A stretch of 64,000 bases of DNA from Natronosporangium hydrolyticum (GTDB lineage Bacteria; Actinomycetota; Actinomycetes; Mycobacteriales; Micromonosporaceae). Under the pieces are notes generated by a model. That model was not told the origin of the DNA and did no database searches. It saw only the letters and a program-made list of their open reading frames with translations. Position 1 is the stretch's first letter, and every line of letters starts with the position of its first letter. The stretch is taken from assembly GCF_016925615.1 (NCBI RefSeq), contig NZ_CP070499.1:62001-126000 (forward strand), in the 5' to 3' direction. The position numbers and the translations under genes are program-made. Below are positions 1 to 64,000 of this stretch, one piece after another.

Positions 1-1239
<1,239 letters not shown>

Positions 1240-1308
1240 GCCGCGCCGGCCGCGAACCGGTACGGTTACCGCTGGTGCATTCGCCGCTCGCACCAGGAGG
1301 TACGTCTG

Positions 1309-2304
1309 ATGTCGCGCCACGGACCGCCCCGGGAGCCGGGGCCCCCCGGTCCCGGTGACTACGGCCCGCCGACCGACCCGTGGGACGCCGGTGGTCACCC
1401 GCCGGAGCGTTACGACCGGGGTGGCTACCCGCCGCGGGGGCAGGAGCCGGTGGGCCATGGGCCGCCCGGGCCGCCCTACGCTGACCGGCCGGAGTACGGC
1501 GGTCCGGAGTACGGTCCGCCCGGCTATCCCGATCCGGGCTACCCCGATCCGGGCTACCCCGATCCGGGCGGTTTCGACCAGGCTGGTTACCCCCGGGGCG
1601 AGAGCTACCCAGATGACCGGTACGCCGACGGCCGGTATGACGAGCCGCCGTACGACGAGCGGCCGTACGGGGACGCGCCGTACGGGGACGCTCCGCATCG
1701 GGACTCGCCGTATCGGGATGAGCCGGATGACGACGCGGCGGTGACGGTGGTGCCCGGGGCCGGGCCCGGTGGCCCGGCTCGCCGGCCGGTCGCCCTCTAC
1801 GCGGTGGTCACCGTGCTGGTGCTGCTGGCGGCGGTGGGGGTCGGGTATGCGCTTTATCTGCTTACCGGGCAAGACGACGAGGGTGGCTCGGGCGCGGTGG
1901 ACCAGGATGTGGTCCCGGACCCGAGCGCGACCCCCGACCCCGACTCCCCGGATTTCGACAACACCGGCATGAACGCGGCGATGGCCCGGGTGGACGACTG
2001 CCTGGTCAACGACGGTAGTGGGCTGGAGCCGCAGATGCGGATCGTGGCCTGCGACGCCGAGGAGGAGGCGGGTCAGCTCTTCCAGGTGCTGGAGATCGTC
2101 GACGAAGAGGTGACGGATACCGGCGACGCCGCCAACGAGCAGGCGCAGGAGATCTGCGCGGATACCGAGGGCTACACCCACCACTACTACGAGGTGGCGG
2201 AGAGCAGCAGCTTCGTCCTGTGCATGGCCGAGCACGACGCGGCGGGCGACGGCGACGAGGCTGGCGGCGACGACGAGGACGAGGCCGCGGACGACGAGTC
2301 GTAG
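1309..2304 (+). CDS. LppU/SCO3897-like membrane protein with Pro/Gly/Tyr-rich N-terminus
   Basis: 331-residue protein with a strong AGGAGG ribosome site (about 1292) ahead of the ATG. Residues 1-155 are low complexity, rich in Pro, Gly, Tyr and Asp, with tandem PDPGY units and YDEPPYDERPYGDAP-like units. One hydrophobic segment (about residues 161-185, VALYAVVTVLVLL) should anchor it in the membrane with the disordered arm in the cytoplasm. The outer domain (about 220-315) has paired cysteines (DDCLVND, VACDAE, EICADTE, VLCMAEH) and matches the general pattern of the actinobacterial LppU/SCO3897 family, whose role is unknown. The tail is very acidic. The family call rests on pattern recognition; membrane topology is more certain than function. 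Confidence 0.72.
   Translation: MSRHGPPREPGPPGPGDYGPPTDPWDAGGHPPERYDRGGYPPRGQEPVGHGPPGPPYADRPEYGGPEYGPPGYPDPGYPDPGYPDPGGFDQAGYPRGESYPDDRYADGRYDEPPYDERPYGDAPYGDAPHRDSPYRDEPDDDAAVTVVPGAGPGGPARRPVALYAVVTVLVLLAAVGVGYALYLLTGQDDEGGSGAVDQDVVPDPSATPDPDSPDFDNTGMNAAMARVDDCLVNDGSGLEPQMRIVACDAEEEAGQLFQVLEIVDEEVTDTGDAANEQAQEICADTEGYTHHYYEVAESSSFVLCMAEHDAAGDGDEAGGDDEDEAADDES
1528..1569 (+). repeat. Tandem 15-bp repeat encoding PDPGY units
   Basis: Three consecutive near-identical 15-bp units (CCCGATCCGGGCTAC, the last truncated) encode PDPGY-PDPGY-PDPG in the disordered arm of the LppU-like protein. Such in-frame repeats expand or contract by slippage, so copy number may vary between strains. Confidence 0.85.
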
Positions 2305-2384
2305 AGGTGGGTCGGGCGGCCTGCTCGACACGTCGCTAGCGACCTATACCGAAATCTAGTCCTGGCGCTAGATGACCAGATACG

Positions 2385-3596
2385 GTGCCAGACATGGACC
2401 CGGTACGGAACCCGTACGCCCCCGGAGCTGGGCAGCGTCCGCCGGAGCTGGCCGGCCGTGACCGTGAGCTCGCCGCCTTCGAGGTAGTGCTGGAACGGGT
2501 GGCGCGGGGTCGACCCGAGCGGTCGTTGGTGCTCACCGGCCTGCGTGGCGTCGGCAAGACGGTGCTGTTGAACACACTGCGTTCGCAGGCGATCAGCCGG
2601 CTGTGGGGCACCGGAAAGATCGAGGCCAAGCCCGACCAGTCGCTGCGCCGGCCGTTGTCGGCCGCGCTGCACATGTCGGTGCGGGAACTGGCGAGCCGGC
2701 ACCGGGCGCCGCACCGGGTGGATGACTTCCTCGGGGTGTTGAAGGCGTTCGCGCTGCGCGCCAATGATCCGAAGGGTAAGCTGCGCGACCGCTGGCAGCC
2801 GGGGATCGACGTGCCCGCCGCGACCGGTCGGGCCGACTCCGGCGACCTGGAGATCGACCTGGTGGAGTTGCTCAGCGACGCCGCTGAGGTGGCCGCCGAT
2901 GTCGGCAGCGGGGTGGGGCTCTTCCTCGACGAGATGCAGGATCTGGGCCCGGAAGAGGTTTCGGCGCTCTGTGCCGCCTGCCACGAGCTGTCGCAGTCGG
3001 GTGCGCCGCTGATCGTGGTCGGCGCCGGCCTGCCGCACCTGCCGGCGGTGCTCTCCGCGGCGAAGTCCTACTCGGAACGGCTGTTTCGGTATCAGCGGAT
3101 CGACCGGCTCGACCGGCTGGCCGCGGATCACGCGTTGGTGGCGCCGGCGGCGCGGGAAGAGGTCCAGTACGAAGCAAAGGCGCTCGACGCGTTATATGAG
3201 GCGTCAGGTGGGTATCCGTACTTTGTGCAAGCGTACGGGAAGGCGACCTGGGATCATGCGCCGCGGTCACCGGTGACCGCGGCGGACGTGCGGGTCGCGG
3301 CGCCGGAGGCCGAGGCGGAGCTGGCGGTCGGGTTCTTCGGTTCCCGGTACGAGCGGGCGACGCCGGCGGAGCGGGAGTACTTACGCACCATGGCCGAGTT
3401 GGCTGCGGGCGGTGACGGCGGTGAGGCCGGAGCGGCGACCGCTGAGGTTGCCCGGTTGCTCGGACGGCGACCCGCGTCACTATCACCGGCCCGCGACGCA
3501 CTAATCAAGAAGGGTTTGATCTATTCTGGGGAGCGGGGCACGGTCGCTTTCACTGTTCCCCACTTCGGACGGTATCTACGCACGCAGCCTGGCTAA
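2385..3596 (+). CDS. AAA-family ATP-binding protein with C-terminal winged helix
   Basis: 403-residue P-loop ATPase. The Walker A motif is GLRGVGKT (about residues 51-58) and a Walker B-like GLFLDEMQD lies near residues 177-185, followed by a sensor-like LIVVGAGLP segment. The C-terminal third (about 310-400) looks like a winged helix, ending in GRRPASLSPARDALIKKGLIY and a short beta segment. This arrangement is typical of the STAND/ORC-like ATPases annotated simply as ATP-binding proteins in actinomycetes; partner and function are unknown. GTG at 2385 is used as the start, with ATG at 2394 as an alternative. It stands alone between the LppU-like gene and the glycosyltransferase gene. Confidence 0.75.
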   Translation: MPDMDPVRNPYAPGAGQRPPELAGRDRELAAFEVVLERVARGRPERSLVLTGLRGVGKTVLLNTLRSQAISRLWGTGKIEAKPDQSLRRPLSAALHMSVRELASRHRAPHRVDDFLGVLKAFALRANDPKGKLRDRWQPGIDVPAATGRADSGDLEIDLVELLSDAAEVAADVGSGVGLFLDEMQDLGPEEVSALCAACHELSQSGAPLIVVGAGLPHLPAVLSAAKSYSERLFRYQRIDRLDRLAADHALVAPAAREEVQYEAKALDALYEASGGYPYFVQAYGKATWDHAPRSPVTAADVRVAAPEAEAELAVGFFGSRYERATPAEREYLRTMAELAAGGDGGEAGAATAEVARLLGRRPASLSPARDALIKKGLIYSGERGTVAFTVPHFGRYLRTQPG

Positions 3597-3734
3597 CTTG
3601 GCCCGCGCGGTGGACCGGCCGTGGCAGCATGGACAGATGAGCCGGCGGACATTGAACCGTCAGGCGACCACGCACGTTGCATCACACAACGACGACGTTG
3701 ATTCGCATATTGGGTACGGGGTGAGGACGCGGCG

Positions 3735-5234
3735 ATGACGGCTGCCGATGTGAACCGGGCTTCACACACTGTGAGCGGCACCGGCGAGGAGTCGTCGGCG
3801 GCAGCGGGGCAAGGGGGTCCTTTGGCCACACAGCCGTGGCCGGCGACCGGGGTGTCGGCTGCCGGCCCGCGGTCCACCGAGGCCGCCGAGGGCGGCGAGG
3901 CGCCGCTCAACGGCGGAGTGCGGTGGCACCGGCGCCGCGAGGTGTGGCTGATCGCCGCGGCGGCGGTCTTCGCCGCGATCGCCACGCCCATGTTCGGGCG
4001 CCGTTACTCATTCTTCGATATGCGCATCTATCACGGCGCGGTGGAGTGGTGGCTGGACGGCAACGAGCTGTATTCCTTCATCGCCCCGAACACCACCCTC
4101 GGCTTCACGTACCCGCCGTTCGCGGCGCTCGCCATGCTGCCGATGGGTGGCATGTCGCCGGTGACCGCCGGTTGGGTCAATGTGATCGCCTCGGTGGCGG
4201 CGCTCGCCTTCGTGCTGGCGGTGATGCTGGTGCCGATCGCCGATCGGTGTGGCTGGCCCCGCTGGGCGGTGATCGGCGCGGCGATGCCGCTGGCGCTGGC
4301 GCTGGAGCCCAGCCGGGAGACGCTCGGCTTCGGCCAGGTCAACCTGCTGCTCTTCGCGTTGATCGTGGCCGACCTGGTGGCGCTGCGCTGGCGCGCCACC
4401 GGCGGTGGGGCGAGCGCCCGGAGCGGTGGCCGGCTGGCCCGGTGGTTTTACTCCGGGGCGTGGGCCGGCGCCGGGATCGGACTGGCCACCGCGGTGAAGC
4501 TGACGCCCGGACTCTTCATCCTCTACCTGATCTTCGCCCGGCAGTGGCGCACGGCCGCGGTCGCCAGCGGCACCTTCGCCGGGGCGAGCCTGGCCGCCGC
4601 GGTGGTGGCACCGCGCGAGTCGTGGCTGTTCTTCACCGACGTGCTGTGGCAGACCGACCGGGTCGGGGCCGCCGACTTCACCCCCAACCAGGCGCTCTCC
4701 GGCATCCTGGCGCGGCTGCACGACTCGCCGGAGGCGCCCACGCTGCTGTGGCTCGCCTTCGCCGCGCTCAGCTGCGCGGTGGGGTTGTCCCGGGCGGTCT
4801 CGGCCCACCGGGAAGGTGACGAACTCACCGCGTTCACCCTGGTCGGCCTCGCCTCCACCGTGATCAGCCCGATCTCCTGGACTCACCACCTGGTCTTCGT
4901 GATCCCGGCGGTGGTGATCCTGATGGACACGGCCCTCCGGCGGCGGGCGGCGCATCGCCGGCTCGGCGTCGTCTCCAGCCTGACCGGGCTCCGACACGCC
5001 AGCGCCGCCGTGGCCATCTACCTACTCTTCGTGCTCTCACCGATCTGGTGGGTGCGGCACCGACTGCCGGAAGGGTCGCACTACGACAGCGGCCTGTGGG
5101 GTGTGCTCGCCGAAAATTCACTCGCGCTCGGGGTGATTCTGCTGATGGCCCTGCTGCCGTGGCGTTCCGGCGCCGACCACTTCCGGGCCGAAGGGCTCGG
5201 CTACGCCAACCGGGCGGTCACCTCCGGGCGGTGA
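3735..5234 (+). CDS. GT87 (DUF2029) family membrane mannosyltransferase-like protein
   Basis: 499-residue polytopic membrane protein with a soluble N-terminal extension of about 70 residues, then roughly ten hydrophobic segments. The first loop after the first membrane helix carries [20 protein letters not shown]; an acidic residue here is the putative catalytic aspartate of GT-C fold enzymes of family GT87, which use polyprenyl-phosphate mannose to build cell-envelope glycans such as phosphatidylinositol mannosides. Other family features are the AVKLTPGLF segment and [11 protein letters not shown] near the C-terminus. ATG at 3735 follows a GGGGTGAGGA ribosome site. The exact acceptor cannot be assigned. 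Confidence 0.82.
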
Positions 5235-5240
5235 GCCGGA

Positions 5241-5261
5241 TGGCCGGCGCCCCGCCGGCCA
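5241..5261 (+). terminator. Candidate terminator hairpin after the GT87 gene
   Basis: Perfect 9-bp stem (TGGCCGGCG / CGCCGGCCA) with a CCC loop, 6 bases after the glycosyltransferase stop codon and 35 bases before the next start. No T-tract follows, as is common in high-GC actinomycetes. Confidence 0.5.
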
Positions 5262-5295
5262 CCTGGGGCGCCGCCGCCGTGGCAGGCTGGGCGGT

Positions 5296-8889
<3,594 letters not shown>

Positions 8890-8905
8890 CCACCCCTGCC
8901 GGCAC

Positions 8906-9439
8906 CTACGAAGGGTCCGCCTCGAAGAGTTCGGCCAGCAGCAGGGTCGAGCGCTTCGGTAATGGCTCGTCCGGGAAGACCTGTTCGCACACCGCCTGCA
9001 CCTCGGCCGTCGAACTCAGCTGCAGATGTTCCGCCAGCAGCCGGATGTCTTCGGTGTCGCGGCGCCTCCCCGCCAGCACCTTCATCGCGAGTAGGTGTGG
9101 TGCGGAGGCGGCGTGGACTCGGAGGCCGGGGTGGTCGAAGACCAGCGGCGCTGCCGTGTCGCGTCCGCTGGCGACATACGCACTCGCCTGCTCGTTGAGC
9201 CACCAACGGGGCAGGCCCAACTCGAGCGCCACCGACTGCGACTCGGCCACAACTGCGCCATGTGGTTCGAAGACCGCGTCGACATCGCGGGTGGACCGGC
9301 GCAGATCGTAGGCGAGCGCCATCGCCGCCCCGCCGAAGACGTACAGGTCGGCCACGACGCCGCGGTATGCAAGCCGCTCCCCGAGTCGTCGTAGCGCATC
9401 CGTGATCGACGCTCGGTCGAGTATCGGTTCGCTGGTCAC
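8906..9439 (-). CDS. DUF6036-like nucleotidyltransferase, possible toxin of a TA-type pair
   Basis: 177-residue protein with a minimal nucleotidyltransferase signature: LYVFGGAAMALAYDLRRSTRDVDAVF (residues about 33-57) has the GG turn followed by a DVD metal-binding pair, as in AbiEii/MenT-like enzymes and DUF6036 proteins. A later region (HAASAPHLLAMKVLAGRRRDTEDI) matches the second family block, in which a Lys follows the metal site. The GTG start overlaps the stop of the upstream 128-residue gene by 4 bases (GTGA, 9439-9436), so the two are probably translationally coupled. Family members include abortive-infection and toxin-antitoxin toxins that transfer NMPs to tRNA; toxicity here is inference. 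Confidence 0.7.
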   Translation of the reverse strand: MTSEPILDRASITDALRRLGERLAYRGVVADLYVFGGAAMALAYDLRRSTRDVDAVFEPHGAVVAESQSVALELGLPRWWLNEQASAYVASGRDTAAPLVFDHPGLRVHAASAPHLLAMKVLAGRRRDTEDIRLLAEHLQLSSTAEVQAVCEQVFPDEPLPKRSTLLLAELFEADPS

Positions 9440-9822
9440 GCCGACTCCAATTCGTTACGCGCGAGCATGACGCCACGTCGGCGGAAGGCGGCCGGGGCGT
9501 GCACAATCGCTTCCACCCGAGCGGCGGGCGTGTTGAAGGGAAACCAGAACTGGTAGAGATGCCGCTGCTCGCACCAGGCCGGGCCGCGTCGGTCGTCCTT
9601 CGCAGCGAGGTGTTCGGCGAGGGCGGCCAGGAAGACATCCCAGCGTTCGTCGCCGGTGGTGGCCGGCTCCGCCGCCAGCAACGCCAGTCTGGTGGGCCGG
9701 GGTTCGTGCCGATGTTCCTCCAGAAACTCGGAGATCATCAGCCACCGCTCCTGTTCGGCGCAGGTGGCGAGGAGTTCCCCGAGCCGGGCTATGGTCATCG
9801 GCTGGTACGCCTCGACGGTCAC
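9436..9822 (-). CDS. Small conserved hypothetical protein, upstream partner of the nucleotidyltransferase
   Basis: 128-residue soluble protein with no family that I can name confidently. It is rich in Ala, Glu and Arg, has a predicted helical N-terminus (TIARLGELLATCAEQERWLMIS), and a central acidic stretch followed by WCEQRHLYQFWFP. GTG at 9822 is the longest start; the internal ATG at 9798 begins exactly at the helix and may be the true one. It is the first gene of a two-gene unit with the nucleotidyltransferase, with a 4-base overlap. In two-gene nucleotidyltransferase modules the upstream small protein is often the antitoxin, which is the only reason for suggesting that role. Confidence 0.6.
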   Translation of the reverse strand: MTVEAYQPMTIARLGELLATCAEQERWLMISEFLEEHRHEPRPTRLALLAAEPATTGDERWDVFLAALAEHLAAKDDRRGPAWCEQRHLYQFWFPFNTPAARVEAIVHAPAAFRRRGVMLARNELESA

Positions 9823-9863
9823 GCCTCCGATGGTAGGCGGTGATGACGCTGCCGGTGCCGAGG

Positions 9864-10346
9864 TCAGTGGTCGCCACCGTGGAGCTGGTCGACCGCGTGG
9901 GGCAACAGCGGCGCCAGCACCGCCAGCCCGTCGCGGGCGCCGCCGCGGGAGCCGGGCAGGTTCACCACCAGGGTGCGGCCGGCGACGCCGGCCAACCCGC
10001 GGGAGAGGACCGCGGTGGGGATCGTGGGGGCGGCGTAGGCCCGCAGCGCCTCGGCGATGCCGGGGATCTCGTAGTCCAGCACGGTCCGGGTCATCTCCGG
10101 GGTCCGGTCGGTGCCGGAGATCCCGGTGCCGCCGCTGGTCAGCACCACCGAGACCGCGTCGGCGACGGCCTGCCGCAGCGCCTGCGCCACCGGCTCGCCG
10201 TCCGGCACCACCAGTGGCTCATCGACGGCGAAGCCCAGCTCGCGCAGGCCGGCGACGAGCAGCGGGCCACTGGTGTCGGCGTACACCCCGGCGGCGGCGC
10301 GGTTGGAGGCGACGATGATCCGGGCGGTGCGCTGCGTCGCGGTCAC
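9864..10346 (-). CDS. mog: MogA/MoaB-like molybdopterin adenylyltransferase
   Basis: 160-residue protein of the MoaB/Mog family, which adenylylates molybdopterin before molybdenum insertion. The substrate-binding signature TSGGTGISGTDRTPE lies at about residues 70-84 and NLPGS near residue 135. The frame could extend upstream, but the GTG at 10346 is chosen because it overlaps the moaC stop by 4 bases (GTGA) and the protein then begins just before the first beta strand (ARIIVASNRAA). It forms a two-gene operon with moaC. Confidence 0.88.
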   Translation of the reverse strand: MTATQRTARIIVASNRAAAGVYADTSGPLLVAGLRELGFAVDEPLVVPDGEPVAQALRQAVADAVSVVLTSGGTGISGTDRTPEMTRTVLDYEIPGIAEALRAYAAPTIPTAVLSRGLAGVAGRTLVVNLPGSRGGARDGLAVLAPLLPHAVDQLHGGDH

Positions 10347-10840
10347 GGCCGCTCCGGCGGACGGGCCCAGTCGCCGGTCTTGCCGCCCTCCTTGCTGAGC
10401 ACCCGGATCTGCTCCAGGCTGGCGGCGGGGTCGACCGCCTTGACCATGTCGATCAGGGCGAGCCCGGCGGCGGTGACCGCGGTCAACGCCTCCATCTCCA
10501 CCCCGGTACGGTCGGCGGTCTTGGCCGCCGCGGTGATCTCGACCCGGTCGTCGTGGAGGGTCAGCTCGACGGTGACCGAGTGCAGGGCGATCGGGTGGCA
10601 CAGCGGCACCAGGTCGGGGGTGCGCTTGGCGCCCATGATGCCGGCGAGCCGGGCCACCGCCAGTGCGTCGCCCTTCGGCAGCTGGTCGCCGCGGAGCAGC
10701 TCCACCACATCGGCGGTGGTGGCGAGAAACCCGGCGGCCACGGCTCGGCGTACCGAGGTTGCTTTTCCGGAGACATCGACCATGCGGGCGGCGCCATGAT
10801 CATCCACATGGGTCAGCCGGTCGGTAGTGCCGTTCGTCAC
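10343..10840 (-). CDS. moaC: MoaC, cyclic pyranopterin monophosphate synthase
   Basis: 165-residue MoaC, acting after MoaA in conversion of GTP to cyclic pyranopterin monophosphate. Family motifs are GAARMVDVSGKATSVRRAVA near the N-terminus, KGDALAVARLAGIMGAKRT with the catalytic Lys, LVPLCHPI with the conserved His, and the C-terminal KEGGKTGDW. Length is normal for bacteria. It is upstream of and coupled to the mog gene; mobA and a DUF6457 gene lie 6 kb away, while moaA, moaD and moaE are not in the window. Confidence 0.95.
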   Translation of the reverse strand: MTNGTTDRLTHVDDHGAARMVDVSGKATSVRRAVAAGFLATTADVVELLRGDQLPKGDALAVARLAGIMGAKRTPDLVPLCHPIALHSVTVELTLHDDRVEITAAAKTADRTGVEMEALTAVTAAGLALIDMVKAVDPAASLEQIRVLSKEGGKTGDWARPPERP

Positions 10841-10879
10841 GGTGCGAGCCTACCGCTGGCGCCGGCATACTCGGTGCCC

Positions 10880-11605
10880 ATGGTGCCGTTGCTGCTGACG
10901 GGGTTCGCGATCGTGCTGCTGGCGGCGGCGGTGCAGGCGGTGACCGGCTTCGGTTTCGCCCTGGTGGCGGTGCCGTTGCTGGCGTTGACGAACGATCCGC
11001 GTACGGCGGTGGTGGCGGTGGGCATCGCCGGCATGCTGATGTCGATCATGGTGGCGCTGACCGAGCGGCGGTACGCCCGGTGGCGGCTGGCGCTGCCGCT
11101 GATCGGCGCCTCGGCGGCGGGGATGCCGCTGGGCCTGCTGGTGCTCGCCCAGGCCCCGGAGCGGGTGCTGCTGGTGCTGATCGGGGCCGCGGTCGTCGGG
11201 TGCGCCGTGTTGATCTGGCGGGGGCTGCGGATCGCCGGTGGCTGGCCGGTGGCGGTGGCGGTCGGGGTGTTCGCCGGCAGCCTCTCCACCTCCACCGGGA
11301 CGAATGGTCCGCCGCTGGTCGCCGCCTTCGCCGGGATGGAGATGGCGCCCCGGGAGTTCCGGGCCACGCTGGCGGCGGTCTTCACCGGCACCGGGGTGTT
11401 GAGCCTGGTCGGCTTCGCACTCGCCGGTCAGCTGACCGGCGCCGCCGCGCAGGTCGGGCTGGTCGGGGTCCCGGCGGCGGTCGCCGGCTGGTGGCTGGGC
11501 AACCTGCTCTTCCGGCGACTACCCACCGGCAGCTTTCGGCGGATAGTGCTGGCGGCGTTGGTGGCCAGCGGAGTGCTCACCGCCGCCCCGGCGCTGGCCG
11601 GCTGA
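10880..11605 (+). CDS. TauE/SafE-type sulfite exporter family membrane protein
   Basis: 241-residue protein with about eight hydrophobic segments and the TauE/SafE/DUF81 pattern: an N-terminal QAVTGFGFALVAVPLLAL block and a second related block (STSTGTNGPPLVAAFAGM). Members export sulfite, sulfoacetate or other organic anions. The ATG at 10880 is chosen over the much longer open frame, whose upstream part is antisense to moaC; GTG at 10874 is an equal alternative. It is divergent from moaC, with 39 bases between starts, and converges on bpa with a gap of only 4 bases. Substrate unknown. Confidence 0.82.
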   Translation: MVPLLLTGFAIVLLAAAVQAVTGFGFALVAVPLLALTNDPRTAVVAVGIAGMLMSIMVALTERRYARWRLALPLIGASAAGMPLGLLVLAQAPERVLLVLIGAAVVGCAVLIWRGLRIAGGWPVAVAVGVFAGSLSTSTGTNGPPLVAAFAGMEMAPREFRATLAAVFTGTGVLSLVGFALAGQLTGAAAQVGLVGVPAAVAGWWLGNLLFRRLPTGSFRRIVLAALVASGVLTAAPALAG

Positions 11606-11609
11606 GCGG

Positions 11610-12221
11610 TTAGAGATACTGGCCGGGGTGGCGGTCGTCGCCCGGCGCAGCGGGCTGACCTGGCATCCCCGGCATCCCCGGCATCGCGCCGGCTGGCAGC
11701 GCCGGCCGCCCGCGCATCTGGTCGAGCTGTGACCGGGCCGCCATCTGCTGCGCCACCAACGCCGCCTGGATGCCGTGGAACAGGCCCTCCAACCAGCCCA
11801 CCAGCTGAGCCTGAGCGACCCGGAGCTCCGGCTCGCTGGGCGCGCCATCTTCGGTGAACGGCAGCGACAGCCGATCCAGCTCCTGCCGCAGCTCCGGCGC
11901 CAACCCGTCCTCCAGCTCGACGATCGAGCGGTGGTGGATCTCTTTGAGGCGCGCGCGACCCGCTTCGTCCAGCGGGGCGGCGCGGACCTCCTCCAGCAGC
12001 TGCTTGATCATGCTGCCGATCCGCATCACCTTGGCTGGTTGTTCCACCAGCTTCGCCGGGTCTTCGCGGGTGCTCTCGGTGGCGCCGTCGCTCTCCTCCG
12101 GCACCTGCATGGTGCCGACCGGCTGGCCATCGGGGCCGACCACGACGACGGTGCGGGCGGTGGCGTCCTGCGCTTCGGCGTCGTGCGCCTCGGCGTTCTG
12201 GGGCTGCTGTGCGTCGGTCAT
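11610..12221 (-). CDS. bpa: Bpa, ATP-independent bacterial proteasome activator (DUF2587)
   Basis: 203-residue protein of family DUF2587. The core (about residues 62-165) is helical (KLVEQPAKVMRIGSMIKQLLEEV, then LKEIHHRSIVELEDGLAPELRQEL and a third helix pair with GWLEGLFHGIQAAL), and the C-terminus is GQYL, the conserved peptide by which Bpa rings dock onto the 20S proteasome and open its gate. A methionine/proline-rich linker (MPGMPGMPGQP) precedes the docking peptide. ATG at 12221 is chosen; the frame continues upstream but without family sequence. No proteasome genes are in the window, as expected for a separately encoded activator. Confidence 0.93.
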   Translation of the reverse strand: MTDAQQPQNAEAHDAEAQDATARTVVVVGPDGQPVGTMQVPEESDGATESTREDPAKLVEQPAKVMRIGSMIKQLLEEVRAAPLDEAGRARLKEIHHRSIVELEDGLAPELRQELDRLSLPFTEDGAPSEPELRVAQAQLVGWLEGLFHGIQAALVAQQMAARSQLDQMRGRPALPAGAMPGMPGMPGQPAAPGDDRHPGQYL

Positions 12222-12300
12222 CGGTTCGATGATACTCACCGAGCCGGTCGGGTGGCTTCCCCGCGGCAGCCAGTGGGCAGCGCCGGGATACCGGACGTTA

Positions 12301-12330
12301 TTGACGGTGACCGGTTCGGCACGGTAGAAC
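12301..12330 (+). promoter_or_regulatory. Candidate promoter for the binding-protein gene
   Basis: TTGACG and TAGAAC hexamers separated by 18 bases in the 242-bp region between bpa and the binding-protein gene, 134 bases before the GTG start. Matches the principal sigma consensus loosely; no experimental support. Confidence 0.3.
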
Positions 12331-12463
12331 AGCGAAGTCCATTCACGTTGCGCGCGGGGGTTGCTGCGCCGTGGTCGTGGTTGGTCGGGTCGTCGCCGAC
12401 CGGCGCGGCCCTGTCCTCTGGTAGGCGGCCGCCCCGGGTGGGCGACGCTGGGAAGGAGAGGCT

Positions 12464-13657
12464 GTGTCCGGGATCCACCGGCGCCGGGCGCTGCAACTCT
12501 TCGGTGCGATGGGCACGATCGGGCTGGCATCGGCCTGCGCCCAGAACGGAGCCGGCGACGACACCGCCGGCACCGTCGAGACACCGGTACGAATTGGACT
12601 GCTGTTACCCGCTACCGGCGGCTACCGGCAAATCGGCGATGAGATCAGGAACGGTTTCCGTGGCTATCTGAGCACCACCGACGGGCGGCTGGGTGGCCAC
12701 CCGGTCACGGAGCAGGAAGAAGACGAAGGAGGCTCCCCAGAAGCCACCGCCGACGCCCTGGAACGGTTGGTGGACGCGGAGGTCAACGCCATCGTCGGGG
12801 TGGTCGACTCGGCGGCGCTGCTGGCGATCAGCGCGGATGTGGAACGGGCACATACCCCGTTACTCAGCGCCCACGCATCCCCGCTGGAGTTGACCGGGGT
12901 GCCCTACATCTGGCGTACCTCCTATGTGAACGACGAACCCGGGCTGGCGCTCGGCCGGCACCTGGTGCAGGCGGTGACCGGCCCGGTGTCGGTGGTGGCG
13001 CAGGACGACCCGTTCGGTCGGGAGGCGGTAGCCGGCCTGCAGGAGGCGTTCGCCGAAGCGCAGGCGAGCGACCGGCTGGCCGAGCCGATCTTCACCGAGG
13101 AGGAGCGCCAGCCCGACGAGGACTACTTCGACGACGCGCTCTCCCAGCTGGCGCAGCAGGCGCCGGCGGCGACGTTCGCAGCGTACGCGGGCGCCGCGGC
13201 GGTCGAGTTCGTCGGTCAGTACCTGGCCGCCGGGTTCGACCCGACCGAGCTCTACGCCCCGGGCCACCTGACCGAGGGGGCGGTGCTCGCCGAGTACGGC
13301 GACGACCTGATCGGCGTCCACACCGCCGCGAACTACGCCCCCGAACTGCGGGGCGGCGCCAACCGCACGTTCGCCACCCGCTACCGGGCCGAGCACGGGC
13401 CGCCGAGCAGCTTCGCGGTGGCCGGGTACGACGCGGCGTTGGTCCTGGACGCGGCGATCCGGCGCACCGACGGCGACCCGAGCCCACGGCAGATCAACCT
13501 GGCGCTGGGCGAGGTCGGGCTGGTCGACAGCCCGCGCGGGCGGTGGCAGTTCAACCAGAACCGCACCCCCACCCAGAAGTGGTTCCTGCGCCGAGTGGAG
13601 TCAGACGGTCCGACCACCGCCAACCTGGTGGTCCAGGAGTTGGGCACGCTCGGGTAA
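12464..13657 (+). CDS. ABC-type substrate-binding lipoprotein (Peripla_BP_6, branched-chain amino acid type)
   Basis: 397-residue extracytoplasmic receptor. The N-terminus has an RRR stretch, a hydrophobic core and a probable lipidated Cys in GLASACAQN (about residues 23-31). The mature domain has the LivJ-type pattern: IGLLLPATGGYRQIGDEIRNGF, NAIVGVVDSAALLAIS, VSVVAQDDPFGREAV and a C-terminal RGRWQFNQNRTPTQKWFLRRV. GTG at 12464 follows a GGAAGGAGAG ribosome site. No permease or ATPase gene is adjacent, so it is an orphan receptor here; it may serve a transporter elsewhere or work as a sensor. Ligand unknown. Confidence 0.82.
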   Translation: MSGIHRRRALQLFGAMGTIGLASACAQNGAGDDTAGTVETPVRIGLLLPATGGYRQIGDEIRNGFRGYLSTTDGRLGGHPVTEQEEDEGGSPEATADALERLVDAEVNAIVGVVDSAALLAISADVERAHTPLLSAHASPLELTGVPYIWRTSYVNDEPGLALGRHLVQAVTGPVSVVAQDDPFGREAVAGLQEAFAEAQASDRLAEPIFTEEERQPDEDYFDDALSQLAQQAPAATFAAYAGAAAVEFVGQYLAAGFDPTELYAPGHLTEGAVLAEYGDDLIGVHTAANYAPELRGGANRTFATRYRAEHGPPSSFAVAGYDAALVLDAAIRRTDGDPSPRQINLALGEVGLVDSPRGRWQFNQNRTPTQKWFLRRVESDGPTTANLVVQELGTLG

Positions 13658-13665
13658 CGGCGAGG

Positions 13666-14478
13666 TCAGCGACGCAGCTCCAGGATGCAGCACTTGACGC
13701 TGCCGCCGCCCTTCTTGAGCTCCGAGAGTTCGACCGGCATTGGTTGGTATCCGGCGGCGGCCAACTTCGCGGCCATCCCGCTGGCCTCGGCGTTGAGCAC
13801 CACCCGCTCGCCGTCGCTGACCAGATTGAGCCCGAACGCGGCGGCGTCGACCTCGTCGGCGACGACCGCGTTCGGGAACAACCGGTGCAGGACCCGCTGC
13901 GAGCCGGGGGAGAAGGCGCCCGGATAGTACGCCAGCTGCGCGGCGTCGCCCTCGCGAAGCACCGCCAGCGCCGTGTCGAGGTGGTAGAAACGGGGGTCCA
14001 CCAGCTGCAGCGAGAGCACCGGGCGCCCGAAGACCTCCTGGACCTCGCGGTGAGCGGCCGGGTCGGTACGGAACCCGTACCCGGCGAGGATCACCTCACC
14101 GGTCCAGGCGAAGTCGCCCTCGCCCTCGTTCACCTCGGCCGGCTGGTGAGTGCGCCACCCCTGCTGCTCGTACCAGCGCAGATGGTGGTCGGCCTCGGCG
14201 GCGCGCTGCGGGTGCCGGAACCTCGCCCCGTACGCGATGCCGTCCAGCACGAACCCGCCGTTGGCGGCGTAGACCATGTCCGGCAGGTCCGGCGCCGGGG
14301 GCAGCTCGTGGATGGTGTGGCCGAGTTCGGCGAGCGTCTCCCGAAGCCGCTGCCACTGCTTACCCGCCAGCTCGGTGTCGACCGGCGTGGTCGGGTCCAT
14401 CCACGGATTGATGCGGTAGTTCACCTCGAAGTACGTGGGCGGGCAGAGGAGGTAGGCCCGGCTGCGGGGGTGCGTCAT
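13666..14478 (-). CDS. ddaH: Dimethylargininase / arginine deiminase-like amidinotransferase-fold enzyme
   Basis: 270-residue enzyme of the pentein fold. Recognisable blocks are the N-terminal YLLCPPTYFEVNYRINPWMDP, substrate-binding PDMVYAANGGFVLDG, the EGEGDFAWTGE segment, FYHLDTALAVL with the catalytic His, and the C-terminal LKKGGGSVKCC with the nucleophilic Cys. These fit N,N-dimethylarginine dimethylaminohydrolase, which yields citrulline and dimethylamine; close relatives act on arginine or ornithine. The ATG at 14478 is preferred over upstream codons because the extension would enter the promoter shared with the divergent Lrp gene. It converges on the binding-protein gene with a gap of 8 bases. 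Confidence 0.85.
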   Translation of the reverse strand: MTHPRSRAYLLCPPTYFEVNYRINPWMDPTTPVDTELAGKQWQRLRETLAELGHTIHELPPAPDLPDMVYAANGGFVLDGIAYGARFRHPQRAAEADHHLRWYEQQGWRTHQPAEVNEGEGDFAWTGEVILAGYGFRTDPAAHREVQEVFGRPVLSLQLVDPRFYHLDTALAVLREGDAAQLAYYPGAFSPGSQRVLHRLFPNAVVADEVDAAAFGLNLVSDGERVVLNAEASGMAAKLAAAGYQPMPVELSELKKGGGSVKCCILELRR

Positions 14479-14504
14479 GAATACCAAGCGTAGATACTCG
14501 TTGA

Positions 14505-14528
14505 CAATGGAAACAGCGCCAAGCATTG
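14505..14528. promoter_or_regulatory. Candidate Lrp operator dyad between ddaH and the lrp gene
   Basis: CAATG and CATTG half-sites separated by 14 bases in the 75-bp divergent spacer. The left half overlaps a TTGACA hexamer at 14501-14506. The position between divergent genes suits autoregulation and local control by the Lrp/AsnC protein encoded alongside. Assignment is by dyad and position only. Confidence 0.35.
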
Positions 14529-14553
14529 CGTTACGGAGGCAGGATGCTGCGCC

Positions 14554-15015
14554 ATGGATGAGCTAGACAAGCGAATCGTTGCGTCGTTGTTGGCCGATGG
14601 TCGCGCCTCCTACGCGGAGATCGGCGCCGAGGTTTCCCTCTCGGCGCCAGCGGTGAAACGGCGGGTCGACCGGCTCCGGGCGACCGGTGTGCTGAAGGGC
14701 TTCACCGCGGTGGTCGACCCGGAGGCGGTCGGTTGGTCGACCGAGGCGTTCGTCGAACTGTTCTGCGTCGGCCGGACCTCCCCGGGGCAGATCGCCCAGG
14801 CCGCCGCCCGGCACCCGGAGGTGGTCGCGGCGTACACCGTCTCCGGCGAGGCGGACGCCCTGGTCCATCTGCGAGCGGCGGACATCGGGCACCTGGAACG
14901 GGCGCTGGAGCGGCTCCGCGCCGAACCGTTCATCTCCTCCAGCCGGAGCACGATCGTGCTCTCCCGGCTGGCCACGGCCGACCCGGCGGCGGCCCCCTTC
15001 GGCGGGAACCAATAG
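14554..15015 (+). CDS. Lrp/AsnC family transcriptional regulator
   Basis: 153-residue regulator with an N-terminal winged helix-turn-helix (MDELDKRIVASLLADGRASYAEIGAEVSLSAPAVKRRVDRL) and a C-terminal RAM effector-binding domain (about residues 65-145) with the usual YTVSGEADALVHLRAAD block. It is transcribed divergently from the dimethylargininase gene, and Lrp-type proteins often control the neighbouring amino-acid gene in response to an amino acid, so arginine, citrulline or ornithine is a reasonable guess for the effector. The ribosome site GGAGGCAGG precedes the ATG. Confidence 0.92.
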   Translation: MDELDKRIVASLLADGRASYAEIGAEVSLSAPAVKRRVDRLRATGVLKGFTAVVDPEAVGWSTEAFVELFCVGRTSPGQIAQAAARHPEVVAAYTVSGEADALVHLRAADIGHLERALERLRAEPFISSSRSTIVLSRLATADPAAAPFGGNQ

Positions 15016-15027
15016 GGGCACAGCGCA

Positions 15028-15056
15028 ATCGGCCCACCGAGCCGAGTGCGGCCGAT
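15028..15056. terminator. Weak hairpin between convergent lrp and ybjN-like genes
   Basis: 7-bp inverted repeat (ATCGGCC / GGCCGAT) with a 15-base loop in the 55-bp convergent spacer. It could end transcription from either side, but the stem is short. Confidence 0.3.
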
Positions 15057-15070
15057 GGCCGGGGCAAGAC

Positions 15071-16096
15071 CTAGAGGTACATACCGGTGCTGAAGTGCTC
15101 GCTGTCGCGGGTCGGGTGATCGTCCTCGGCGAAGAATCGCCGGCCACCGAACTCGCCCTGCAACCGGTCGTCGAGCTCGTCGGCGAGGCCGGTCATCACC
15201 TGCACCGCCAGCACCAGATGGCTCGGCTGGAAGTTGCGACCAAAGACCGGCACCGACGCCCAGACCGTCTCGTTGGCGCAGTACAGCCGGCCGACCGGCA
15301 TCCGGTTGGTGAGTTCGGAGAGCCGGCCGTAGAGCTGCTCGGAAGGTTTGATCTCGGTCAGGATGGGCGAGAAGACATCGACCAGCGGTGGGTTGTCCCG
15401 GACCTTGACGAAGACCATGGCGGTGCCGGCACGGATACCGATGTCGCCGTCGCCATCGGCGATCAGCTGGTCCGGGGTGGTGCGTTGCATCGCCGCCACC
15501 ACCTCGTGGACCTGCTCGCGCAGGAGCATGGCGTCGTGCAGCTCCGGCCCGTCCGGAATTGGCGCGGTCGCCGGGTTGGTCGGCGGCGCCCCCGGAAACA
15601 AGGCCGCGCGGGCGCTGCCCAGCGGGGCGATGCTGAGCGGCTGCTGCGCCGCGTCGTGGCTCCAGTAGACCAGGAAGGCCGGGTGCGGGGCGCCGTAGAT
15701 GTCCCGCATGGTGCGGCAGAGCACAGTGGCCAGCCGGGGCGCCTCGGCGATCGGGGTGGTGATGCCGAACTGGTCGCCCGAGCCCGGCTCCACCCCGGGT
15801 GGGGACCAGCCGAGCGCAACCAGATCGGCGATGGCGGCGCGGTTCAGCCGGAAGCTCTCGGGCAGCGATCCGTTGCCGACCGCCCGCGCCGCGAGGCTGC
15901 CGTCGTCGGCGACCGTGACGCTGACGGTGTAACTGGCGTCGCCGGTGCCGGAGGCGGTCGGGTCGAGGGTGAGGTCGAGGTACGCGTCAGCGGGCAGCTC
16001 TGCCAGCACGTCGGCGAGTGCCCGGGCGAATTCCTGCCATGCGCGCGAAACTTTCTCCCGAAGGTCCGCGGTGTCTGGATTGGCTTCTAGCAACAT
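15071..16096 (-). CDS. YbjN/TY-Chap domain protein (type III secretion chaperone-like fold)
   Basis: 341-residue soluble protein. The C-terminal half (about residues 190-335) has the YbjN-like pattern of an alternating beta/alpha fold (IGIRAGTAMVFVKVRDNPPLVDVFSPIL, then LTNRMPVGRLYCANETVWASVPVFG). The N-terminal half has a related fold with DAYLDLTLDPT. Such TY-Chap proteins are widespread in actinobacteria and are thought to act as small-protein chaperones or sensors, without a settled function. ATG at 16096 is chosen because CCAAGGGGGAGCG lies immediately upstream as ribosome site; the open frame extends further without support. Confidence 0.72.
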   Translation of the reverse strand: MLLEANPDTADLREKVSRAWQEFARALADVLAELPADAYLDLTLDPTASGTGDASYTVSVTVADDGSLAARAVGNGSLPESFRLNRAAIADLVALGWSPPGVEPGSGDQFGITTPIAEAPRLATVLCRTMRDIYGAPHPAFLVYWSHDAAQQPLSIAPLGSARAALFPGAPPTNPATAPIPDGPELHDAMLLREQVHEVVAAMQRTTPDQLIADGDGDIGIRAGTAMVFVKVRDNPPLVDVFSPILTEIKPSEQLYGRLSELTNRMPVGRLYCANETVWASVPVFGRNFQPSHLVLAVQVMTGLADELDDRLQGEFGGRRFFAEDDHPTRDSEHFSTGMYL

Positions 16097-16207
16097 CGCT
16101 CCCCCTTGGTCCTCGCGCTCACAGTAACCCCTGCGGGTGCGGTTGCTGCCGGGAGCGGCGGGAATCTGACTCACAAACCAGACATTTGGCTACCAGCCTC
16201 GCAGGAG

Positions 16208-16507
16208 TCACTCTTCGTCCGGGGCCGGCTGGTCTGGCCAGTCCCGGGCCAGCCCGGCGAGGGCGGCGGCGGCCTGCTCCGGGTCGGCCCCCCGCCCCAC
16301 CGCGACCCCCAGCAGAAAAGTCGACAGCGGCGCGGCCGGGCGGGCCACCGCGTGCGCCACATCCCGGGCCACCGCCAGCAGTAGCCGCCGCTGTTGGGCG
16401 TCGGGAGAGTCGGCGGTCAGCCCCAGCGCCTGGCTGGCCGCGTCCATCCATTCGGCCAACGGGTCCGGTTCAGCCGGCTGGCCCGGCTCCGTCCGCGGGT
16501 TCGACAT
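16208..16507 (-). CDS. DUF6457 small protein linked to MobA
   Basis: 99-residue acidic, helical protein: LAEWMDAASQALGL at about residue 18 onward, then LLLAVARDVAHAVARPAAPLSTFLLGVAVGRG. This matches the DUF6457 family found next to mobA in actinobacteria, presumed to assist molybdenum cofactor maturation. Its start overlaps the 3' end of mobA by 38 bases, so the two are expressed as one unit. Confidence 0.8.
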   Translation of the reverse strand: MSNPRTEPGQPAEPDPLAEWMDAASQALGLTADSPDAQQRRLLLAVARDVAHAVARPAAPLSTFLLGVAVGRGADPEQAAAALAGLARDWPDQPAPDEE

Positions 16508-17102
16508 TCGCCAACTCCTCCGCTCGTCTCCGGTCAGCCTCAGTGTCGCAGTCCCACCACGGTGGGGGTTCGTGCCCGGGGGCGGTGACCTCGGCGACCC
16601 GCAGCGGCGCGAGGAGTCGCCGCAACGGCGTGCCGGTCAGCTTTTCCGGCAGCGCGGACCGGGCCGCCCGCAGCGCGGTCACCCGCCAGAGTCCGCAGAG
16701 CCACTGCCGCTGGCCACCGTCGTCGACGTAGACCGCCCCGTCGTACGCATCGGTGGTGGCGCGCCGAAGTCGGTCGACCGCCGCGCGGGTGAGCAGCGGC
16801 AGATCCGCCGCGAGCAGCGCGACGAAGCCGGCGTCGGCGGGCAGCTCGGCCAGGCCCGCGGCGGTGGCCGCGGCCGGTCCGCCGCCCGCCGGCCGCTCGT
16901 GAACGAACACAGTGTCCGGTGGGGCCGGCAGTCCGGCCGGACCTACCACGATCAACGGGTCGGCGTCGGCTACCGCGCCCAGCACCCGGGCCAACATCGG
17001 CGTACCCGCCACCGGCGCCATCGGTTTTGCTGGGCCACCGAACCGCTGGCCGGCGCCGCCGGCCAGCACGATCGCCGCGTAGGCCTGGGTCCGCGCCGGC
17101 AT
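16470..17102 (-). CDS. mobA: MobA, molybdenum cofactor guanylyltransferase
   Basis: 210-residue nucleotidyltransferase that joins GMP from GTP to molybdopterin to give the MGD form of the cofactor. The N-terminal GTP-binding loop is LAGGAGQRFGGPAKPMAPV (about residues 13-31), the metal-binding aspartate lies in LLAADLPLL (about 95), and the C-terminal WWDCDTEAD block is typical. It is followed by the overlapping DUF6457 gene and diverges from the DUF885 peptidase gene with a 60-bp spacer. With moaC and mog it shows that the organism makes molybdoenzymes. Confidence 0.9.
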   Translation of the reverse strand: MPARTQAYAAIVLAGGAGQRFGGPAKPMAPVAGTPMLARVLGAVADADPLIVVGPAGLPAPPDTVFVHERPAGGGPAAATAAGLAELPADAGFVALLAADLPLLTRAAVDRLRRATTDAYDGAVYVDDGGQRQWLCGLWRVTALRAARSALPEKLTGTPLRRLLAPLRVAEVTAPGHEPPPWWDCDTEADRRRAEELANVEPADGAGPAG

Positions 17103-17162
17103 AGTGCGATCCTAGGCCGTTCGGTGCCTGCTCGGAACGCCCGATTCGGGTACGGTCACCGG

Positions 17163-18845
17163 ATGGGACAGATTCACGACCTGGCTGACCGGTACGTCGA
17201 TGAGTTGGCGGCGCTCGACCCCACGTCCGCCACGTTCATCGGCATTGCTGGCTATGACGACCGGCTCACCGACCTTAGCCTTGACGGGTACGCCGCGCGG
17301 GCCGACCACGACCGCCGGACGTTGCGGGAGCTGACCGGGTTGTCGCCGCAGGACGAACCGGAACGGGTGGCGCAGGAAGCGATGCTGGAGCGGCTGGAGC
17401 TGAGCGTCGCCCATTACGACGCGGGTGAGACCACCAGCGAGCTCAATGTGCTCACCAGCGGGCTGCATGACACCCGGATGGTCTTCGATCTGATGCCGGT
17501 CGTTGGCGAAGCGGCGGCGAGCAACATCGCCGCCCGGCTGGCTTCGGTGCCAGCGGCGTTGCGTGACTTCCAGCGTACTCTGTGGACCTCTGCGGAGCAG
17601 GGTCACGTCGCCGCGCAGCGGCAGATCCTGGAGGTGGCCAAGCAGTGCGACAGCTGGACCGACCCGGCCGGGGACGACTTCTGGCCAGGGTTGGTCCGCC
17701 GGGTGGCCGCCGCCGCCGAGCTGCCCGACTCGCTCACCGCGCAGTTGTGGCGGGGAGCCGAGGACGCGCGCCAGGCCACCACCGAGTTCGGGCAGTTCCT
17801 GCGGGCCGAGCTGGCCCCGTTGGGCGGTGCCAAGCAGGCGGTGGGCCGAGAGCGTTACCAGCTCGCCTCGCGTTACTTCCTCGGCGCCACCATCGACCTG
17901 GAGGAGACCTACGCCTGGGGCTTCAACGAGCTGCACCGGCTGGAGCTTGAGATGGTGGGGCTGGCCGAGCAGATCGCCGGGGCCGGCGCCCAGGTAGACG
18001 ACGCGGTGGCGGTGCTGGACGCCGACCCGTCCCGCACCATCGCCGGCAAGGAGGAGTTCCGGGAGTGGATGCAGCACCTCGCCGACCGGACCGTCGCCGA
18101 GCTGATGGACACCCACTTCGACATCCCGGAGCCGGTCCGACAGATCGAGTGCTGCATCGCCCCGACTAGCGACGGTGCGATCTATTACACCGGCCCCAGC
18201 GAGGATTTCAGCCGCCCGGGTCGGATGTGGTGGGCGGTTCCTTCTGGAGTGGACACCTTCTCCACCTGGCGGGAGGTGACCACGGTCTACCACGAGGGCG
18301 TGCCCGGCCACCATCTGCAGATCGCCCAGACCAGCTACCGCTCCGGGCACCTCAACCGGTGGCAGCGGCTGATCGCGCGTACCTCCGGGCACGCCGAAGG
18401 GTGGGCGCTCTACGCGGAGCGGCTGATGGACGAGCTGGGCTACCTCGCTGACCCGGGCGACCGGTTGGGCATGCTCGACGCCCAGGCGATGCGCGCGGCC
18501 CGGGTGATCGTCGACATCGGCATGCATCTGGAGTTGGAGATTCCGGTCGGCAACCCGTTCGGCTTCCACCCGGGCGAGCGGTGGACCCCGGAGTTGGGTT
18601 GGGAGTTCATGCGGGGGCACTGCCGGGTGCCGGACGAAAACCTCCGCTTCGAGCTCAACCGCTACCTCGGCTGGCCCGGCCAGGCGCCCTCCTACAAGGT
18701 GGGCGAACGGATCTGGTTGCAGGCTCGGGAGGACGCCAGGGCTCGGCACGGGGACGCGTTCGACCTTAAGGCGTTCCACCGCACAGCCCTGGATCTGGGC
18801 GGGCTGGGGCTGGATCCGTTGCGGGCAGCTCTCGCGCGGATCTGA
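17163..18845 (+). CDS. DUF885 family metallopeptidase-like protein
   Basis: 560-residue protein of family DUF885. The zinc-binding signature is HEGVPGHH (about residues 378-385) in TTVYHEGVPGHHLQIAQT, with the downstream glutamate in SGHAEGWALYAERLMDELG (about 406-424) likely completing the metal site. The N-terminal half is helical, with the family block SATFIGIAGYDDRLTDLS. No signal peptide is visible, so it is likely cytoplasmic. Substrates are mostly unknown; some relatives cleave peptides or are required for pathogen fitness. ATG at 17163 is chosen since the longer open frame is antisense to mobA. Confidence 0.85.
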   Translation: MGQIHDLADRYVDELAALDPTSATFIGIAGYDDRLTDLSLDGYAARADHDRRTLRELTGLSPQDEPERVAQEAMLERLELSVAHYDAGETTSELNVLTSGLHDTRMVFDLMPVVGEAAASNIAARLASVPAALRDFQRTLWTSAEQGHVAAQRQILEVAKQCDSWTDPAGDDFWPGLVRRVAAAAELPDSLTAQLWRGAEDARQATTEFGQFLRAELAPLGGAKQAVGRERYQLASRYFLGATIDLEETYAWGFNELHRLELEMVGLAEQIAGAGAQVDDAVAVLDADPSRTIAGKEEFREWMQHLADRTVAELMDTHFDIPEPVRQIECCIAPTSDGAIYYTGPSEDFSRPGRMWWAVPSGVDTFSTWREVTTVYHEGVPGHHLQIAQTSYRSGHLNRWQRLIARTSGHAEGWALYAERLMDELGYLADPGDRLGMLDAQAMRAARVIVDIGMHLELEIPVGNPFGFHPGERWTPELGWEFMRGHCRVPDENLRFELNRYLGWPGQAPSYKVGERIWLQAREDARARHGDAFDLKAFHRTALDLGGLGLDPLRAALARI

Positions 18846-18870
18846 GCCGGAGCCGGTGACCTCCCGGCAT

Positions 18871-18910
18871 CCCATGGCGCCGGTCCGGTGGTGGAGACCG
18901 GCGCCATGGG
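18871..18910. terminator. Strong bidirectional terminator hairpin
   Basis: Perfect 15-bp stem (CCCATGGCGCCGGTC / GACCGGCGCCATGGG) with a 10-base loop; a further CCGGC/GCCGG pair extends the stem after a 2-base bulge. It sits between the convergent DUF885 gene and the small membrane protein gene. Confidence 0.75.
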
Positions 18911-18920
18911 GCCGGAGCAT

Positions 18921-19355
18921 CTACTGCGGAGTGCCGCGCCGGCTCGCGGCCGTCCCCGAGGTGGGCGCCGCCGGCTGCTGCTGGGCCTGCTCCTGCTGTG
19001 CCTGCGACTGATGGTGCGCCGGTGGCCGGTGTTCGCCCGGCCGGCCGGGGCCGGCCCCGGCCGGTGCGAATCGACCCTGCGGGTACTGCTCATCCGCGCT
19101 CCGCCGCTGCTGCGCCTGCATCGCTGCCGCCGCGCCGGCGATGCCGACCATCACTATCCCCGCGCCAGCGATCAGCAACCAGCGGCGGCGCCGTTGCCGC
19201 ATCGAGTGGGCACGCATCCGGCCGCGGGCCCGCATCCGTTCCCGGGCGGCGGTGTGCCGCATGTGGCCGGCCCCGTGGCGGGCCGCCATCATCCAGGGGG
19301 CCACATTGGCCGCCCACATCTCTTGCAGGTCGTAACCGCGCCTGCGGCTGTTCAT
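18921..19355 (-). CDS. Hypothetical single-pass membrane protein, Arg-rich N-terminus and Gln/Pro-rich tail
   Basis: 144-residue protein that I cannot assign to a family. The N-terminus (DLQEMWAANVAPWMMAARHG) is followed by a very basic stretch (RERMRARGRMRAHSMRQRRRRW), one membrane segment (about residues 63-82, LLIAGAGIVMVGIAGAAAAM) and a polar tail rich in Gln, Pro and His. By the positive-inside rule the basic part is cytoplasmic. ATG at 19355 is chosen because GGAGG lies about 10 bases upstream; GTG codons at 19358 and 19367 are alternatives. The strong hairpin after its stop codon supports it as a real transcription unit. Confidence 0.5.
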   Translation of the reverse strand: MNSRRRGYDLQEMWAANVAPWMMAARHGAGHMRHTAARERMRARGRMRAHSMRQRRRRWLLIAGAGIVMVGIAGAAAAMQAQQRRSADEQYPQGRFAPAGAGPGRPGEHRPPAHHQSQAQQEQAQQQPAAPTSGTAASRRGTPQ

Positions 19356-19413
19356 CACCGTGGCCACCTCCGTGTGCTGTGCCGCTGCGCGGCGCCGTCT
19401 CTCCGCGATGCTA

Positions 19414-19427
19414 TGACAGATATGTCA
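19414..19427. promoter_or_regulatory. Candidate operator dyad upstream of the hydroxyproline genes
   Basis: TGACA-GATA-TGTCA inverted repeat in the 149-bp divergent spacer, 78 bases before the GTG of the DapA-like gene. The flanking bases are AT-rich relative to the window. It could bind a regulator of the hydroxyproline cluster, but no regulator gene is adjacent. Confidence 0.35.
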
Positions 19428-19504
19428 GCTTTGAGGGTGTTTCGCTGGGTCGGGTGGCTCAGCGGCCCCTGGCCCGCCCGGCCGCACCCGGTTACCGTGC
19501 AGGG

Positions 19505-20386
19505 GTGAGCAACCCTGCCTGGCACGGACTGCTGGTCGCCACCGCCCTGCCATTCGCCGACGACGATCGGGTCGACTACGACGGCTACGCCGCGCACGTC
19601 CGCTGGCTGGCCGAGGCCGGCTGCGACGGCGTGGTCCCGAACGGCTCGCTGGGGGAGTATCAAGTCCTCTCCGAGGCCGAACGCGCCGAGGTGCTGCGGA
19701 CCGCGGTCGCCGCCGCGCCACCCGGCTTCGCGGTGGTGCCCGGCGTCTCCGCGTACGGTGCCCGGGAGGCGGCGAGCTGGGCCGAGTTCGCCGCCGAGCT
19801 GGGCTGCCCGGCGGTGATGGCGCTGCCCCCGAACGCGTACCGGGCCGACCCGTCGACGGTGCGGGCGCACTTCGCGGCGGTCGCCGCGGTGGGGCTGCCG
19901 GTGGTGGCCTACAACAACCCCATTGACACCAAAGTGGACCTCACGCCGGAGTTGCTCGGCCAGCTCTATGATGCCGGCCTGATCGTGGCGGTCAAGGAGT
20001 TCTCCGGTGACGTTCGCCGCGGCTACGAGTTGGCCGAACGCGCGCCCGGGCTGGATCTGATCGTCGGCTCCGACGATGTCGTGCTGGAGCTGGCGCTGGC
20101 CGGGGCGGTCGGCTGGATCGCCGGCATCCCCAACGCCCTGCCGGAGCCGTGCGGGGAGCTGTGGCGGGCCGCGCGCGCCGGGGATCTGACCACTGCCCTA
20201 CCCGGCTACCGGCGCCTGCATCCGCTGCTGCGCTGGGACTCCCGCACCGAGTTCGTGCAGGCGATCAAGCTGGCGATGGACGAGGTCGACCGGTTCGGCG
20301 GTGGCTGCCGGCCACCCCGTTCGCCACTGTCGGCGGCTGCGGCGGCCGAGGTACGCCGCGCGGTCGCGTACGCGCGAAAGGATTGA
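19505..20386 (+). CDS. DapA-family lyase/deaminase of hydroxyproline degradation
   Basis: 293-residue class I aldolase-fold protein of the DHDPS family. The conserved tyrosine is in VVAYNNP (about residue 136) and the Schiff-base lysine in IVAVKEFSGD (about 163); the GTTGE-like loop is NGSLGEYQ. Family members include dihydrodipicolinate synthase and the pyrroline-4-hydroxy-2-carboxylate deaminase of hydroxyproline catabolism. Because it lies 3 bases before a hydroxyproline epimerase gene and is followed by D-hydroxyproline oxidase-type genes, the deaminase role (giving 2-oxoglutarate semialdehyde) is inferred. GTG at 19505 is chosen with AGGGG just upstream; the longer frame is antisense to the preceding gene. 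Confidence 0.82.
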   Translation: MSNPAWHGLLVATALPFADDDRVDYDGYAAHVRWLAEAGCDGVVPNGSLGEYQVLSEAERAEVLRTAVAAAPPGFAVVPGVSAYGAREAASWAEFAAELGCPAVMALPPNAYRADPSTVRAHFAAVAAVGLPVVAYNNPIDTKVDLTPELLGQLYDAGLIVAVKEFSGDVRRGYELAERAPGLDLIVGSDDVVLELALAGAVGWIAGIPNALPEPCGELWRAARAGDLTTALPGYRRLHPLLRWDSRTEFVQAIKLAMDEVDRFGGGCRPPRSPLSAAAAAEVRRAVAYARKD

Positions 20387-20389
20387 CCG

Positions 20390-21394
20390 GTGCGTTCCCG
20401 GCACGTCTTCCACGCGGTCGACTCCCACACCGAGGGGATGCCCACCCGGGTGATCACCGGAGGCGTGGGGGCGCTGCCGGGGGCCACCATGGCCGACCGC
20501 CGCGGGTACGCCATCGCGGAGCTTGACCAGCTGCGGACCCTGCTGATGTGCGAACCGCGCGGTCACGCGGCGATGTCCGGGGCGGTGTTGCAGCCGCCGA
20601 CCCGCCCCGACGCCGACTACGGCGTGCTCTTCATCGAGGTGTCGGGGTTCCTGCCGATGTGCGGTCACGGCACGATCGGCGTCGCCACGGTGCTGGTGGA
20701 GACCGGCATGGTGCCGGTGACCTCGCCGACCACCACGGTCCGGCTCGACACCCCGGCCGGGCTGGTCACCGCCGAGGTGGCGGTCCGCGACGACGGCGCC
20801 GCCACCGGCGTGACCATCCGCAATGTCGCCGCCTACCCGGTGCGGCGGGACGCCACCGTGACCGTGCCCGACCTCGGCGAGGTCCGCTACGACCTGGCGT
20901 ACGGCGGCAACTTCTACGCCATTGTGGAGTTGGCCGAGTTGGGGCTGCCGGTCACACCGGCCGACCGGCCCCGGCTGCTCGCCGCCGGGCAGGCGATCAT
21001 GGCGGCGGTCGACCGGGAAGACTCGCCGCACCACCCCGCCGCCCCGCCCGGCCTGCCCTGCCACGGCGTCTACCTCGCCGCGCCCGGCTCCGACGCCCGC
21101 CATTCCCGGCACGCGATGGTGATCGAGCCGGGCTGGTTCGACCGGTCCCCCTGCGGCACCGGCACCTCGGCCCGGATGGCGCAGCTGTGGGGCCGCGGCG
21201 AGCTGGCGATCGGCGCGGAGTTCCGGAACGAGTCGATAATCGGCACCCACTTCGTCGGCCGGCTGGTCGAGGAGACCACAGTGGCCGGTGTGGCCGCGGT
21301 AGTGCCGGAGGTGACCGGTCGAGCCTGGCTCACCGGCACCGCCCAGTACCTGCTCGACCCGGAAGATCCCTTCCCGGCGGGGTTTACGCTGTGA
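20390..21394 (+). CDS. 4-hydroxyproline 2-epimerase (proline racemase family)
   Basis: 334-residue epimerase that converts trans-4-hydroxy-L-proline to cis-4-hydroxy-D-proline. Both acid/base cysteines are present, Cys91 in LPMCGHGTIG and Cys255 in DRSPCGTGTSARMA, which separates it from the dehydratase branch (which has Ser/Thr in place of the first Cys). The N-terminal AVDSHTEGMPTRVITGG block is typical. The GTG start is 3 bases after the DapA-like stop codon, and its own stop overlaps the next start (GTGA). Proline racemase is the alternative, but the oxidase neighbours favour hydroxyproline. Confidence 0.9.
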   Translation: MRSRHVFHAVDSHTEGMPTRVITGGVGALPGATMADRRGYAIAELDQLRTLLMCEPRGHAAMSGAVLQPPTRPDADYGVLFIEVSGFLPMCGHGTIGVATVLVETGMVPVTSPTTTVRLDTPAGLVTAEVAVRDDGAATGVTIRNVAAYPVRRDATVTVPDLGEVRYDLAYGGNFYAIVELAELGLPVTPADRPRLLAAGQAIMAAVDREDSPHHPAAPPGLPCHGVYLAAPGSDARHSRHAMVIEPGWFDRSPCGTGTSARMAQLWGRGELAIGAEFRNESIIGTHFVGRLVEETTVAGVAAVVPEVTGRAWLTGTAQYLLDPEDPFPAGFTL

Positions 21395-22542
21395 CCGGCC
21401 ACCCCGACGTGGTGGTCGTCGGCGCCGGCATCATCGGGGCCGCCTGCGCCTACTATCTTTCCCGTGCGGGTGCCCGGGTGACGGTGCTGGAGGCGGTCTC
21501 GGTCGCGGCCGGGACCAGCTCCGCCGGGGAGGGCAACCTGCTGCTCTCCGACAAGTCGCCCGGCCCGGAGCTGACGCTGGCGCTGCGCTCCCGCGACCTG
21601 TGGGAGGAGGTCGGCGCCGCGCTCGGCCCGGAGACGATCGAACTGGAGCCCAAGGGTGGGCTGATGGTCGCCGCCGACCCAGCCACCCTCGACCGGCTCG
21701 GTGCGCTGGTCGAGACCCAGCGGCGCGCCGGGGTGACCGCGGTGGAGCTGACCCCGGCGCAGCTGCCGGACTATGAGCCCCGGCTGGGCCCGGGCCTGTC
21801 CGGTGGCGCCTACTATCCGCAGGATGCCCAGGTGCAGCCGGTCTACGCCACCGCCCGACTGCTCGCCGCCAGCGGCACCGACCTGCACTTCGGCGCCCGG
21901 GTGCAGACTGTGGAGACCGGCCCGGCCGGCGTCACCGGGGTCCGGCTCGACGGCGGCCGGCGGATCCCCGCCACGGCGGTGGTGAACGCCGCCGGGGTTT
22001 CGGCCGCGGAGGTCGCCGCCACCGTCGACACCCGACTGCCGGTCAGCCCGCGCCGCGGCTTCATCCTGGTCACCGAGGCGCTCGCCGCTCCGGGCCAGCC
22101 GCCACCGATCCGCCGTAAGGTCTACGCGGCGGAGTACGTCGGCGACGTCGCCAGCGACGAAGCGGGTCTGCAGAGCTCGGCGGTGGTCGAGGCGACCCGG
22201 GCCGGCACCGTCCTGATCGGGGCCAGCCGGGAACGGACCTGGACCGGGGCCGGCGTGCCGCTGCCGGTGCTGCGCCGGCTGGCCCGCCAGGCGGCGGCGC
22301 TCTTCCCGTTCCTGACCCGGGTGCGGGTGCTGCGGGCGTACCGGGGCTGGCGGCCCTACTCGCCGGACCACCTGCCGATGATCGGTCCGGACCCGACGGT
22401 GGCGGGCCTGTGGCACGCCACCGGTCACGAGGGCGCCGGGATCGGCCTGGCCCCCGCCACCGGCGAGCTGATCGCCGCCCAGCTCACCGGCGCCGACCCG
22501 CCGATCGACCCGACCCCGTTCGCCCCCGCTCGCTTCACCTGA
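21391..22542 (+). CDS. FAD-dependent D-amino-acid/D-hydroxyproline oxidoreductase (DAO family)
   Basis: 383-residue flavoprotein of the DAO/GlyOx family. It opens with the FAD-binding VVVVGAGIIGAACAYYLSRAGARVTVLEA and has AGTSSAGEGNLL, a second nucleotide-contact block (AVVNAAGVSAAEVA) and the C-terminal HLPMIGPDP...GHEGAGIGLAPATGELIA. The GTG start overlaps the epimerase stop by 4 bases. In the hydroxyproline pathway this subunit oxidises cis-4-hydroxy-D-proline to the pyrroline carboxylate together with the 2Fe-2S and large flavoprotein subunits encoded at 23741-25391. The frame open upstream is not used. Confidence 0.87.
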   Translation: MTGHPDVVVVGAGIIGAACAYYLSRAGARVTVLEAVSVAAGTSSAGEGNLLLSDKSPGPELTLALRSRDLWEEVGAALGPETIELEPKGGLMVAADPATLDRLGALVETQRRAGVTAVELTPAQLPDYEPRLGPGLSGGAYYPQDAQVQPVYATARLLAASGTDLHFGARVQTVETGPAGVTGVRLDGGRRIPATAVVNAAGVSAAEVAATVDTRLPVSPRRGFILVTEALAAPGQPPPIRRKVYAAEYVGDVASDEAGLQSSAVVEATRAGTVLIGASRERTWTGAGVPLPVLRRLARQAAALFPFLTRVRVLRAYRGWRPYSPDHLPMIGPDPTVAGLWHATGHEGAGIGLAPATGELIAAQLTGADPPIDPTPFAPARFT

Positions 22543-22594
22543 CCCGCCCGCCGCCCACCCGCGCCGCGCCCGCCGTCACCCGCACCTCAGCCCG

Positions 22595-22646
22595 TGATCA
22601 AGGTGACTGGGTGGCTGCTATAGCAGCCACCCAGTCACCTTGATCA
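22595..22646. repeat. Perfect 52-bp palindrome, probable bidirectional terminator
   Basis: Two 26-base arms with no spacer: the left begins TGATCAAGGTGACTGGG and ends GGCTGCTA, and the right is its exact reverse complement. It fills the space between the convergent FAD oxidase and phosphotransferase genes; its last three bases are the stop codon of the phosphotransferase gene. The AT content and the GATC at each end contrast with the surroundings. It could act as a terminator in both directions or be a dispersed palindromic repeat. Confidence 0.9.
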
Positions 22647-23708
22647 AAGGACGGTGGAGCTTCGCAGCACCTCCTCGGCCTCATCGAGCCGCTCCAGCAG
22701 CAGCAGCGCGGCCTGATGCCGGGCCCGCCCGTACGCCTGCAGGGAGGCGTCGACCGCCCCCGGGTTGTCCAGGGGTTCCGCGAGCGGGTAGCTCGACGCG
22801 AGCGTGTAGGCGCAGCCGACGGCGACGGTGGCGAGGAGGTCGTCGAGCCGGGCGGCGGGGTGCTCCTCCCGGTAGGCGGCGAGGAGGTCGGGGAGTCCGG
22901 TGATCCACTCGTCGCCGAGCAGGATGGTCCGCGGGTCGCAGCCGATCCGGGCGATCTCCCATGACACGTACCGTGGCGTCGGCGGCAGGAAGTCGATGAC
23001 CGCCGCGACCTCGTCGCCGCGCAGCATCAGGTTCGGAGCGGCGAGATCACCATGCACGACCTGCCCGGTCAGCATGGGTAGGCGCGCCAGGATGGCGGCG
23101 ACGCGGTCCAATAGGGCCCGCCGCTGCCTGGCTGCGTCCAACGCCCAAGCCTCGAACGGGTCGAGGGCGCCCCGGCGACCGTACTCGTTGATCAGCCGGT
23201 CGAAGTGGATACGGCTGCGAGCTAGGTTGCGCACGCGGGATGCGGGCCGCAGGGCAGGCGTGGCTGCCGGGTGCTCCGCAAGCCGCCGGTGAAGCCTGCC
23301 GAGCACGGTGCCGACCGCGGACCAGCGGCCGCCGGCGAGGCCGGCTTCGGCGGTCTCGGCGTCGGCGACGTACTCCCACAACGACATCAGTAGCCGCCCG
23401 GCATCGTTGACGAGCTCGCCCCCGCAGGTACGGCGGACGGCCGGCACCGGCACGTGGCCCGCCCGGGCGTACTCCGCCAGGGTGATGGCGTCCCGCTCCC
23501 GTGGCAGGGCGGCCCGGTCGCGGTAGAGCTTGGCGAACCAGCGGCCACCGGAGCTCTCAGTGACGAGAAAGTTGACAGTCGATGTGCCCGTCGGCAGGTG
23601 GCGGACGTCCGATGGTCGGAGGTCGTAACTATCCCGGACCGTGTCAGCGACGGCGGTGACCAGCTGCTCGACGCTGGGAGCGGGTGCTCCGGTCCGGATG
23701 GCGGTCAC
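22644..23708 (-). CDS. Aminoglycoside phosphotransferase-family kinase-like protein
   Basis: 354-residue APH/choline kinase-fold protein. The catalytic loop is VVHGDLAAPNLML (about residues 222-234), and the metal-binding aspartate is in AAVIDFLPP (about 242-250); the N-terminal nucleotide-binding region has NFLVTESSGGRWFAKLYRD with the conserved Lys. Homoserine kinase type II, fructosamine kinase and spectinomycin kinases share this fold, so the substrate is open. It lies on the opposite strand inside the hydroxyproline cluster and diverges from the 2Fe-2S subunit gene with only 32 bases between starts. Its stop codon is part of the 52-bp palindrome. Confidence 0.75.
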   Translation of the reverse strand: MTAIRTGAPAPSVEQLVTAVADTVRDSYDLRPSDVRHLPTGTSTVNFLVTESSGGRWFAKLYRDRAALPRERDAITLAEYARAGHVPVPAVRRTCGGELVNDAGRLLMSLWEYVADAETAEAGLAGGRWSAVGTVLGRLHRRLAEHPAATPALRPASRVRNLARSRIHFDRLINEYGRRGALDPFEAWALDAARQRRALLDRVAAILARLPMLTGQVVHGDLAAPNLMLRGDEVAAVIDFLPPTPRYVSWEIARIGCDPRTILLGDEWITGLPDLLAAYREEHPAARLDDLLATVAVGCAYTLASSYPLAEPLDNPGAVDASLQAYGRARHQAALLLLERLDEAEEVLRSSTVL

Positions 23709-23740
23709 CGGACCACGATAGGGCGGGTTACCGTCGACAG

Positions 23741-24031
23741 GTGAGTAGGACCCGTCAGCCCGGCGAGCCGTCGTTCTCGATCTGGTTCGATGGTGAGCCG
23801 GTGCCGGCGACCCCCGGGCAGACCGTCGCGGCGGCGTTGTGGGCGGCCGGTGTGCGTAGCTGGCGGACCAGCCGGGTCGAGGGCGCGCCGCGTGGCCTGT
23901 TCTGCGGCATCGGGGTCTGCTACGACTGCCTGGTCACTATCGACGGCGTGGCCAACCAGCGGGCGTGCCTGGTCCCGGCCCGGCCGCAGCTACGGGTCGC
24001 TACCCAGCAGGGGGTGGGCGATGCGGTATGA
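23741..24031 (+). CDS. 2Fe-2S ferredoxin-like small subunit (HcnA/OoxA type)
   Basis: 96-residue protein with a ferredoxin-like 2Fe-2S cluster motif, FCGIGVCYDCLVTIDGVANQ followed by a fourth Cys in RACLVPA. The N-terminal FSIWFDGEPVPATPGQTVAAAL is typical of the small subunits of hydrogen cyanide synthase-like, opine and hydroxyproline dehydrogenase complexes. GTG at 23741 is chosen. Its 3' end overlaps the next gene by 11 bases, so it is coupled to the large flavoprotein subunit, and it supplies the electron-transfer subunit for D-hydroxyproline oxidation by inference. Confidence 0.85.
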   Translation: MSRTRQPGEPSFSIWFDGEPVPATPGQTVAAALWAAGVRSWRTSRVEGAPRGLFCGIGVCYDCLVTIDGVANQRACLVPARPQLRVATQQGVGDAV

Positions 24032-25391
24032 CCTCGCGGTCGTGGGCGGCGGGCCGGCCGGGCTCGCCGCCGCCGTCACCGCGGCCCGCGCGGGGTGCCG
24101 GGTGGCGTTGCTCGATTCGGCGCCGCGCCTGGGCGGGCAGTACTGGCGCCACCAGGACGACTCCGGTCACGGGCACCGGTCCTGGGACACCTTCTCGGCG
24201 CTGCGCGCGAGCCTGCTCAGCTGGCAGGTCGAGTACCGGCCCGGCGCTGCGGTGTGGTTCGTGGAGTCCGATCCGGATGGTTTTACGCTGCAGCAGGAGG
24301 GCGGCCCGCCGGTCACCGCCGCCCGGGTTGTGATCGCCACCGGCGCGTACGACCGGTCGTTGCCGTTTCCGGGCTGGGAGCTGCCCGGTGTGGTGACGCC
24401 CGGGGCGGCGCAGGCGTTGCTGAAAGGTTCCGGGGTGGCGGTCGGCTCCCGGGTGGTGGTCGCCGGCGCCGGCCCGTTCCTGCTGCCGGTCGCCGCCGGC
24501 CTGCTCAGTGCCGGGGTCCAGGTGGCCGGGGTGTACGAGGCCGGGGCGCCGCTGCGGTACGCCCGGCGCCCGGGTGCGCTCGCCGCCGGCAAGCTTGCCG
24601 AAGCTGCCGGGTACGCGGCCACGCTGGCCCGGCATCGGGTGCCGTACCGGACCCGGCACGCGGTGGTCGCCGCGTACGGCTCGGGCGCGGTCGCCAGTGT
24701 GGCGGTGGCCCGGCTGGACCGGCGGGGCCGGCCGGTCGAGGGCAGCCGGCGGCCGGTCGAGTGTGACGCGGTGGCGGTCGGCTACGGCTTCACCCCGCAG
24801 CTGGAGCTGCCGCTGGCGCTGGGCTGCGCGACGCAGCTCGATGTGGACGGCAGTCTGGTGTTGACGGTGGACATCGCCGGCCGCACCACAGTGCCCGGGG
24901 TGTACGCGGCGGGCGAGGTGACCGGAGTCGGCGGGGCCGAGTTGGCGCTGGTGGAGGGCCGGCTGATCGGGGCGGTGGCGGCGATCGCGGCCGGCCGGCC
25001 GGCGCCGATGCCCGAGCCGGAGCTGGACCGGCTGCTGGCTGCCCGGTCGGCGCACCGCCGGTTCGCGGCGTTGATGCACCGGGTGCACGCCCCGCCAGCG
25101 GGGTGGCTTTCCTGGCTGGCCGACGAGACGTTGCTGTGCCGTTGCGAGGAGGTTCCGGTGTCGGCGGTGCGGGCGGCGGTTACCAGCCTCGGCGCCACCG
25201 ATGCCCGCGCGGTGAAGGGGCTGTGCCGGCCCGGCATGGGGTGGTGCCAGGGTCGGGTCTGCGGTTACCCGACCGCGGCGCTCACCGCCGACCTGTCGGG
25301 GCGAGCGTTGAGCGCCGCCGACCTGGTGACCTTCGCCCGGCGGCCGATCGCCCACCCGGTGCAACTGGGGGAGCTGGCTGCGCCGGAGTGA
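24021..25391 (+). CDS. FAD/NAD(P)-binding large subunit with BFD-like 2Fe-2S domain (HcnB/OoxA type)
   Basis: 456-residue flavoprotein. The N-terminal FAD site is LAVVGGGPAGLAAAVTAARAG, followed by GGQYWRHQ, the ATGAYDRSLPFPGWELPGV motif and a second dinucleotide fold (VVVAGAGPFLLPVAAGLL). The C-terminus (about residues 370-435) is a BFD-like 2Fe-2S domain with LLCRCEEV and CRPGMGWCQGRVC supplying the cysteines. This matches the alpha subunits of cyanide synthase-like and D-hydroxyproline dehydrogenases. It starts inside the 3' end of the small subunit gene (11-base overlap). A semialdehyde dehydrogenase completing the pathway is not in the window. Confidence 0.88.
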   Translation: MRYDLAVVGGGPAGLAAAVTAARAGCRVALLDSAPRLGGQYWRHQDDSGHGHRSWDTFSALRASLLSWQVEYRPGAAVWFVESDPDGFTLQQEGGPPVTAARVVIATGAYDRSLPFPGWELPGVVTPGAAQALLKGSGVAVGSRVVVAGAGPFLLPVAAGLLSAGVQVAGVYEAGAPLRYARRPGALAAGKLAEAAGYAATLARHRVPYRTRHAVVAAYGSGAVASVAVARLDRRGRPVEGSRRPVECDAVAVGYGFTPQLELPLALGCATQLDVDGSLVLTVDIAGRTTVPGVYAAGEVTGVGGAELALVEGRLIGAVAAIAAGRPAPMPEPELDRLLAARSAHRRFAALMHRVHAPPAGWLSWLADETLLCRCEEVPVSAVRAAVTSLGATDARAVKGLCRPGMGWCQGRVCGYPTAALTADLSGRALSAADLVTFARRPIAHPVQLGELAAPE

Positions 25392-25397
25392 ACCGGC

Positions 25398-26402
25398 TCA
25401 GGCGTACGAGTGGAGACTCTCGAAGCCGAGGTTCACGCCGAACAGGTTCATCATCAGGGTGAGGAAGCCGAGGATCGCCAGCCCGGCGACGACCGTCCGC
25501 TTGACGCTCGGGGTGGCCCGGCCGTGCAGGTACGCGGCGTAGATCACCCAGGTGATGAACGCCCAGGTCTCTTTGGGGTCCCAGCCCCAGTAGCGGCCCC
25601 AGGACGCCTCGGCCCAGATCGCCCCGGCCGCCACCGCGAAGGTCCAGATCGGGAAGCCGAAGGCGTGCATCCCGAAGCTGAGCCGCTCCACCGTCGCGGC
25701 CGTGGGGATCCGGGCGGCGAGCGTGAACGGGAAGCCGCGCCGGCCGTTCTCGTACCCGCGGCGGAGCAGATACATCAGCGTCGTCACGAAGCCGATCAGG
25801 AAGGCGGCCGAGGCGAACGCGGCCGCCGCGATGTGGATGGCGAACCAGTGCGAGTCCAGCGCCGGCATCAACGGCTCGACCGGGGTGTAGGCGATCACCC
25901 CGGCGGCGCCGATCAGCAGCACGTTGACGAGCGCGAGGTAGAGACTCAGGTGCCGGATGCCCGGGTGCCGGAAGAGGATCACGAACCAGGCGACCACCGC
26001 GATCAGGGTGGCGCTGAGCGCGTACTCGTACATGTTGGCGAACGGCAACCGCTCGGCGGCGAGCCCGCGGGTGACGGTGGTGGCCAGGTGCGCGAGCGCG
26101 GCCACCACCAGGAGGCCGAGCGCCACCCAGCTGAACCGGCCGAGCGCCCGCCACCCGGTCGGTGACTCATCCTCGGCGGGCGGGCCAGTGGGCAGGCCGG
26201 GGTCCGGCGGCGGCGCGCCGGCCGCGCCGACCGACACGCCGGCCAGCTCCGGGGCCTGCCGCATCGAGAAGATCTGGCGCAGCGAGGCGGAGCCGGCCCG
26301 GGTCGGACGGTTCACGAACGCGTACTCCGCCGCGTAGGCGAGCATCGCGACCAGGTAGGCGACGATCGTGACCAGCCACAGGTCATCGGAGAGTGTGGCC
26401 AT
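25398..26402 (-). CDS. ccsB: CcsB/ResC-type cytochrome c heme lyase subunit (CcsA family)
   Basis: 334-residue polytopic membrane protein of System II cytochrome c biogenesis. The tryptophan-rich heme-handling motif WGWDPKETWAFITWVIYAAY (about residues 266-285) is intact, and conserved histidines flank it (DSHWFAIHIAAA; RATPSVKRT). About eight membrane segments are seen. It delivers heme to the extracytoplasmic face with ResB. It is last in the tlpA-ccdA-resB-ccsB operon; its ATG overlaps the resB stop by one base (TAATG). Confidence 0.93.
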   Translation of the reverse strand: MATLSDDLWLVTIVAYLVAMLAYAAEYAFVNRPTRAGSASLRQIFSMRQAPELAGVSVGAAGAPPPDPGLPTGPPAEDESPTGWRALGRFSWVALGLLVVAALAHLATTVTRGLAAERLPFANMYEYALSATLIAVVAWFVILFRHPGIRHLSLYLALVNVLLIGAAGVIAYTPVEPLMPALDSHWFAIHIAAAAFASAAFLIGFVTTLMYLLRRGYENGRRGFPFTLAARIPTAATVERLSFGMHAFGFPIWTFAVAAGAIWAEASWGRYWGWDPKETWAFITWVIYAAYLHGRATPSVKRTVVAGLAILGFLTLMMNLFGVNLGFESLHSYA

Positions 26403-28009
26403 TACCTACTCCTTCCGGCGCCCGCCGGGGTCGGGTCGGCGGCGCGGCACGGCGCCGCCTCGATCAGCGCCCGGAACTCCTCGGCGAAACCGGGGTAGTC
26501 CGAACGGGGCAGCCCACCAGCCTCGACCAGGCTACGCCCGTGATCGTCATCACTCGCGCGGACCCGGAACCAGACCCGCCGCCGCTTGCCCAGCAACGAC
26601 GGGATCAGCCCGGCGATCAGCAGCCCGACGCCGGTCAGCACCACCGGGTGGCCGGGGTCAGACCGGACCGAGACCGTGATCCACCGTTCGGTGCCGAGGA
26701 ACTCGATGGTGGTGCCGTCATCGAGGGTCATCGTCTCCCCGAGCCCGATGAACTCGGGGTCCCCGGCCTGCGTCAGCGCGCCGCTGGCGAGCTGGTCGGC
26801 GCTGAGCGCCCACACCGACTGCGGCACCCCGTCGTCGAGGCCCAGGTCGCCGCGGTACGGCAGCAGCATCACCTGTGGGTCGCGTTCTTCTGGGTGGGCC
26901 GAGCCGACCACCACCGGCGCGCCCTCCGGCGCGGTCGGCAGGTAGAGCCCTTCGAAGCCGATCTGCTGCGACGGGTCCCGCTCGCCGTCCGGGCCGACGT
27001 TGGCGTCGGGGAAGACCACCAGCCCTTCCGCCGTACCCATCGGGTCGATCGGCAGGAACGGGGAGGTGATGGTCTGGGACTCGCCGTACTGGTCGGTGTA
27101 GCGCAGGATCAGCGCCTGGCCGTGGCCGAGCAGGTAGACCCCGGCGCCGTCGAGCCGCAGCGGCGAGTTGACGGTGAACTCCACCGGCCGCGGCGCCGCG
27201 CCCTCCTCGGTGACCTCGGCGTGGGCCAGGAACGAGGTGGGCAGGCCCTCCTCGGTGAACTCGGCTTCGAAGTCGTCGAGCGCGAAGCAGAACCCGGGCA
27301 GCGCGGTGCCGTCGACCCGGGTGCCGAGCCCGAACTCGTCGTACTGCGACAGGGTGTTGCAGAAGCCGGACTCGGACAGCGGCCCCGCCACCACCAGCCG
27401 GTTGCCGTGCCAGCCGTACGCGGAGCCGAGCGCCACCCCGATCAGCACCGCCACCATGGCCAGGTGCATCAGGATGTTGCCGGACTCCTTCAGGTATCCC
27501 TTTTCGGCGGTGACCGTGGCCGACCCGTCGTCGTGCTGGCGTACCGTGGCGCGCCACCGCCGCCGGCGCAGGGTGCGGCGCAGGTCGTCGGCGACGTCGG
27601 CGGGCGCGCCGTCGCTGCTCAGCCCGGCCTGGTGCTGCGGCAGCCGGTCGAGCCGCTTCGGTGCGGCCACCAGCGGCCGCCGCAGCGCGCGCAGGTGGTG
27701 CCACAGCCGGGGCACGATGCACCCCACCAGCGACACGAAGAGCAGCAGGTAGATCGCGGAGAACCAGGGGGAGGCGAAGACGTCGAAGAACCCCAGCCGG
27801 TCCAGCAGCGGCGCCAGCTCCGGATTTTCCCGGATGTACGCGTTGACGTTGTCGATGTTGACCGTCCGCTGCGGCAGGATCGACCCCGGGATCGCCGCGA
27901 GCGCGAGCAGGAAGAGCAGCACCAGCGCGGTCCGCATGCTGGTGAGCTGGCGCCAGCCGTTGCGCAGCCAGGCGAGTAGCGGGTGGGGGCGGGTGACCTC
28001 GGCCGCCAT
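26402..28009 (-). CDS. resB: ResB, cytochrome c biogenesis protein
   Basis: 535-residue ResB-type protein, partner of CcsB in System II heme ligation to apocytochrome c. Three N-terminal membrane segments (TALVLLFLLALAAIPGSILPQ; FSAIYLLLFVSLVGCIVPRLW; ILMHLAMVAVLIGVALGSAYGWHG) precede a large extracytoplasmic domain with FCFALDDFEAEF and GVYLLGHGQALILRY, and a last membrane segment lies near residue 465. ATG at 28009 is chosen since it overlaps the ccdA stop by one base (TGATG); the frame extends upstream without support. Confidence 0.92.
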   Translation of the reverse strand: MAAEVTRPHPLLAWLRNGWRQLTSMRTALVLLFLLALAAIPGSILPQRTVNIDNVNAYIRENPELAPLLDRLGFFDVFASPWFSAIYLLLFVSLVGCIVPRLWHHLRALRRPLVAAPKRLDRLPQHQAGLSSDGAPADVADDLRRTLRRRRWRATVRQHDDGSATVTAEKGYLKESGNILMHLAMVAVLIGVALGSAYGWHGNRLVVAGPLSESGFCNTLSQYDEFGLGTRVDGTALPGFCFALDDFEAEFTEEGLPTSFLAHAEVTEEGAAPRPVEFTVNSPLRLDGAGVYLLGHGQALILRYTDQYGESQTITSPFLPIDPMGTAEGLVVFPDANVGPDGERDPSQQIGFEGLYLPTAPEGAPVVVGSAHPEERDPQVMLLPYRGDLGLDDGVPQSVWALSADQLASGALTQAGDPEFIGLGETMTLDDGTTIEFLGTERWITVSVRSDPGHPVVLTGVGLLIAGLIPSLLGKRRRVWFRVRASDDDHGRSLVEAGGLPRSDYPGFAEEFRALIEAAPCRAADPTPAGAGRSR

Positions 28010-28899
28010 CAGATGATCACCTCGAAGCCGACGATGGCGCCGCGCAGCCACAGGATGAACTCGTCCCAGGCGCCGGTGAGCAGCGCGAGCCCGATCACCG
28101 CCAGCAGCACCGCGCCGGCCCGGGTGATCCAGACGGTGTGGCGGCGGATCGCCGCCACGGCGCCGAGCATCCACCGGAAGCCGAGCCCGAACAGGATGAA
28201 CGGCAGCCCCAACCCGAGGCTGTACGCGGCCGCGAGCACCGCGGCCCGGCCGGGGTCGCCGCCGAGCGTGCCGAGTGCGAGCACCGCCCCGATGGTGGGG
28301 CCGATGCAGGGGATCCAGGAGAGGGCGAAGACCGCCCCGAAGATCGGCGCGCCGGCGACCCCGGCGGCCGGCAGCCAGCGGCTGCGCACCTCCCGCTGCA
28401 TCGCCGGCACCAGGCCGAGCAGCGCCAGCGCGAAGACGATCATGAGGACGCCGCCGCCGATCTCCAGCACCCGCTGATGGTCGCGCAGCAGCCGGCCGAC
28501 CGAAGCGGCGATCACCCCCATGGTGACGAAGACCGCTCCGAATCCGACCACGAAGAGCAGCCCGCCCGCCAGCACCCGGTTCCGCGCGAACGCCCCCGCC
28601 CGCCGCTCGACAGTCGCCGTCCTAGGCCGGCCCTCACTCGGCCGATCATGAGCCGCTTCACCGACCCGCCCGGCGTTTCTGTCAACCCGCTCATGATCGG
28701 CGCGCTGATCGTCGTCGGCGCGGCGGTCAGCCGGGCGGTCGGCGTCGGCGCCGGAGAGGCCGGTGACGTAGGCGAGATAGCCGGGCACCAGCGGCAGGAT
28801 GCACGGCGAGAGGAAGCTGACCAGGCCGGCGATCACCGCCACCGCGACCCCGAGCAGCACCGGGCCGGAGGTGACGATCTCCGCGAAGGTCTCACCCAT
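28009..28899 (-). CDS. ccdA: CcdA/DsbD-type thiol-disulfide transmembrane reductase with inserted linker
   Basis: 296-residue CcdA that carries electrons across the membrane to TlpA/ResA, keeping apocytochrome c cysteines reduced. The paired redox cysteines are in SFLSPCILPLVPGYLAYVTG (Cys33) and LSWIPCIGPTIGAVLALG (about residue 195). Between the first and second membrane segments there is a hydrophilic linker of about 60 residues (about 52-110) rich in Asp and Arg, which is longer than is usual. Part of it (residues about 66-86) is encoded by an inverted repeat and contains an AGA codon, rare in this DNA. The ATG at 28899 overlaps the tlpA gene by 8 bases. Confidence 0.9.
   Translation of the reverse strand: MGETFAEIVTSGPVLLGVAVAVIAGLVSFLSPCILPLVPGYLAYVTGLSGADADRPADRRADDDQRADHERVDRNAGRVGEAAHDRPSEGRPRTATVERRAGAFARNRVLAGGLLFVVGFGAVFVTMGVIAASVGRLLRDHQRVLEIGGGVLMIVFALALLGLVPAMQREVRSRWLPAAGVAGAPIFGAVFALSWIPCIGPTIGAVLALGTLGGDPGRAAVLAAAYSLGLGLPFILFGLGFRWMLGAVAAIRRHTVWITRAGAVLLAVIGLALLTGAWDEFILWLRGAIVGFEVII
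28641..28701. repeat. Inverted repeat element inside ccdA
   Basis: 13-base arms GCCGATCATGAGC and GCTCATGATCGGC separated by 35 bases, entirely within the ccdA frame. The loop contains GGCGTTTCTGTCAACCC, AT-richer than the gene. The 61-bp unit is read through in frame and encodes part of the unusual linker, which suggests a small palindromic element that inserted without breaking the gene. Confidence 0.75.
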
Positions 28900-29464
28900 C
28901 TGCCGGCGCTCCCTCCGCGGCGATGCCGCGGACCAGCTGCTCCAGCTCCGCCCGGCCGACAACCCGGTAGACCACCGCGGCGAGGTCACCCTCCCGGTCG
29001 ATGATCAGCGTCGCGGGCGGGCCGACCGGGGCAGGCGGGTCGGAGAAACCGACCCCGTTGGCGAACGGGGGGTCGAAGATGCTCGGGTAGGTGACCCGGC
29101 CGGACATGAAGCTGATCGCCCGGTCCCGGGAGTCCCGGACGTTCACGCCGACGAAGCTCACACCGAGCTCCTGGGTCGCCTGGTAGACCTCCTCCAGGTC
29201 GGCGGTCTCGGCCCGACACGGCGGGCACCAGGACCCCCACAGGTTGACCACCACCACGTCACCACGCAACGAGGCGACCTCGAACTGCTCCCCGTCGAGC
29301 AGCTCCCCGGCGATCGGCGGCGCCGCCGGGCGTTCGCCGAGCGGGTACTCCCGCACCGCCGGGGCGCCGCCCTCGTCGCGGTCGCCCCAGGAGACGATGC
29401 CGAACCCCACTCCCAGCGCCACCGCGGCGGCCGCTGCCAGCAGGATCCAGGTACGCCGACGCAT
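28892..29464 (-). CDS. resA: TlpA/ResA-type extracytoplasmic thioredoxin
   Basis: 190-residue thiol-disulfide oxidoreductase. An N-terminal signal anchor (about residues 5-25, TWILLAAAAAVALGVGFGI) puts the thioredoxin domain outside the cytoplasmic membrane. The active site is LWGSWCPPCRAE with Cys80 and Cys83; the cis-proline region follows in the GPPATLIIDREG segment. It reduces the heme-binding cysteines of apocytochrome c using electrons from CcdA. It is first of four cytochrome maturation genes here, 3 bases downstream of the histidine phosphatase gene. Confidence 0.9.
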   Translation of the reverse strand: MRRRTWILLAAAAAVALGVGFGIVSWGDRDEGGAPAVREYPLGERPAAPPIAGELLDGEQFEVASLRGDVVVVNLWGSWCPPCRAETADLEEVYQATQELGVSFVGVNVRDSRDRAISFMSGRVTYPSIFDPPFANGVGFSDPPAPVGPPATLIIDREGDLAAVVYRVVGRAELEQLVRGIAAEGAPADG

Positions 29465-29467
29465 GGC

Positions 29468-30112
29468 TCAGGCCCCCTTGGCCGTCCCGGCGTCCGGGGA
29501 TAACCCGATCAGGTGCGCGGCGGGTTCGGCGTACTCGATGCCGCGGAGCTGATCGCCGTCGAAGTGGAAGGAGGTGACGCTGGCCAGCGCGCACTCTCGC
29601 TGGCGCGGGTCGTGCCACAGCCGCCGGCCGGACAGGTGCGAGCGCAGCGTCCAGATCGGCAGTTGGTGGGAGACGCAGACCGCCTCGTGGCCGGCGGCGG
29701 CCTCCCGGGCGGTGTGCAGCGCCGCCAGCATCCGGGCGGCCATCTCGGAGTATGGCTCGCCCCAGGAGGGCCGGAACGGGTTGCGCAGCACCCACCAGTT
29801 GCGGGGGTGGCGCAGCGCGCCGTCGCCCACCCCGAACCGGCTGCCTTCGAAGTGGTTGTCGCCCTCGATCAGCCGGTCGTCGGTGTCGACCGGCAGGCCG
29901 AGCTGCTCGGCGAGCGGGCGGGCGGTCTGCTGCGCCCGCTCCAGTGGGCTGCTGACCAGGGCGGTGACGTCGCGGTCGGCGAACCATTCGGCCGCCACCA
30001 CCGCCATCTGCTGGCCGAGGTCGGAGAGGACGTAACCGGGCAGTCGTCCATAGAGGATGCCCGCCGGGTTGTCGACCTCACCGTGCCGCAGCAGGTGGAC
30101 GACGGTCTTCAT
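29468..30112 (-). CDS. Histidine phosphatase (phosphoglycerate mutase-like) family protein
   Basis: 214-residue member of the histidine phosphatase superfamily. The phosphohistidine loop is [12 protein letters not shown] (residues 7-18), the following [22 protein letters not shown] block contains the conserved Arg, and the second catalytic His is in [14 protein letters not shown] (about residue 145). The ATG overlaps the hemL stop by 4 bases (ATGA, 30112-30109), so it is co-transcribed with heme synthesis and cytochrome c genes. Substrate unknown; family members act on sugar phosphates, phosphoserine or nucleotides. Confidence 0.87.
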
Positions 30113-31443
30113 GAGTTACCAGCCCGCGCCGCCGCCTGTGCCGCGACCGGCAGCGCCCCGGCGAGCTGCTCCAGCGCGTCGTCGTCGAGGGCGGTGGAGA
30201 CGAACCAGGCTTCGTACGCGCTGGGGGGCAGGTAGATGCCCTGGCCGAGCATGGCGTGGAAGAACCCGGCGAAGGCGGCGGTGTCCTGGGTGCGGGCGGT
30301 GTCGTAGTCGCGGACCTCGGTCTCGGTGAAGAAGATCGAGAAGAGGTTGCCGGCGGCGGAGACCCGGTGCGGCACGCCGGCCCCGGCCAGCGCGGCGGAG
30401 GCGAGCTTGCTGACGGTGGTGGCCGCCTCATCCAGGCGGCGGTACGCGTCGGCGTCGGCCAGTCGCAACGAGGCGAGCCCGGCGGCGCAGGCGACCGGAT
30501 TGCCGGAGAGGGTGCCCGCTTGGTAGACCGGGCCGGCCGGCGCGAGCTGGGCCATCAGCTCCGCCCGGCCGCCGAATCCGGCGGCCGGCAACCCACCGCC
30601 CATCACCTTGCCGAAGGTCCACAGGTCGCCGTCGACCGGGTCGAGGCCGTGCCAGCCGCTGCGGGAGACTCGGAAGCCGGTCATCACCTCGTCCAGGATC
30701 AGCAGCGCGCCGTGGGCGTGCGCGAGCCGGGCGAGTTCGGTGTTGAAGCCGTCCCGGGGTGGCACCACGCCCATGTTGCCGGCGGCCGCCTCGGTGATCA
30801 CCGCGGCGATCTCGGTGCCGTGCTCGGCGAAGGCCGCGGTCACCGCGGCGAGGTCGTTGTAGGGGAGCACGATCGTCTCGGCGGTGGTGGCGTCGGTCAC
30901 CCCGGGCGAGCCGGGTAGTGAGAGCGTCGCCACCCCGGAACCGGCGGCGGCGAGCAACGCGTCGACGTGACCGTGGTAACAGCCGGCGAACTTGACCACC
31001 TTGCTGCGGCCGGTGGCGGCTCGGGCGAGTCGGATAGCCGACATCGTGGCTTCGGTGCCGGAGTTGACGAGCCGGACCTGGCTGACCGGGGTCCGCTCGA
31101 CGATCTCGGCGGCGAGTTCGATCTCCGCCTCGGTGGGGGTGCCGAAGCTGGTGCCGGCGGCGGCGGCGGTCTGCACCGCGTCGACCACCGCGGGGTGGGC
31201 GTGGCCGTGGATCAGCGGCCCCCACGAGCCGACCAGGTCGACGTAGCGCCGGCCGTCGGCGTCGACCAGGTAGGGGCCTTCACCACGGACCATGAACCGG
31301 GGGGCGCCCCCGACCGACTGGAACGCCCGCACAGGGGAGTTCACCCCGCCCGGGGTGAGAGCCTGGGCGCGGTCGAAGAGGGCGGTGGAGGCGGGCGCTT
31401 CGACCGGGTAGGGGGTGGCGCTGCCTGGCGATGATGTGCTCAC
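30109..31443 (-). CDS. hemL: HemL, glutamate-1-semialdehyde 2,1-aminomutase
   Basis: 444-residue PLP enzyme that converts glutamate-1-semialdehyde to 5-aminolevulinate in C5-pathway tetrapyrrole synthesis. The PLP lysine is Lys279 in [20 protein letters not shown]; the [18 protein letters not shown] cofactor-phosphate block, [14 protein letters not shown] and [11 protein letters not shown] are all intact. The start is GTG. It leads a minus-strand series in which heme synthesis, a phosphatase and cytochrome c maturation genes are coupled by 4-base or shorter gaps and overlaps. Confidence 0.96.
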
Positions 31444-31516
31444 AACACGCCCATTCTGTCAGCGAGTTCGGGCGGGGTGTGCAAGGGGTGGGTCACGACG
31501 CGCTACGCTGGCTCAC

Positions 31517-31852
31517 GTGGAACGCCCAGAGCTGACGATCTCAGTTCACCGGACGCCGAGCGAGGCCGTGGTCAATCTCGCTGGCGAGATCGACATGCTC
31601 ACGGCCACCCGGCTCTCCAACACCGTCAACGACATCTTGGGTGACCCGCCGCCCCGAATCGTGCTGAACCTCTCCGGTGTGACGTTCTGCGACTCGCAGG
31701 GGCTGGGGACCTTGGTGGTGCTGAGTCGCAAGGCCAGCACCGCACAGAGTGTGTTGGTGCTCACCAACGTCGGCGACTTTCTGCTGCGGGTGCTGGACAT
31801 CACCGGGCTGCGCTCGGCGTTGATGATCCGCAACGAGTCCGCCACCCGCTGA
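31517..31852 (+). CDS. STAS-domain anti-sigma factor antagonist
   Basis: 111-residue STAS protein like RsbV/SpoIIAA. The phosphorylatable serine is Ser60 in VTFCDSQGLGTLVVLSRKA, and NLAGEIDMLTA is the N-terminal STAS strand-helix. In partner switching such a protein is phosphorylated by an RsbW-type kinase and dephosphorylated by an SpoIIE-type phosphatase; a protein with both an RsbW-like and an SpoIIE domain is encoded 5 kb away at 37090. GTG at 31517 is chosen. The divergent hemL start is 73 bases away. Confidence 0.88.
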   Translation: MERPELTISVHRTPSEAVVNLAGEIDMLTATRLSNTVNDILGDPPPRIVLNLSGVTFCDSQGLGTLVVLSRKASTAQSVLVLTNVGDFLLRVLDITGLRSALMIRNESATR

Positions 31853-31862
31853 CTCCACACCT

Positions 31863-31940
31863 TTATCCACAGGCAGACCACTTATCCACAGGCGGCTGTG
31901 GATAAGTGGTGTGGATAACTGTGGACAGCGCTGTGGATTA
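31863..31940. promoter_or_regulatory. Cluster of DnaA-box-like 9-mers
   Basis: Four exact TTATCCACA 9-mers occur at 31863-31871 (+), 31882-31890 (+), 31897-31905 (-) and 31910-31918 (-), with one-mismatch copies at 31920-31928 (CTGTCCACA, -) and 31932-31940 (TAATCCACA, -). TTATCCACA is the canonical high-affinity DnaA box, so the cluster may titrate or reactivate DnaA. It lies between convergent genes and overlaps the stop codon of the response regulator gene. No replication gene is near, so it is not taken as the origin. Confidence 0.6.
31877..31910. terminator. Hairpin between STAS and response-regulator genes
   Basis: Perfect 15-bp stem (ACCACTTATCCACAG / CTGTGGATAAGTGGT) with a GCGG loop, in the convergent spacer. 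It can end transcription from both sides. The same bases include two of the DnaA-box-like 9-mers, so the repeats may exist for the hairpin rather than for DnaA. Confidence 0.6.
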
Positions 31941-32510
31941 GAACTGTTGCGCCCGGGAGAGCACCTCGATCGCCCGGCCGACGTCCCGCACCCCGTCGCT
32001 GCCGTGCAGCGCCTCCAGCGCGGCATCCACCGCCTCGGCGAGCGCCTGCTGGCGCTGCTCCTGCTCGGCGACGATCGCCTGCTTCCGGGTGAGCTCGTTG
32101 GTCTTGGTCCACAGGTCGACGAAGAGTTCGACCTTGGCGCGCAGGGCGAACGGGTCGACCGGCTTGGTGAGGTAGTCGACCGCGCCCGCCGCGTACCCGC
32201 GCAGCGCCAGCTGCGCGTCCCGATCGGCGGCGGTGAGGAAGATGATCGGGATGTGTCGGGTCCGCTCGCGGGCCTTGATGTGGCTCGCCGTCTCGAACCC
32301 GTCCATCTCCGGCATCTGGGCGTCGAGCATGATCACCGCGAAGTCGTCGACCAGCAGCTTCTTCAGCGCCGCCTCGCCGCTGGTCACCGAGACCGGCTCG
32401 ACCGGTATCCCCTGTAACAGCGCGGCCAGGGCGGTGAGGTTTTCTTTGCGGTCGTCGACCAGCAGCGCCTTGGCGGTCCGGCCGGTGCTGCCGAGCCGGG
32501 GGCTGGTCAC
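31938..32510 (-). CDS. Response regulator, receiver domain with coiled C-terminal tail
   Basis: 190-residue protein. Residues 13-130 are a receiver domain with acidic pocket LLVDD (19-20), phosphoacceptor Asp63 in VIMLDAQMPEMDG, the FLTAAD switch Thr and KPVD with the conserved Lys. The remaining 60 residues (ELTRKQAIVAEQEQRQQALAEAV) form a likely coiled coil with no DNA-binding domain. The GTG start overlaps the stop of the giant hybrid kinase by 4 bases, so it is the obvious phosphorelay partner or output for that kinase. Confidence 0.9.
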   Translation of the reverse strand: MTSPRLGSTGRTAKALLVDDRKENLTALAALLQGIPVEPVSVTSGEAALKKLLVDDFAVIMLDAQMPEMDGFETASHIKARERTRHIPIIFLTAADRDAQLALRGYAAGAVDYLTKPVDPFALRAKVELFVDLWTKTNELTRKQAIVAEQEQRQQALAEAVDAALEALHGSDGVRDVGRAIEVLSRAQQF

Positions 32511-35500
32511 GACTGCTCCCGCGGCGGGGCGCCCGCCCCCGCCTCGACGCGGGCGCCGGAGACCCAGCCGCCCATCATGTCGAGCAACTCGTCCAGGTCG
32601 ACCGGCTTGGTGATGTAGTCGCTGCCGCCGGCCAGCAGCGCCGACTCCCGGTCGCCCGGCATCGCCTTCGCGGTCAGGAACACGATCGGCAACTCCGCGA
32701 ACTGGTGTTCCCGCCGAATCGCCCGGGTGGTCTCGTAGCCGTCCTGTTCTGGCATCATCGCGTCCATCAACACGATGTGTACGTCGGGATTTTCGGCGAG
32801 CAGGCGCACCCCGTCGGCGCCGTTGTCCGCGTAGAGAACCGTCATACCGTGTAGCTCCAGTGCGCTGGTAAGGGCGAACACGTTGCGTACGTCATCATCG
32901 ACGATTAGTACCGTAGCGCCATCGAGCTGGTCGGCGGCTGAGTTGGTCCGCCGGTTCGAGGTCGGCGCCTCCCGCAGCATCGGCATCGCGGTGCCGGCGC
33001 GCCCCACCGGGACGTTGCTGGCCGGCCTGGTGACCGACTCCGGCACCAGCACATCCGGCAGGTAGAGGGTGAACGACGAGCCCTCACCGGGACGGGAGGT
33101 GACGGTGATCGTGCCGCCGAGCAGCCCGGCCAGGTCGCGGCTGATCGACAATCCCAGCCCGGTGCCGCCGAACCGGCGGCTGGTCGTGCCGTCGGCCTGC
33201 TGGAACGCCTCGAAGACCAGCTCCACCTTGTCGTCGGGGATGCCGATCCCGGTGTCGGTGACGGTGAATCCGATTACCTGCCGGGCGGCGGCGAGCGTCC
33301 CGGATTCGAAGGACAGCTCCGGCGGGGCCGGCGCGATCCGGAGCGTCACCGAACCAGAGTCGGTGAACTTCACCGCGTTCGACACCAGGTTGCGCAGGAC
33401 CTGCTGGAGCCGCTGGCCATCGGTGACCACGACGCCCTGGGCGAGTTCGGGGTCGATCTCCACCCCGAACCGGAGCCCCTTCTCCTTGGCCTGCGGCGCG
33501 AAGCCCTGCTCGACGTAGCCCCGGATCTCCTCGAACTCCACGTCGGTCGGCTCCACCTCGGTCCGACCGGCTTCGATCTTGGATAGGTCGAGGATGTCGT
33601 CGATCAACGACAGCAGGTCCGAGCCGGCGCTGTGGATCGTGTTCGCGAACTCGATCTGCTTCGCCGTCAGGTTCCGGTCAGTGTTGTCCGCGAGCAGCCG
33701 GGCCAGCAACAACAACGAGTTGAGCGGGGTACGCAGCTCGTGGCTCATGTTGGCGAGGAACTCGGACTTGTAGGCGGAGGCCCGGGCGAGCTGCTGGGCC
33801 TTCTCCTCCAGCCCGAGCCGGGCCAGCTCGATCTCCCGGTTCTTGGTCTCGATGTTGCCCTTCTGCTCCTGCAGCAGCGCGGCCTTCTCTTCCAGCTCGG
33901 CGTTGGTGCGCTGCAGCTCCGCGGATTGTTCCTGGAGTTCATGGGCGAGCCGCTGGGACTGGGCGAGCAGCTCCTCAGTCCGCCGGTTGGCCTGGATGGT
34001 GTTGAGCGCCACCCCGACGTGCGCCACCAGCCGCTCCAGGAACATCGTGTGGAGCTGCAGGAACTGGCCGATCGAGGCGAACTCGATCACTCCCAACAGC
34101 TCGCCCTCGAAGACGATCGGCAGCACGATCAGGTCCGCCGGCGGGGTCTCGGCGAGCCCGGAGCGGACGGTCAGCTTGGTGGACGGCCCGGTGGAGACCC
34201 GGATCGCCTTCCGGGTAACCGCGGCCTGCCCGACCAGGCCCTCACCCGGCCCGAAGGTGATCTCCCGGTCGCGGGCCACATAGCCGTACGCGGCGGCGAG
34301 CCGCAGCCGCGGCGAAGCGTCCTCGTTGTCGGCGAGGAAGAAGGCGCCGAGCTGCGCCTCCACCAGCGGCGTGACCTCGTTCATGATCATGCGGGTGACC
34401 TCGGCGATATCCCGCTGCCCCTGTAGCAGGCTGCCGAGCCGGGCCAGGTTGGAGTCCAGCCAGGCCTGGTCGGCGTTGGTCGAGGTGGTGTCCCGCAGGG
34501 TCACGATCATCTGGTTGATGTTGTCCTTCAGCGAGGCGACCTCACCCTGCGCGTCTACCGTGATCGCCTGGTTCAGGTCGCCGCGGGTGACCGCGGTGGA
34601 GACCTGCGAGATCGCCCGTAGCTGGGTGGTGAGCGTCGACGCGAGCTGGTTGACGTTCTCGGTGAGGTCGCGCCAGGTGCCGGAGACGCCCTTGACTTGG
34701 GCCTGGCCGCCGAGTTTGCCTTCGGTGCCGACTTCGCGGGCGACTCGGGTGACTTCGTCGGCGAAGCTGGAGAGCTGGTCGACCATGGTGTTGACGGTGC
34801 TCTTGAGCTTCAGGATCTCGCCCTGGGCGTCGACGGTGATCTTCTGCGAGAGGTCGCCCTGGGCGACCGCCGTGGTGACCTGGGCGATGTTGCGGACCTG
34901 GTTGGTGAGGTTCGCGGCCATGCTGTTGACGTTGTCGGTGAGGTCGCGCCAGGTGCCGGAGACGCCTTTGACTTGGGCTTGGCCGCCGAGTTTGCCTTCG
35001 GTGCCGACTTCGCGGGCGACTCGGGTGACTTCGTCGGCGAACCGGGAAAGTTGGTCGACCATGGTGTTGACGGTGCTCTTGAGCTTCAGGATCTCGCCCT
35101 GCGCGTCCACCGTGGTCTTCTGACTCAGGTCGCCCTGCGCCACCGCGGTCGCCACCTGAGCGATGTTGCGGACCTGGTTGGTGAGGTTCGCGGCCATGCT
35201 GTTGACGTTGTCGGTGAGGTCGCGCCAGGTGCCGGAGACGCCTTTGACTTGGGCTTGGCCGCCGAGTTTGCCTTCGGTGCCGACTTCGCGGGCGACTCGG
35301 GTGACTTCGTCGGCGAAGCTGGATAGCTGGTCGACCATGGTGTTGACGGTCGTCTTCAACGCGAGGATCTCGCCCTGGGCGTCGACGGTGATCTTCTGCG
35401 AGAGGTCGCCCTGGGCGACCGCCGTGGTGACCTGGGCGATGTTGCGGACCTGGTTGGTCAGGTTGGAGGCCATGCTGTTGACGTTGTCGGTGAGGTCGCG

Positions 35501-36922
35501 CCAGGTGCCGGAGACGCCTTTGACTTGGGCTTGGCCGCCGAGTTTGCCTTCGGTGCCGACTTCGCGGGCGACTCGGGTGACTTCGTCGGCGAAGCTGGAT
35601 AGCTGGTCGACCATGGTGTTCACGGTGCTCTTCAGCTCCAGAATCTCGCCCCGTGCGTCGACGGTGATCTTCTGGGTGAGGTCGCCCTGCGCCACCGCGG
35701 TGGAGACCTGGGCGATGTTGCGGACCTGCGCGGTCAGATTGCCCGCCAGCTGGTTGACGTTCTCGGTGAGGTCGCGCCAGGTGCCGGAGACGCCTTTGAC
35801 TTGGGCTTGGCCGCCGAGTTTGCCTTCGGTGCCGACTTCGCGGGCGACTCGGGTGACTTCGTCGGCGAAGCTGGATAGCTGGTCGACCATGGTGTTCACG
35901 GTGTCCTTCAGCTCCAGGATCTCGCCCTGCGCCGCCACCGTGATCTTCTGGGACAGGTCACCCCGAGCGACCGCGGTGGAGACCTGGGCGATGTTGCGGA
36001 CCTGCGCAGTCAGGTTCGACGCCATCGAGTTGACGTTGTCGGTCAGGTCCTTCCACGTCCCGGCCACGCCCGGCACCTCGGCCTGGCCGCCGAGCTTGCC
36101 TTCGGTGCCGACCTCGCGAGCCACCCGGGTCACCTCCTCGGCGAAGACCCGCAGCGTGTCGGTGAGGGAGTTGATCGTGTGCGCGAGCTCGGCCACCTCG
36201 CCCTTGGCCGACACGGTGGTCTTCTGCGACAGGTCCCCGTGCGCCATCGCCGTCGCCACCTGCGAGATCGAGCGCACCTGGTGGGTCAGGTTGCCGGCCA
36301 TCGAGTTGACGTTGTCGGTGAGGTCGCGCCAGGTGCCGGAGACCCCCTTCACCCGGGCCTGGCCGCCGAGCTTGCCTTCGCTGCCGACTTCGCGGGCGAC
36401 CCGGGTGACCTCGTCGGCGAAGCTGGAGAGCTGGTCGACCATGGTGTTGACGTTCCGGCCGATCCGCAGGAACTCGCCGCGCAGCGGCCGGCCGTCGATC
36501 TCGGCCGGCATGTGCTGGGTCAGGTCGCCCTCGGCGACCCGTTCGATCACCCGGGCGATCTCGGTGGCGGGGCTGCCGAGATCATCGACGAGCGCGTTGA
36601 CCGAGTTGGCGGCGTCCAGCCACGCCCCCTCGTACTCCTCTTCGTCGATCCGCTCGGTGAGCCGGCCCTCCCGGCCCACCACCCGGCTGATCCGCTTCAG
36701 GTCCCGGTGCTGCCGCTGCTGCAGCCCGATCACGTCGTTGAAGGCGTCCGCCACCTCACCGGCGAGGCCGAACCGCCGGGGCAGCCGCACCGACAGGTTG
36801 CCGGCGCGGACCTCCCGCAATGCACCGGCGAGCTCTGCCAGCACCGCCTCGCAGTCGTCGGCGGGGCCGGCCGGGTGCGCGCTGGCCGGGTCCGTACCAG
36901 GAGTCTGGTCCGTGCTAGGCAT
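32507..36922 (-). CDS. Hybrid sensor histidine kinase with multiple HAMP repeats, GAF and receiver domains
   Basis: 1471-residue soluble kinase with no membrane segment. Residues about 40-820 are an array of HAMP-like modules arranged in 92-residue repeats; seven carry [ST]EGKLGGQA-type blocks followed by GDL[ST]QK blocks. A GAF domain (about 850-990), a coiled coil rich in Glu/Gln/Leu, a HisKA domain with His1061 in [10 protein letters not shown], an HATPase domain ([18 protein letters not shown]) and a C-terminal receiver (phosphoacceptor Asp1387 in [13 protein letters not shown]) follow. This resembles fungal group III (Nik1/Os-1) osmosensing kinases and large actinobacterial relatives. 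ATG at 36922 is chosen for its GGAGGAG ribosome site. The downstream response regulator gene overlaps by 4 bases. Confidence 0.93.
34680..36440 (-). repeat. 276-bp tandem DNA repeats encoding HAMP modules
   Basis: A block encoding [12 protein letters not shown] recurs with an exact 276-bp period (marker bases at 34694, 34970, 35246, 35522 and 35798), with two more diverged copies further 5' in the gene. The copies between 34900 and 35870 are nearly identical over more than 150 bp each. This makes the gene prone to recombination that changes the number of HAMP modules. Confidence 0.9.
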
Positions 36923-37089
36923 GGGTCTCCTCCGCAGCTCGGGGGTCCCCCCATCATGGCCGCTACCACCCACCGCTCGCGACCCGGGGAGCGCAGCTGC
37001 TCACGGTACGCTGACCTGCTGAGTCGGCCAACTACGCCGAGGGAGGACACGGGTTTGGCGCTCGTTCGGTGGTCGGGGAGACTGAGGCG

Positions 37090-39228
37090 GTGACGGATGC
37101 CGTACCCCGCGATGACCGGGTGGTGCGCCGGGTCCGACTGCCGGCCGACCGCCGCACTCCGGCGTCGGCGCGGGCGGTGGTCCGGTCGGTGCTCTCGGAG
37201 GCCCAGTTGGACGAGCTGGCCGACGCGGCGCTGCTGCTTACCACCGAACTCTCCACCAACGCGGTGGTGCACGCCGGCACCGACCTCGACCTGGAAGTGA
37301 TCGCCGACGCCTACGGACTCACCGTCACCGTCGTCGACGACCTCCGCGGCATCGTGCCGCCCACCGAGCCGAGCGCCGAGGGCCCCCAGAGCGAGCCGGT
37401 CGGGTCGGCGCCGCCGACCAAGACCCTGGCCGACCTCGCCGACCGGGGGCGAGGGCTGCTGCTCGTCGACCACTTCGCCACCCGCTGGGGGACCACCCAC
37501 TACGAACAGGGCAAAGGTGTCTGGTTCCGGCTCAACCGGCCCGGCGTGCCGGAACCGGCCGACGCCCTCACGAAGCTCACCGAACTCGCCGCCAACGGTC
37601 CGGGCACCGACAACAGCACCGACGTGCCGGCGCTCAACGCGCTGCTCGACATCGCCCCCGAGCCGTACGCGGAGGATCCGCTGGGTGAGTTCGCTCACTC
37701 ACTGCTTACCAAAATGGCCGAGCTGGTCGGCGCGGGCGGCGGAGTGGTCCGCTACGACCTGGGCGAGGGCGCCGGCCCCACCGTGCTCGCCCGGTACGGC
37801 CGCGCCCCGAAGGCCGGCACCGCCACGCTGCGGGTGCCGCTGGCGCTCGGCGGCGTCGCCACCGGCGAGCTGGAGCTGGACGTTCCCGCCACCGCGTATG
37901 TGCGGCCGCTCGCCGCGCTGGTGGCCGAACGGCTGACGCTGGCCCTGGAGAACGACCGGCTCCGCCGCGCCGAACGGCGCCGGCAGACCTGGCTGACCTT
38001 CCTCGCCGAGGCGAGCGAGCTGCTGGCGCAGTCGCTCGACGTCGAGCTGACCATGGCGCTGATCCCGCAGCTGGTGGTGCCCCGGCTCGGTCAGTGGTCG
38101 GCGGTACACACCACCGACAACTGGGGCCGGCTGCAGCTGGAGGCGGCCGCCCACGCCGACGAGGAGAGCCTGTCGGAGCTGCACACCGCCCTGCAGCAGA
38201 CCGGCCCGGACACTGCGCTCGCCCGGCTGCCCAACGCGTTGCGCGCCGGCGGCCAGGTGCCGCTGCCGGCGCCCACCGAAGGGTTCGCGATTCCGCTGAT
38301 CGCCCGCGGGCAGCTGCTCGGCACCCTCTCGATCGGCCGGCACGTCAACCGCCGGCACGAGCCGGACGAGGTGGCGGTGCTGCAAGACGTCGCCCGGCGG
38401 GCGGCGCTCGCCGTCGACAACGCGCGGATCCACGCCGAACGTCGCAGCGTCGCCCGTACCCTGCAGCGCTCGCTGCTGCCACCCGCCCTGCCGGCCGTCC
38501 CCGGCCTGGGCTTCGGCGCCGCTTACGTGCCTACCGGCGACGCGGTCGACGTGGGCGGCGACTTCTACGACGTGGTGAAGCTCGCCACCGACCGGTGGCT
38601 GGTGGCGATCGGCGACGTCTCCGGCAAAGGGGTGCAGGCGGCGACCATCACCGGCCTGGTGCGGGAGGTGATCCGGGCGCTGGCCCGCGGTGGCCGGCCG
38701 CTGCCAGAGATCCTGGAACGGATCAACGAAACCCTCGTCGAACGGGGCCGCGGCCGGTTCTGCACGCTCGCGCTCGCCTCGGTGCAGCTCACCGACGGCG
38801 GTCCGGTCTCGGTCGCGCTGCACCTGGCCGGGCACGAACGGCCGCTGCTGGTGCGAGCCGACGGGCGCACCAGCTCGGCCGGCTCCGGTGGCACCGCCCT
38901 CGGCCTACTCGACACCATCAACTGCCCGGCGGAGACAGTCCAGCTGCGGTCCGGCGACTCGCTGATCTTCTACACCGACGGGGTCACCGAACGCCGCCGG
39001 GGCCGGGAACTCTACGGCTGGCAGCGGCTCCGGGACGCCGCCGCCCCGCTCGCGCAGTATTCAGCCGAGGTGATCGCGGCCCGACTGCGGACCGCCACCA
39101 TCGGCTTCTCCAGCGAACCACCCCGCGACGACATCGCGCTGCTGGTGCTCCGAAACGAGCCACCGGTGCCGCCCGCATCCGGCCGGACCAACGCGCCGGC
39201 CAGCCTGATCAAGGAGAGTTCCGTATGA
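37090..39228 (+). CDS. RsbW-like ATPase / GAF / SpoIIE-type serine phosphatase
   Basis: 712-residue signalling protein. The N-terminal part (about residues 1-150) is an RsbW-like GHKL ATPase domain (LLLTTELSTNAVVHAG; a loop with RGRGLLLVDHFATRWGT). A middle GAF region (about 290-445) is followed by a PP2C-type SpoIIE phosphatase (about 460-695) with metal-binding aspartates in GDFYDVV, IGDVSGKG and FYTDGVTE, and a final RDDIALLVL. It probably controls phosphorylation of a STAS antagonist, such as the one at 31517. GTG at 37090 has GGGGAG 9 bases upstream; GTG 37069 is the alternative. It is divergent from the giant kinase gene and its stop overlaps the next gene (ATGA). Confidence 0.9.
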   Translation: MTDAVPRDDRVVRRVRLPADRRTPASARAVVRSVLSEAQLDELADAALLLTTELSTNAVVHAGTDLDLEVIADAYGLTVTVVDDLRGIVPPTEPSAEGPQSEPVGSAPPTKTLADLADRGRGLLLVDHFATRWGTTHYEQGKGVWFRLNRPGVPEPADALTKLTELAANGPGTDNSTDVPALNALLDIAPEPYAEDPLGEFAHSLLTKMAELVGAGGGVVRYDLGEGAGPTVLARYGRAPKAGTATLRVPLALGGVATGELELDVPATAYVRPLAALVAERLTLALENDRLRRAERRRQTWLTFLAEASELLAQSLDVELTMALIPQLVVPRLGQWSAVHTTDNWGRLQLEAAAHADEESLSELHTALQQTGPDTALARLPNALRAGGQVPLPAPTEGFAIPLIARGQLLGTLSIGRHVNRRHEPDEVAVLQDVARRAALAVDNARIHAERRSVARTLQRSLLPPALPAVPGLGFGAAYVPTGDAVDVGGDFYDVVKLATDRWLVAIGDVSGKGVQAATITGLVREVIRALARGGRPLPEILERINETLVERGRGRFCTLALASVQLTDGGPVSVALHLAGHERPLLVRADGRTSSAGSGGTALGLLDTINCPAETVQLRSGDSLIFYTDGVTERRRGRELYGWQRLRDAAAPLAQYSAEVIAARLRTATIGFSSEPPRDDIALLVLRNEPPVPPASGRTNAPASLIKESSV

Positions 39229-41324
39229 CCGACACGCCCGGCCAGACTCCACCCCGCGCCAAGCAGGTGCCGATCGAGCGCACCCACCACGGCGACACGG
39301 TGGTCGACGAGTACGACTGGCTGGCCGACCGGGACAACCCGGAGACGATCGCGTACCTGGAGGCGGAGAACGCCCACACCGAGGCGGCGACCGCGCAGTT
39401 GGCGCCGCTGCGCGAATCGGTCTTCGAGGAGATCCGCCGCCGTACCCAGGAGACGGACCTGTCGGTGCCGGTCCGCAAGGGCGGCTTCTGGTATTACAGC
39501 CGCACGGTGGAGGGGCAGCAGTACGCCATCCACTGCCGCCGGGCGGTGGCCGACGGCGAGCAGGACCCGCCGGAGACCAAGGACGGCTCCCCGCTCCCCG
39601 GCGAGCAGGTGCTCCTCGACGGCAATGAGCTAGCCGCGGGCCGCGAGTTCTTCGCGCTGGGCACCTTCGACCTCAGCCCGGACGGCCGGTGGCTCGCCTA
39701 CTCGGTGGACTTCGCGGGCGACGAACGATTCACGCTGCGGATCAAGGATCTGACCACCGGCGAGGTGCTGCCGGACGAGATCACCGGGGCGTTCTACGGC
39801 TCCGCCTGGTCGGCCGACGCCAGCACACTCTTCTATCTGACCGTGGACGAGACCTGGCGCCCGTACCGGGTGTGGCGGCACCGGGTCGGTCAGCCGGTCG
39901 CCGACGACGACCTGGCGTACGAGGAGACCGACGAGCGGTTCTGGGTGGGGGTGTCGTTGACCCGCTCGCAGCAACTGATCTTGATCGATGCCCACAGCTC
40001 GGTCACGAGCGAGGTCCGGGTGCTGCCCGCCGACGCTCCGACCGGGACCCCGACCGTGGTGGCGCCCCGCCGGCAGGGCGTGGAGTACGCAGTCGAGCAC
40101 GACGCCGCTGGCGAGCGGCTGCTGATCCTGCACAACGACGGGGCCGAAGACTTCGCGCTCGCCTGGACTCCGGTCGACGCGCCGGGGCCGTGGCAGCCGC
40201 TGCTGGAGCACACCCAAGGGGTACGACTCACCGATGTAGACGCCTTCGCCGACCAGCTGGTGGTCTCGCTGCGCCGGGACGGCCTGACCGCACTGCGGGT
40301 GCTGCCGCGCGACGGCGACCCGTACGACATCGGCTTCCCGGAGGTGCTGTATACGGTCGCGCTCGGGCCGAACCTGGAGTTCCACACCAGCATGTTGCGG
40401 CTCAGCTACGCCTCGCTGGTGACCCCGGACTCGGTCTACGACTACGACCTGACCCGCCACGAGCTGGTGCTGCGCAAGCGCCTGCCGGTGCTCGGCGACT
40501 TCGACCCGGACGCGTACGACCAGCAGCGGGAGTGGGCGACCGCGCCGGACGGCACCCAAATCCCGATCTCGCTGGTCTACCGGAAGGGGGCGCTCGCCGA
40601 CGGTCCGGCGCCGTGCCTGCTCTACGGCTACGGCTCCTACGAGATGAGCATGGATCCGCGGTTTTCGGTGCCCCGGCTGTCGCTGGTGGACCGCGGCGTG
40701 GTGTACGCGGTCGCGCACATTCGCGGCGGCGGGGAGCTGGGGCGCCGCTGGTATGAAGACGGGAAGCTGCTCGCCAAGCGCAACACCTTCACCGACTTCG
40801 TCGCCTGCGCACAGCATCTCCGGGCGAACGGGTGGACGGCGCCGGACCGGCTGGTTGCCCGGGGCGGGTCGGCCGGCGGGCTGCTGATGGGGGCGGTGGT
40901 GAACCTGGCGCCGAGTGAGTTCGCCGGCATCGTGGCGCAGGTCCCGTTCGTGGACCCGCTGACCTCCATCCTGGATCCGTCGCTGCCGCTGACGGTGATC
41001 GAGTGGGAAGAATGGGGCAACCCGCTCGAATCACCCGAGGTGTACGCGTACATGAAGTCGTACGCTCCCTATGAGAACGTGACGGCTACTGATTACCCGC
41101 CGATCCTCGCGGTGACCAGCCTCAACGACACCCGGGTCCGGTATGTGGAGCCGGCGAAGTGGATCGCCCGGCTCCGGGAGCGGGCCCCGCAGGGTTCGTA
41201 CCTGCTCAAGACCGAGATGGGTGCCGGGCACGGCGGCCGCAGTGGTCGCTACGACGCCTGGCGCGAGGAGGCGTTCGTGCTGGCCTGGATCCTCGACCGG
41301 CTGGGCCTGGCCACCGGCTCCTGA
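39225..41324 (+). CDS. ptrB: Prolyl oligopeptidase family serine peptidase (oligopeptidase B-like)
   Basis: 699-residue S9 peptidase with no signal peptide. The N-terminal beta-propeller part (to about residue 420) begins with the family block HGDTVVDEYDWLADRDNPE. The catalytic alpha/beta-hydrolase domain has Ser549 in ARGGSAGGLLMGAVVN, an Asp in SLNDTRVRYVEPAKW and His in GAGHGGRSGRYDAWREEAF. The acidic PFVDPLTSILDPSLPLTVIEWEEWGNP segment is typical of oligopeptidase B, which cleaves short peptides after basic residues. The start overlaps the SpoIIE-type gene by 4 bases (ATGA). Confidence 0.92.
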   Translation: MTDTPGQTPPRAKQVPIERTHHGDTVVDEYDWLADRDNPETIAYLEAENAHTEAATAQLAPLRESVFEEIRRRTQETDLSVPVRKGGFWYYSRTVEGQQYAIHCRRAVADGEQDPPETKDGSPLPGEQVLLDGNELAAGREFFALGTFDLSPDGRWLAYSVDFAGDERFTLRIKDLTTGEVLPDEITGAFYGSAWSADASTLFYLTVDETWRPYRVWRHRVGQPVADDDLAYEETDERFWVGVSLTRSQQLILIDAHSSVTSEVRVLPADAPTGTPTVVAPRRQGVEYAVEHDAAGERLLILHNDGAEDFALAWTPVDAPGPWQPLLEHTQGVRLTDVDAFADQLVVSLRRDGLTALRVLPRDGDPYDIGFPEVLYTVALGPNLEFHTSMLRLSYASLVTPDSVYDYDLTRHELVLRKRLPVLGDFDPDAYDQQREWATAPDGTQIPISLVYRKGALADGPAPCLLYGYGSYEMSMDPRFSVPRLSLVDRGVVYAVAHIRGGGELGRRWYEDGKLLAKRNTFTDFVACAQHLRANGWTAPDRLVARGGSAGGLLMGAVVNLAPSEFAGIVAQVPFVDPLTSILDPSLPLTVIEWEEWGNPLESPEVYAYMKSYAPYENVTATDYPPILAVTSLNDTRVRYVEPAKWIARLRERAPQGSYLLKTEMGAGHGGRSGRYDAWREEAFVLAWILDRLGLATGS

Positions 41325-41352
41325 CCCGGACCGCCTCCAGGCATGTCTTTGT

Positions 41353-41427
41353 TGGTTGGCCGGGGAGGGATCATGCGTACCGGAATGTCGGACTTATCCG
41401 GGTGCAAGATCCCTCCCCGGCCAACCA
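41353..41427. repeat. 75-bp hairpin repeat, copy A
   Basis: Imperfect palindrome whose arms (TGGTTGGCCGGGGAGGGATC and its complement) pair over 20 bases without mismatch, with an inner CCGGA/TCCGG pair. Two other 75-bp copies occur at 51423-51497 and 52705-52779. This one lies in the convergent spacer between the oligopeptidase gene and the sigma-like gene, 30 bases beyond the stop codon of the latter, and can serve as terminator for both. Confidence 0.85.
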
Positions 41428-41456
41428 TGTCGGTTCGCGGTACCCGGCAGTCGTGA

Positions 41457-42347
41457 TTAGGCGCGGCCGGGGCCCGATGAGCGCCGGCCGCCGTGCCTGA
41501 TCGCCCGGTTGGCGTGCCGCGGTCGGGAACCGCCCGCCGCGGCACCGCCGGCGACCGCGCCGCCGCCGGTGGCTGCCGAACCGGTTGCGCCGCCCCGGGC
41601 CCCGCTGGCGGGGGCGCCGGTCAGCGCGTGCCGGAGCCGCGCTTCGGCCGAGGCCCGGATGGCGAACAACGTCGACCGGGAGCGGCCGAACCGGCTCACC
41701 AGCTGGTTCATCGGGATCTCGGCGACATGGCTGGCCACCAGCAGCTGCGCCTCCAGTTTGTTCAGGATGCCGCGCCGCCGAGCCCACCACAGCAGGTCGT
41801 TGAGCCCGAGTCGGTCGTCGTGGTGGTGATGGTCCACCAGGCCGCTGGGTTCGTGCAGCGTGAGGCCGGCGCAGATCTCAGGCCGGGTGCGGTGGTGGCT
41901 CCGGATCAGTCGCTGGCGGCAGTCGAGCAGCAGGTTGGCGGCGATCCGGCGGGGGCGGCGCTGCCACGGGTAGGTTCGGATGAGGATGGCCAGCTCAGCG
42001 AAGACCACCGCCTCGCTGGTGGCCCGGTCGCCGACCATGGTGGCGAGCCGTTGGCCGAGCCGGATCGCGCCAGGGATCAGTAGCTGCAGCACGACCCGGG
42101 CGGCGAGCGTGTCGCTGTGGCCGGTGGTCGCGGCGAGGCGTACCAGGGCGGCCAACACCAGGTCACTACTGTCCAGGTCGGTACGGTCGTGGACGGCGGT
42201 GCGGACCGCCGCCAGATCGGGGTAACGTGCGAGCTCGGGTTCTAGTCGTTGCCAACGGGCGAGCGCAGCAGCGGTGGTCGGTGCGGCGACCAGGTGCTGC
42301 CACTCCACATCGAGACGATGTGTGAGGGGTGCAGGGGTGGTTGACAT
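41457..42347 (-). CDS. Sigma-factor-like/HTH regulatory protein
   Basis: 296-residue protein with sigma-70-like features. Residues about 85-160 are helical with LLIPGAIRLGQRLATMVGDRATSEAVVFAELAILIRTYPW, reminiscent of a sigma region 2, and the segment KLEAQLLVASHVAEIPMNQLVSRFGRSRSTLFAIRASAEARL (about 200-240) resembles a region 4 helix-turn-helix. The tail is low complexity (Gly/Ala/Arg). Sequence similarity to named sigma families is weak by eye. It is downstream of the secretion-like operon on the same strand but has its own 474-bp upstream region, so it may be an independent regulator of that operon. Confidence 0.6.
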   Translation of the reverse strand: MSTTPAPLTHRLDVEWQHLVAAPTTAAALARWQRLEPELARYPDLAAVRTAVHDRTDLDSSDLVLAALVRLAATTGHSDTLAARVVLQLLIPGAIRLGQRLATMVGDRATSEAVVFAELAILIRTYPWQRRPRRIAANLLLDCRQRLIRSHHRTRPEICAGLTLHEPSGLVDHHHHDDRLGLNDLLWWARRRGILNKLEAQLLVASHVAEIPMNQLVSRFGRSRSTLFAIRASAEARLRHALTGAPASGARGGATGSAATGGGAVAGGAAAGGSRPRHANRAIRHGGRRSSGPGRA

Positions 42348-42821
42348 GGGGTGCGTGTCCTTCCCGGTTGGTGCGGAGACTCACATCCTCGGTCGATCTT
42401 TGGATGCGCCATCGCACACAGTGTGTGGCGCGTACGTCACGATTGCATAAGCGGAAGCTTGGAAGCGCTGTGAGCGTCACCTCGGTCGGATTTCGCCCGG
42501 CGTCCACCAGCTGCCTTGTTGCTCAGACAGCCCCTCTCACCTGCCACGATGCGCAGCGGTCAGCGACGTACCCAAAAACTTCGTAATCATCGGCGGCTGA
42601 GTTGGACGGTCCACGGTGCGGGATGCGCTTAGTGGAGTAGACGCGCCAGCTTGGCGACTTCGGTGTGCGGACTCGGTCGGCGGGCAGATGGGCGTCTATC
42701 TAGTGGCGGCCGGAGGCGTGACCGCCTAAGCCGGTACCGGCGGAGTCTGGAGATTCCCCGGTTGGGGCTCCGTTCGGTAGCGACGAGTCACGACGCCGGC
42801 CGCCACTCCACTGTATGCCCC
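42348..42821. other. 474-bp intergenic region with one dyad
   Basis: Lies between the sigma-like gene start and the end of the wall hydrolase gene (both minus strand). No gene is supported. A CACACAGTGTGTG dyad at 42415-42427, about 70 bases upstream of the sigma-like ATG, could be an operator; a GGGAAGGAC ribosome site precedes that ATG. The rest shows nothing I can name. Confidence 0.5.
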
Positions 42822-44060
42822 TCACCGCTGTTCGGTCCATACGCGGTCGCCGTGGACCGGGTCGCAGTCGGCCGGGGTGGTGGCGCATTCGAACCCGATG
42901 CCCCGGGCGGTGAGGAAGGCCGCCGGGTCGGTGGTGGCCCGCTGCACCGTAACGGTGGCCGCGCTCTGCTCGACCACCGTGTGGATCTCCACTTCGAAGT
43001 GCAGGTGCGGCCCCGAGCTACGGCCGCTGGAGCCGACCAGCCCCAGCTCCTGGCCGGCGACGACCTGGTCCCCTACCGACACCTCGGGTCGGGAGAGCAG
43101 GTGACAGTAGCGGGTCAACACCTCGCCGTGGCGAATGGTGACATACCACCCGCATCCCGACACCTGTGGTGAACCGTCGATGTCGCAGCTGTACGGCGCG
43201 CCGTTCAGGCTAGCGTTGCAGGTCACCAGGGTGACGATGCCGTCGGCGGCGGCCCGGACGACCGTCCCACGGGGAGCGCCGATGTCGATGCCGTAGTGGT
43301 CCGGCCGGGCGACGGTCCGGAAACCGGACCAGATCGGACCCGGGGTCGGGCGGGCCCACCCCGCGGCGGTCACCTCCCCCAGCTCCGCGCACCGGAGGTC
43401 CCCCACGAAGGCCGCGGCCCCGGCGGCGCCCTGGGCAACCTCTTCGACCAGGGCGACCGCCATCGGCTCATGCCGGGCGTACGCGTCGGGGTACGCCGAC
43501 CGTTGCACCGTCTGCGCCACCACCGTCAACGGCAGCTGCTCCCAGCCCTCGACCTGCAACATCCGTTCGTAGAACGCGGCCGAGGAGTAGTGCGGGTCGA
43601 GGATCTCGTCCGGCGTACCCCAGCCCTGGCTGGGTCGTTGCTGAAACAGGCCGAGCGAGTCGTGGTCGTTGTCGGCGCCCAGGTGCGGCAGGTTCCGCAG
43701 GCTGGACTCCTGCATGGCGGTGGCCACGGCGATCACCCAGCCGCGCGGCGGCACCGCCATGTCGAGCCCGACCTCGGCGATGAGCAGCCCATTGTCGAGC
43801 TGCTCGTCGTCGAGCGACTCGAGGGCGCTCGGGTCGCCAGCGCCCAGCGCCTCCCGACACGCCACCAGTTCCGCGTCGGCCGCGCCGCTGTCCCCCACCA
43901 CGCCGAGGACCGCGACCAGGCCCAGCCCGCCGCAGCAGCACAGCGCGGTGGCCACCGCGATCAGCGGCCACAGGACCCGGGGTCGGCGGGCCCGGCCGGC
44001 GAAGCGGCGTACCAGCACCCGGAGCCGGAACCGTCGCAGCCGGGGCCGGGGACGGGTCAC
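42822..44060 (-). CDS. Secretion-associated cell-wall hydrolase: transglycosylase-like region plus M23 peptidase
   Basis: 412-residue membrane-anchored protein. After a basic start and one membrane segment (about residues 28-52, with CCCGG) comes a lysozyme-like/SLT-like region (about 110-215) with AVATAMQESSLRNLPHL, where the Glu fits the catalytic position, and LGLFQQRPSQGWG. The C-terminal M23 metallopeptidase domain has DHYGIDIGAPRGTVVRAAADG (first zinc ligands His/Asp) and GPHLHFEVE (HxH). A VirB1-like role, opening peptidoglycan for the secretion channel, is inferred from the operon. GTG at 44060 overlaps the previous stop by 4 bases. Confidence 0.87.
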   Translation of the reverse strand: MTRPRPRLRRFRLRVLVRRFAGRARRPRVLWPLIAVATALCCCGGLGLVAVLGVVGDSGAADAELVACREALGAGDPSALESLDDEQLDNGLLIAEVGLDMAVPPRGWVIAVATAMQESSLRNLPHLGADNDHDSLGLFQQRPSQGWGTPDEILDPHYSSAAFYERMLQVEGWEQLPLTVVAQTVQRSAYPDAYARHEPMAVALVEEVAQGAAGAAAFVGDLRCAELGEVTAAGWARPTPGPIWSGFRTVARPDHYGIDIGAPRGTVVRAAADGIVTLVTCNASLNGAPYSCDIDGSPQVSGCGWYVTIRHGEVLTRYCHLLSRPEVSVGDQVVAGQELGLVGSSGRSSGPHLHFEVEIHTVVEQSAATVTVQRATTDPAAFLTARGIGFECATTPADCDPVHGDRVWTEQR

Positions 44061-44653
44061 GCCGGCCACCAGTCGACCGCGGTCGCTCGCCACTGGTCGT
44101 CGACGACGACCAGGTCCAGCACCAATGTGCCCCGGTCGGCGGGTACCCCGACCCGGGCCCACTGCTGGGTGTCGAAGAGCAGCTGCCCCGGGCCGGTCAG
44201 CGAAGGTGGCGGTTGTGGCGGGTCGGCGGCGGCGAGCGCGGCCGCCAGCGCCGGGGTAGCGAGCTCCGCGACCCGGTCGTGCCAGTCGGGGTGTGGTTCG
44301 ACCCACCGTTGCGCGAACTGTTCGGCGGCCGCGACCGCGGCCGCCGCCGCCTCGGCGGGCAGCGACTCGTCGCCGGTGACCCCGCTCTCGTCGTGGGGCA
44401 GCACCGTGGGCACGGGCGCGGTGGGGGCGGCGGTGGCGCCGCGGGCGGGCGTGGTGGGCGCGGCTGCGGGTGGCGGGGGCGGCGGGTCTGCGTGCTCCGC
44501 TGGCGGCCAGCCGGCCCCGGGTGCCCCGGGCGCGGCCGGGCCGGTCTCGGCCCCGGGGCCAGGCTCATCATCGTCGCCTGGGCGGCCGAGGACGAGCAGG
44601 GTGACCGCTGCCGCCACGGCCACGGCCAGTACCAGCACCCGCCGTCGCTCCAT
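44057..44653 (-). CDS. Hypothetical accessory protein of the secretion-like operon
   Basis: 198-residue protein with an N-terminal signal anchor (VLVLAVAVAAAVTLLVLG, residues 6-23), a disordered Pro/Ala-rich spacer (about 25-95) and a small folded C-terminal domain (AAAEQFAQRWVEPHPDWHDRVAELATPAL; then LVLDLVVVDDQWRATAVDWWPA). The C-terminal domain has the look of an NTF2-like or VirB8-like fold, as in the TcpC-like protein at the start of this operon, but this is only a resemblance. Its stop codon overlaps the wall hydrolase start. Confidence 0.7.
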   Translation of the reverse strand: MERRRVLVLAVAVAAAVTLLVLGRPGDDDEPGPGAETGPAAPGAPGAGWPPAEHADPPPPPPAAAPTTPARGATAAPTAPVPTVLPHDESGVTGDESLPAEAAAAAVAAAEQFAQRWVEPHPDWHDRVAELATPALAAALAAADPPQPPPSLTGPGQLLFDTQQWARVGVPADRGTLVLDLVVVDDQWRATAVDWWPA

Positions 44654-44680
44654 CCGTGTCGTCGCTTCCGTCCGGGCCTG

Positions 44681-46492
44681 CTACTCGGATCTCCGGGTGA
44701 TCCGGCGGACCCACCGCTGCCGCCGTTCTTTGCGTTTAGCGAAGTCGCCGGCGTAGGTGGAGGTGCGGTAGACATTGCGGCGGGCCTGCCGGTTGCGTTG
44801 CCAGCGGTCCACCGGGGCGTAGCCCACCCCGGCGGCCCGGGTCCACGCCTCGGTGCCGGCGGCACCACCGCCGCCACCACCGATCTTCATCGCGGTGAGG
44901 GCCGCGCCCACGGTGGCCCCGCCCACCAGCGCACCGCGCAGCAGTTTCCGTTGCAGGACCAGAAAGAGGATCGAGGCGACGCAGATCATCATCAAGTTGA
45001 TGAAGAAGAACTGGTGATGGCCCTGCAGCAACAGCTCGGTCGTGATCAACATCAGCGCCAGCCCCACCAACGCCACGATGATCATGAACGCGGCGGCGAG
45101 CAGCAGCCCGAACCACTGCCACAGGATCCGCCGGCCACCCCCACCCAGCAGCGCGATCGGCAGCACGAAGATCAGCGCCACGGCGAGGATCGCCACCATC
45201 AGCTGCCCGATGATGATCGGGATCAGCACCCCCATCAGCAGGAACGCCGCCAGCGTCAGCAACGCCAGCAGCAGCAACAGGCCCACCACCACCCGATCGC
45301 CGGAGCCACGGTCCAGATAGCCGGCCAGCTCCGCACCCTCCGGACAGCCCGCCACCGGCTCATCCGGATGCATCATGTCGTACATGTACGACTCAGGGTT
45401 GGCGCCCGCCGCCTCCGGTGCGCTCTCCGGCGTCGTGCGCAGGATCAGGTTGTACTGATCCACACAGGGATGGTTGCCACCCTCCTCGTACGGGGCGTTG
45501 CAGTGGTCGACCTGCTCCTGCTCGGTGCCGCGCACCGACAACACCAGCGGACAATCCAGCCGCTGGCCGTAGGTCATCTGCTGATGCGGCCGGCGGACAT
45601 ACATGTCGACCAGCCACATCTGCATAATCCAGCGCAAATACTGTGGGTCGTTGCGGGTGGGCGGGGTGCCATCGCCGAACTCGTCCACATAACAGCCGTC
45701 GACCAGCGCTTCGCCCTCGACCGGCAGCCGCTGGATGCACGGCGCCGGGTCGGCGTCCGGCGGCTGCACCGCGGTCACCGCCACATCCACCCCGATGTCC
45801 TTGGCCCGACCCACCAACCCGGTGTCGTCGAGCAGCACCCCACCCGGGTTGGCCAGCACCGCCCCCAGGATCGCCGCCAGCGCGAACGACACCGCGATCT
45901 CGCCGAAACCCTTACCGACCCGGCCCCGCAACGCCGCCAACCCAAACCAGAACACGCAGATCATCAACGCCAGCGGCACCAACCCCCAGCCGCCGCCGCT
46001 GATGTTGCCGACGAAGTTCGACTCGTAGACCCCGATCAGCTGCTGCACCGGGGTGAGCATCAGGTCCGCGACCCCGAAGTCGAGCGCGAAGTTCAGCATC
46101 CAGATCAGCCCGGTGACGATCAGCCGGCTGGCCGAGAAGAGCACATCGGACAGCCACACCCCGAGCCGTTGGAAGGTGCCGTCGACCCCGCCGCCCTGCC
46201 GGCCCTCGATCGTGTACTCGTCGACCGAGATGCCGTACCGGTCGACCACCCGGGTGTCGCCGAACCCGTCCGTGCCGCCCTGCGCCACCACCTCGGCCGG
46301 CGGCCCCTCACCAGCTGGTGCCCAACCTTCCTGGGCGCCGGCCGGGTTACCCGCCGCCAACACCAGGTACGCCACCGCCAGCACGCCACACAACGCGAGC
46401 CCGACGAGCGTGGTCAACCGCGGCCGGCCGGCGGCCCTACCGGCGGCCCTACCGGCGGCTCGGCCAGCGGTGCCGCCAGCGGCCCTGGTCAT
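44681..46492 (-). CDS. VirB6/TrbL-like polytopic membrane protein
   Basis: 603-residue protein with a cleavable-type signal (LTTLVGLALCGVLAVAYLVLAAGNPAGA, about residues 26-53), extracytoplasmic stretches with several Cys, and at least seven further membrane segments, including two strong ones (LLLLLALLTLAAFLLMGVLIP; GLLLAAAFMIIVALVGLALML). The N-terminus has four AAGR repeats, and the tail is basic (KRKERRQRWVRRITRR) and cytoplasmic. Length, signal and topology fit the channel subunit VirB6/TrbL of type IV secretion. ATG at 46492 overlaps the VirB4-like stop (ATGA). Confidence 0.72.
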   Translation of the reverse strand: MTRAAGGTAGRAAGRAAGRAAGRPRLTTLVGLALCGVLAVAYLVLAAGNPAGAQEGWAPAGEGPPAEVVAQGGTDGFGDTRVVDRYGISVDEYTIEGRQGGGVDGTFQRLGVWLSDVLFSASRLIVTGLIWMLNFALDFGVADLMLTPVQQLIGVYESNFVGNISGGGWGLVPLALMICVFWFGLAALRGRVGKGFGEIAVSFALAAILGAVLANPGGVLLDDTGLVGRAKDIGVDVAVTAVQPPDADPAPCIQRLPVEGEALVDGCYVDEFGDGTPPTRNDPQYLRWIMQMWLVDMYVRRPHQQMTYGQRLDCPLVLSVRGTEQEQVDHCNAPYEEGGNHPCVDQYNLILRTTPESAPEAAGANPESYMYDMMHPDEPVAGCPEGAELAGYLDRGSGDRVVVGLLLLLALLTLAAFLLMGVLIPIIIGQLMVAILAVALIFVLPIALLGGGGRRILWQWFGLLLAAAFMIIVALVGLALMLITTELLLQGHHQFFFINLMMICVASILFLVLQRKLLRGALVGGATVGAALTAMKIGGGGGGAAGTEAWTRAAGVGYAPVDRWQRNRQARRNVYRTSTYAGDFAKRKERRQRWVRRITRRSE

Positions 46493-49044
46493 GGCCGGTT
46501 CCCGGTGGGGGTGGTGCGGATCGCATGCCGGATCCGCTCCACCGGTGGCTCCAACACCTTCACCATGCCGATCCGACTGTGGATCCGGACAATGAACTCG
46601 CCCTCCCGGCCCGGCTCCACCACCATGTCGCCGGTCGCCGGATCGGTGTGTGTCAATGGCGACAGATCGCTGGTGATCACCGAGGTCAGGCTCGCCGCCA
46701 GCTGGGTATCGGTGATGCCGATCGCCCGCACATAGCGGGTGGCGAGCTGATGGTTGCGTTGCCGGCCGAGGAAGACCGCCGACAGCAGGCCCAGCAGGGT
46801 CTCGTTGCCGGTGTCCTCCGGGTCGTGGCCGGCGAGCAGCAACCCGGCGTTGTTTTTCCGGCCATCGCGGATCAGCTCGAGCGTGGTGTCGTAGCCGGGG
46901 CTGCCCTCCCCCTCACGGGTCAACCAGTAGCACTCGTCGGCGTGGACCAGCACGAACCGGGAGTCGGCGAACGCGATCGCCTTGGCCAGCACGGCGGTCA
47001 GCGTCAGCACTGCCCGGCCGAACAACGCCGAGAACGGCAGCTGCGCCAACTGCCGCGCGCTGCGCAGCTCGTGCCGGCGCGGCATGGTCATCCCGTGGGT
47101 GCCGAAGATGATGTGGTCGGCCGAGGTGTCCAGCGGCGGCAGCGCCGGATCGAAGATCACCCCGGTGCCGGGTCGCCGGGCCGACGCCCGGATCTGCCGG
47201 TGCAGCTCCGCCGCGGCCGGCGCGTCCGACATCGCCGCCAACGCCTCCAGCAACGCCGCCATGCTCGGCCGCTCGTCGGCGATCACCTTGTCGATCGTCT
47301 CGGCCAGGATCGTCCCCTGCTCTGAGGTGGCCTCGACGCCGAGCAGCTGCGACAGGAAGGTCTCCGCCGCCTGCGCCGCCGCCGGGCCGCGCAGCACCCG
47401 CAGCGGATCCAGCGAGAAGCTGGTCGGATTGGCGAGGTCAGCGACCTGCACCTGGTCGGCGCCGAACGCGGCGGACAGGAACGTCACCTGCTCGCGGGTG
47501 CGGGTACGGTCCCAGCCGATGGTGCGGCCGCCGTCGGCGGCGATATCGGCGAGGATCTTCTTCAGCGTGACCGACTTGCCGGCGCCCAGCTCGGCGAAGA
47601 GCCCGATCGAGGCGGAGATGTCGCGGCTGGTCCAGTCGGTGAGGTTGAGCCGCACCGGGGCCTGGGTGCCGGCGTCGATACCGAGCCCCAGAATCTGCCC
47701 CGACTGGTCGCCGAGCCGGCTCCCCACGAACGGCATCGACTTGGCCAGATCGTCGGCGAGCAGATATTGCGTATAGTCCGACACCACCCGCGGGGTGGTC
47801 ACCCCCGGCAACATCGCGGCGTAGCAGGCCAGCTGGTCACCGGTCGGCCGGACCGCCGTCAACTCGTCCGAGAACGAACTCCGCAGCGCCTCGGCGTACT
47901 CCTCGCACTCGTCCAGGGTGCCGCCCCACACCCCGAGCATCACCGTCGCCTCGTACTCCACTTCGGAGGCGTGCGCGTCCAGCGCCGCCTGCTCCTCGGC
48001 GAGCTGCCGCTGACCCACCGACACCCAGCTCGGCAGGGCATCGACCTCGGGGGAGTCGTCGTTCTCCGCCGCGGAGAACTCGCCCACCTGGTCGGCGAGC
48101 TGCCGGCGCTTCCGGGTCACCTTCCGCTTCGCCTCGTTGCCCGGGTTGACGGTGGCCCGGATCGCCCAGTCCACCGGAAACCGGGTGTCCTCATGCAAGG
48201 CCGCGAGCCACTCGCCGCCCGGGAACGCCCAACTCTCCGGCAGATCGGACAAGACCAGGAACGCCTGATAGCCGGTGCCGCCGTCGGCGGTAGTCACCTT
48301 CAGATACCGGTGCTGGAACGGGTTGCGGGTGCCGCTGGAACTGGCGTCGGTCCGTCCACCCTCGTCGAAGTGGACCTGCCCGAGAAACGCGAAGCTGGGG
48401 CTGCGTAGCCGCCGGCCCCGGACCGTCGCCTCGGCGTACCGGGACCGGCGCGCCCGGGTCAGCGATGGTTCGGTCGGCGTACCCTTGCGGGCCGCCCGGC
48501 GGTGGATCCACAGAATCTCGTCCGGGGTGGCCGGCACCAACCCCACCGCGGCCCGGGCCACCCGCACCGCCTGTTCCGCCCGCCGTCGCACCTCATCCAC
48601 GCCGGGCATCGGCGGGGTCAGCCCGAAGCTGCGGGCCACCAGCGAGGAGGCGGAAGCGCCGATCGACGAGGCGCTGGCCCAGCCGGAGCTGTGCGGCAGC
48701 GGCAGCGCCAACCAGTACGTACGGTCGCGCAGCTCATAGTCGTCGAGCAGCCGCAGATAACCGTCGGTGATCTCCCGGTGGATCGGGTGCGGCTGGGTCA
48801 CCGCGCTGGCAGGGGCGTCGCGGGGGTCGACCCGGCCGCAGAGGCTCAGAATCAGCGGCTCCCCGCGCAGCGACCGCAGCAAGTTGCCGATGACCCGGCC
48901 GTAGCTGACCTTGTCGGAGTCGGAGGCGTACCGGTACGGCAACGGGTCGATCCGCCAGATCGCCCACACCGTCCCGTCGTGAGTCCAGGCGAGATTGCCC
49001 ACAATGGCCCGGAACGGCACGCTTGGTACCACCGTTCCGATCAT
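46489..49044 (-). CDS. VirB4-like type IV secretion ATPase
   Basis: 851-residue ATPase without membrane segments. The Walker A motif is FAELGAGKSVTLKK (about residue 485) and the Walker B region is RFVLVHADECYWLTREGEG (about 700), followed by the sensor-like LLLAGHDPEDTGNETL. The N-terminal 440 residues form the non-catalytic VirB4 domain with the opening block IVGNLAWTHDGTVWAIWRIDPLPYR. It energises assembly and substrate transfer in type IV secretion. ATG at 49044 overlaps the upstream stop (ATGA, 49044-49041), which is why the longer frame from 49119 is not used. Confidence 0.87.
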   Translation of the reverse strand: MIGTVVPSVPFRAIVGNLAWTHDGTVWAIWRIDPLPYRYASDSDKVSYGRVIGNLLRSLRGEPLILSLCGRVDPRDAPASAVTQPHPIHREITDGYLRLLDDYELRDRTYWLALPLPHSSGWASASSIGASASSLVARSFGLTPPMPGVDEVRRRAEQAVRVARAAVGLVPATPDEILWIHRRAARKGTPTEPSLTRARRSRYAEATVRGRRLRSPSFAFLGQVHFDEGGRTDASSSGTRNPFQHRYLKVTTADGGTGYQAFLVLSDLPESWAFPGGEWLAALHEDTRFPVDWAIRATVNPGNEAKRKVTRKRRQLADQVGEFSAAENDDSPEVDALPSWVSVGQRQLAEEQAALDAHASEVEYEATVMLGVWGGTLDECEEYAEALRSSFSDELTAVRPTGDQLACYAAMLPGVTTPRVVSDYTQYLLADDLAKSMPFVGSRLGDQSGQILGLGIDAGTQAPVRLNLTDWTSRDISASIGLFAELGAGKSVTLKKILADIAADGGRTIGWDRTRTREQVTFLSAAFGADQVQVADLANPTSFSLDPLRVLRGPAAAQAAETFLSQLLGVEATSEQGTILAETIDKVIADERPSMAALLEALAAMSDAPAAAELHRQIRASARRPGTGVIFDPALPPLDTSADHIIFGTHGMTMPRRHELRSARQLAQLPFSALFGRAVLTLTAVLAKAIAFADSRFVLVHADECYWLTREGEGSPGYDTTLELIRDGRKNNAGLLLAGHDPEDTGNETLLGLLSAVFLGRQRNHQLATRYVRAIGITDTQLAASLTSVITSDLSPLTHTDPATGDMVVEPGREGEFIVRIHSRIGMVKVLEPPVERIRHAIRTTPTGNRP

Positions 49045-49580
49045 GTCCGGGCCTCCCCACCCTCGGAGCCCCCGGCCGGCTGGCGTACCGCAGCGTTGCT
49101 GACCAGGTCGGACAGCCAAGGCCGGGCAGCCGGCGGCGGCTGCGTCGGCGGCGGGGCGGCGGGGACCAACTCGGCCGGCAACTGCGCCACCGGAAACCGC
49201 CCACCACGTTGCCGGGTGGCCCCGGGGGAGCGGAACGAATCCTCACCGAGGTACCCGTCCCGGGGCTGCACCAGCAGCCCCACCAGCGCCACCCCGGCCC
49301 GCAACGGATCCCGCCCTTCGATCCGGGTGTGCCGGGTGGCGTAGGTGAGCAGCAGCGGCAGCCCGATCCCGATGAGTAGATTCATCGGGCCGAAGTGCGC
49401 CCACAGGTCGCGGTAGGTGATCAGGAGGTAGACCGAGCCGACGAAGACCACCAGCTGAGTGATCGTGTACGGGCCCAGCGGCAGCGCCCAGTTGCTCCCG
49501 GGCCACTTCCGGATCAGGTACGGCTGACGGCGGCCCTTGGTGTAGGTCCGCCCGACCGAGACCGGGGCGCCGTCCTCCAT
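49041..49580 (-). CDS. VirB3/PrgI-like membrane protein
   Basis: 179-residue protein with two adjacent membrane segments (about residues 42-60, TQLVVFVGSVYLLIT; about 66-80, MNLLIGIGLPLLLTYA) and a hydrophilic C-terminal tail rich in Pro. Size, the hydrophobic pair near the N-terminus and position immediately before a VirB4-like gene match VirB3/PrgI-type inner-membrane subunits that dock VirB4. The start overlaps the upstream stop by one base (TGATG) and its stop overlaps the VirB4-like start by 4 bases. Confidence 0.7.
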   Translation of the reverse strand: MEDGAPVSVGRTYTKGRRQPYLIRKWPGSNWALPLGPYTITQLVVFVGSVYLLITYRDLWAHFGPMNLLIGIGLPLLLTYATRHTRIEGRDPLRAGVALVGLLVQPRDGYLGEDSFRSPGATRQRGGRFPVAQLPAELVPAAPPPTQPPPAARPWLSDLVSNAAVRQPAGGSEGGEART

Positions 49581-49846
49581 CAGTCGTCCACGACCGGCAG
49601 TTCCTCGCCGAAGAAGTCGGCGATGGACTCCACGTTGGTCAACACGAGGAAGACCAGCGCGGCACCGATACCGAAGATGATCGCCTTCTGCAGCCCGCCC
49701 TTCGACTTGACGATCAGAATCGTGCCGACCAGGACCACCAACACGAGGAAGATGATCGGCAGGGTGCTGGATAAGAAGTCCACCCAGCCCACAATCCAGG
49801 ACTGGGTCGGACTCTCCTGCGCTAGCGCAGGTAGCGATCCGGACAT
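49580..49846 (-). CDS. Small VirB2/TrbC-like double-pass membrane protein
   Basis: 88-residue protein with two membrane segments (LPIIFLVLVVLVGTILIV, about residues 29-46; IIFGIGAALVFLVLTNV, about 55-71) joined by a short KSKGGLQK loop and ending acidic (EELPVVDD). An N-terminal LPALAQ may be a cleavage region. This hairpin topology is that of pilin-like VirB2/TrbC subunits, in which case it would be the major channel or pilus subunit. It starts 3 bases after the TcpC-like gene. Confidence 0.68.
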   Translation of the reverse strand: MSGSLPALAQESPTQSWIVGWVDFLSSTLPIIFLVLVVLVGTILIVKSKGGLQKAIIFGIGAALVFLVLTNVESIADFFGEELPVVDD

Positions 49847-49849
49847 GGC

Positions 49850-50971
49850 CTAGCCTCCGTTCGAGCTCTCTGCCGAAGTTGTCGGGTCAGGGAAACCTGG
49901 TGCGCTGGGCTGACCGGTGTGCGGCTGCCCGTCGGGCAACTCCTGCACCGCGGTCCCCACCAGCGGATCGAGCGCAATCACTTCCCATCGCCCGCCGCGC
50001 ACACCGGCGGTCACCGGGTAGACCAGCGGCAACTGGTCGGCGTCGGTCGCCACCGTCACCAACAGCTGGGCAACCGTGCCATCGGCCGGCACCGGCGCCG
50101 CCAGCTCATCCCGGGCGCGCACCTCGGTGACGTCGACCTCCTGGTACGGCGGTGGGGTCAACGGCGCGATGTAGACGCCTGGGGCGACGTAGCGCTCCAG
50201 GTTCTCGCCACCGGTCAACATGCCGGCGAAGAACGACTCGAGGGTATGGCTCAGCTCGGTACCGCTGGCCGGCAGCGACACCGGATAAGGCTGCTCGTAC
50301 GGGTCGGAGCCGTCACCGGCGAGCGCCGGGGCCGGCACCTGCGCCGGCAGCGCGGCCGGCCGCCAGCCGTTGCACCCGCCACCCGCCGTCGGCACCATCG
50401 TTACCTGGAAAAACTGGGTCCCAGCGGAGCGCCAACGATCCTCATCGGCCAACTCATCAGTCGCCCCGCCCGGCTCATCATCCGGGTCGACCCGGACCCG
50501 GACCTCGGCCCCGATCAAATAGGCCCAGGCGCCGTCACCGGGTGTCACCGCGGCGGTGTAGGTGCCGGTGGCCTCGCGGACCCCCGGCTCGGGCGCTCCC
50601 CGGGGCAGGCCAGGCACGTCGGCGAGCAGCTCGGCGTCGCCGGCCAACCAGGCCGCCACCAGCAGCTCGGCGCAGCCACCAGGCGGCGCCACCAACGCCA
50701 GCGGCGGCTCTTCGGACTCGGCCTGGCTGCCACCGGCGCCCGGCACCCCGACACAGTTGACCAGGCCGAGTAGCAGCGCCACCACCAGCAGCCCCCACAG
50801 CCCGTACGCGAGCAGTCGGCTCAGCGTCGCCTGCATCCGGGTGTTGCCGGCGACCGACTCGGTCGCCGCCCACTGTTCGTCACCGGCGGAGCCGGACTCG
50901 TCCGGCCGCCGGTGCTGTTGGTTGCCAGCTGCGTCGACCCAGCTGGGCACACCCGGTCTGCCCACCGCCAC
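49850..50971 (-). CDS. TcpC/VirB8-like conjugal transfer protein, first gene of the secretion-like operon
   Basis: 373-residue protein with a cytoplasmic N-terminus, one membrane segment (LLAYGLWGLLVVALLLGLVNCVG, about residues 48-72) and an extracytoplasmic part with two NTF2-like halves (about 85-215 and 230-345), for example ELLVAAWLAGDAELLADVPG and SFFAGMLTGGENLERYV. This is the architecture of TcpC, the VirB8 equivalent of Gram-positive conjugation systems. The tail is disordered. GTG start, with AGGGAGG about 8 bases upstream. Confidence 0.72.
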   Translation of the reverse strand: MAVGRPGVPSWVDAAGNQQHRRPDESGSAGDEQWAATESVAGNTRMQATLSRLLAYGLWGLLVVALLLGLVNCVGVPGAGGSQAESEEPPLALVAPPGGCAELLVAAWLAGDAELLADVPGLPRGAPEPGVREATGTYTAAVTPGDGAWAYLIGAEVRVRVDPDDEPGGATDELADEDRWRSAGTQFFQVTMVPTAGGGCNGWRPAALPAQVPAPALAGDGSDPYEQPYPVSLPASGTELSHTLESFFAGMLTGGENLERYVAPGVYIAPLTPPPYQEVDVTEVRARDELAAPVPADGTVAQLLVTVATDADQLPLVYPVTAGVRGGRWEVIALDPLVGTAVQELPDGQPHTGQPSAPGFPDPTTSAESSNGG

Positions 50972-51422
50972 AGCTGGTGCCTCCCTAACACCTCGCTCGG
51001 CCCATACAGAACGCAGTTCGCGTACTGCATCACCCGACTACGCGCACCGCGCCGCCGCCATCGTCCGGCATCGGCGCCCCGGCCGCCACCATCCCGGACA
51101 CTCCGCCAGGGAGGGGCCGATCGGGCACGGACCGGATGGGGTCACTCTCTACCAGCGCATGTGGAGTGATCAAGCCGGCTGGGGGCCCTACTGTGTCTCC
51201 GATCACGGCGCTGACCGCGCTCCGTGAATCATCATTCACTCAAGTCGATCTTCAACCTAGGGGGATTGCCCGCGCTCGGGCTCGGGTCCCGCGCGGCGCC
51301 GCTCACCTGAGACGAACGAGGGCTACGAGGACCGTTTCGGTGGTCGCCCAGGCAACACGAATCGGCTATATGCCCTCTTTCGCCCACCTGCGGATGCCCG
51401 CGCCAGCATGCCTGCTACCTCT
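50972..51422. promoter_or_regulatory. Upstream region of the secretion-like operon
   Basis: 451 bp without a supported gene. It should hold the promoter of the minus-strand secretion-like operon. Bases about 51085-51290 are homologous to 52493-52690 (see repeat X). ORFs here lack ribosome sites and coding character. Confidence 0.5.
51085..51290. repeat. Repeat X, copy 1
   Basis: About 200 bp aligned at a near-constant offset of 1408-1410 bases with 52493-52690: shared words include CAGCG.A.GTGG, CTACTGTGTC, GACGCTGACCG-like and TCGATCTTCAACCT/TTGATCTTCACCCT. Identity is moderate by eye (roughly three quarters). It is the distal part of the secretion-operon upstream region. Confidence 0.7.
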
Positions 51423-51497
51423 TGGTTGGGTGGGGAGGGATCTTGTGCATGGATAAGTCGGATATTCCGGTGCGCAAGATCCCTCCCCACCCAACCA
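51423..51497. repeat. 75-bp hairpin repeat, copy B
   Basis: Arms TGGTTGGGTGGGGAGGGATC plus TTG pair perfectly over 23 bases with their complement at 51475-51497. It lies 21 bases beyond the stop of the truncated PKD-like remnant and can terminate the LP1 transcript. Same family as copies A and C. Confidence 0.85.
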
Positions 51498-51517
51498 TGT
51501 CGGGATCAACGCCCCCG

Positions 51518-51640
51518 TTAGTCGTCCACTAACACCGAGAGCCGGACGCCCGACCACCCTCCGGAGACGTCCGTTGACCGCCAGATCGCCATAACCACGC
51601 CGGACGTCAGCCACCGCATGCGAGGGCGACGTGTCAACAC
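51518..51640 (-). pseudogene. Truncated remnant of a PKD-like secreted protein gene
   Basis: A 40-codon frame begins with GTG overlapping the LP1 stop by 7 bases (GTGTTGA), exactly where the intact PKD-like genes begin with ATGCTGA in the other two modules. It opens V-L-T (the intact copies open M-L-T), contains a short hydrophobic stretch (WLTSGVVMAI) like the start of a signal peptide, and then stops after LSVLVDD. The intact partners are 316 and 350 residues. I read it as the 5' end of a partner gene, joined to 3' sequence by an internal deletion of about 0.9 kb. It could also be a small functional peptide gene. Confidence 0.55.
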
Positions 51641-52284
51641 GAGCCACTCGCTTTATCTTCCCAGCCGGATACCTGCCAACCTTCTTCGTTGCCGCCACGG
51701 CCGTCGTACCACACCGCGCTGATGATCGCGATTCGGCGATCGCCGGGCTCACCCGTTGGTTCGTTGGTTTCCCGGTCGACCGGCGTCCAGTCGGTCGCGT
51801 CGAGACAGTAGCTCAGCTCGACTTCTGGCACCGAGAAATCGTTGACGATGCGATCAAGATCGGCACCCTCAGGTCGCAGATAGTCCCAGGAGAACTCGCC
51901 CTCAAAGATGACCCCATCATTGTAGTTCTCGACGGACTCCGCTTGGAGTTCCTGGCTCAGCTCAGCTGCGGCGAATTCGAGTGGGCGTCCGCCGACCACC
52001 CTAATCGACTCAGCGACCTCGTAGGGTTCGCCTAGCCTGGCGTCCTCCACGTAGGCGTCGAAGAAGTCGTCAATGACCAACTGCGCCTCGTCGATCGCTT
52101 CCTGTTCCTCGGGGGTGAGGTCGAGGGTTTCCTCGTTGTCGGTCGGGTCGGCCGGGGGCGGGGAGGCCGGTGGGGGTGGTAGGCCGTCGTCATCGTCGCC
52201 GCAGGCGGTGAGTCCGGCCGCCAGCAGGGCGGCGGCGCTGATGGTGCCGACCGTACGAAGTAGCAGGGTTGCTCGTTGCGCCAC
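51634..52284 (-). CDS. Lipoprotein LP1 of the LP-PKD module
   Basis: 216-residue lipoprotein with signal peptide and lipobox GLTAC (Cys28), then an acidic and Pro-rich spacer (DDDDGLPPPPASPPPADP) and a folded domain. Family features seen in all three paralogues are CLDATDW near residue 165 and a C-terminal cysteine (GSC). The first 66 residues are identical to LP2 apart from one conservative change at the end, and the DNA of that part differs at about one base, whereas the remainder is only distantly similar. Function unknown; surface location is likely. Its PKD-like partner gene is reduced to a remnant. Confidence 0.82.
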   Translation of the reverse strand: MAQRATLLLRTVGTISAAALLAAGLTACGDDDDGLPPPPASPPPADPTDNEETLDLTPEEQEAIDEAQLVIDDFFDAYVEDARLGEPYEVAESIRVVGGRPLEFAAAELSQELQAESVENYNDGVIFEGEFSWDYLRPEGADLDRIVNDFSVPEVELSYCLDATDWTPVDRETNEPTGEPGDRRIAIISAVWYDGRGGNEEGWQVSGWEDKASGSC

Positions 52285-52470
52285 CGATCGCTCCTCTGAC
52301 TGTGGTGGGTCGGTGGGTGTCGCCGACCCAGTTACCGGTCGACGGGAGTTTAGCTACCGTGTGCGAGGTGCGGCATGCGGTTGGACAGTCGCATGTGCGT
52401 CAGTGCGGCATGTCTACGAGCGTTGCGGGGATGCGTTTGGTTGGTTGTAGGGGCCACTCCCATCCCCAGA
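52088..52470. repeat. Repeat U, copy 1 (LP1 N-terminal coding plus upstream DNA)
   Basis: Matches 54304-54686 at a constant offset of 2216 bases. Over bases 52101-52284 I count about one difference; upstream of the start codon the match continues with a few differences to about 52440 and then fades. It carries the shared promoter region and signal peptide of LP1 and LP2. Confidence 0.88.
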
Positions 52471-52492
52471 GGCAGGGAAAGCTCGGCGCCGC

Positions 52493-52690
52493 CACCGATC
52501 ACATCCCGGATAGTCCGTCAGGGACGTGCCGACCGGGAACGGGCCGGCAGAGACCTTTCTGCCAGCGTAGGTGGCGTGTAAGGCACCTGAGGGCTCTACT
52601 GTGTCGCGGATTACGACGCTGACCGCAGCCTTTGAACTGTCATTCGCTCAAGTTGATCTTCACCCTGAGGGATTGGGCTCGGTTCGGCCC
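52493..52690. repeat. Repeat X, copy 2
   Basis: Second copy of repeat X (see 51085-51290). It lies between hairpin copy C and repeat U copy 1. In the minus-strand direction each unit reads U, LP, PKD, hairpin, X. No gene is supported in the spacer 52285-52809; a promoter for LP1 must lie in its right part. Confidence 0.7.
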
Positions 52691-52704
52691 CGGGAAGCCC
52701 ACCT

Positions 52705-52779
52705 TGGTTGGCTGGGGAGGGATCTTGCGTACCGGAATGTCCGACATAGTCGGACGCAAGATCCCTCCCTGCCCAACCA
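52705..52779. repeat. 75-bp hairpin repeat, copy C
   Basis: Arms start TGGTTGGCTGGGGAGGGATC and pair with one or two mismatches with CTCCCTGCCCAACCA at the right end; the inner part (GTCCGAC/GTCGGAC) makes a second stem, so the whole 75 bases can fold as one long hairpin. It lies 31 bases beyond the stop codon of the PKD-like gene. Confidence 0.85.
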
Positions 52780-52809
52780 TGTGGGGATTGACGCCCCGTT
52801 AGTGCCGGG

Positions 52810-53862
52810 CTAGCGGCTGAGGACCTGGATCTCGTCGACTTGGTAGTCGAGCGTGGAGCCGACCTCGATCTCGAGTTCGCCATCCTCGTCGCCGTTGATC
52901 CACCACCAGACCCGCCAGGTCGTAATGGCGATGATCTCGTATGTGCCGCCCGGCTCGTGGCGGCTGGTTCGGCGGTAGACGTGGTGGCAGTCGCTGGGTG
53001 GGAGAAAGGTGTTACCGGGTGCCCAGGCGTCTCCGGGGCCCTCGCAGGTGACTGTCTGCCCGTCGCCCATGTCCCACTCGATGCGCAGCGGCTCGGCAAA
53101 GGCGTCGACCTGCTGGCCAACCTCCGGGGCCGCCGCCACCTCGTGTAGTGGCTCGTCGGGCCAGATGTTCCCGCCGGTGTCGGTCCACAGCCATACCGGC
53201 AGGTTGACCAGCGCGGACCCCTCAACCGGCGGCGCGGTCCTGATTTCGGGTCCCCGCATCCCCAGCGCGTTAACCGCGTCGGCCCACAACCCCGGAATGA
53301 CCGACGGCGTGCCGTTGTACCCTGGCGGGTTCTCTGGGCCAGCAATCATTTGCGAGTTGGCCCAGAGCCCAAAGGCATCTATGAAGAACGCCTCTTCCTC
53401 CTCATTCTCCTGTGGCGGGTAGCACCGAATCTCGAACGCGCGACTGTCCTCACCAGGGGCGACACCACGCGACGACCAATCCGGGTCAACCGGAACGTTT
53501 CGCGCTCTGGCGTAGCAATCCCAATCGCTGATGAACCACCACTCCCCGGCCTGACAGTGAACGCGCCAAGGGTTCGTGAGCGAATCCACTACGCGGTCTC
53601 CGTGCCTAACGCACCAAACCTCGACTCCGCCGCCACCGCCTGCCGGCTCGCCCACTTCAAAGGCGCCGCCCGCGGGTGGGACGCGGCCGGAAGCGCGTGG
53701 GTAGCAGACCTGCTCATCAGCGAGAACCACCAAATGGCCATCTGGGCAATCCACCTGGGCCCCGGCTGAGACCTGCTTCAAATCTATGCTTACGGCCAAG
53801 CCACTGACGACCAAAGCGACCAGAGGCGCGGTTGCGTAATGCTTTAAGGGCGTAGTCAGCAT
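52810..53862 (-). CDS. Secreted PKD-like protein 1 of the LP-PKD module
   Basis: 350-residue secreted protein with an N-terminal signal (TAPLVALVVSGLAVSI), a Cys-rich middle part (about residues 40-170, aromatic residues and several Cys) and a C-terminal PKD-like beta-sandwich: RIEWDMGDGQTVTC, then DCHHVYRR, GGTYEIIAITTW and a final DEIQVLSR. The conserved MRGPEI, LVNLPVWLWT and WDMGDG words are shared with the 55485 paralogue. ATG at 53862 overlaps the LP2 stop by 7 bases (ATGCTGA), so the longer frame from 53898 is not used. Function unknown; PKD-like folds bind glycans or proteins at the surface. Confidence 0.8.
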   Translation of the reverse strand: MLTTPLKHYATAPLVALVVSGLAVSIDLKQVSAGAQVDCPDGHLVVLADEQVCYPRASGRVPPAGGAFEVGEPAGGGGGVEVWCVRHGDRVVDSLTNPWRVHCQAGEWWFISDWDCYARARNVPVDPDWSSRGVAPGEDSRAFEIRCYPPQENEEEEAFFIDAFGLWANSQMIAGPENPPGYNGTPSVIPGLWADAVNALGMRGPEIRTAPPVEGSALVNLPVWLWTDTGGNIWPDEPLHEVAAAPEVGQQVDAFAEPLRIEWDMGDGQTVTCEGPGDAWAPGNTFLPPSDCHHVYRRTSRHEPGGTYEIIAITTWRVWWWINGDEDGELEIEVGSTLDYQVDEIQVLSR

Positions 53863-54500
53863 GCCCTTCCCGAATGCTCGCGCTCGACTACTCGCCAACC
53901 CTCCAGCCCAAGACCGCCCCAGTCATCGTGCCATGAAGCCGTAAACAGCCACTCCTCTCGGTGCCCGGCTTCGCTCGCCGGGTCTCGCGTCGCCGCGTCG
54001 ATCGCGACCCAGTCGGTGGCATCGACACAGAATAGAACGGTCACCTCAGGAACCCTGATGCCTTCTATCTCGTTCTCGAGGTCAACGGATTGGACGCTCA
54101 GGGCCTCCCAGGTCAGGTCGCCCTCGACCACCTGCCCTTCGCCCCACATCCCGACGATCTCGCGGCGCAACTCCTGCGGCAACAGCCCGTCGGCGTCTCG
54201 CTCTACATCTGAGAACAGTTCCTCGGCCTCTTCCGGAGCTGGCAGGTCCGCTGTCGAGACGGCGACATAGTTGCGAAGAAACTCGTCGATATGAGCGCGC
54301 GCTTCGTCGACTGCTTCCTGTTCCTCGGGGGTGAGGTCGAGGGTTTCCTCGTTGTCGGTCGGGTCGGCCGGGGGCGGGGAGGCCGGTGGGGGTGGTAGGC
54401 CGTCGTCGTCGTCGCCGCAGGCGGTGAGTCCGGCCGCCAGCAGGGCGGCGGCGCTGATGGTGCCGACCGTACGAAGTAGCAGGGTTGCTCGTTGCGCCAC
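53856..54500 (-). CDS. Lipoprotein LP2 of the LP-PKD module
   Basis: 214-residue lipoprotein with the same signal peptide, lipobox (GLTAC, Cys28) and acidic Pro-rich spacer as LP1, then a diverged domain. It has CVDATDW near residue 160 and ends in Cys (RAC). It is the upstream gene of the pair and is coupled to the PKD-like gene by the ATGCTGA overlap. The contrast between the near-identical N-terminal DNA and diverged C-terminal DNA relative to LP1 points to recent gene conversion of one half of the gene. Confidence 0.82.
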   Translation of the reverse strand: MAQRATLLLRTVGTISAAALLAAGLTACGDDDDGLPPPPASPPPADPTDNEETLDLTPEEQEAVDEARAHIDEFLRNYVAVSTADLPAPEEAEELFSDVERDADGLLPQELRREIVGMWGEGQVVEGDLTWEALSVQSVDLENEIEGIRVPEVTVLFCVDATDWVAIDAATRDPASEAGHREEWLFTASWHDDWGGLGLEGWRVVEREHSGRAC

Positions 54501-54686
54501 CGATCGCTCCTCTGACTGTCGTGGGTCGGTGGGTGTAGCCGACCCAGTTACCGGTCGACGGGAGTCTAGCTACCGTGTGCGAGGTTCGGCATGCGGTTGG
54601 ACAGTCGCATGTGCGTCAGTGCGGCAGGTCTACGAGCGATGCGGGGATGCGTGTGGCGGCCAGGGGGACCACTCCCATCCCCAAAT
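54304..54686. repeat. Repeat U, copy 2 (LP2 N-terminal coding plus upstream DNA)
   Basis: Second copy of the block described at 52088-52470 (offset 2216). The upstream part (54501-54686) is in the 364-bp divergent spacer between LP2 and LP3 and should contain the LP2 promoter. From 54687 to 54864, apart from the ribosome site GGGGAGGGCCGC before LP3, I see nothing nameable; it should contain the tad operon promoter. Confidence 0.88.
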
Positions 54687-54864
54687 GCGGAGGCAGCGCG
54701 CCGCCGCCCGGGGCAGCCGGTCCGGAATGAGGCGTGAATCACCGATTTCGGTAGCGCTCGGTCGGACGGTTGGTCGCCCTCGGTGCGCGTAGTGCGGTGA
54801 GGAGCACTGGCTGCGCCGCCCGGGCGCCGTTGGTGCTGGTCGCGGACCAACCGGGGAGGGCCGC

Positions 54865-55491
54865 ATGGCTGGCGGAACCGCACACGCCCAGCGACGTACG
54901 GGTGGCGTACGTCTGGGCGGGTTCGCGGCTGCGCTGCTGCTGGTCAGCGCCGTAGCCGTCGGCTGTGGTGAGGATTCCGAGTTCGAGTGGCCGGATGATC
55001 CGGTGCCCGATCCGGGGGCGACCGCCGATCCGGCGGTGACCGGGGCGACCGAGGAGATCCTGGCCACACTCGACGAGCTGCGCCGGGTTGAGGTCGCTGC
55101 CCAGGCGCAGCCGCGGCCGGCGCACGAGGCGCTGGACCAGTTCACCGACCTGCTCGCCGACCCGTTGTTGTCGTCGACCCTTTTTGAGCTGGAGATTCTT
55201 CACAATCGAGGGTTGGCCCGGCAGGGCGAGCCGTCGTGGCGGGCAGAGGTCGCCGAGTTGCGGTTGGACGACGAGCCGCCGGCCGCCACCGTGCGGGAGT
55301 GTCTGGACGCCAGCGACTGGCAGTTGGTGCAGGTCGGCAGTGGTCAGCCGGCCGGGGCCGACGGGTTGCCGGGGCGGTACCGCGCCGAGCCGCATCTGAT
55401 CGAGTTTGCCGCGATCCTGGTTGAGGGTCGATGGTTATTTGCGGAGGCCCACCGGGCAGAGGTTGATCAGGAAGGGGACGGCCCATGCTGA
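54865..55491 (+). CDS. Lipoprotein LP3, first gene of the tad pilus operon
   Basis: 208-residue lipoprotein with a signal peptide and probable lipidated Cys34 in VAVGCGEDSE. After an acidic Pro-rich spacer (EWPDDPVPDPGATADP) comes a helical part and a C-terminal domain with ECLDASDW (about residue 150), the same motif as in LP1 and LP2, and a terminal Cys (GPC). The N-terminal half is not similar to LP1/LP2 beyond composition. The stop overlaps the next start by 7 bases (ATGCTGA). Being first in the tad operon, it may be an accessory surface lipoprotein of the pilus. Confidence 0.82.
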   Translation: MAGGTAHAQRRTGGVRLGGFAAALLLVSAVAVGCGEDSEFEWPDDPVPDPGATADPAVTGATEEILATLDELRRVEVAAQAQPRPAHEALDQFTDLLADPLLSSTLFELEILHNRGLARQGEPSWRAEVAELRLDDEPPAATVRECLDASDWQLVQVGSGQPAGADGLPGRYRAEPHLIEFAAILVEGRWLFAEAHRAEVDQEGDGPC

Positions 55492-56435
55492 CGGCTCGCG
55501 TAGGTGCAGGTCGGCGGTGGTGGCTGGGGTCGGTGGTGGCCGCCGCGGCGGTCGTCCTCGCGTTGCTGCCGGCGGCGCCGGCCGTGGCCCAGCCCGGCTG
55601 CGACTGGCAGAACCATACCCACAATGGTGACGAGGTGTGGGTATGGACCTGCGAGGACGGCGGCGGCGGTCCGGGTGGTGGCGGCACCGGTGAGTGGGTC
55701 TGCACCACCAATGTGCAGGGTCAGGACCAGCAGGTGCCGTGCATCCACTCGACCTTCGGATGGTTCACCGACATCCATGGTGGCTGCTATATCAGCGCGG
55801 CGTCACCGCAGCCGTCGGAGGGCAGCGACGCCTGGGAGGGCAACGACCCGTCGGACGGGGTCGTTTACGACGCCTACTGCTTCGGCACCGAGGGGGTGGA
55901 TGGCAGTCCGTTCATCCACCATCCGACGACGATTTTTCTGGACGCGACCGAGGGCGTCTTCGCCGACCTGCTGGAGCGGGCGATCGGCATGTTGCCGCTG
56001 CGGGGGCCGGATATCCAGCTGGCGCCGTCGCCGGAGGGGGCCGGGTTGGTTGGCCTGCCGGTGTGGATGTGGACCCCGGAGACCGAGTCGACGTGGGGGG
56101 AGGCCGCGGTGTCGCTGGAGGCGTTGGGCCTCGTCCTGAATGTGCGGGCGAATGGCGAGCAGATCCGGTGGGACATGGGGGACGGCACCGAGCGGATCTG
56201 TCGCACCCCAGGTACGCCGTACGAACCCTCGTTCGGCGCCGAGTACTCCGACTGTGGCCACGTCTACGCGGAGCCGTCCCGGGATCAGCCCGGTGGCCGG
56301 TACACCATCACCGCGACCACCGACTGGCTGATCGAGTGGCACATCGAGGGGACGATCATTAGTGGGGAGGAGCGGACCACCCGCACCTCGACCGAGAGCG
56401 TCCGGATCAACGAACTACAGGTGGTGACCTCATGA
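55485..56435 (+). CDS. Secreted PKD-like protein 2, tad operon
   Basis: 316-residue secreted protein. The signal peptide (WWLGSVVAAAAVVLALLPAA, ending AVAQP, about residues 12-37) is followed by a Cys/Trp-rich part with a Gly-rich stretch and a C-terminal PKD-like fold: IRWDMGDGTERIC, DCGHVYAEPSRDQPGGRYTIT and a final INELQVVTS. LRGPDI, LVGLPVWMWT and WDMGDG align with the paralogue at 52810. ATG at 55485 overlaps the LP3 stop by 7 bases and its own stop overlaps the SAF-domain gene by 4 bases (ATGA), so it is an integral part of the pilus operon. Confidence 0.85.
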   Translation: MLTARVGAGRRWWLGSVVAAAAVVLALLPAAPAVAQPGCDWQNHTHNGDEVWVWTCEDGGGGPGGGGTGEWVCTTNVQGQDQQVPCIHSTFGWFTDIHGGCYISAASPQPSEGSDAWEGNDPSDGVVYDAYCFGTEGVDGSPFIHHPTTIFLDATEGVFADLLERAIGMLPLRGPDIQLAPSPEGAGLVGLPVWMWTPETESTWGEAAVSLEALGLVLNVRANGEQIRWDMGDGTERICRTPGTPYEPSFGAEYSDCGHVYAEPSRDQPGGRYTITATTDWLIEWHIEGTIISGEERTTRTSTESVRINELQVVTS

Positions 56436-57103
56436 CCAGTGTTGCCGCACCCCCGGAGGGGTACGCGGTGGCAGGCCCGACCGACGCGCCCCGGCAGGTA
56501 CGGCAGCGGCACATCCGCCGCGGTTGGGTCGGGGTCGGGGTGTTGGCGATCGTGCTCGCCGCGCTCGGCTCCGCGACGCTGTTCCGGGCGATCGGCCCGT
56601 CGCAGGAGTATCTGGCGGTGACGCAGGATGTGCCGGTCGGCACCCAGTTGACCTCCGACCATCTGACCATCGTCCGGTTGAATAACGCCCCCGGGTTGAC
56701 GCCGGTCTCGGTCGGCGACGCCGAGCAGGTGATCGGTTCGTACGCGGCGGTGCCGCTCGCCTCGGGGACGTTGCTGTCGTTGAGTCAGGTCACCGAGGAG
56801 CGGGTGCCGGGGCCGGGCGAACAGCTGTTGGCGATCAACATGCCCGCTAACCGGCTGCCCGGCGACGTGATCCGGGCCGGGCATCCGGTGCTGCTGGTCG
56901 CCACCAGCAATCAGATCAATCCGGACCCCGAGGAGGAGCCGCGTACCTTCACCGCCCGGGTGCATGAGCTGCGTCCGGGGGAGGGGCGCGGCGACGACAT
57001 GGTGGTCAGTCTGGTCGTGCCGGAGCGGGACGGTGCCCAGGTGGCGGCGTTGGCAGCGGCGGGCCGGTTGACTGTGGTGTTGGTGTCGGCCGGTGGCTCA
57101 TGA
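56432..57103 (+). CDS. cpaB: CpaB/RcpC-like SAF domain pilus assembly protein
   Basis: 223-residue protein with an N-terminal membrane segment (VGVGVLAIVLAALGSATLF, about residues 33-51) and an extracytoplasmic SAF domain (about 65-130) with YLAVTQDVPVGTQLTSDHLT and AAVPLASGTLLSLSQVT. In Tad systems this subunit helps pilus extrusion and may contact peptidoglycan. Start and stop overlap with neighbours (ATGA on both sides). Confidence 0.82.
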   Translation: MTSVAAPPEGYAVAGPTDAPRQVRQRHIRRGWVGVGVLAIVLAALGSATLFRAIGPSQEYLAVTQDVPVGTQLTSDHLTIVRLNNAPGLTPVSVGDAEQVIGSYAAVPLASGTLLSLSQVTEERVPGPGEQLLAINMPANRLPGDVIRAGHPVLLVATSNQINPDPEEEPRTFTARVHELRPGEGRGDDMVVSLVVPERDGAQVAALAAAGRLTVVLVSAGGS

Positions 57104-57852
57104 TCGCTCTGGTCTCGGCGAAGGGCAGCCCTGGCGTAACCGTCAGCGGGCTGGCCTTCGCGTTGACCTGGTCGGGCCGCACTTTGTTGGTGGAGGCCGA
57201 TCCGGCGGGCGGCGATGTCCTCTCCGGATATCTACAGGGCTCGTTGGATGCGCAGCGTGGCCTGGCGCAGCTGGCGGTGGCCGAGCTGCGGGGCCGGTTG
57301 CGGGACGAGTTCGAGCGGCAGTTGGTGGATCTGGCCGCGCCGCGCCGGCAGCGGCTGCTGTTGCCGGGGCTGCGGGATCCGGCGCAGGCGGCGACGGTGG
57401 CGCCGGTGTGGCCGGCGATCGCCGACTTTCTCCGGCAGCTCGCCGAGGACGGTTCGGTGATCGTCGACTGTGGTCGCCTCACCGCCCCGCACTTCGGTTG
57501 GCCGTTGCTGCACGCCGCCGACCAGGTGCTGCTGGTGGTGCGCGGCACATTGAGCTCGGTGTCGCATGCGGTGCCGGCGGTCGGGGTGCTGCGCAAGGAG
57601 CAGGCGGAGCGGGGCGGCCCGGACCGGCTGGGGTTGCTGGTGGTGGATACCGGCCCGTACCCGGCGGCGGAGGTGGCGGCTCGGCTGCAGGTGGACCTGG
57701 CGGCGGTGCTGCCGGCCGACCAGCGCAGCGCCCGGGTGCTCAGCTCCGGGGGTCAGCTTCATCTTCGGTCGCCGTTGCTGCGGTCAGCAGCGGCGACGCA
57801 GCAGATCATGGCGTCGAACAGAGAGGTTGTTGATGGCACCCGAGCGGGTTAA
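57100..57852 (+). CDS. tadZ: TadZ/CpaE-like ATPase-fold protein with degenerate Walker A
   Basis: 250-residue MinD/ParA-fold protein that localises the pilus machinery. The N-terminal loop reads SAKGSPGVTVSGLAFAL, keeping the signature Lys of the deviant Walker A but having Val where the P-loop Lys is expected; LLVEADPAGGDVLSGYL provides a normal Walker A' aspartate. ATP hydrolysis may therefore be lost. Other blocks are SVIVDCGRLTAP (Walker B-like) and LLVVRGTLSSV. ATG at 57100 overlaps the SAF-domain gene stop. Its 3' end overlaps tadA by 20 bases. Confidence 0.82.
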   Translation: MIALVSAKGSPGVTVSGLAFALTWSGRTLLVEADPAGGDVLSGYLQGSLDAQRGLAQLAVAELRGRLRDEFERQLVDLAAPRRQRLLLPGLRDPAQAATVAPVWPAIADFLRQLAEDGSVIVDCGRLTAPHFGWPLLHAADQVLLVVRGTLSSVSHAVPAVGVLRKEQAERGGPDRLGLLVVDTGPYPAAEVAARLQVDLAAVLPADQRSARVLSSGGQLHLRSPLLRSAAATQQIMASNREVVDGTRAG

Positions 57853-59437
57853 CGGTTCGCCGCCGGTGTGGCAGACGTCCGCGCCGCCCAGGCCGCCGGT
57901 GCCGCCGCAGCCGGGCCGGCCGGCAGCTGCGCCGCCCGGGCCGCCGCCGCAGCAGCAGGCGCCGCCGCAGCAGCAGGCGCCGCCGGCTGGGCAGCACCCG
58001 TCGGCTCCGCCGCAGTACCAGCCGCCGCCACCGCACCAGCCGCATCCGGCGCAGCCTCCGTCACCGGCGGCGCAGCTGCCGGTGGTGGTGGATTACGCCA
58101 CGGTGCGGCGGCTGCACCAGCAGGTCGCCGACGAGCTGGCCGAGCGGATGCGGACCGCCGGACCCGGCGCCGAGCAGGCGCTCGGCGAGCAGCTGGTCAG
58201 CAAGCATGTCAAGGCGTACGTGGACAGTGAGCGGCTGCGGGGGCAGTTCGTCAGCGACGCCGACGAGGCGGCGCTGGCCGACGCGGTCGCCGGTGAGCTG
58301 GTCGGGTTGGGCCGGTTGAAGGTGCTGCTGGCTGATCCGCTGGTCGAGAACATCCACATTCTCGGCTGTGACCGGGTCCGGGTGGAGCGCAGCGATGGCT
58401 CCATCGTGGAGGCGCCGCCGGTCGCCGACAGCGACGAGGAGTTGCTGCGGATGTTGCAGACCCTGGCGCGGCAGGGGCCGGGTACGGAACGCTCGCTGAC
58501 CACCGCCAAGCCGTTGCTGGACCGGGAGCTGGTCGACGGCAGCCGGCTCGCCGCCGCCGACCTGATCACCCCGCGGCCGTACGCGGCGATCCGGCGGCAC
58601 CGGTACCGCGACATCGGCTTGGAGCAGCTGGTGGAGCTGGGGACGCTGGACGAGTTGACCTGCAAGTTCCTCGCCGCCGCGGTAGACGCCCGCTGCAACA
58701 TCATGATCGCCGGGCCGGCGGACGCGGGGAAGACCACCCTGCTGCGCGCGCTCGCCTCCCGGATCCCCAGCCACGAGGCGTACGTGGTGCTGGAGGAGTC
58801 GCGGGAGCTGGGGCTGCACCAGACCGGCCGGCACCCGTGGGCGATGAGCTTCGAGGCTCGGCAGGGGCACGGTGAACGCGGCGCCGACGGCCGGTATGAC
58901 GGGCAGATCACCCTCGATGAGCTGATCGCCTTCGCGCTGCGGATGTCCGCGCCCCGGATCCTCGTCGGGGAGGTGCGCAGCCACGAGATCGTGGCGATGC
59001 TGAAGGCGATGCGGTCCAGCCTCGGGTCGATGTGCACCATCCACACCCGGTCGGCGAGCGCGGTGATGGACCGGATCGTGGAGCTGGCGCTCTCTCACGG
59101 CTCCGGGATGTCTGCGGAGCTGGCGCAGCGGATGGCGGCCGGCTCGCTCGACGTGATCGTCTACCTGACGCTGCGGGACGAGCGGCAGCGCGGCGGGGCG
59201 AAGCTGCGCTACGTCTCCAACATCTTGGAGGTGCACGACAGTTTCCACGCCGGGCATGTGGTCAGCACCGAGGTGTTCGGCTCCGGCCCGGACGGTCGGG
59301 CGATCCCGAAGCATCTGCCCGAGCGGCTCTTCGACCAGCTGCTGCTCGCCGGGTACGACGCCCGGGTGTTGGTGCCGTACATCGAGGCGAAGCGGGGCGC
59401 GTGGCGCTCCAGCGGGGCCCGGGTGGCGCCGCGATGA
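57833..59437 (+). CDS. tadA: TadA/CpaF secretion ATPase
   Basis: 534-residue type II/IV secretion ATPase powering the Tad pilus. Residues 1-85 are Pro/Gln-rich and disordered. The N-terminal domain has LGRLKVLLADPLVENIHILGCDRVRVER. The Walker A is IAGPADAGKTTLLRAL (about residues 293-308), the Asp box follows (YVVLEESRELGL), and the Walker B/His box is RILVGEVRSHE and GSMCTIHTRSASA. ATG at 57833 is chosen with AGAGAGG just upstream; the longer frame is antisense-like overlap with tadZ. Confidence 0.93.
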   Translation: MAPERVNGSPPVWQTSAPPRPPVPPQPGRPAAAPPGPPPQQQAPPQQQAPPAGQHPSAPPQYQPPPPHQPHPAQPPSPAAQLPVVVDYATVRRLHQQVADELAERMRTAGPGAEQALGEQLVSKHVKAYVDSERLRGQFVSDADEAALADAVAGELVGLGRLKVLLADPLVENIHILGCDRVRVERSDGSIVEAPPVADSDEELLRMLQTLARQGPGTERSLTTAKPLLDRELVDGSRLAAADLITPRPYAAIRRHRYRDIGLEQLVELGTLDELTCKFLAAAVDARCNIMIAGPADAGKTTLLRALASRIPSHEAYVVLEESRELGLHQTGRHPWAMSFEARQGHGERGADGRYDGQITLDELIAFALRMSAPRILVGEVRSHEIVAMLKAMRSSLGSMCTIHTRSASAVMDRIVELALSHGSGMSAELAQRMAAGSLDVIVYLTLRDERQRGGAKLRYVSNILEVHDSFHAGHVVSTEVFGSGPDGRAIPKHLPERLFDQLLLAGYDARVLVPYIEAKRGAWRSSGARVAPR

Positions 59438-60321
59438 TTCTGCTCGACGCGTACGTGGCGGTGCTGGCGGCGTTGGCCGTCGGCGGGGTCTTCCTGATCG
59501 TCGCCGGGCTCGCTGGTGGCCCGGCGCCGACCACGCCGTCGGACGCGCCGATCGTGGGCCGGGTGCGCCGGTTCTGGCGGGATCTGGGCGGCACCCCGGC
59601 GGAGCGGCGGACCCGGCAGGTGTTGCTGGTCGCCGCCGCAGTGGTGGCGGTGCTGGTGTTCGTGCTGACCGGGGTGCCGGCGGTGGCGCTGCTCGCGGGG
59701 GTGGCGGTGCCCGGGGTGCCGTGGCTGTGGGGCGTCGGGAAGCGGGAGCAGCGGGGGATCGAGCGGGCGGAGGCGCTGGGGGACTGGACCCGCCGCCTGA
59801 AAGACCAGCTCTCCACCGGCGCCGGGCTGATGTCGGCGATCGTCAACACCACCGAGGCGGCCCCGCCGATCATCGCCGAGGAGGTGGGGGCGCTCGCCGC
59901 CCGGCTGCGCACCGGGGCCGACCCGAAGCGGGCGCTGCACCGGTTCGCCGAAGAGCTGGACGATCCGATCGCCGAGCAGGTGGTGGCGGCGCTGTTGCTG
60001 CATCTGCAGGACCGCGGTGAGCATCTGGCGGACGTCCTGGCGGCGATCGCCGCCGACGCCGGCAAGCAGGTGTCGATCCGCCGGGAGGTGCACGCGAAGC
60101 GGACCCAGCCGCGGATCACGGTCCGGTTCATGACCGTCTTCGGGCTGGTCATCGCGGCGATCCTGGCCCGGGGAGAGCTGATCGAGGCGTACACCAGCGC
60201 CCGCGGTCAGCTGGTGCTGCTGGTGCTCGCCAGCGCCTTCGTGGCGACCCTGGTGTGGGTGCGCTCGTTGTCCCGGCCGCCGGCGCAGCCCCGGTTTCTG
60301 CGGCCACCGGAGGTGGCGTGA
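59434..60321 (+). CDS. tadB: TadB, pilus inner-membrane platform protein
   Basis: 295-residue protein of the GspF-like T2SS platform family. Two N-terminal membrane segments (YVAVLAALAVGGVFLIVAG; VLLVAAAVVAVLVFVLTGVPAVALLAGVAVPGV) are followed by the cytoplasmic GspF domain (WTRRLKDQLSTGAGLMSAI; VAALLLHLQDRGEHLADVLAAIA) and C-terminal segments. It forms with TadC the base that TadA acts on. ATGA overlap with tadA. Confidence 0.88.
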   Translation: MILLDAYVAVLAALAVGGVFLIVAGLAGGPAPTTPSDAPIVGRVRRFWRDLGGTPAERRTRQVLLVAAAVVAVLVFVLTGVPAVALLAGVAVPGVPWLWGVGKREQRGIERAEALGDWTRRLKDQLSTGAGLMSAIVNTTEAAPPIIAEEVGALAARLRTGADPKRALHRFAEELDDPIAEQVVAALLLHLQDRGEHLADVLAAIAADAGKQVSIRREVHAKRTQPRITVRFMTVFGLVIAAILARGELIEAYTSARGQLVLLVLASAFVATLVWVRSLSRPPAQPRFLRPPEVA

Positions 60322-61193
60322 TGGACTTCGTGCTCGTCGGGTCGTTGCTGGTGGGCGCGCTCGCCGCGGCCGGCGTCATGATCCTGGTCAACGAGTTGCT
60401 GCCGGCGACCCCGGCGTTGGGCCCGGCGCTCCGGCGACTGCACCCGGACCTGCCGGCGGTTACGAGCCGGAGCGTGGCCGCCCGGCGGCTGCTGCGCCGG
60501 GTGCCGGTGCCGCTGGAGAGCCTGGCGCTGCTGGGTTACACGCCTGGCCGCTACTTCCGGAACCTGCTCGGCGCGGCGATGTTCGGGTTGGCGGTGCCGG
60601 TGGTGATCGGGTTCATGCTGGCCACCTCGGGCCGGCAGCTGCCGGGGCCGGTGGTGGCGGCCGGGTTGGCGGGCAGCCTGGCGGTGGCGGCCTTCTTCGC
60701 GGTGTTGGCTCACGCCGACATCCAGTTCCGGGCGCGCAAGATCCGCCGGGAGTTCCGGCAGGTGGTGGCGGTCTACCTGTCGTTGGTGGCGATGGAGCGG
60801 GGGTCCGGACACGGCACTGTGGAGTCGCTGGAGCGGGCCGCCGAGGTGGGCGATGGTTGGGTGATCCGGCGGATCCGGGAGACGCTGCTGCGGGCGCGGG
60901 CCCATCACCGGCCGCCGTGGGATGAGCTGACCGGGTTGGGGCACGAGATCGGGGTGCCGGAGCTGAGCGACGTCGGTCAGATCATGCAGGCCGCCGGCCA
61001 GTCCGGGGCGCAGGTGAATCGGACCCTGCTGGAACGGGCCGAGTCGCTGCGGGATCAGATCCGCACCGACGCGCTCGCCAAGGCGGAGGCGACCACCGGC
61101 AAGCTGGAGATCCCCGGGGCGGTGCTGCTGTTCATCTTGGCCGCCTTTGTGATCTATCCGATCACCCAGCGTGTCTACATAGGTATTAGTTAG
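60321..61193 (+). CDS. tadC: TadC, pilus inner-membrane platform protein
   Basis: 290-residue GspF-family protein, second platform subunit. Membrane segments at about residues 3-24, 83-103 and 110-128, then the cytoplasmic domain (EFRQVVAVYLSLVAMERGSG; ELSDVGQIMQAAGQSGAQVNRTLLERAESLRDQ) and a C-terminal segment (IPGAVLLFILAAFVIYPI). The start overlaps the tadB stop by one base (TGATG), so the longer frame from 60255 is rejected. Confidence 0.88.
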   Translation: MDFVLVGSLLVGALAAAGVMILVNELLPATPALGPALRRLHPDLPAVTSRSVAARRLLRRVPVPLESLALLGYTPGRYFRNLLGAAMFGLAVPVVIGFMLATSGRQLPGPVVAAGLAGSLAVAAFFAVLAHADIQFRARKIRREFRQVVAVYLSLVAMERGSGHGTVESLERAAEVGDGWVIRRIRETLLRARAHHRPPWDELTGLGHEIGVPELSDVGQIMQAAGQSGAQVNRTLLERAESLRDQIRTDALAKAEATTGKLEIPGAVLLFILAAFVIYPITQRVYIGIS

Positions 61194-61209
61194 TCGATCG
61201 GAGTCCGCA

Positions 61210-61404
61210 ATGTACCGCTTATCCAACCAGCTGGCGCACCGGGTGCGTACCGCGATCAGTCAGGGTGACCGTGGCGAGTTCGGGCCGATGGCCTACGCGA
61301 TCATGGTCTCGGCGATGGTGCTGCTGGCGTTGGCGGTGGTGCTCTGGGGTGAGGGCATCGCCAACGAATTCATGGATCGGGTCCCCTCGGGCGGGGGTAG
61401 CTGA
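61210..61404 (+). CDS. Flp-type pilin-like small membrane protein
   Basis: 64-residue peptide with a basic N-terminus, a processing-like stretch (DRGEFGPMAYAIMVSAMVLLALAVVLW) and one membrane segment (about residues 28-46). A Gly/Glu near the start of the hydrophobic segment resembles the G/XXXXEF-type prepilin cleavage region (here GEFGPMAYAIMVS). Position between tadC and tadE fits a Flp pilin, but the typical conserved Glu5/Tyr pair is not clear, so a TadE-like minor pilin is the alternative. A GGAG ribosome site lies at 61200. Confidence 0.7.
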   Translation: MYRLSNQLAHRVRTAISQGDRGEFGPMAYAIMVSAMVLLALAVVLWGEGIANEFMDRVPSGGGS

Positions 61405-61406
61405 CC

Positions 61407-61772
61407 ATGTCCACGCGGGACCGCGGCGGCGGCGGCATCGAGATGGCGATCATCTTGCCGCTGCTGCTGTTCTGCGTCTTCGCCGTCGCCCATCTGGGCA
61501 TGTACTACCTCGCCCAGCAGGCCGCGCTGTCGGTGGCGCAGGTGGCGGTCGAGGGGGAGCGGGGCTGGCTCGCCGAACCCGGCGCGGGCCAGCAGCGGGC
61601 GGAGAACTTCCTCGCCCAGTTGCCGGAGGTGCTGACCGGCACCCAGATCAGCGTGACCAACGACGGGGAGCAGGTGACCGCCACCGTCACCGCCGACACG
61701 GTGACGGTGATCCCGTGGCTGAACCACACCGTGAGCCAGACGGCGTCGGCCCCGGTGGAGCGGTTGACATGA
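61407..61772 (+). CDS. tadE: TadE-like pseudopilin 1
   Basis: 121-residue TadE family protein. The N-terminal membrane segment (IEMAIILPLLLFCVFAVAHLGMYYL, about residues 10-34) starts with the family Glu after Gly-Gly-Ile, as in the prepilin-like TadE signature; the remainder is an extracytoplasmic beta-rich part (QISVTNDGEQVTATVTADTVTV). Two bases separate it from the Flp-like gene and it overlaps the next gene by 4 bases (ATGA). Confidence 0.85.
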   Translation: MSTRDRGGGGIEMAIILPLLLFCVFAVAHLGMYYLAQQAALSVAQVAVEGERGWLAEPGAGQQRAENFLAQLPEVLTGTQISVTNDGEQVTATVTADTVTVIPWLNHTVSQTASAPVERLT

Positions 61773-62191
61773 GTCGGCAACGCGGTTCGGCGGCGCTGGA
61801 GATGGCGGTCATCATGCCGCTGTTCGTGGTGCTGTTCACGACCGCGGTGGTGCTCGGGCGTACCGGACACGCGATCAGCGCGGTGGAGATGGCCGCCTAC
61901 GACGGGGCGCGGACCGCGTCGCTGGCCCGGGACGCCGGCACCGCGCAGGTGCAGGCACAGGCGACCGTCACCGAACGACTCTCCGACCGGGGGTACGCCT
62001 GCGTGGGTGGCCCGGAGGTGGTGGTGGACACCAGCGGCTTCGCCCAGGATGTCGGCGAGCCGGCATCGGTCACGGTCACCGTGACCTGCCGGGTCAGCTT
62101 CGCCGACATCGACCTGCTCGGGGTGCCCGCCGACCAGCGGATGTCCGCCAGCTTTACCTCGCCGCTCGACCAGTACCGGATCCGGGGGTGA
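61769..62191 (+). CDS. TadE-like pseudopilin 2
   Basis: 140-residue TadE-like protein with an N-terminal segment GSAALEMAVIMPLFVVLFTTAVVLGRTGHA (residues about 6-34), the Glu in the expected place, and an extracytoplasmic domain with AAYDGARTASLARDAG and two Cys (GYACVGGPE; VTVTCRVSF) that may form a disulfide. ATGA overlap upstream and GTGA overlap downstream. With the previous gene it supplies the two minor pseudopilins of the system. Confidence 0.85.
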   Translation: MSRQRGSAALEMAVIMPLFVVLFTTAVVLGRTGHAISAVEMAAYDGARTASLARDAGTAQVQAQATVTERLSDRGYACVGGPEVVVDTSGFAQDVGEPASVTVTVTCRVSFADIDLLGVPADQRMSASFTSPLDQYRIRG

Positions 62192-62607
62192 CCCAGATGA
62201 GCCTTGGCCGCCCCCGTGACCAGGGTCGGGTCAGCGTCTTCGTGGCCGCGGCGATGCCGATGATGCTGATTTTCATGGCATTGATGTGGGACGCCTCCGG
62301 CTACCTGCGGGCGCTGCACCGGGCCGACAACATCGCCAACGAGGCCGCCCGGGCCGCCGGTCAGGCCATCGACATTCCGCAGGCGGTGGCGGGAGAACAG
62401 ATCATCGTCGATCCGGCGGCGGCCACGGTCGCCGCCGACGCGTACCTGTCCGACGCCGGGGTGACCGGTGACGTGGTGGTCAGTGAGGACGGACGACTCG
62501 TAACGGTCTCGGTGGCGGTGGGCTACGAACCACTGTTCCTGGGCCAGTTCGGGTTCGGTTCGTTCACCGCGGAGGGCACCGCTGACGGGCATCTGGTGGA
62601 CGAGTAA
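62188..62607 (+). CDS. TadG/helicase-neighbour type pilus assembly protein (Flp-associated, Rv3654c-like)
   Basis: 139-residue protein with an N-terminal Arg-rich stretch, one membrane segment (RVSVFVAAAMPMMLIFMALMWDASGYLRAL, about residues 14-43) and an extracytoplasmic domain (ANEAARAAGQAIDIPQAVAGEQ; VTVSVAVGYEPLFLGQFG). It resembles the short TadG-like proteins of actinobacterial tad loci. GTG start overlaps the previous stop (GTGA). Confidence 0.75.
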   Translation: MTQMSLGRPRDQGRVSVFVAAAMPMMLIFMALMWDASGYLRALHRADNIANEAARAAGQAIDIPQAVAGEQIIVDPAAATVAADAYLSDAGVTGDVVVSEDGRLVTVSVAVGYEPLFLGQFGFGSFTAEGTADGHLVDE

Positions 62608-62618
62608 CGGAGGCGACC

Positions 62619-64000
62619 ATGGTGGGGTACGGGCACCGGTCGAGTCGGCTGCTTCGGTGGCTGGTGGTGGGACCGGCGGCGATCGTCGGGCTGGCCGCGG
62701 TAGTGGTCGGCGGACCGCTGCTGCTGCTCTGGTTCGGCGGCAACCCGCTGCCGGGCGAGTGGCTCACGCTCAGCGAGTTCCTCACGCTGCTGACCGAGCC
62801 CGACGATGGGCAGTTGCTGGTGTGGGCGCTGACCGTGGTCGGCTGGGGCGCGTGGCTAGTGATCGCCGGGTCGCTGCTGCTGGAGCTGGCCGCCCAGCTC
62901 ACCGGCCGGCAGACCCCGCAGCTGCCCGGCCTGTCCGGTCCACAACGGATCGCCAGCGTGCTGGTCGCCGGGGTGCTGGCGGCGCTGACCACCCCGGGCA
63001 TCAGCCACGCCCAGGCGGCGCTCTTCGACGCCCCACCACCGGTGGCCGCCCCGCTGGTGCCGGGGCAGGCGGTCGGGACGCTGCACCCGGCCGGCGGGGT
63101 GGTGGTCACCGGTCAGGTGATGGCCAATCAGCCGGCGGCGGAGCCGGAGGTGATCAGCCAGGAGTCGACCGAGCTGATGCATGAGGTCGCCCGCGGCGAC
63201 TACATGTGGCACATCGCCGGCCGGTATCTCGGAGACGAGCTGCGCTACCCGGAGATCGCCGACCTGAACCCGGGCTACGCCCAGCAGTACGCCAACTTCC
63301 CGGACCATATCCAGCCAGGTGACCAGCTGATCCTGCCGGAGGACGCGTACGACCGGGGGGAGCGGCGGCACGCCACCGGCGACCTGATCGGAGAGTCGGC
63401 CGACTCGCCAGCGTCGCCCGAGTCGCCGCCCGCCCCATCCTCGCCGGTGGAGCCGGAGCAGTCGGTGGCGCCGCCGGATCCTCCAGCGGACGATGCCGAG
63501 CCCTCGCCTCCAGCCCAGACCCCAGAGCAGGAGTCTCCCGAGGAGGCCGCGCCCCCCGAGCCCGAGCCGGAGCCGGAGCCCGAGCCCGAACCCGAGCCCG
63601 AGCCCGAGCCGGAGCCCGAGCCCGAGCCGGAGCCCCCGGCGCCGCCGGCCGACACCTCGCCGCCGCAGGAGGCGGCGCCCGCCCCGTACCCGCCACCGCC
63701 GCGGGTGGAGTCGCCCGGGCAGAGCCCGCAGGCCTCACCGACCGAGCAGTCGCCGGGCGGGCCGGTCGCTGGCGAACCCGCCGGTGACGACGAAGCCGGA
63801 GCCGCCATCGTCGGCCCGCTGCTCGCCGCCGGGGTGCTCGCATCGGTGCTGCTGGGTGCCCTGGTGCTGTACCGGTGGCGCAAGCTCGCGCACCGCCGGC
63901 ACCGCCGGACGGTGACCGCCGCCGCCGACGGTCCGGCGGAGGCGGGGCTGCGGGCCGCCGCGATCGCCGACGTGGCCCGGCTGGACCGGGCGCTGCGGGT
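62619..64000 (+). CDS. LysM-domain membrane protein at the end of the tad locus (partial, runs off window)
   Basis: The first 460 residues are in the window. N-terminal membrane segments (about residues 13-38, LVVGPAAIVGLAAVVVGGPLLLLWF; about 70-95) and a third one near 105-122 are followed by a LysM domain (about 190-235, VARGDYMWHIAGRYLGDE then IQPGDQLILPED), which should bind peptidoglycan. A 140-residue Pro/Glu-rich spacer with 13 PE dipeptides precedes another membrane segment (IVGPLLAAGVLASVLLGALVLYRW, about residues 400-424). In related loci such proteins end in a bacterial transcriptional activation domain (BTAD); that part would lie beyond the window. ATG at 62619 has GGAGG about 8 bases upstream. 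Confidence 0.85.
   Translation, partial: MVGYGHRSSRLLRWLVVGPAAIVGLAAVVVGGPLLLLWFGGNPLPGEWLTLSEFLTLLTEPDDGQLLVWALTVVGWGAWLVIAGSLLLELAAQLTGRQTPQLPGLSGPQRIASVLVAGVLAALTTPGISHAQAALFDAPPPVAAPLVPGQAVGTLHPAGGVVVTGQVMANQPAAEPEVISQESTELMHEVARGDYMWHIAGRYLGDELRYPEIADLNPGYAQQYANFPDHIQPGDQLILPEDAYDRGERRHATGDLIGESADSPASPESPPAPSSPVEPEQSVAPPDPPADDAEPSPPAQTPEQESPEEAAPPEPEPEPEPEPEPEPEPEPEPEPEPEPPAPPADTSPPQEAAPAPYPPPPRVESPGQSPQASPTEQSPGGPVAGEPAGDDEAGAAIVGPLLAAGVLASVLLGALVLYRWRKLAHRRHRRTVTAAADGPAEAGLRAAAIADVARLDRALR
63555..63632 (+). repeat. (Pro-Glu)13 coding repeat
   Basis: Thirteen consecutive CCC/CCG-GAG/GAA codon pairs encode an uninterrupted Pro-Glu run in the LysM protein. Codon variation within the run argues against recent simple slippage. 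It should form a stiff extended spacer between the LysM domain and the last membrane segment. Confidence 0.9.

Follow-up and report, generated by a model that had tools for sequence, protein, structure and literature searches.

Background

To our knowledge, the parts of pili that serve envelope passage or adhesion in monoderm actinobacteria are poorly known. Several described systems come close to the locus reported here. The first are the actinobacterial Tad/Flp loci (CpaB-CpaE-CpaF-TadBC-TadE), in which, as here, PKD-like genes or pairs of a lipoprotein gene and a PKD-like gene (LP-PKD) stand directly upstream of SAF/CpaB. Unlike the LP-PKD-headed loci that we describe, the tad genes of Micrococcus luteus are presented in a paper (PMC8467076) that mentions neither "PKD" nor "lipoprotein". 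The second are the VirB8/TcpC/TraM subunits of type IV secretion systems (T4SS). The resemblance lies in a predicted NTF2-like fold of the lipoprotein and in the location of the pair, in two species, next to a TcpE/TrbC/VirB4 operon; the difference is that LP is a single-domain lipoprotein with no transmembrane helix and no sequence match to these subunits, whereas Gram-positive VirB8-like proteins have a transmembrane segment (PMC11753425). The third is the lpl cluster of Staphylococcus aureus, a set of neighbouring lipoprotein paralogues described in PMC4470592. Adjacent lipoprotein paralogues occur here too; by contrast, the members here are LP-PKD pairs tied to Tad and T4SS loci, and one tract was recently exchanged between two members, in this single case.

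Layout of the locus

The window is a stretch of 64,000 nucleotides from Natronosporangium hydrolyticum. On the minus strand, part of it reads U2, LPa, PKDa, hairpin C, X2, U1, LPb, spacer, hairpin B, X1. This is the order given in an earlier note, where LPa, PKDa, LPb and the spacer were called LP2, PKD1, LP1 and a PKD remnant. LPa (53856-54500, minus strand) encodes a lipoprotein with the lipobox LTAC, a predicted NTF2-like fold and a C-terminal Cys. Its stop overlaps the ATG of PKDa (52810-53862, minus strand) in the sequence ATGCTGA, and PKDa encodes a secreted Cys-rich PKD-like protein. LPb (51634-52284, minus strand) is an intact gene for a lipoprotein and lacks a PKD partner; it ends in Cys-stop, with GTGTTGA where LPa/PKDa has ATGCTGA.

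The second unit borders a T4SS operon. Its first gene is TcpC/VirB8-like (49850-50971, minus strand; named by position only, with no family match), followed by TrbC/VirB2 (49580-49846), TcpE (49041-49580) and VirB4 AAA_10 (46489-49119). On the other side lies a third LP-PKD pair, inverted (54865-56435), which was absent from the earlier note. It consists of LPp (54865-55491, plus strand), divergent from LPa, and PKDp (55485-56435, plus strand), joined by the same ATGCTGA overlap, and it heads a Tad operon (56432-62191, plus strand) of CpaB/SAF, CpaE-like, CpaF (T2SSE), TadB and TadC (T2SSF) and TadE genes. The CpaE-like gene is named by its position and by the matching gene order of the Tad locus at 1.12 Mb. 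LPp is 28-32% identical to LPa and LPb and has a 52% orthologue in the sister genome G001; PKDp is 37% identical to PKDa over 168 aa (E 2e-26).

Repeats U and X

The U and X repeats proved real, collinear and placed as claimed. U covers the promoter/leader, signal peptide, lipobox and linker codons of LPa (U2, 54299-54656, minus strand), and the same leader precedes LPb (U1, 52083-52440, minus strand). The copies are offset by 2216 bases and 97-98% identical (97% over 358 bp; with the upstream edge included, 95% over 383 bp). X is a non-coding block found upstream of the T4SS operon (X1, 51071-51286, minus strand) and between the units (X2, 52483-52694, minus strand), with an offset of 1408-1412 and an identity of about 74% (73.7% over 198 bp). 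The matches of U, X and the hairpins are far above chance (E 1e-179, 1e-28 and 1e-18), and at the thresholds applied, sequence search of the 5.7-Mb genome places U and X at two sites each. The extra DNA formerly noticed near hairpin B is also present: about 136 bp (51287-51422) separate this hairpin from X1, where the other unit has about 10 bp.

We looked at X as a coding sequence and rejected this, as mismatches are unbiased by codon phase (19/15/22). As a structured RNA it fared no better, with fold z-scores from -2.0 to +1.8 and disagreement between the two copies. Search of the window against Rfam gave no match, and a scan of the region for sigma-70 promoters and intrinsic terminators found none above shuffled sequences.

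The arrangement invites a simple reading, which the earlier note adopted. A unit U-LP-PKD-hairpin-X was duplicated in tandem and most of the second PKD gene was deleted; U would then have been kept alike by conversion or constraint, and the lipoprotein body would have changed unusually fast. All parts are indeed collinear across both units, the flank ACTAACGGGG stands beside both hairpins, and X1 at the T4SS operon and X2 between the units occupy the positions that a duplication would give. The divergences speak against it. One duplicated unit should be similarly diverged throughout, yet three parts show three values: U 98%, non-coding X 74%, and the lipoprotein body 48.5% of nucleotides with saturated third positions. 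Together with the intact state of LPb, this makes duplication followed by decay rather unlikely.

Divergence of the two lipoprotein genes

The match of U, as the earlier note had missed, stops abruptly inside the lipoprotein gene, so that a boundary between near-identical and saturated sequence lies at about codon 67. Codons 1-67 of LPa and LPb share 98.0% of nucleotides (95.5% at position 3). From codon 68 to the end the identity is 48.5%, and at position 3 it is 32.9% against a random expectation of 30.2%. Because of this sharp contrast, we regard U as the product of a recent 5´ exchange, that is, segmental gene conversion, between old paralogues. Selection on a common regulatory or signal sequence could be invoked instead, given that U holds the leader and signal peptide. 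This is hardly credible: third positions, 95.5% identical in U, become random past codon 67, and the other LP paralogues of the same genome, as genome search revealed, have no U. The intermediate divergence of X counts against our own explanation, as 74% is unaccounted for unless X was constrained or exchanged too.

The LPb body retains 37.8% amino acid identity to LPa, with 56% identity at positions 1 and 2 against 33% at position 3; LPb is an intact gene under selection and not a decayed one. The sister genome gives a lower bound for the age of the split from LPa. Between our genome (G000) and G001, third-position identity is 61-68% in the T4SS genes and 39.7% in LPa. The third positions of LPa and LPb are more diverged than this, so the two genes separated no later than the species did. 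In the tree, LPa groups with the lipoprotein of G001 and not with LPb (support 81/79), a further point against the duplication model. A sister relationship of LPa and LPb is not rejected by the AU test (p 0.114), which leaves room for an old local duplication.

The spacer and the question of a lost PKD gene

The claim that 123 bp of a PKD gene survive downstream of LPb is unproven. We searched the spacer (51511-51633, minus strand) by blastn, tblastn, Smith-Waterman alignment against shuffled sequences, and a pair of profile HMMs for which both shuffled and real controls were run. At the nucleotide level, it resembles none of the PKD genes compared with it. A P-x-W-L-W stretch scores 3.3 bits with the genus profile, a value reached by 5 of 500 shuffles and by 10 of 1805 real control pieces (p about 0.006-0.01). 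With the wider PKD profile, the score is 1.7 bits and is equalled by 112 of the 1805 control pieces (p 0.06), so that 0.6-6% of controls do as well, and the signal is weak. For the duplication model, this trace and the resemblance of GTGTTGA to the ATGCTGA overlap are favourable; against it, the spacer does not stand out with the wider profile.

The same spacer bears on another possibility: LPb may be a lipoprotein of other origin that entered the space from PKDa to the T4SS operon, later given the leader of LPa and never accompanied by a PKD gene here. A spacer without PKD sequence above chance at the nucleotide level agrees with this, as does the absence of the entire unit B from G001. Nevertheless, X and the hairpin flank are common to both units, LPb carries the Cys-stop overlap relic, and all other LPs found in the genome precede a PKD gene. 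We find a separate origin of LPb distinctly improbable.

Relatives and genomic distribution

Comparison within the genus covers three genomes. In G001, a single LP-PKD unit whose PKD gene is complete lies beside the same T4SS operon, in the order LP-PKD-119 bp-T4SS; X is absent, and these 119 bp are all that separates the PKD stop from the TcpC start. At LP codon 63 precisely, the G001 contig passes into a truncated hemC, which may be an assembly fault. It had been suggested that a full PKD gene next to the secretion operon in relatives would support deletion. Such a gene exists, but it is the orthologue of PKDa (61% aa; tree support 100/97), and thus cannot distinguish loss of a second PKD from arrival of a unit that lacked one. 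G002 and G076 have the T4SS and lack the LP-PKD pair, and a search of GTDB contigs by VirB4 returned a single locus, that of the G001 MAG Dino_bin41.

The view of the module as a multiplying two-gene surface unit gained support. The PKD-like gene occurs at 7 places in this genome, each with an LP gene directly upstream, and at one orthologous Tad locus the LP-PKD pair differs between sister species while the neighbour genes match. Among Micromonosporaceae, 244 of 355 genomes have the PKD-like gene. Linkage to Tad genes is consistent: SAF/CpaB and CpaE follow it in all 27 loci examined outside the genus, LP being detectable upstream in 15 of these 27. Pairs directly upstream of SAF/CpaB are found in the window, at L020, in G001 and in G002; this genus also has orphan copies and copies beside the T4SS.

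Predicted structure of the proteins

Both LPa and LPb have, read directly from sequence, the signal peptide, lipobox and Cys +1 of bacterial lipoproteins, in the stretch LLAAGLTAC. The AlphaFold model of LPa (mean pLDDT 79.7, above 90 across most of the body) predicts helices 58-82, 89-102 and 106-120 followed by six strands, as in the NTF2-like superfamily. Foldseek matches to PARC6, TraM, Tim44, DotI and VirB8/CagV (E 8.5e-5 to 1e-3, TMt up to 0.72) are best described as scattered over this superfamily. On the model, the likeness to VirB8/TraM appears to be one of fold, not of family; LP does not belong to the VirB8/TcpC family, as a lipobox replaces the membrane helix and no sequence family matches.

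The PKD-like protein retains the WDMGDG...Y...T motifs of PKD repeats. Pfam PKD_4 scores 12.8 bits with PKDa, below the gathering cut-off of 27, and does not match PKDp, hence we use only the label "PKD-like". The structure model of PKDa (pLDDT 38.5) is too poor for a fold search, and no PDB sequence matched PKDa or the TcpC-like protein. No curated family names LP or the PKD-like gene here, and a literature search on LP-PKD in Tad loci yielded nothing specific. By these searches, the LP-PKD pair is an undescribed family.

A possible history of the locus

We consider it fairly probable that LPa-PKDa and LPb are neighbours from an old LP-PKD family which normally heads Tad pilus operons in Micromonosporaceae and serves as an accessory pair of Tad and T4SS machines. 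In the ancestor of this species and G001, one pair would have been placed beside the conjugative T4SS operon, the arrangement seen in both genomes. In this species, a second, PKD-less unit lies between the LPa-PKDa pair and that operon. LPb may formerly have had a PKD partner, since lost, as the P-x-WLW stretch and the relic of a Cys-stop overlap faintly hint. The lipoprotein bodies would have split in ancient times. More recently, one unit presumably received from the other about 360-385 bp that take in the promoter/leader, signal peptide, lipobox, linker and first 67 codons, by gene conversion or unequal exchange between direct repeats, to judge from the sharp breakpoint. LPb would then have expression and export signals in common with LPa and a different NTF2 face.

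The lipoproteins are predicted to be NTF2-like domains tethered outside the membrane. Synteny and fold suggest that LP and its secreted PKD-like partner most likely serve the Tad pilus as accessory components in the envelope and, where they lie near the T4SS, most likely serve that machine.

If these assumptions are true, a tempting story of duplication and decay is corrected: neighbouring repeats of unequal age would mean exchange between old paralogues. Further, an undescribed surface pair accompanies Tad pilus genes across Micromonosporaceae and offers candidate parts for envelope passage or adhesion of pili in monoderm actinobacteria. In one genus, this pair seems to spread and to be replaced as a pair, also beside a conjugation machine. 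One can imagine LP-PKD as a swappable Tad surface cassette that in this genus moves as a unit among Tad loci, orphan sites and a conjugative T4SS, with U as a recombination handle presenting different lipoprotein faces from one promoter and signal type. We offer this as speculation and think it unlikely.

Hairpins as dispersed palindromes

Hairpin C (52705-52779) and hairpin B (51423-51497) are 78% alike, common flank included. Their treatment as marks of the two units had to be abandoned, as the 77-bp palindrome has about 40 copies genome-wide. Like REP-like dispersed palindromes, these 77-bp copies are intergenic and lie at gene 3´ ends; compared with them, the hairpin sequence here is genus-specific and has no Rfam match at gathering score. 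By simple count, a hairpin lies within about 350 bp at 3 of 6 LP-PKD loci of this genome.

Repeats and genes of the region

The repeats of the earlier note are real, and its order of parts along the region is borne out. The U copies (leader plus lipoprotein 5' end; 52083-52440 and 54299-54656) are 97% identical at an offset of 2216, the X copies (51071-51286 and 52483-52694) are 73.7% identical over 198 bp at an offset of 1408-1412, and the hairpins lie at 51423-51497 and 52705-52779. Genome-wide search of the host genome (5.70 Mb, single contig) found, with the search thresholds applied, no U or X copies beyond these two of each. On the minus strand lie the lipoprotein (LP) gene LPa (53856-54500; formerly LP2), the PKD-like gene PKDa (52810-53862; PKD1) and the second lipoprotein gene LPb (51634-52284; LP1). 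What had been overlooked is an inverted third LP-PKD pair (54865-56435); it consists of LPp (54865-55491) and PKDp (55485-56435), both on the plus strand, and stands first in the Tad operon of that strand. In both PKD-bearing pairs of the window the start codon of the PKD gene lies across the final LP codons, with an identical ATGCTGA overlap. LPb finishes with Cys-stop, and the GTGTTGA found where the overlap sits in other pairs reads like its relic.

Probable recent exchange between old paralogues

Tandem duplication followed by decay of one copy, as proposed earlier, is not supported. Over codons 1-67 LPa and LPb are 98.0% identical (third positions 95.5%); identity then collapses over just a few codons, and from codon 68 to the end it is 48.5% (37.8% in amino acids), third positions agreeing at 32.9% against a random expectation of 30.2%. 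Beside this saturated coding sequence, the non-coding X blocks are about 74% alike; they showed neither codon bias nor an RNA fold agreeing between both copies. A single event cannot yield 98%, 74% and saturation in adjoining segments unless constraint differs greatly among them. The simplest reading is an old paralogous LP pair with a recent exchange tract spanning leader, signal peptide, lipobox and linker. Third-position likeness between the host and its sister genome G001 (MAG Dino_bin41, labelled Micromonosporaceae) is higher, at 61-68% for T4SS genes, 49% for PKDa and 40% for the LPa body, so the LPa/LPb split is at least as old as that of the species. LPa clusters with the G001 lipoprotein (support 81/79), and a topology test does not formally reject LPa and LPb as sisters (p-AU 0.114). 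First and second positions of the two bodies agree (56%) well above third positions (33%), so both proteins are constrained and LPb is no decaying gene.

A possible lost PKD gene and the T4SS

The 123-bp spacer after LPb (51511-51633), previously taken for a PKD remnant, resembles PKD genes at DNA level no better than shuffled sequences do. A genus PKD profile picks out one P-x-WLW stretch (3.3 bits), equalled by 5/500 shuffles and 10/1805 real pieces, and a wider profile does not single the spacer out (112 of 1805 real control pieces were as good). It is plausible that a PKD gene once followed LPb and has since been lost. In G001 a full-length PKD gene and its LP precede the same T4SS operon with a gap of 119 bp, and X, hairpin and LPb are absent in between. 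This PKD is the PKDa orthologue (61% amino acid identity, support 100/97); the pair thus stood beside the T4SS before the species split, which does not demonstrate that LPb had a PKD of its own. As a caveat, LP codon 63 of the G001 contig is joined to mid-hemC (loci L037/L040, about position 9972 of L037); the PKD-T4SS junction is internal to the contig. The hemC join, possibly an assembly fault or a real rearrangement, falls in the same codon region as the U end in the window.

Since the T4SS of the third genome of the genus (G002) and of G076 from another genus have no LP-PKD pair upstream, the placement of the pair beside the T4SS probably dates from the common ancestor of the host and G001. 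The G076 operon, on a 190-kb contig (C2, loci L127/L129), is related (VirB4 63%, TcpC-like 41%).

The LP-PKD pair as a unit

The earlier idea of a mobile or expandable two-gene module is supported by synteny in a broader form. The PKD-like gene matches seven places in the host genome, two in the window and others at 1.12, 2.12, 3.49, 3.76 and 5.05 Mb, each with an LP gene directly upstream. It was matched in 244 of 355 Micromonosporaceae genomes. SAF/CpaB and CpaE lie immediately downstream at all 27 loci examined outside the genus and a recognisable LP upstream at 15, which suggests that Tad loci were ancestrally headed by this pair. A genus-specific clade (100/100) unites PKDa, the G001 PKD, three host orphan copies and a single copy from G002, the genus being represented by three genomes. 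At an orthologous second Tad locus (host 1.12 Mb, L020; G002 C156, L036) neighbours are 60-85% identical (among them patatin-like 78%, CpaE 71%, CpaF 85%), but LP and PKD only 26% and 29%, with the PKDs in different clades; the pair was thus probably replaced together, as a unit. The closest host relative of another G002 pair, within a Tad operon, is the orphan at 3.76 Mb.

Both hairpins are members of a family of near-perfect 77-bp palindromes (TTGGTTGG...GATCTTGCGTAC...GTACGCAAGATC...CCAACCAA), and a third window copy lies at 41353-41427. We rejected them as marks of the module: the family is dispersed in about 40 places of the host genome and sits at gene 3' ends instead. A few copies occur in G001 and G002, and none in seven other Micromonosporaceae genomes. 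With genes from a simple caller made for the analysis, none of 25 copies checked lay inside a gene; 14 separate convergent, 10 tandem and one divergent gene pairs. The palindrome is REP-like or resembles a bidirectional terminator.

Predicted function

The minus-strand operon encodes a Gram-positive type T4SS, with VirB4 AAA_10 and M23 peptidase above cut-off and TcpE and TrbC/VirB2 below the curated one; that on the plus strand is a Tad operon (SAF, T2SSE, two T2SSF, TadE). LPa is predicted, with good model confidence, as an NTF2-like domain, and its best solved structural matches are PARC6, plasmid-T4SS TraM, Tim44 and VirB8/CagV. The likeness of the predicted model to these is one of fold, not membership: LPa is a lipoprotein with no transmembrane anchor and no sequence match. 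PKDa scores only 12.8 bits against Pfam PKD_4, below the cut-off of 27, and its structure model is of too low confidence (pLDDT 38.5) to be used. From linkage and fold we infer a surface-tethered LP and a secreted PKD-like partner acting at the envelope stage of Tad pili, copies of which Tad systems would have lent to the T4SS. Within the VirB6-like gene (44681-46492) ARAGORN calls a minus-strand tRNA-Ser(GCT) at 45209-45294, likely a false call, or else a curious overlap.
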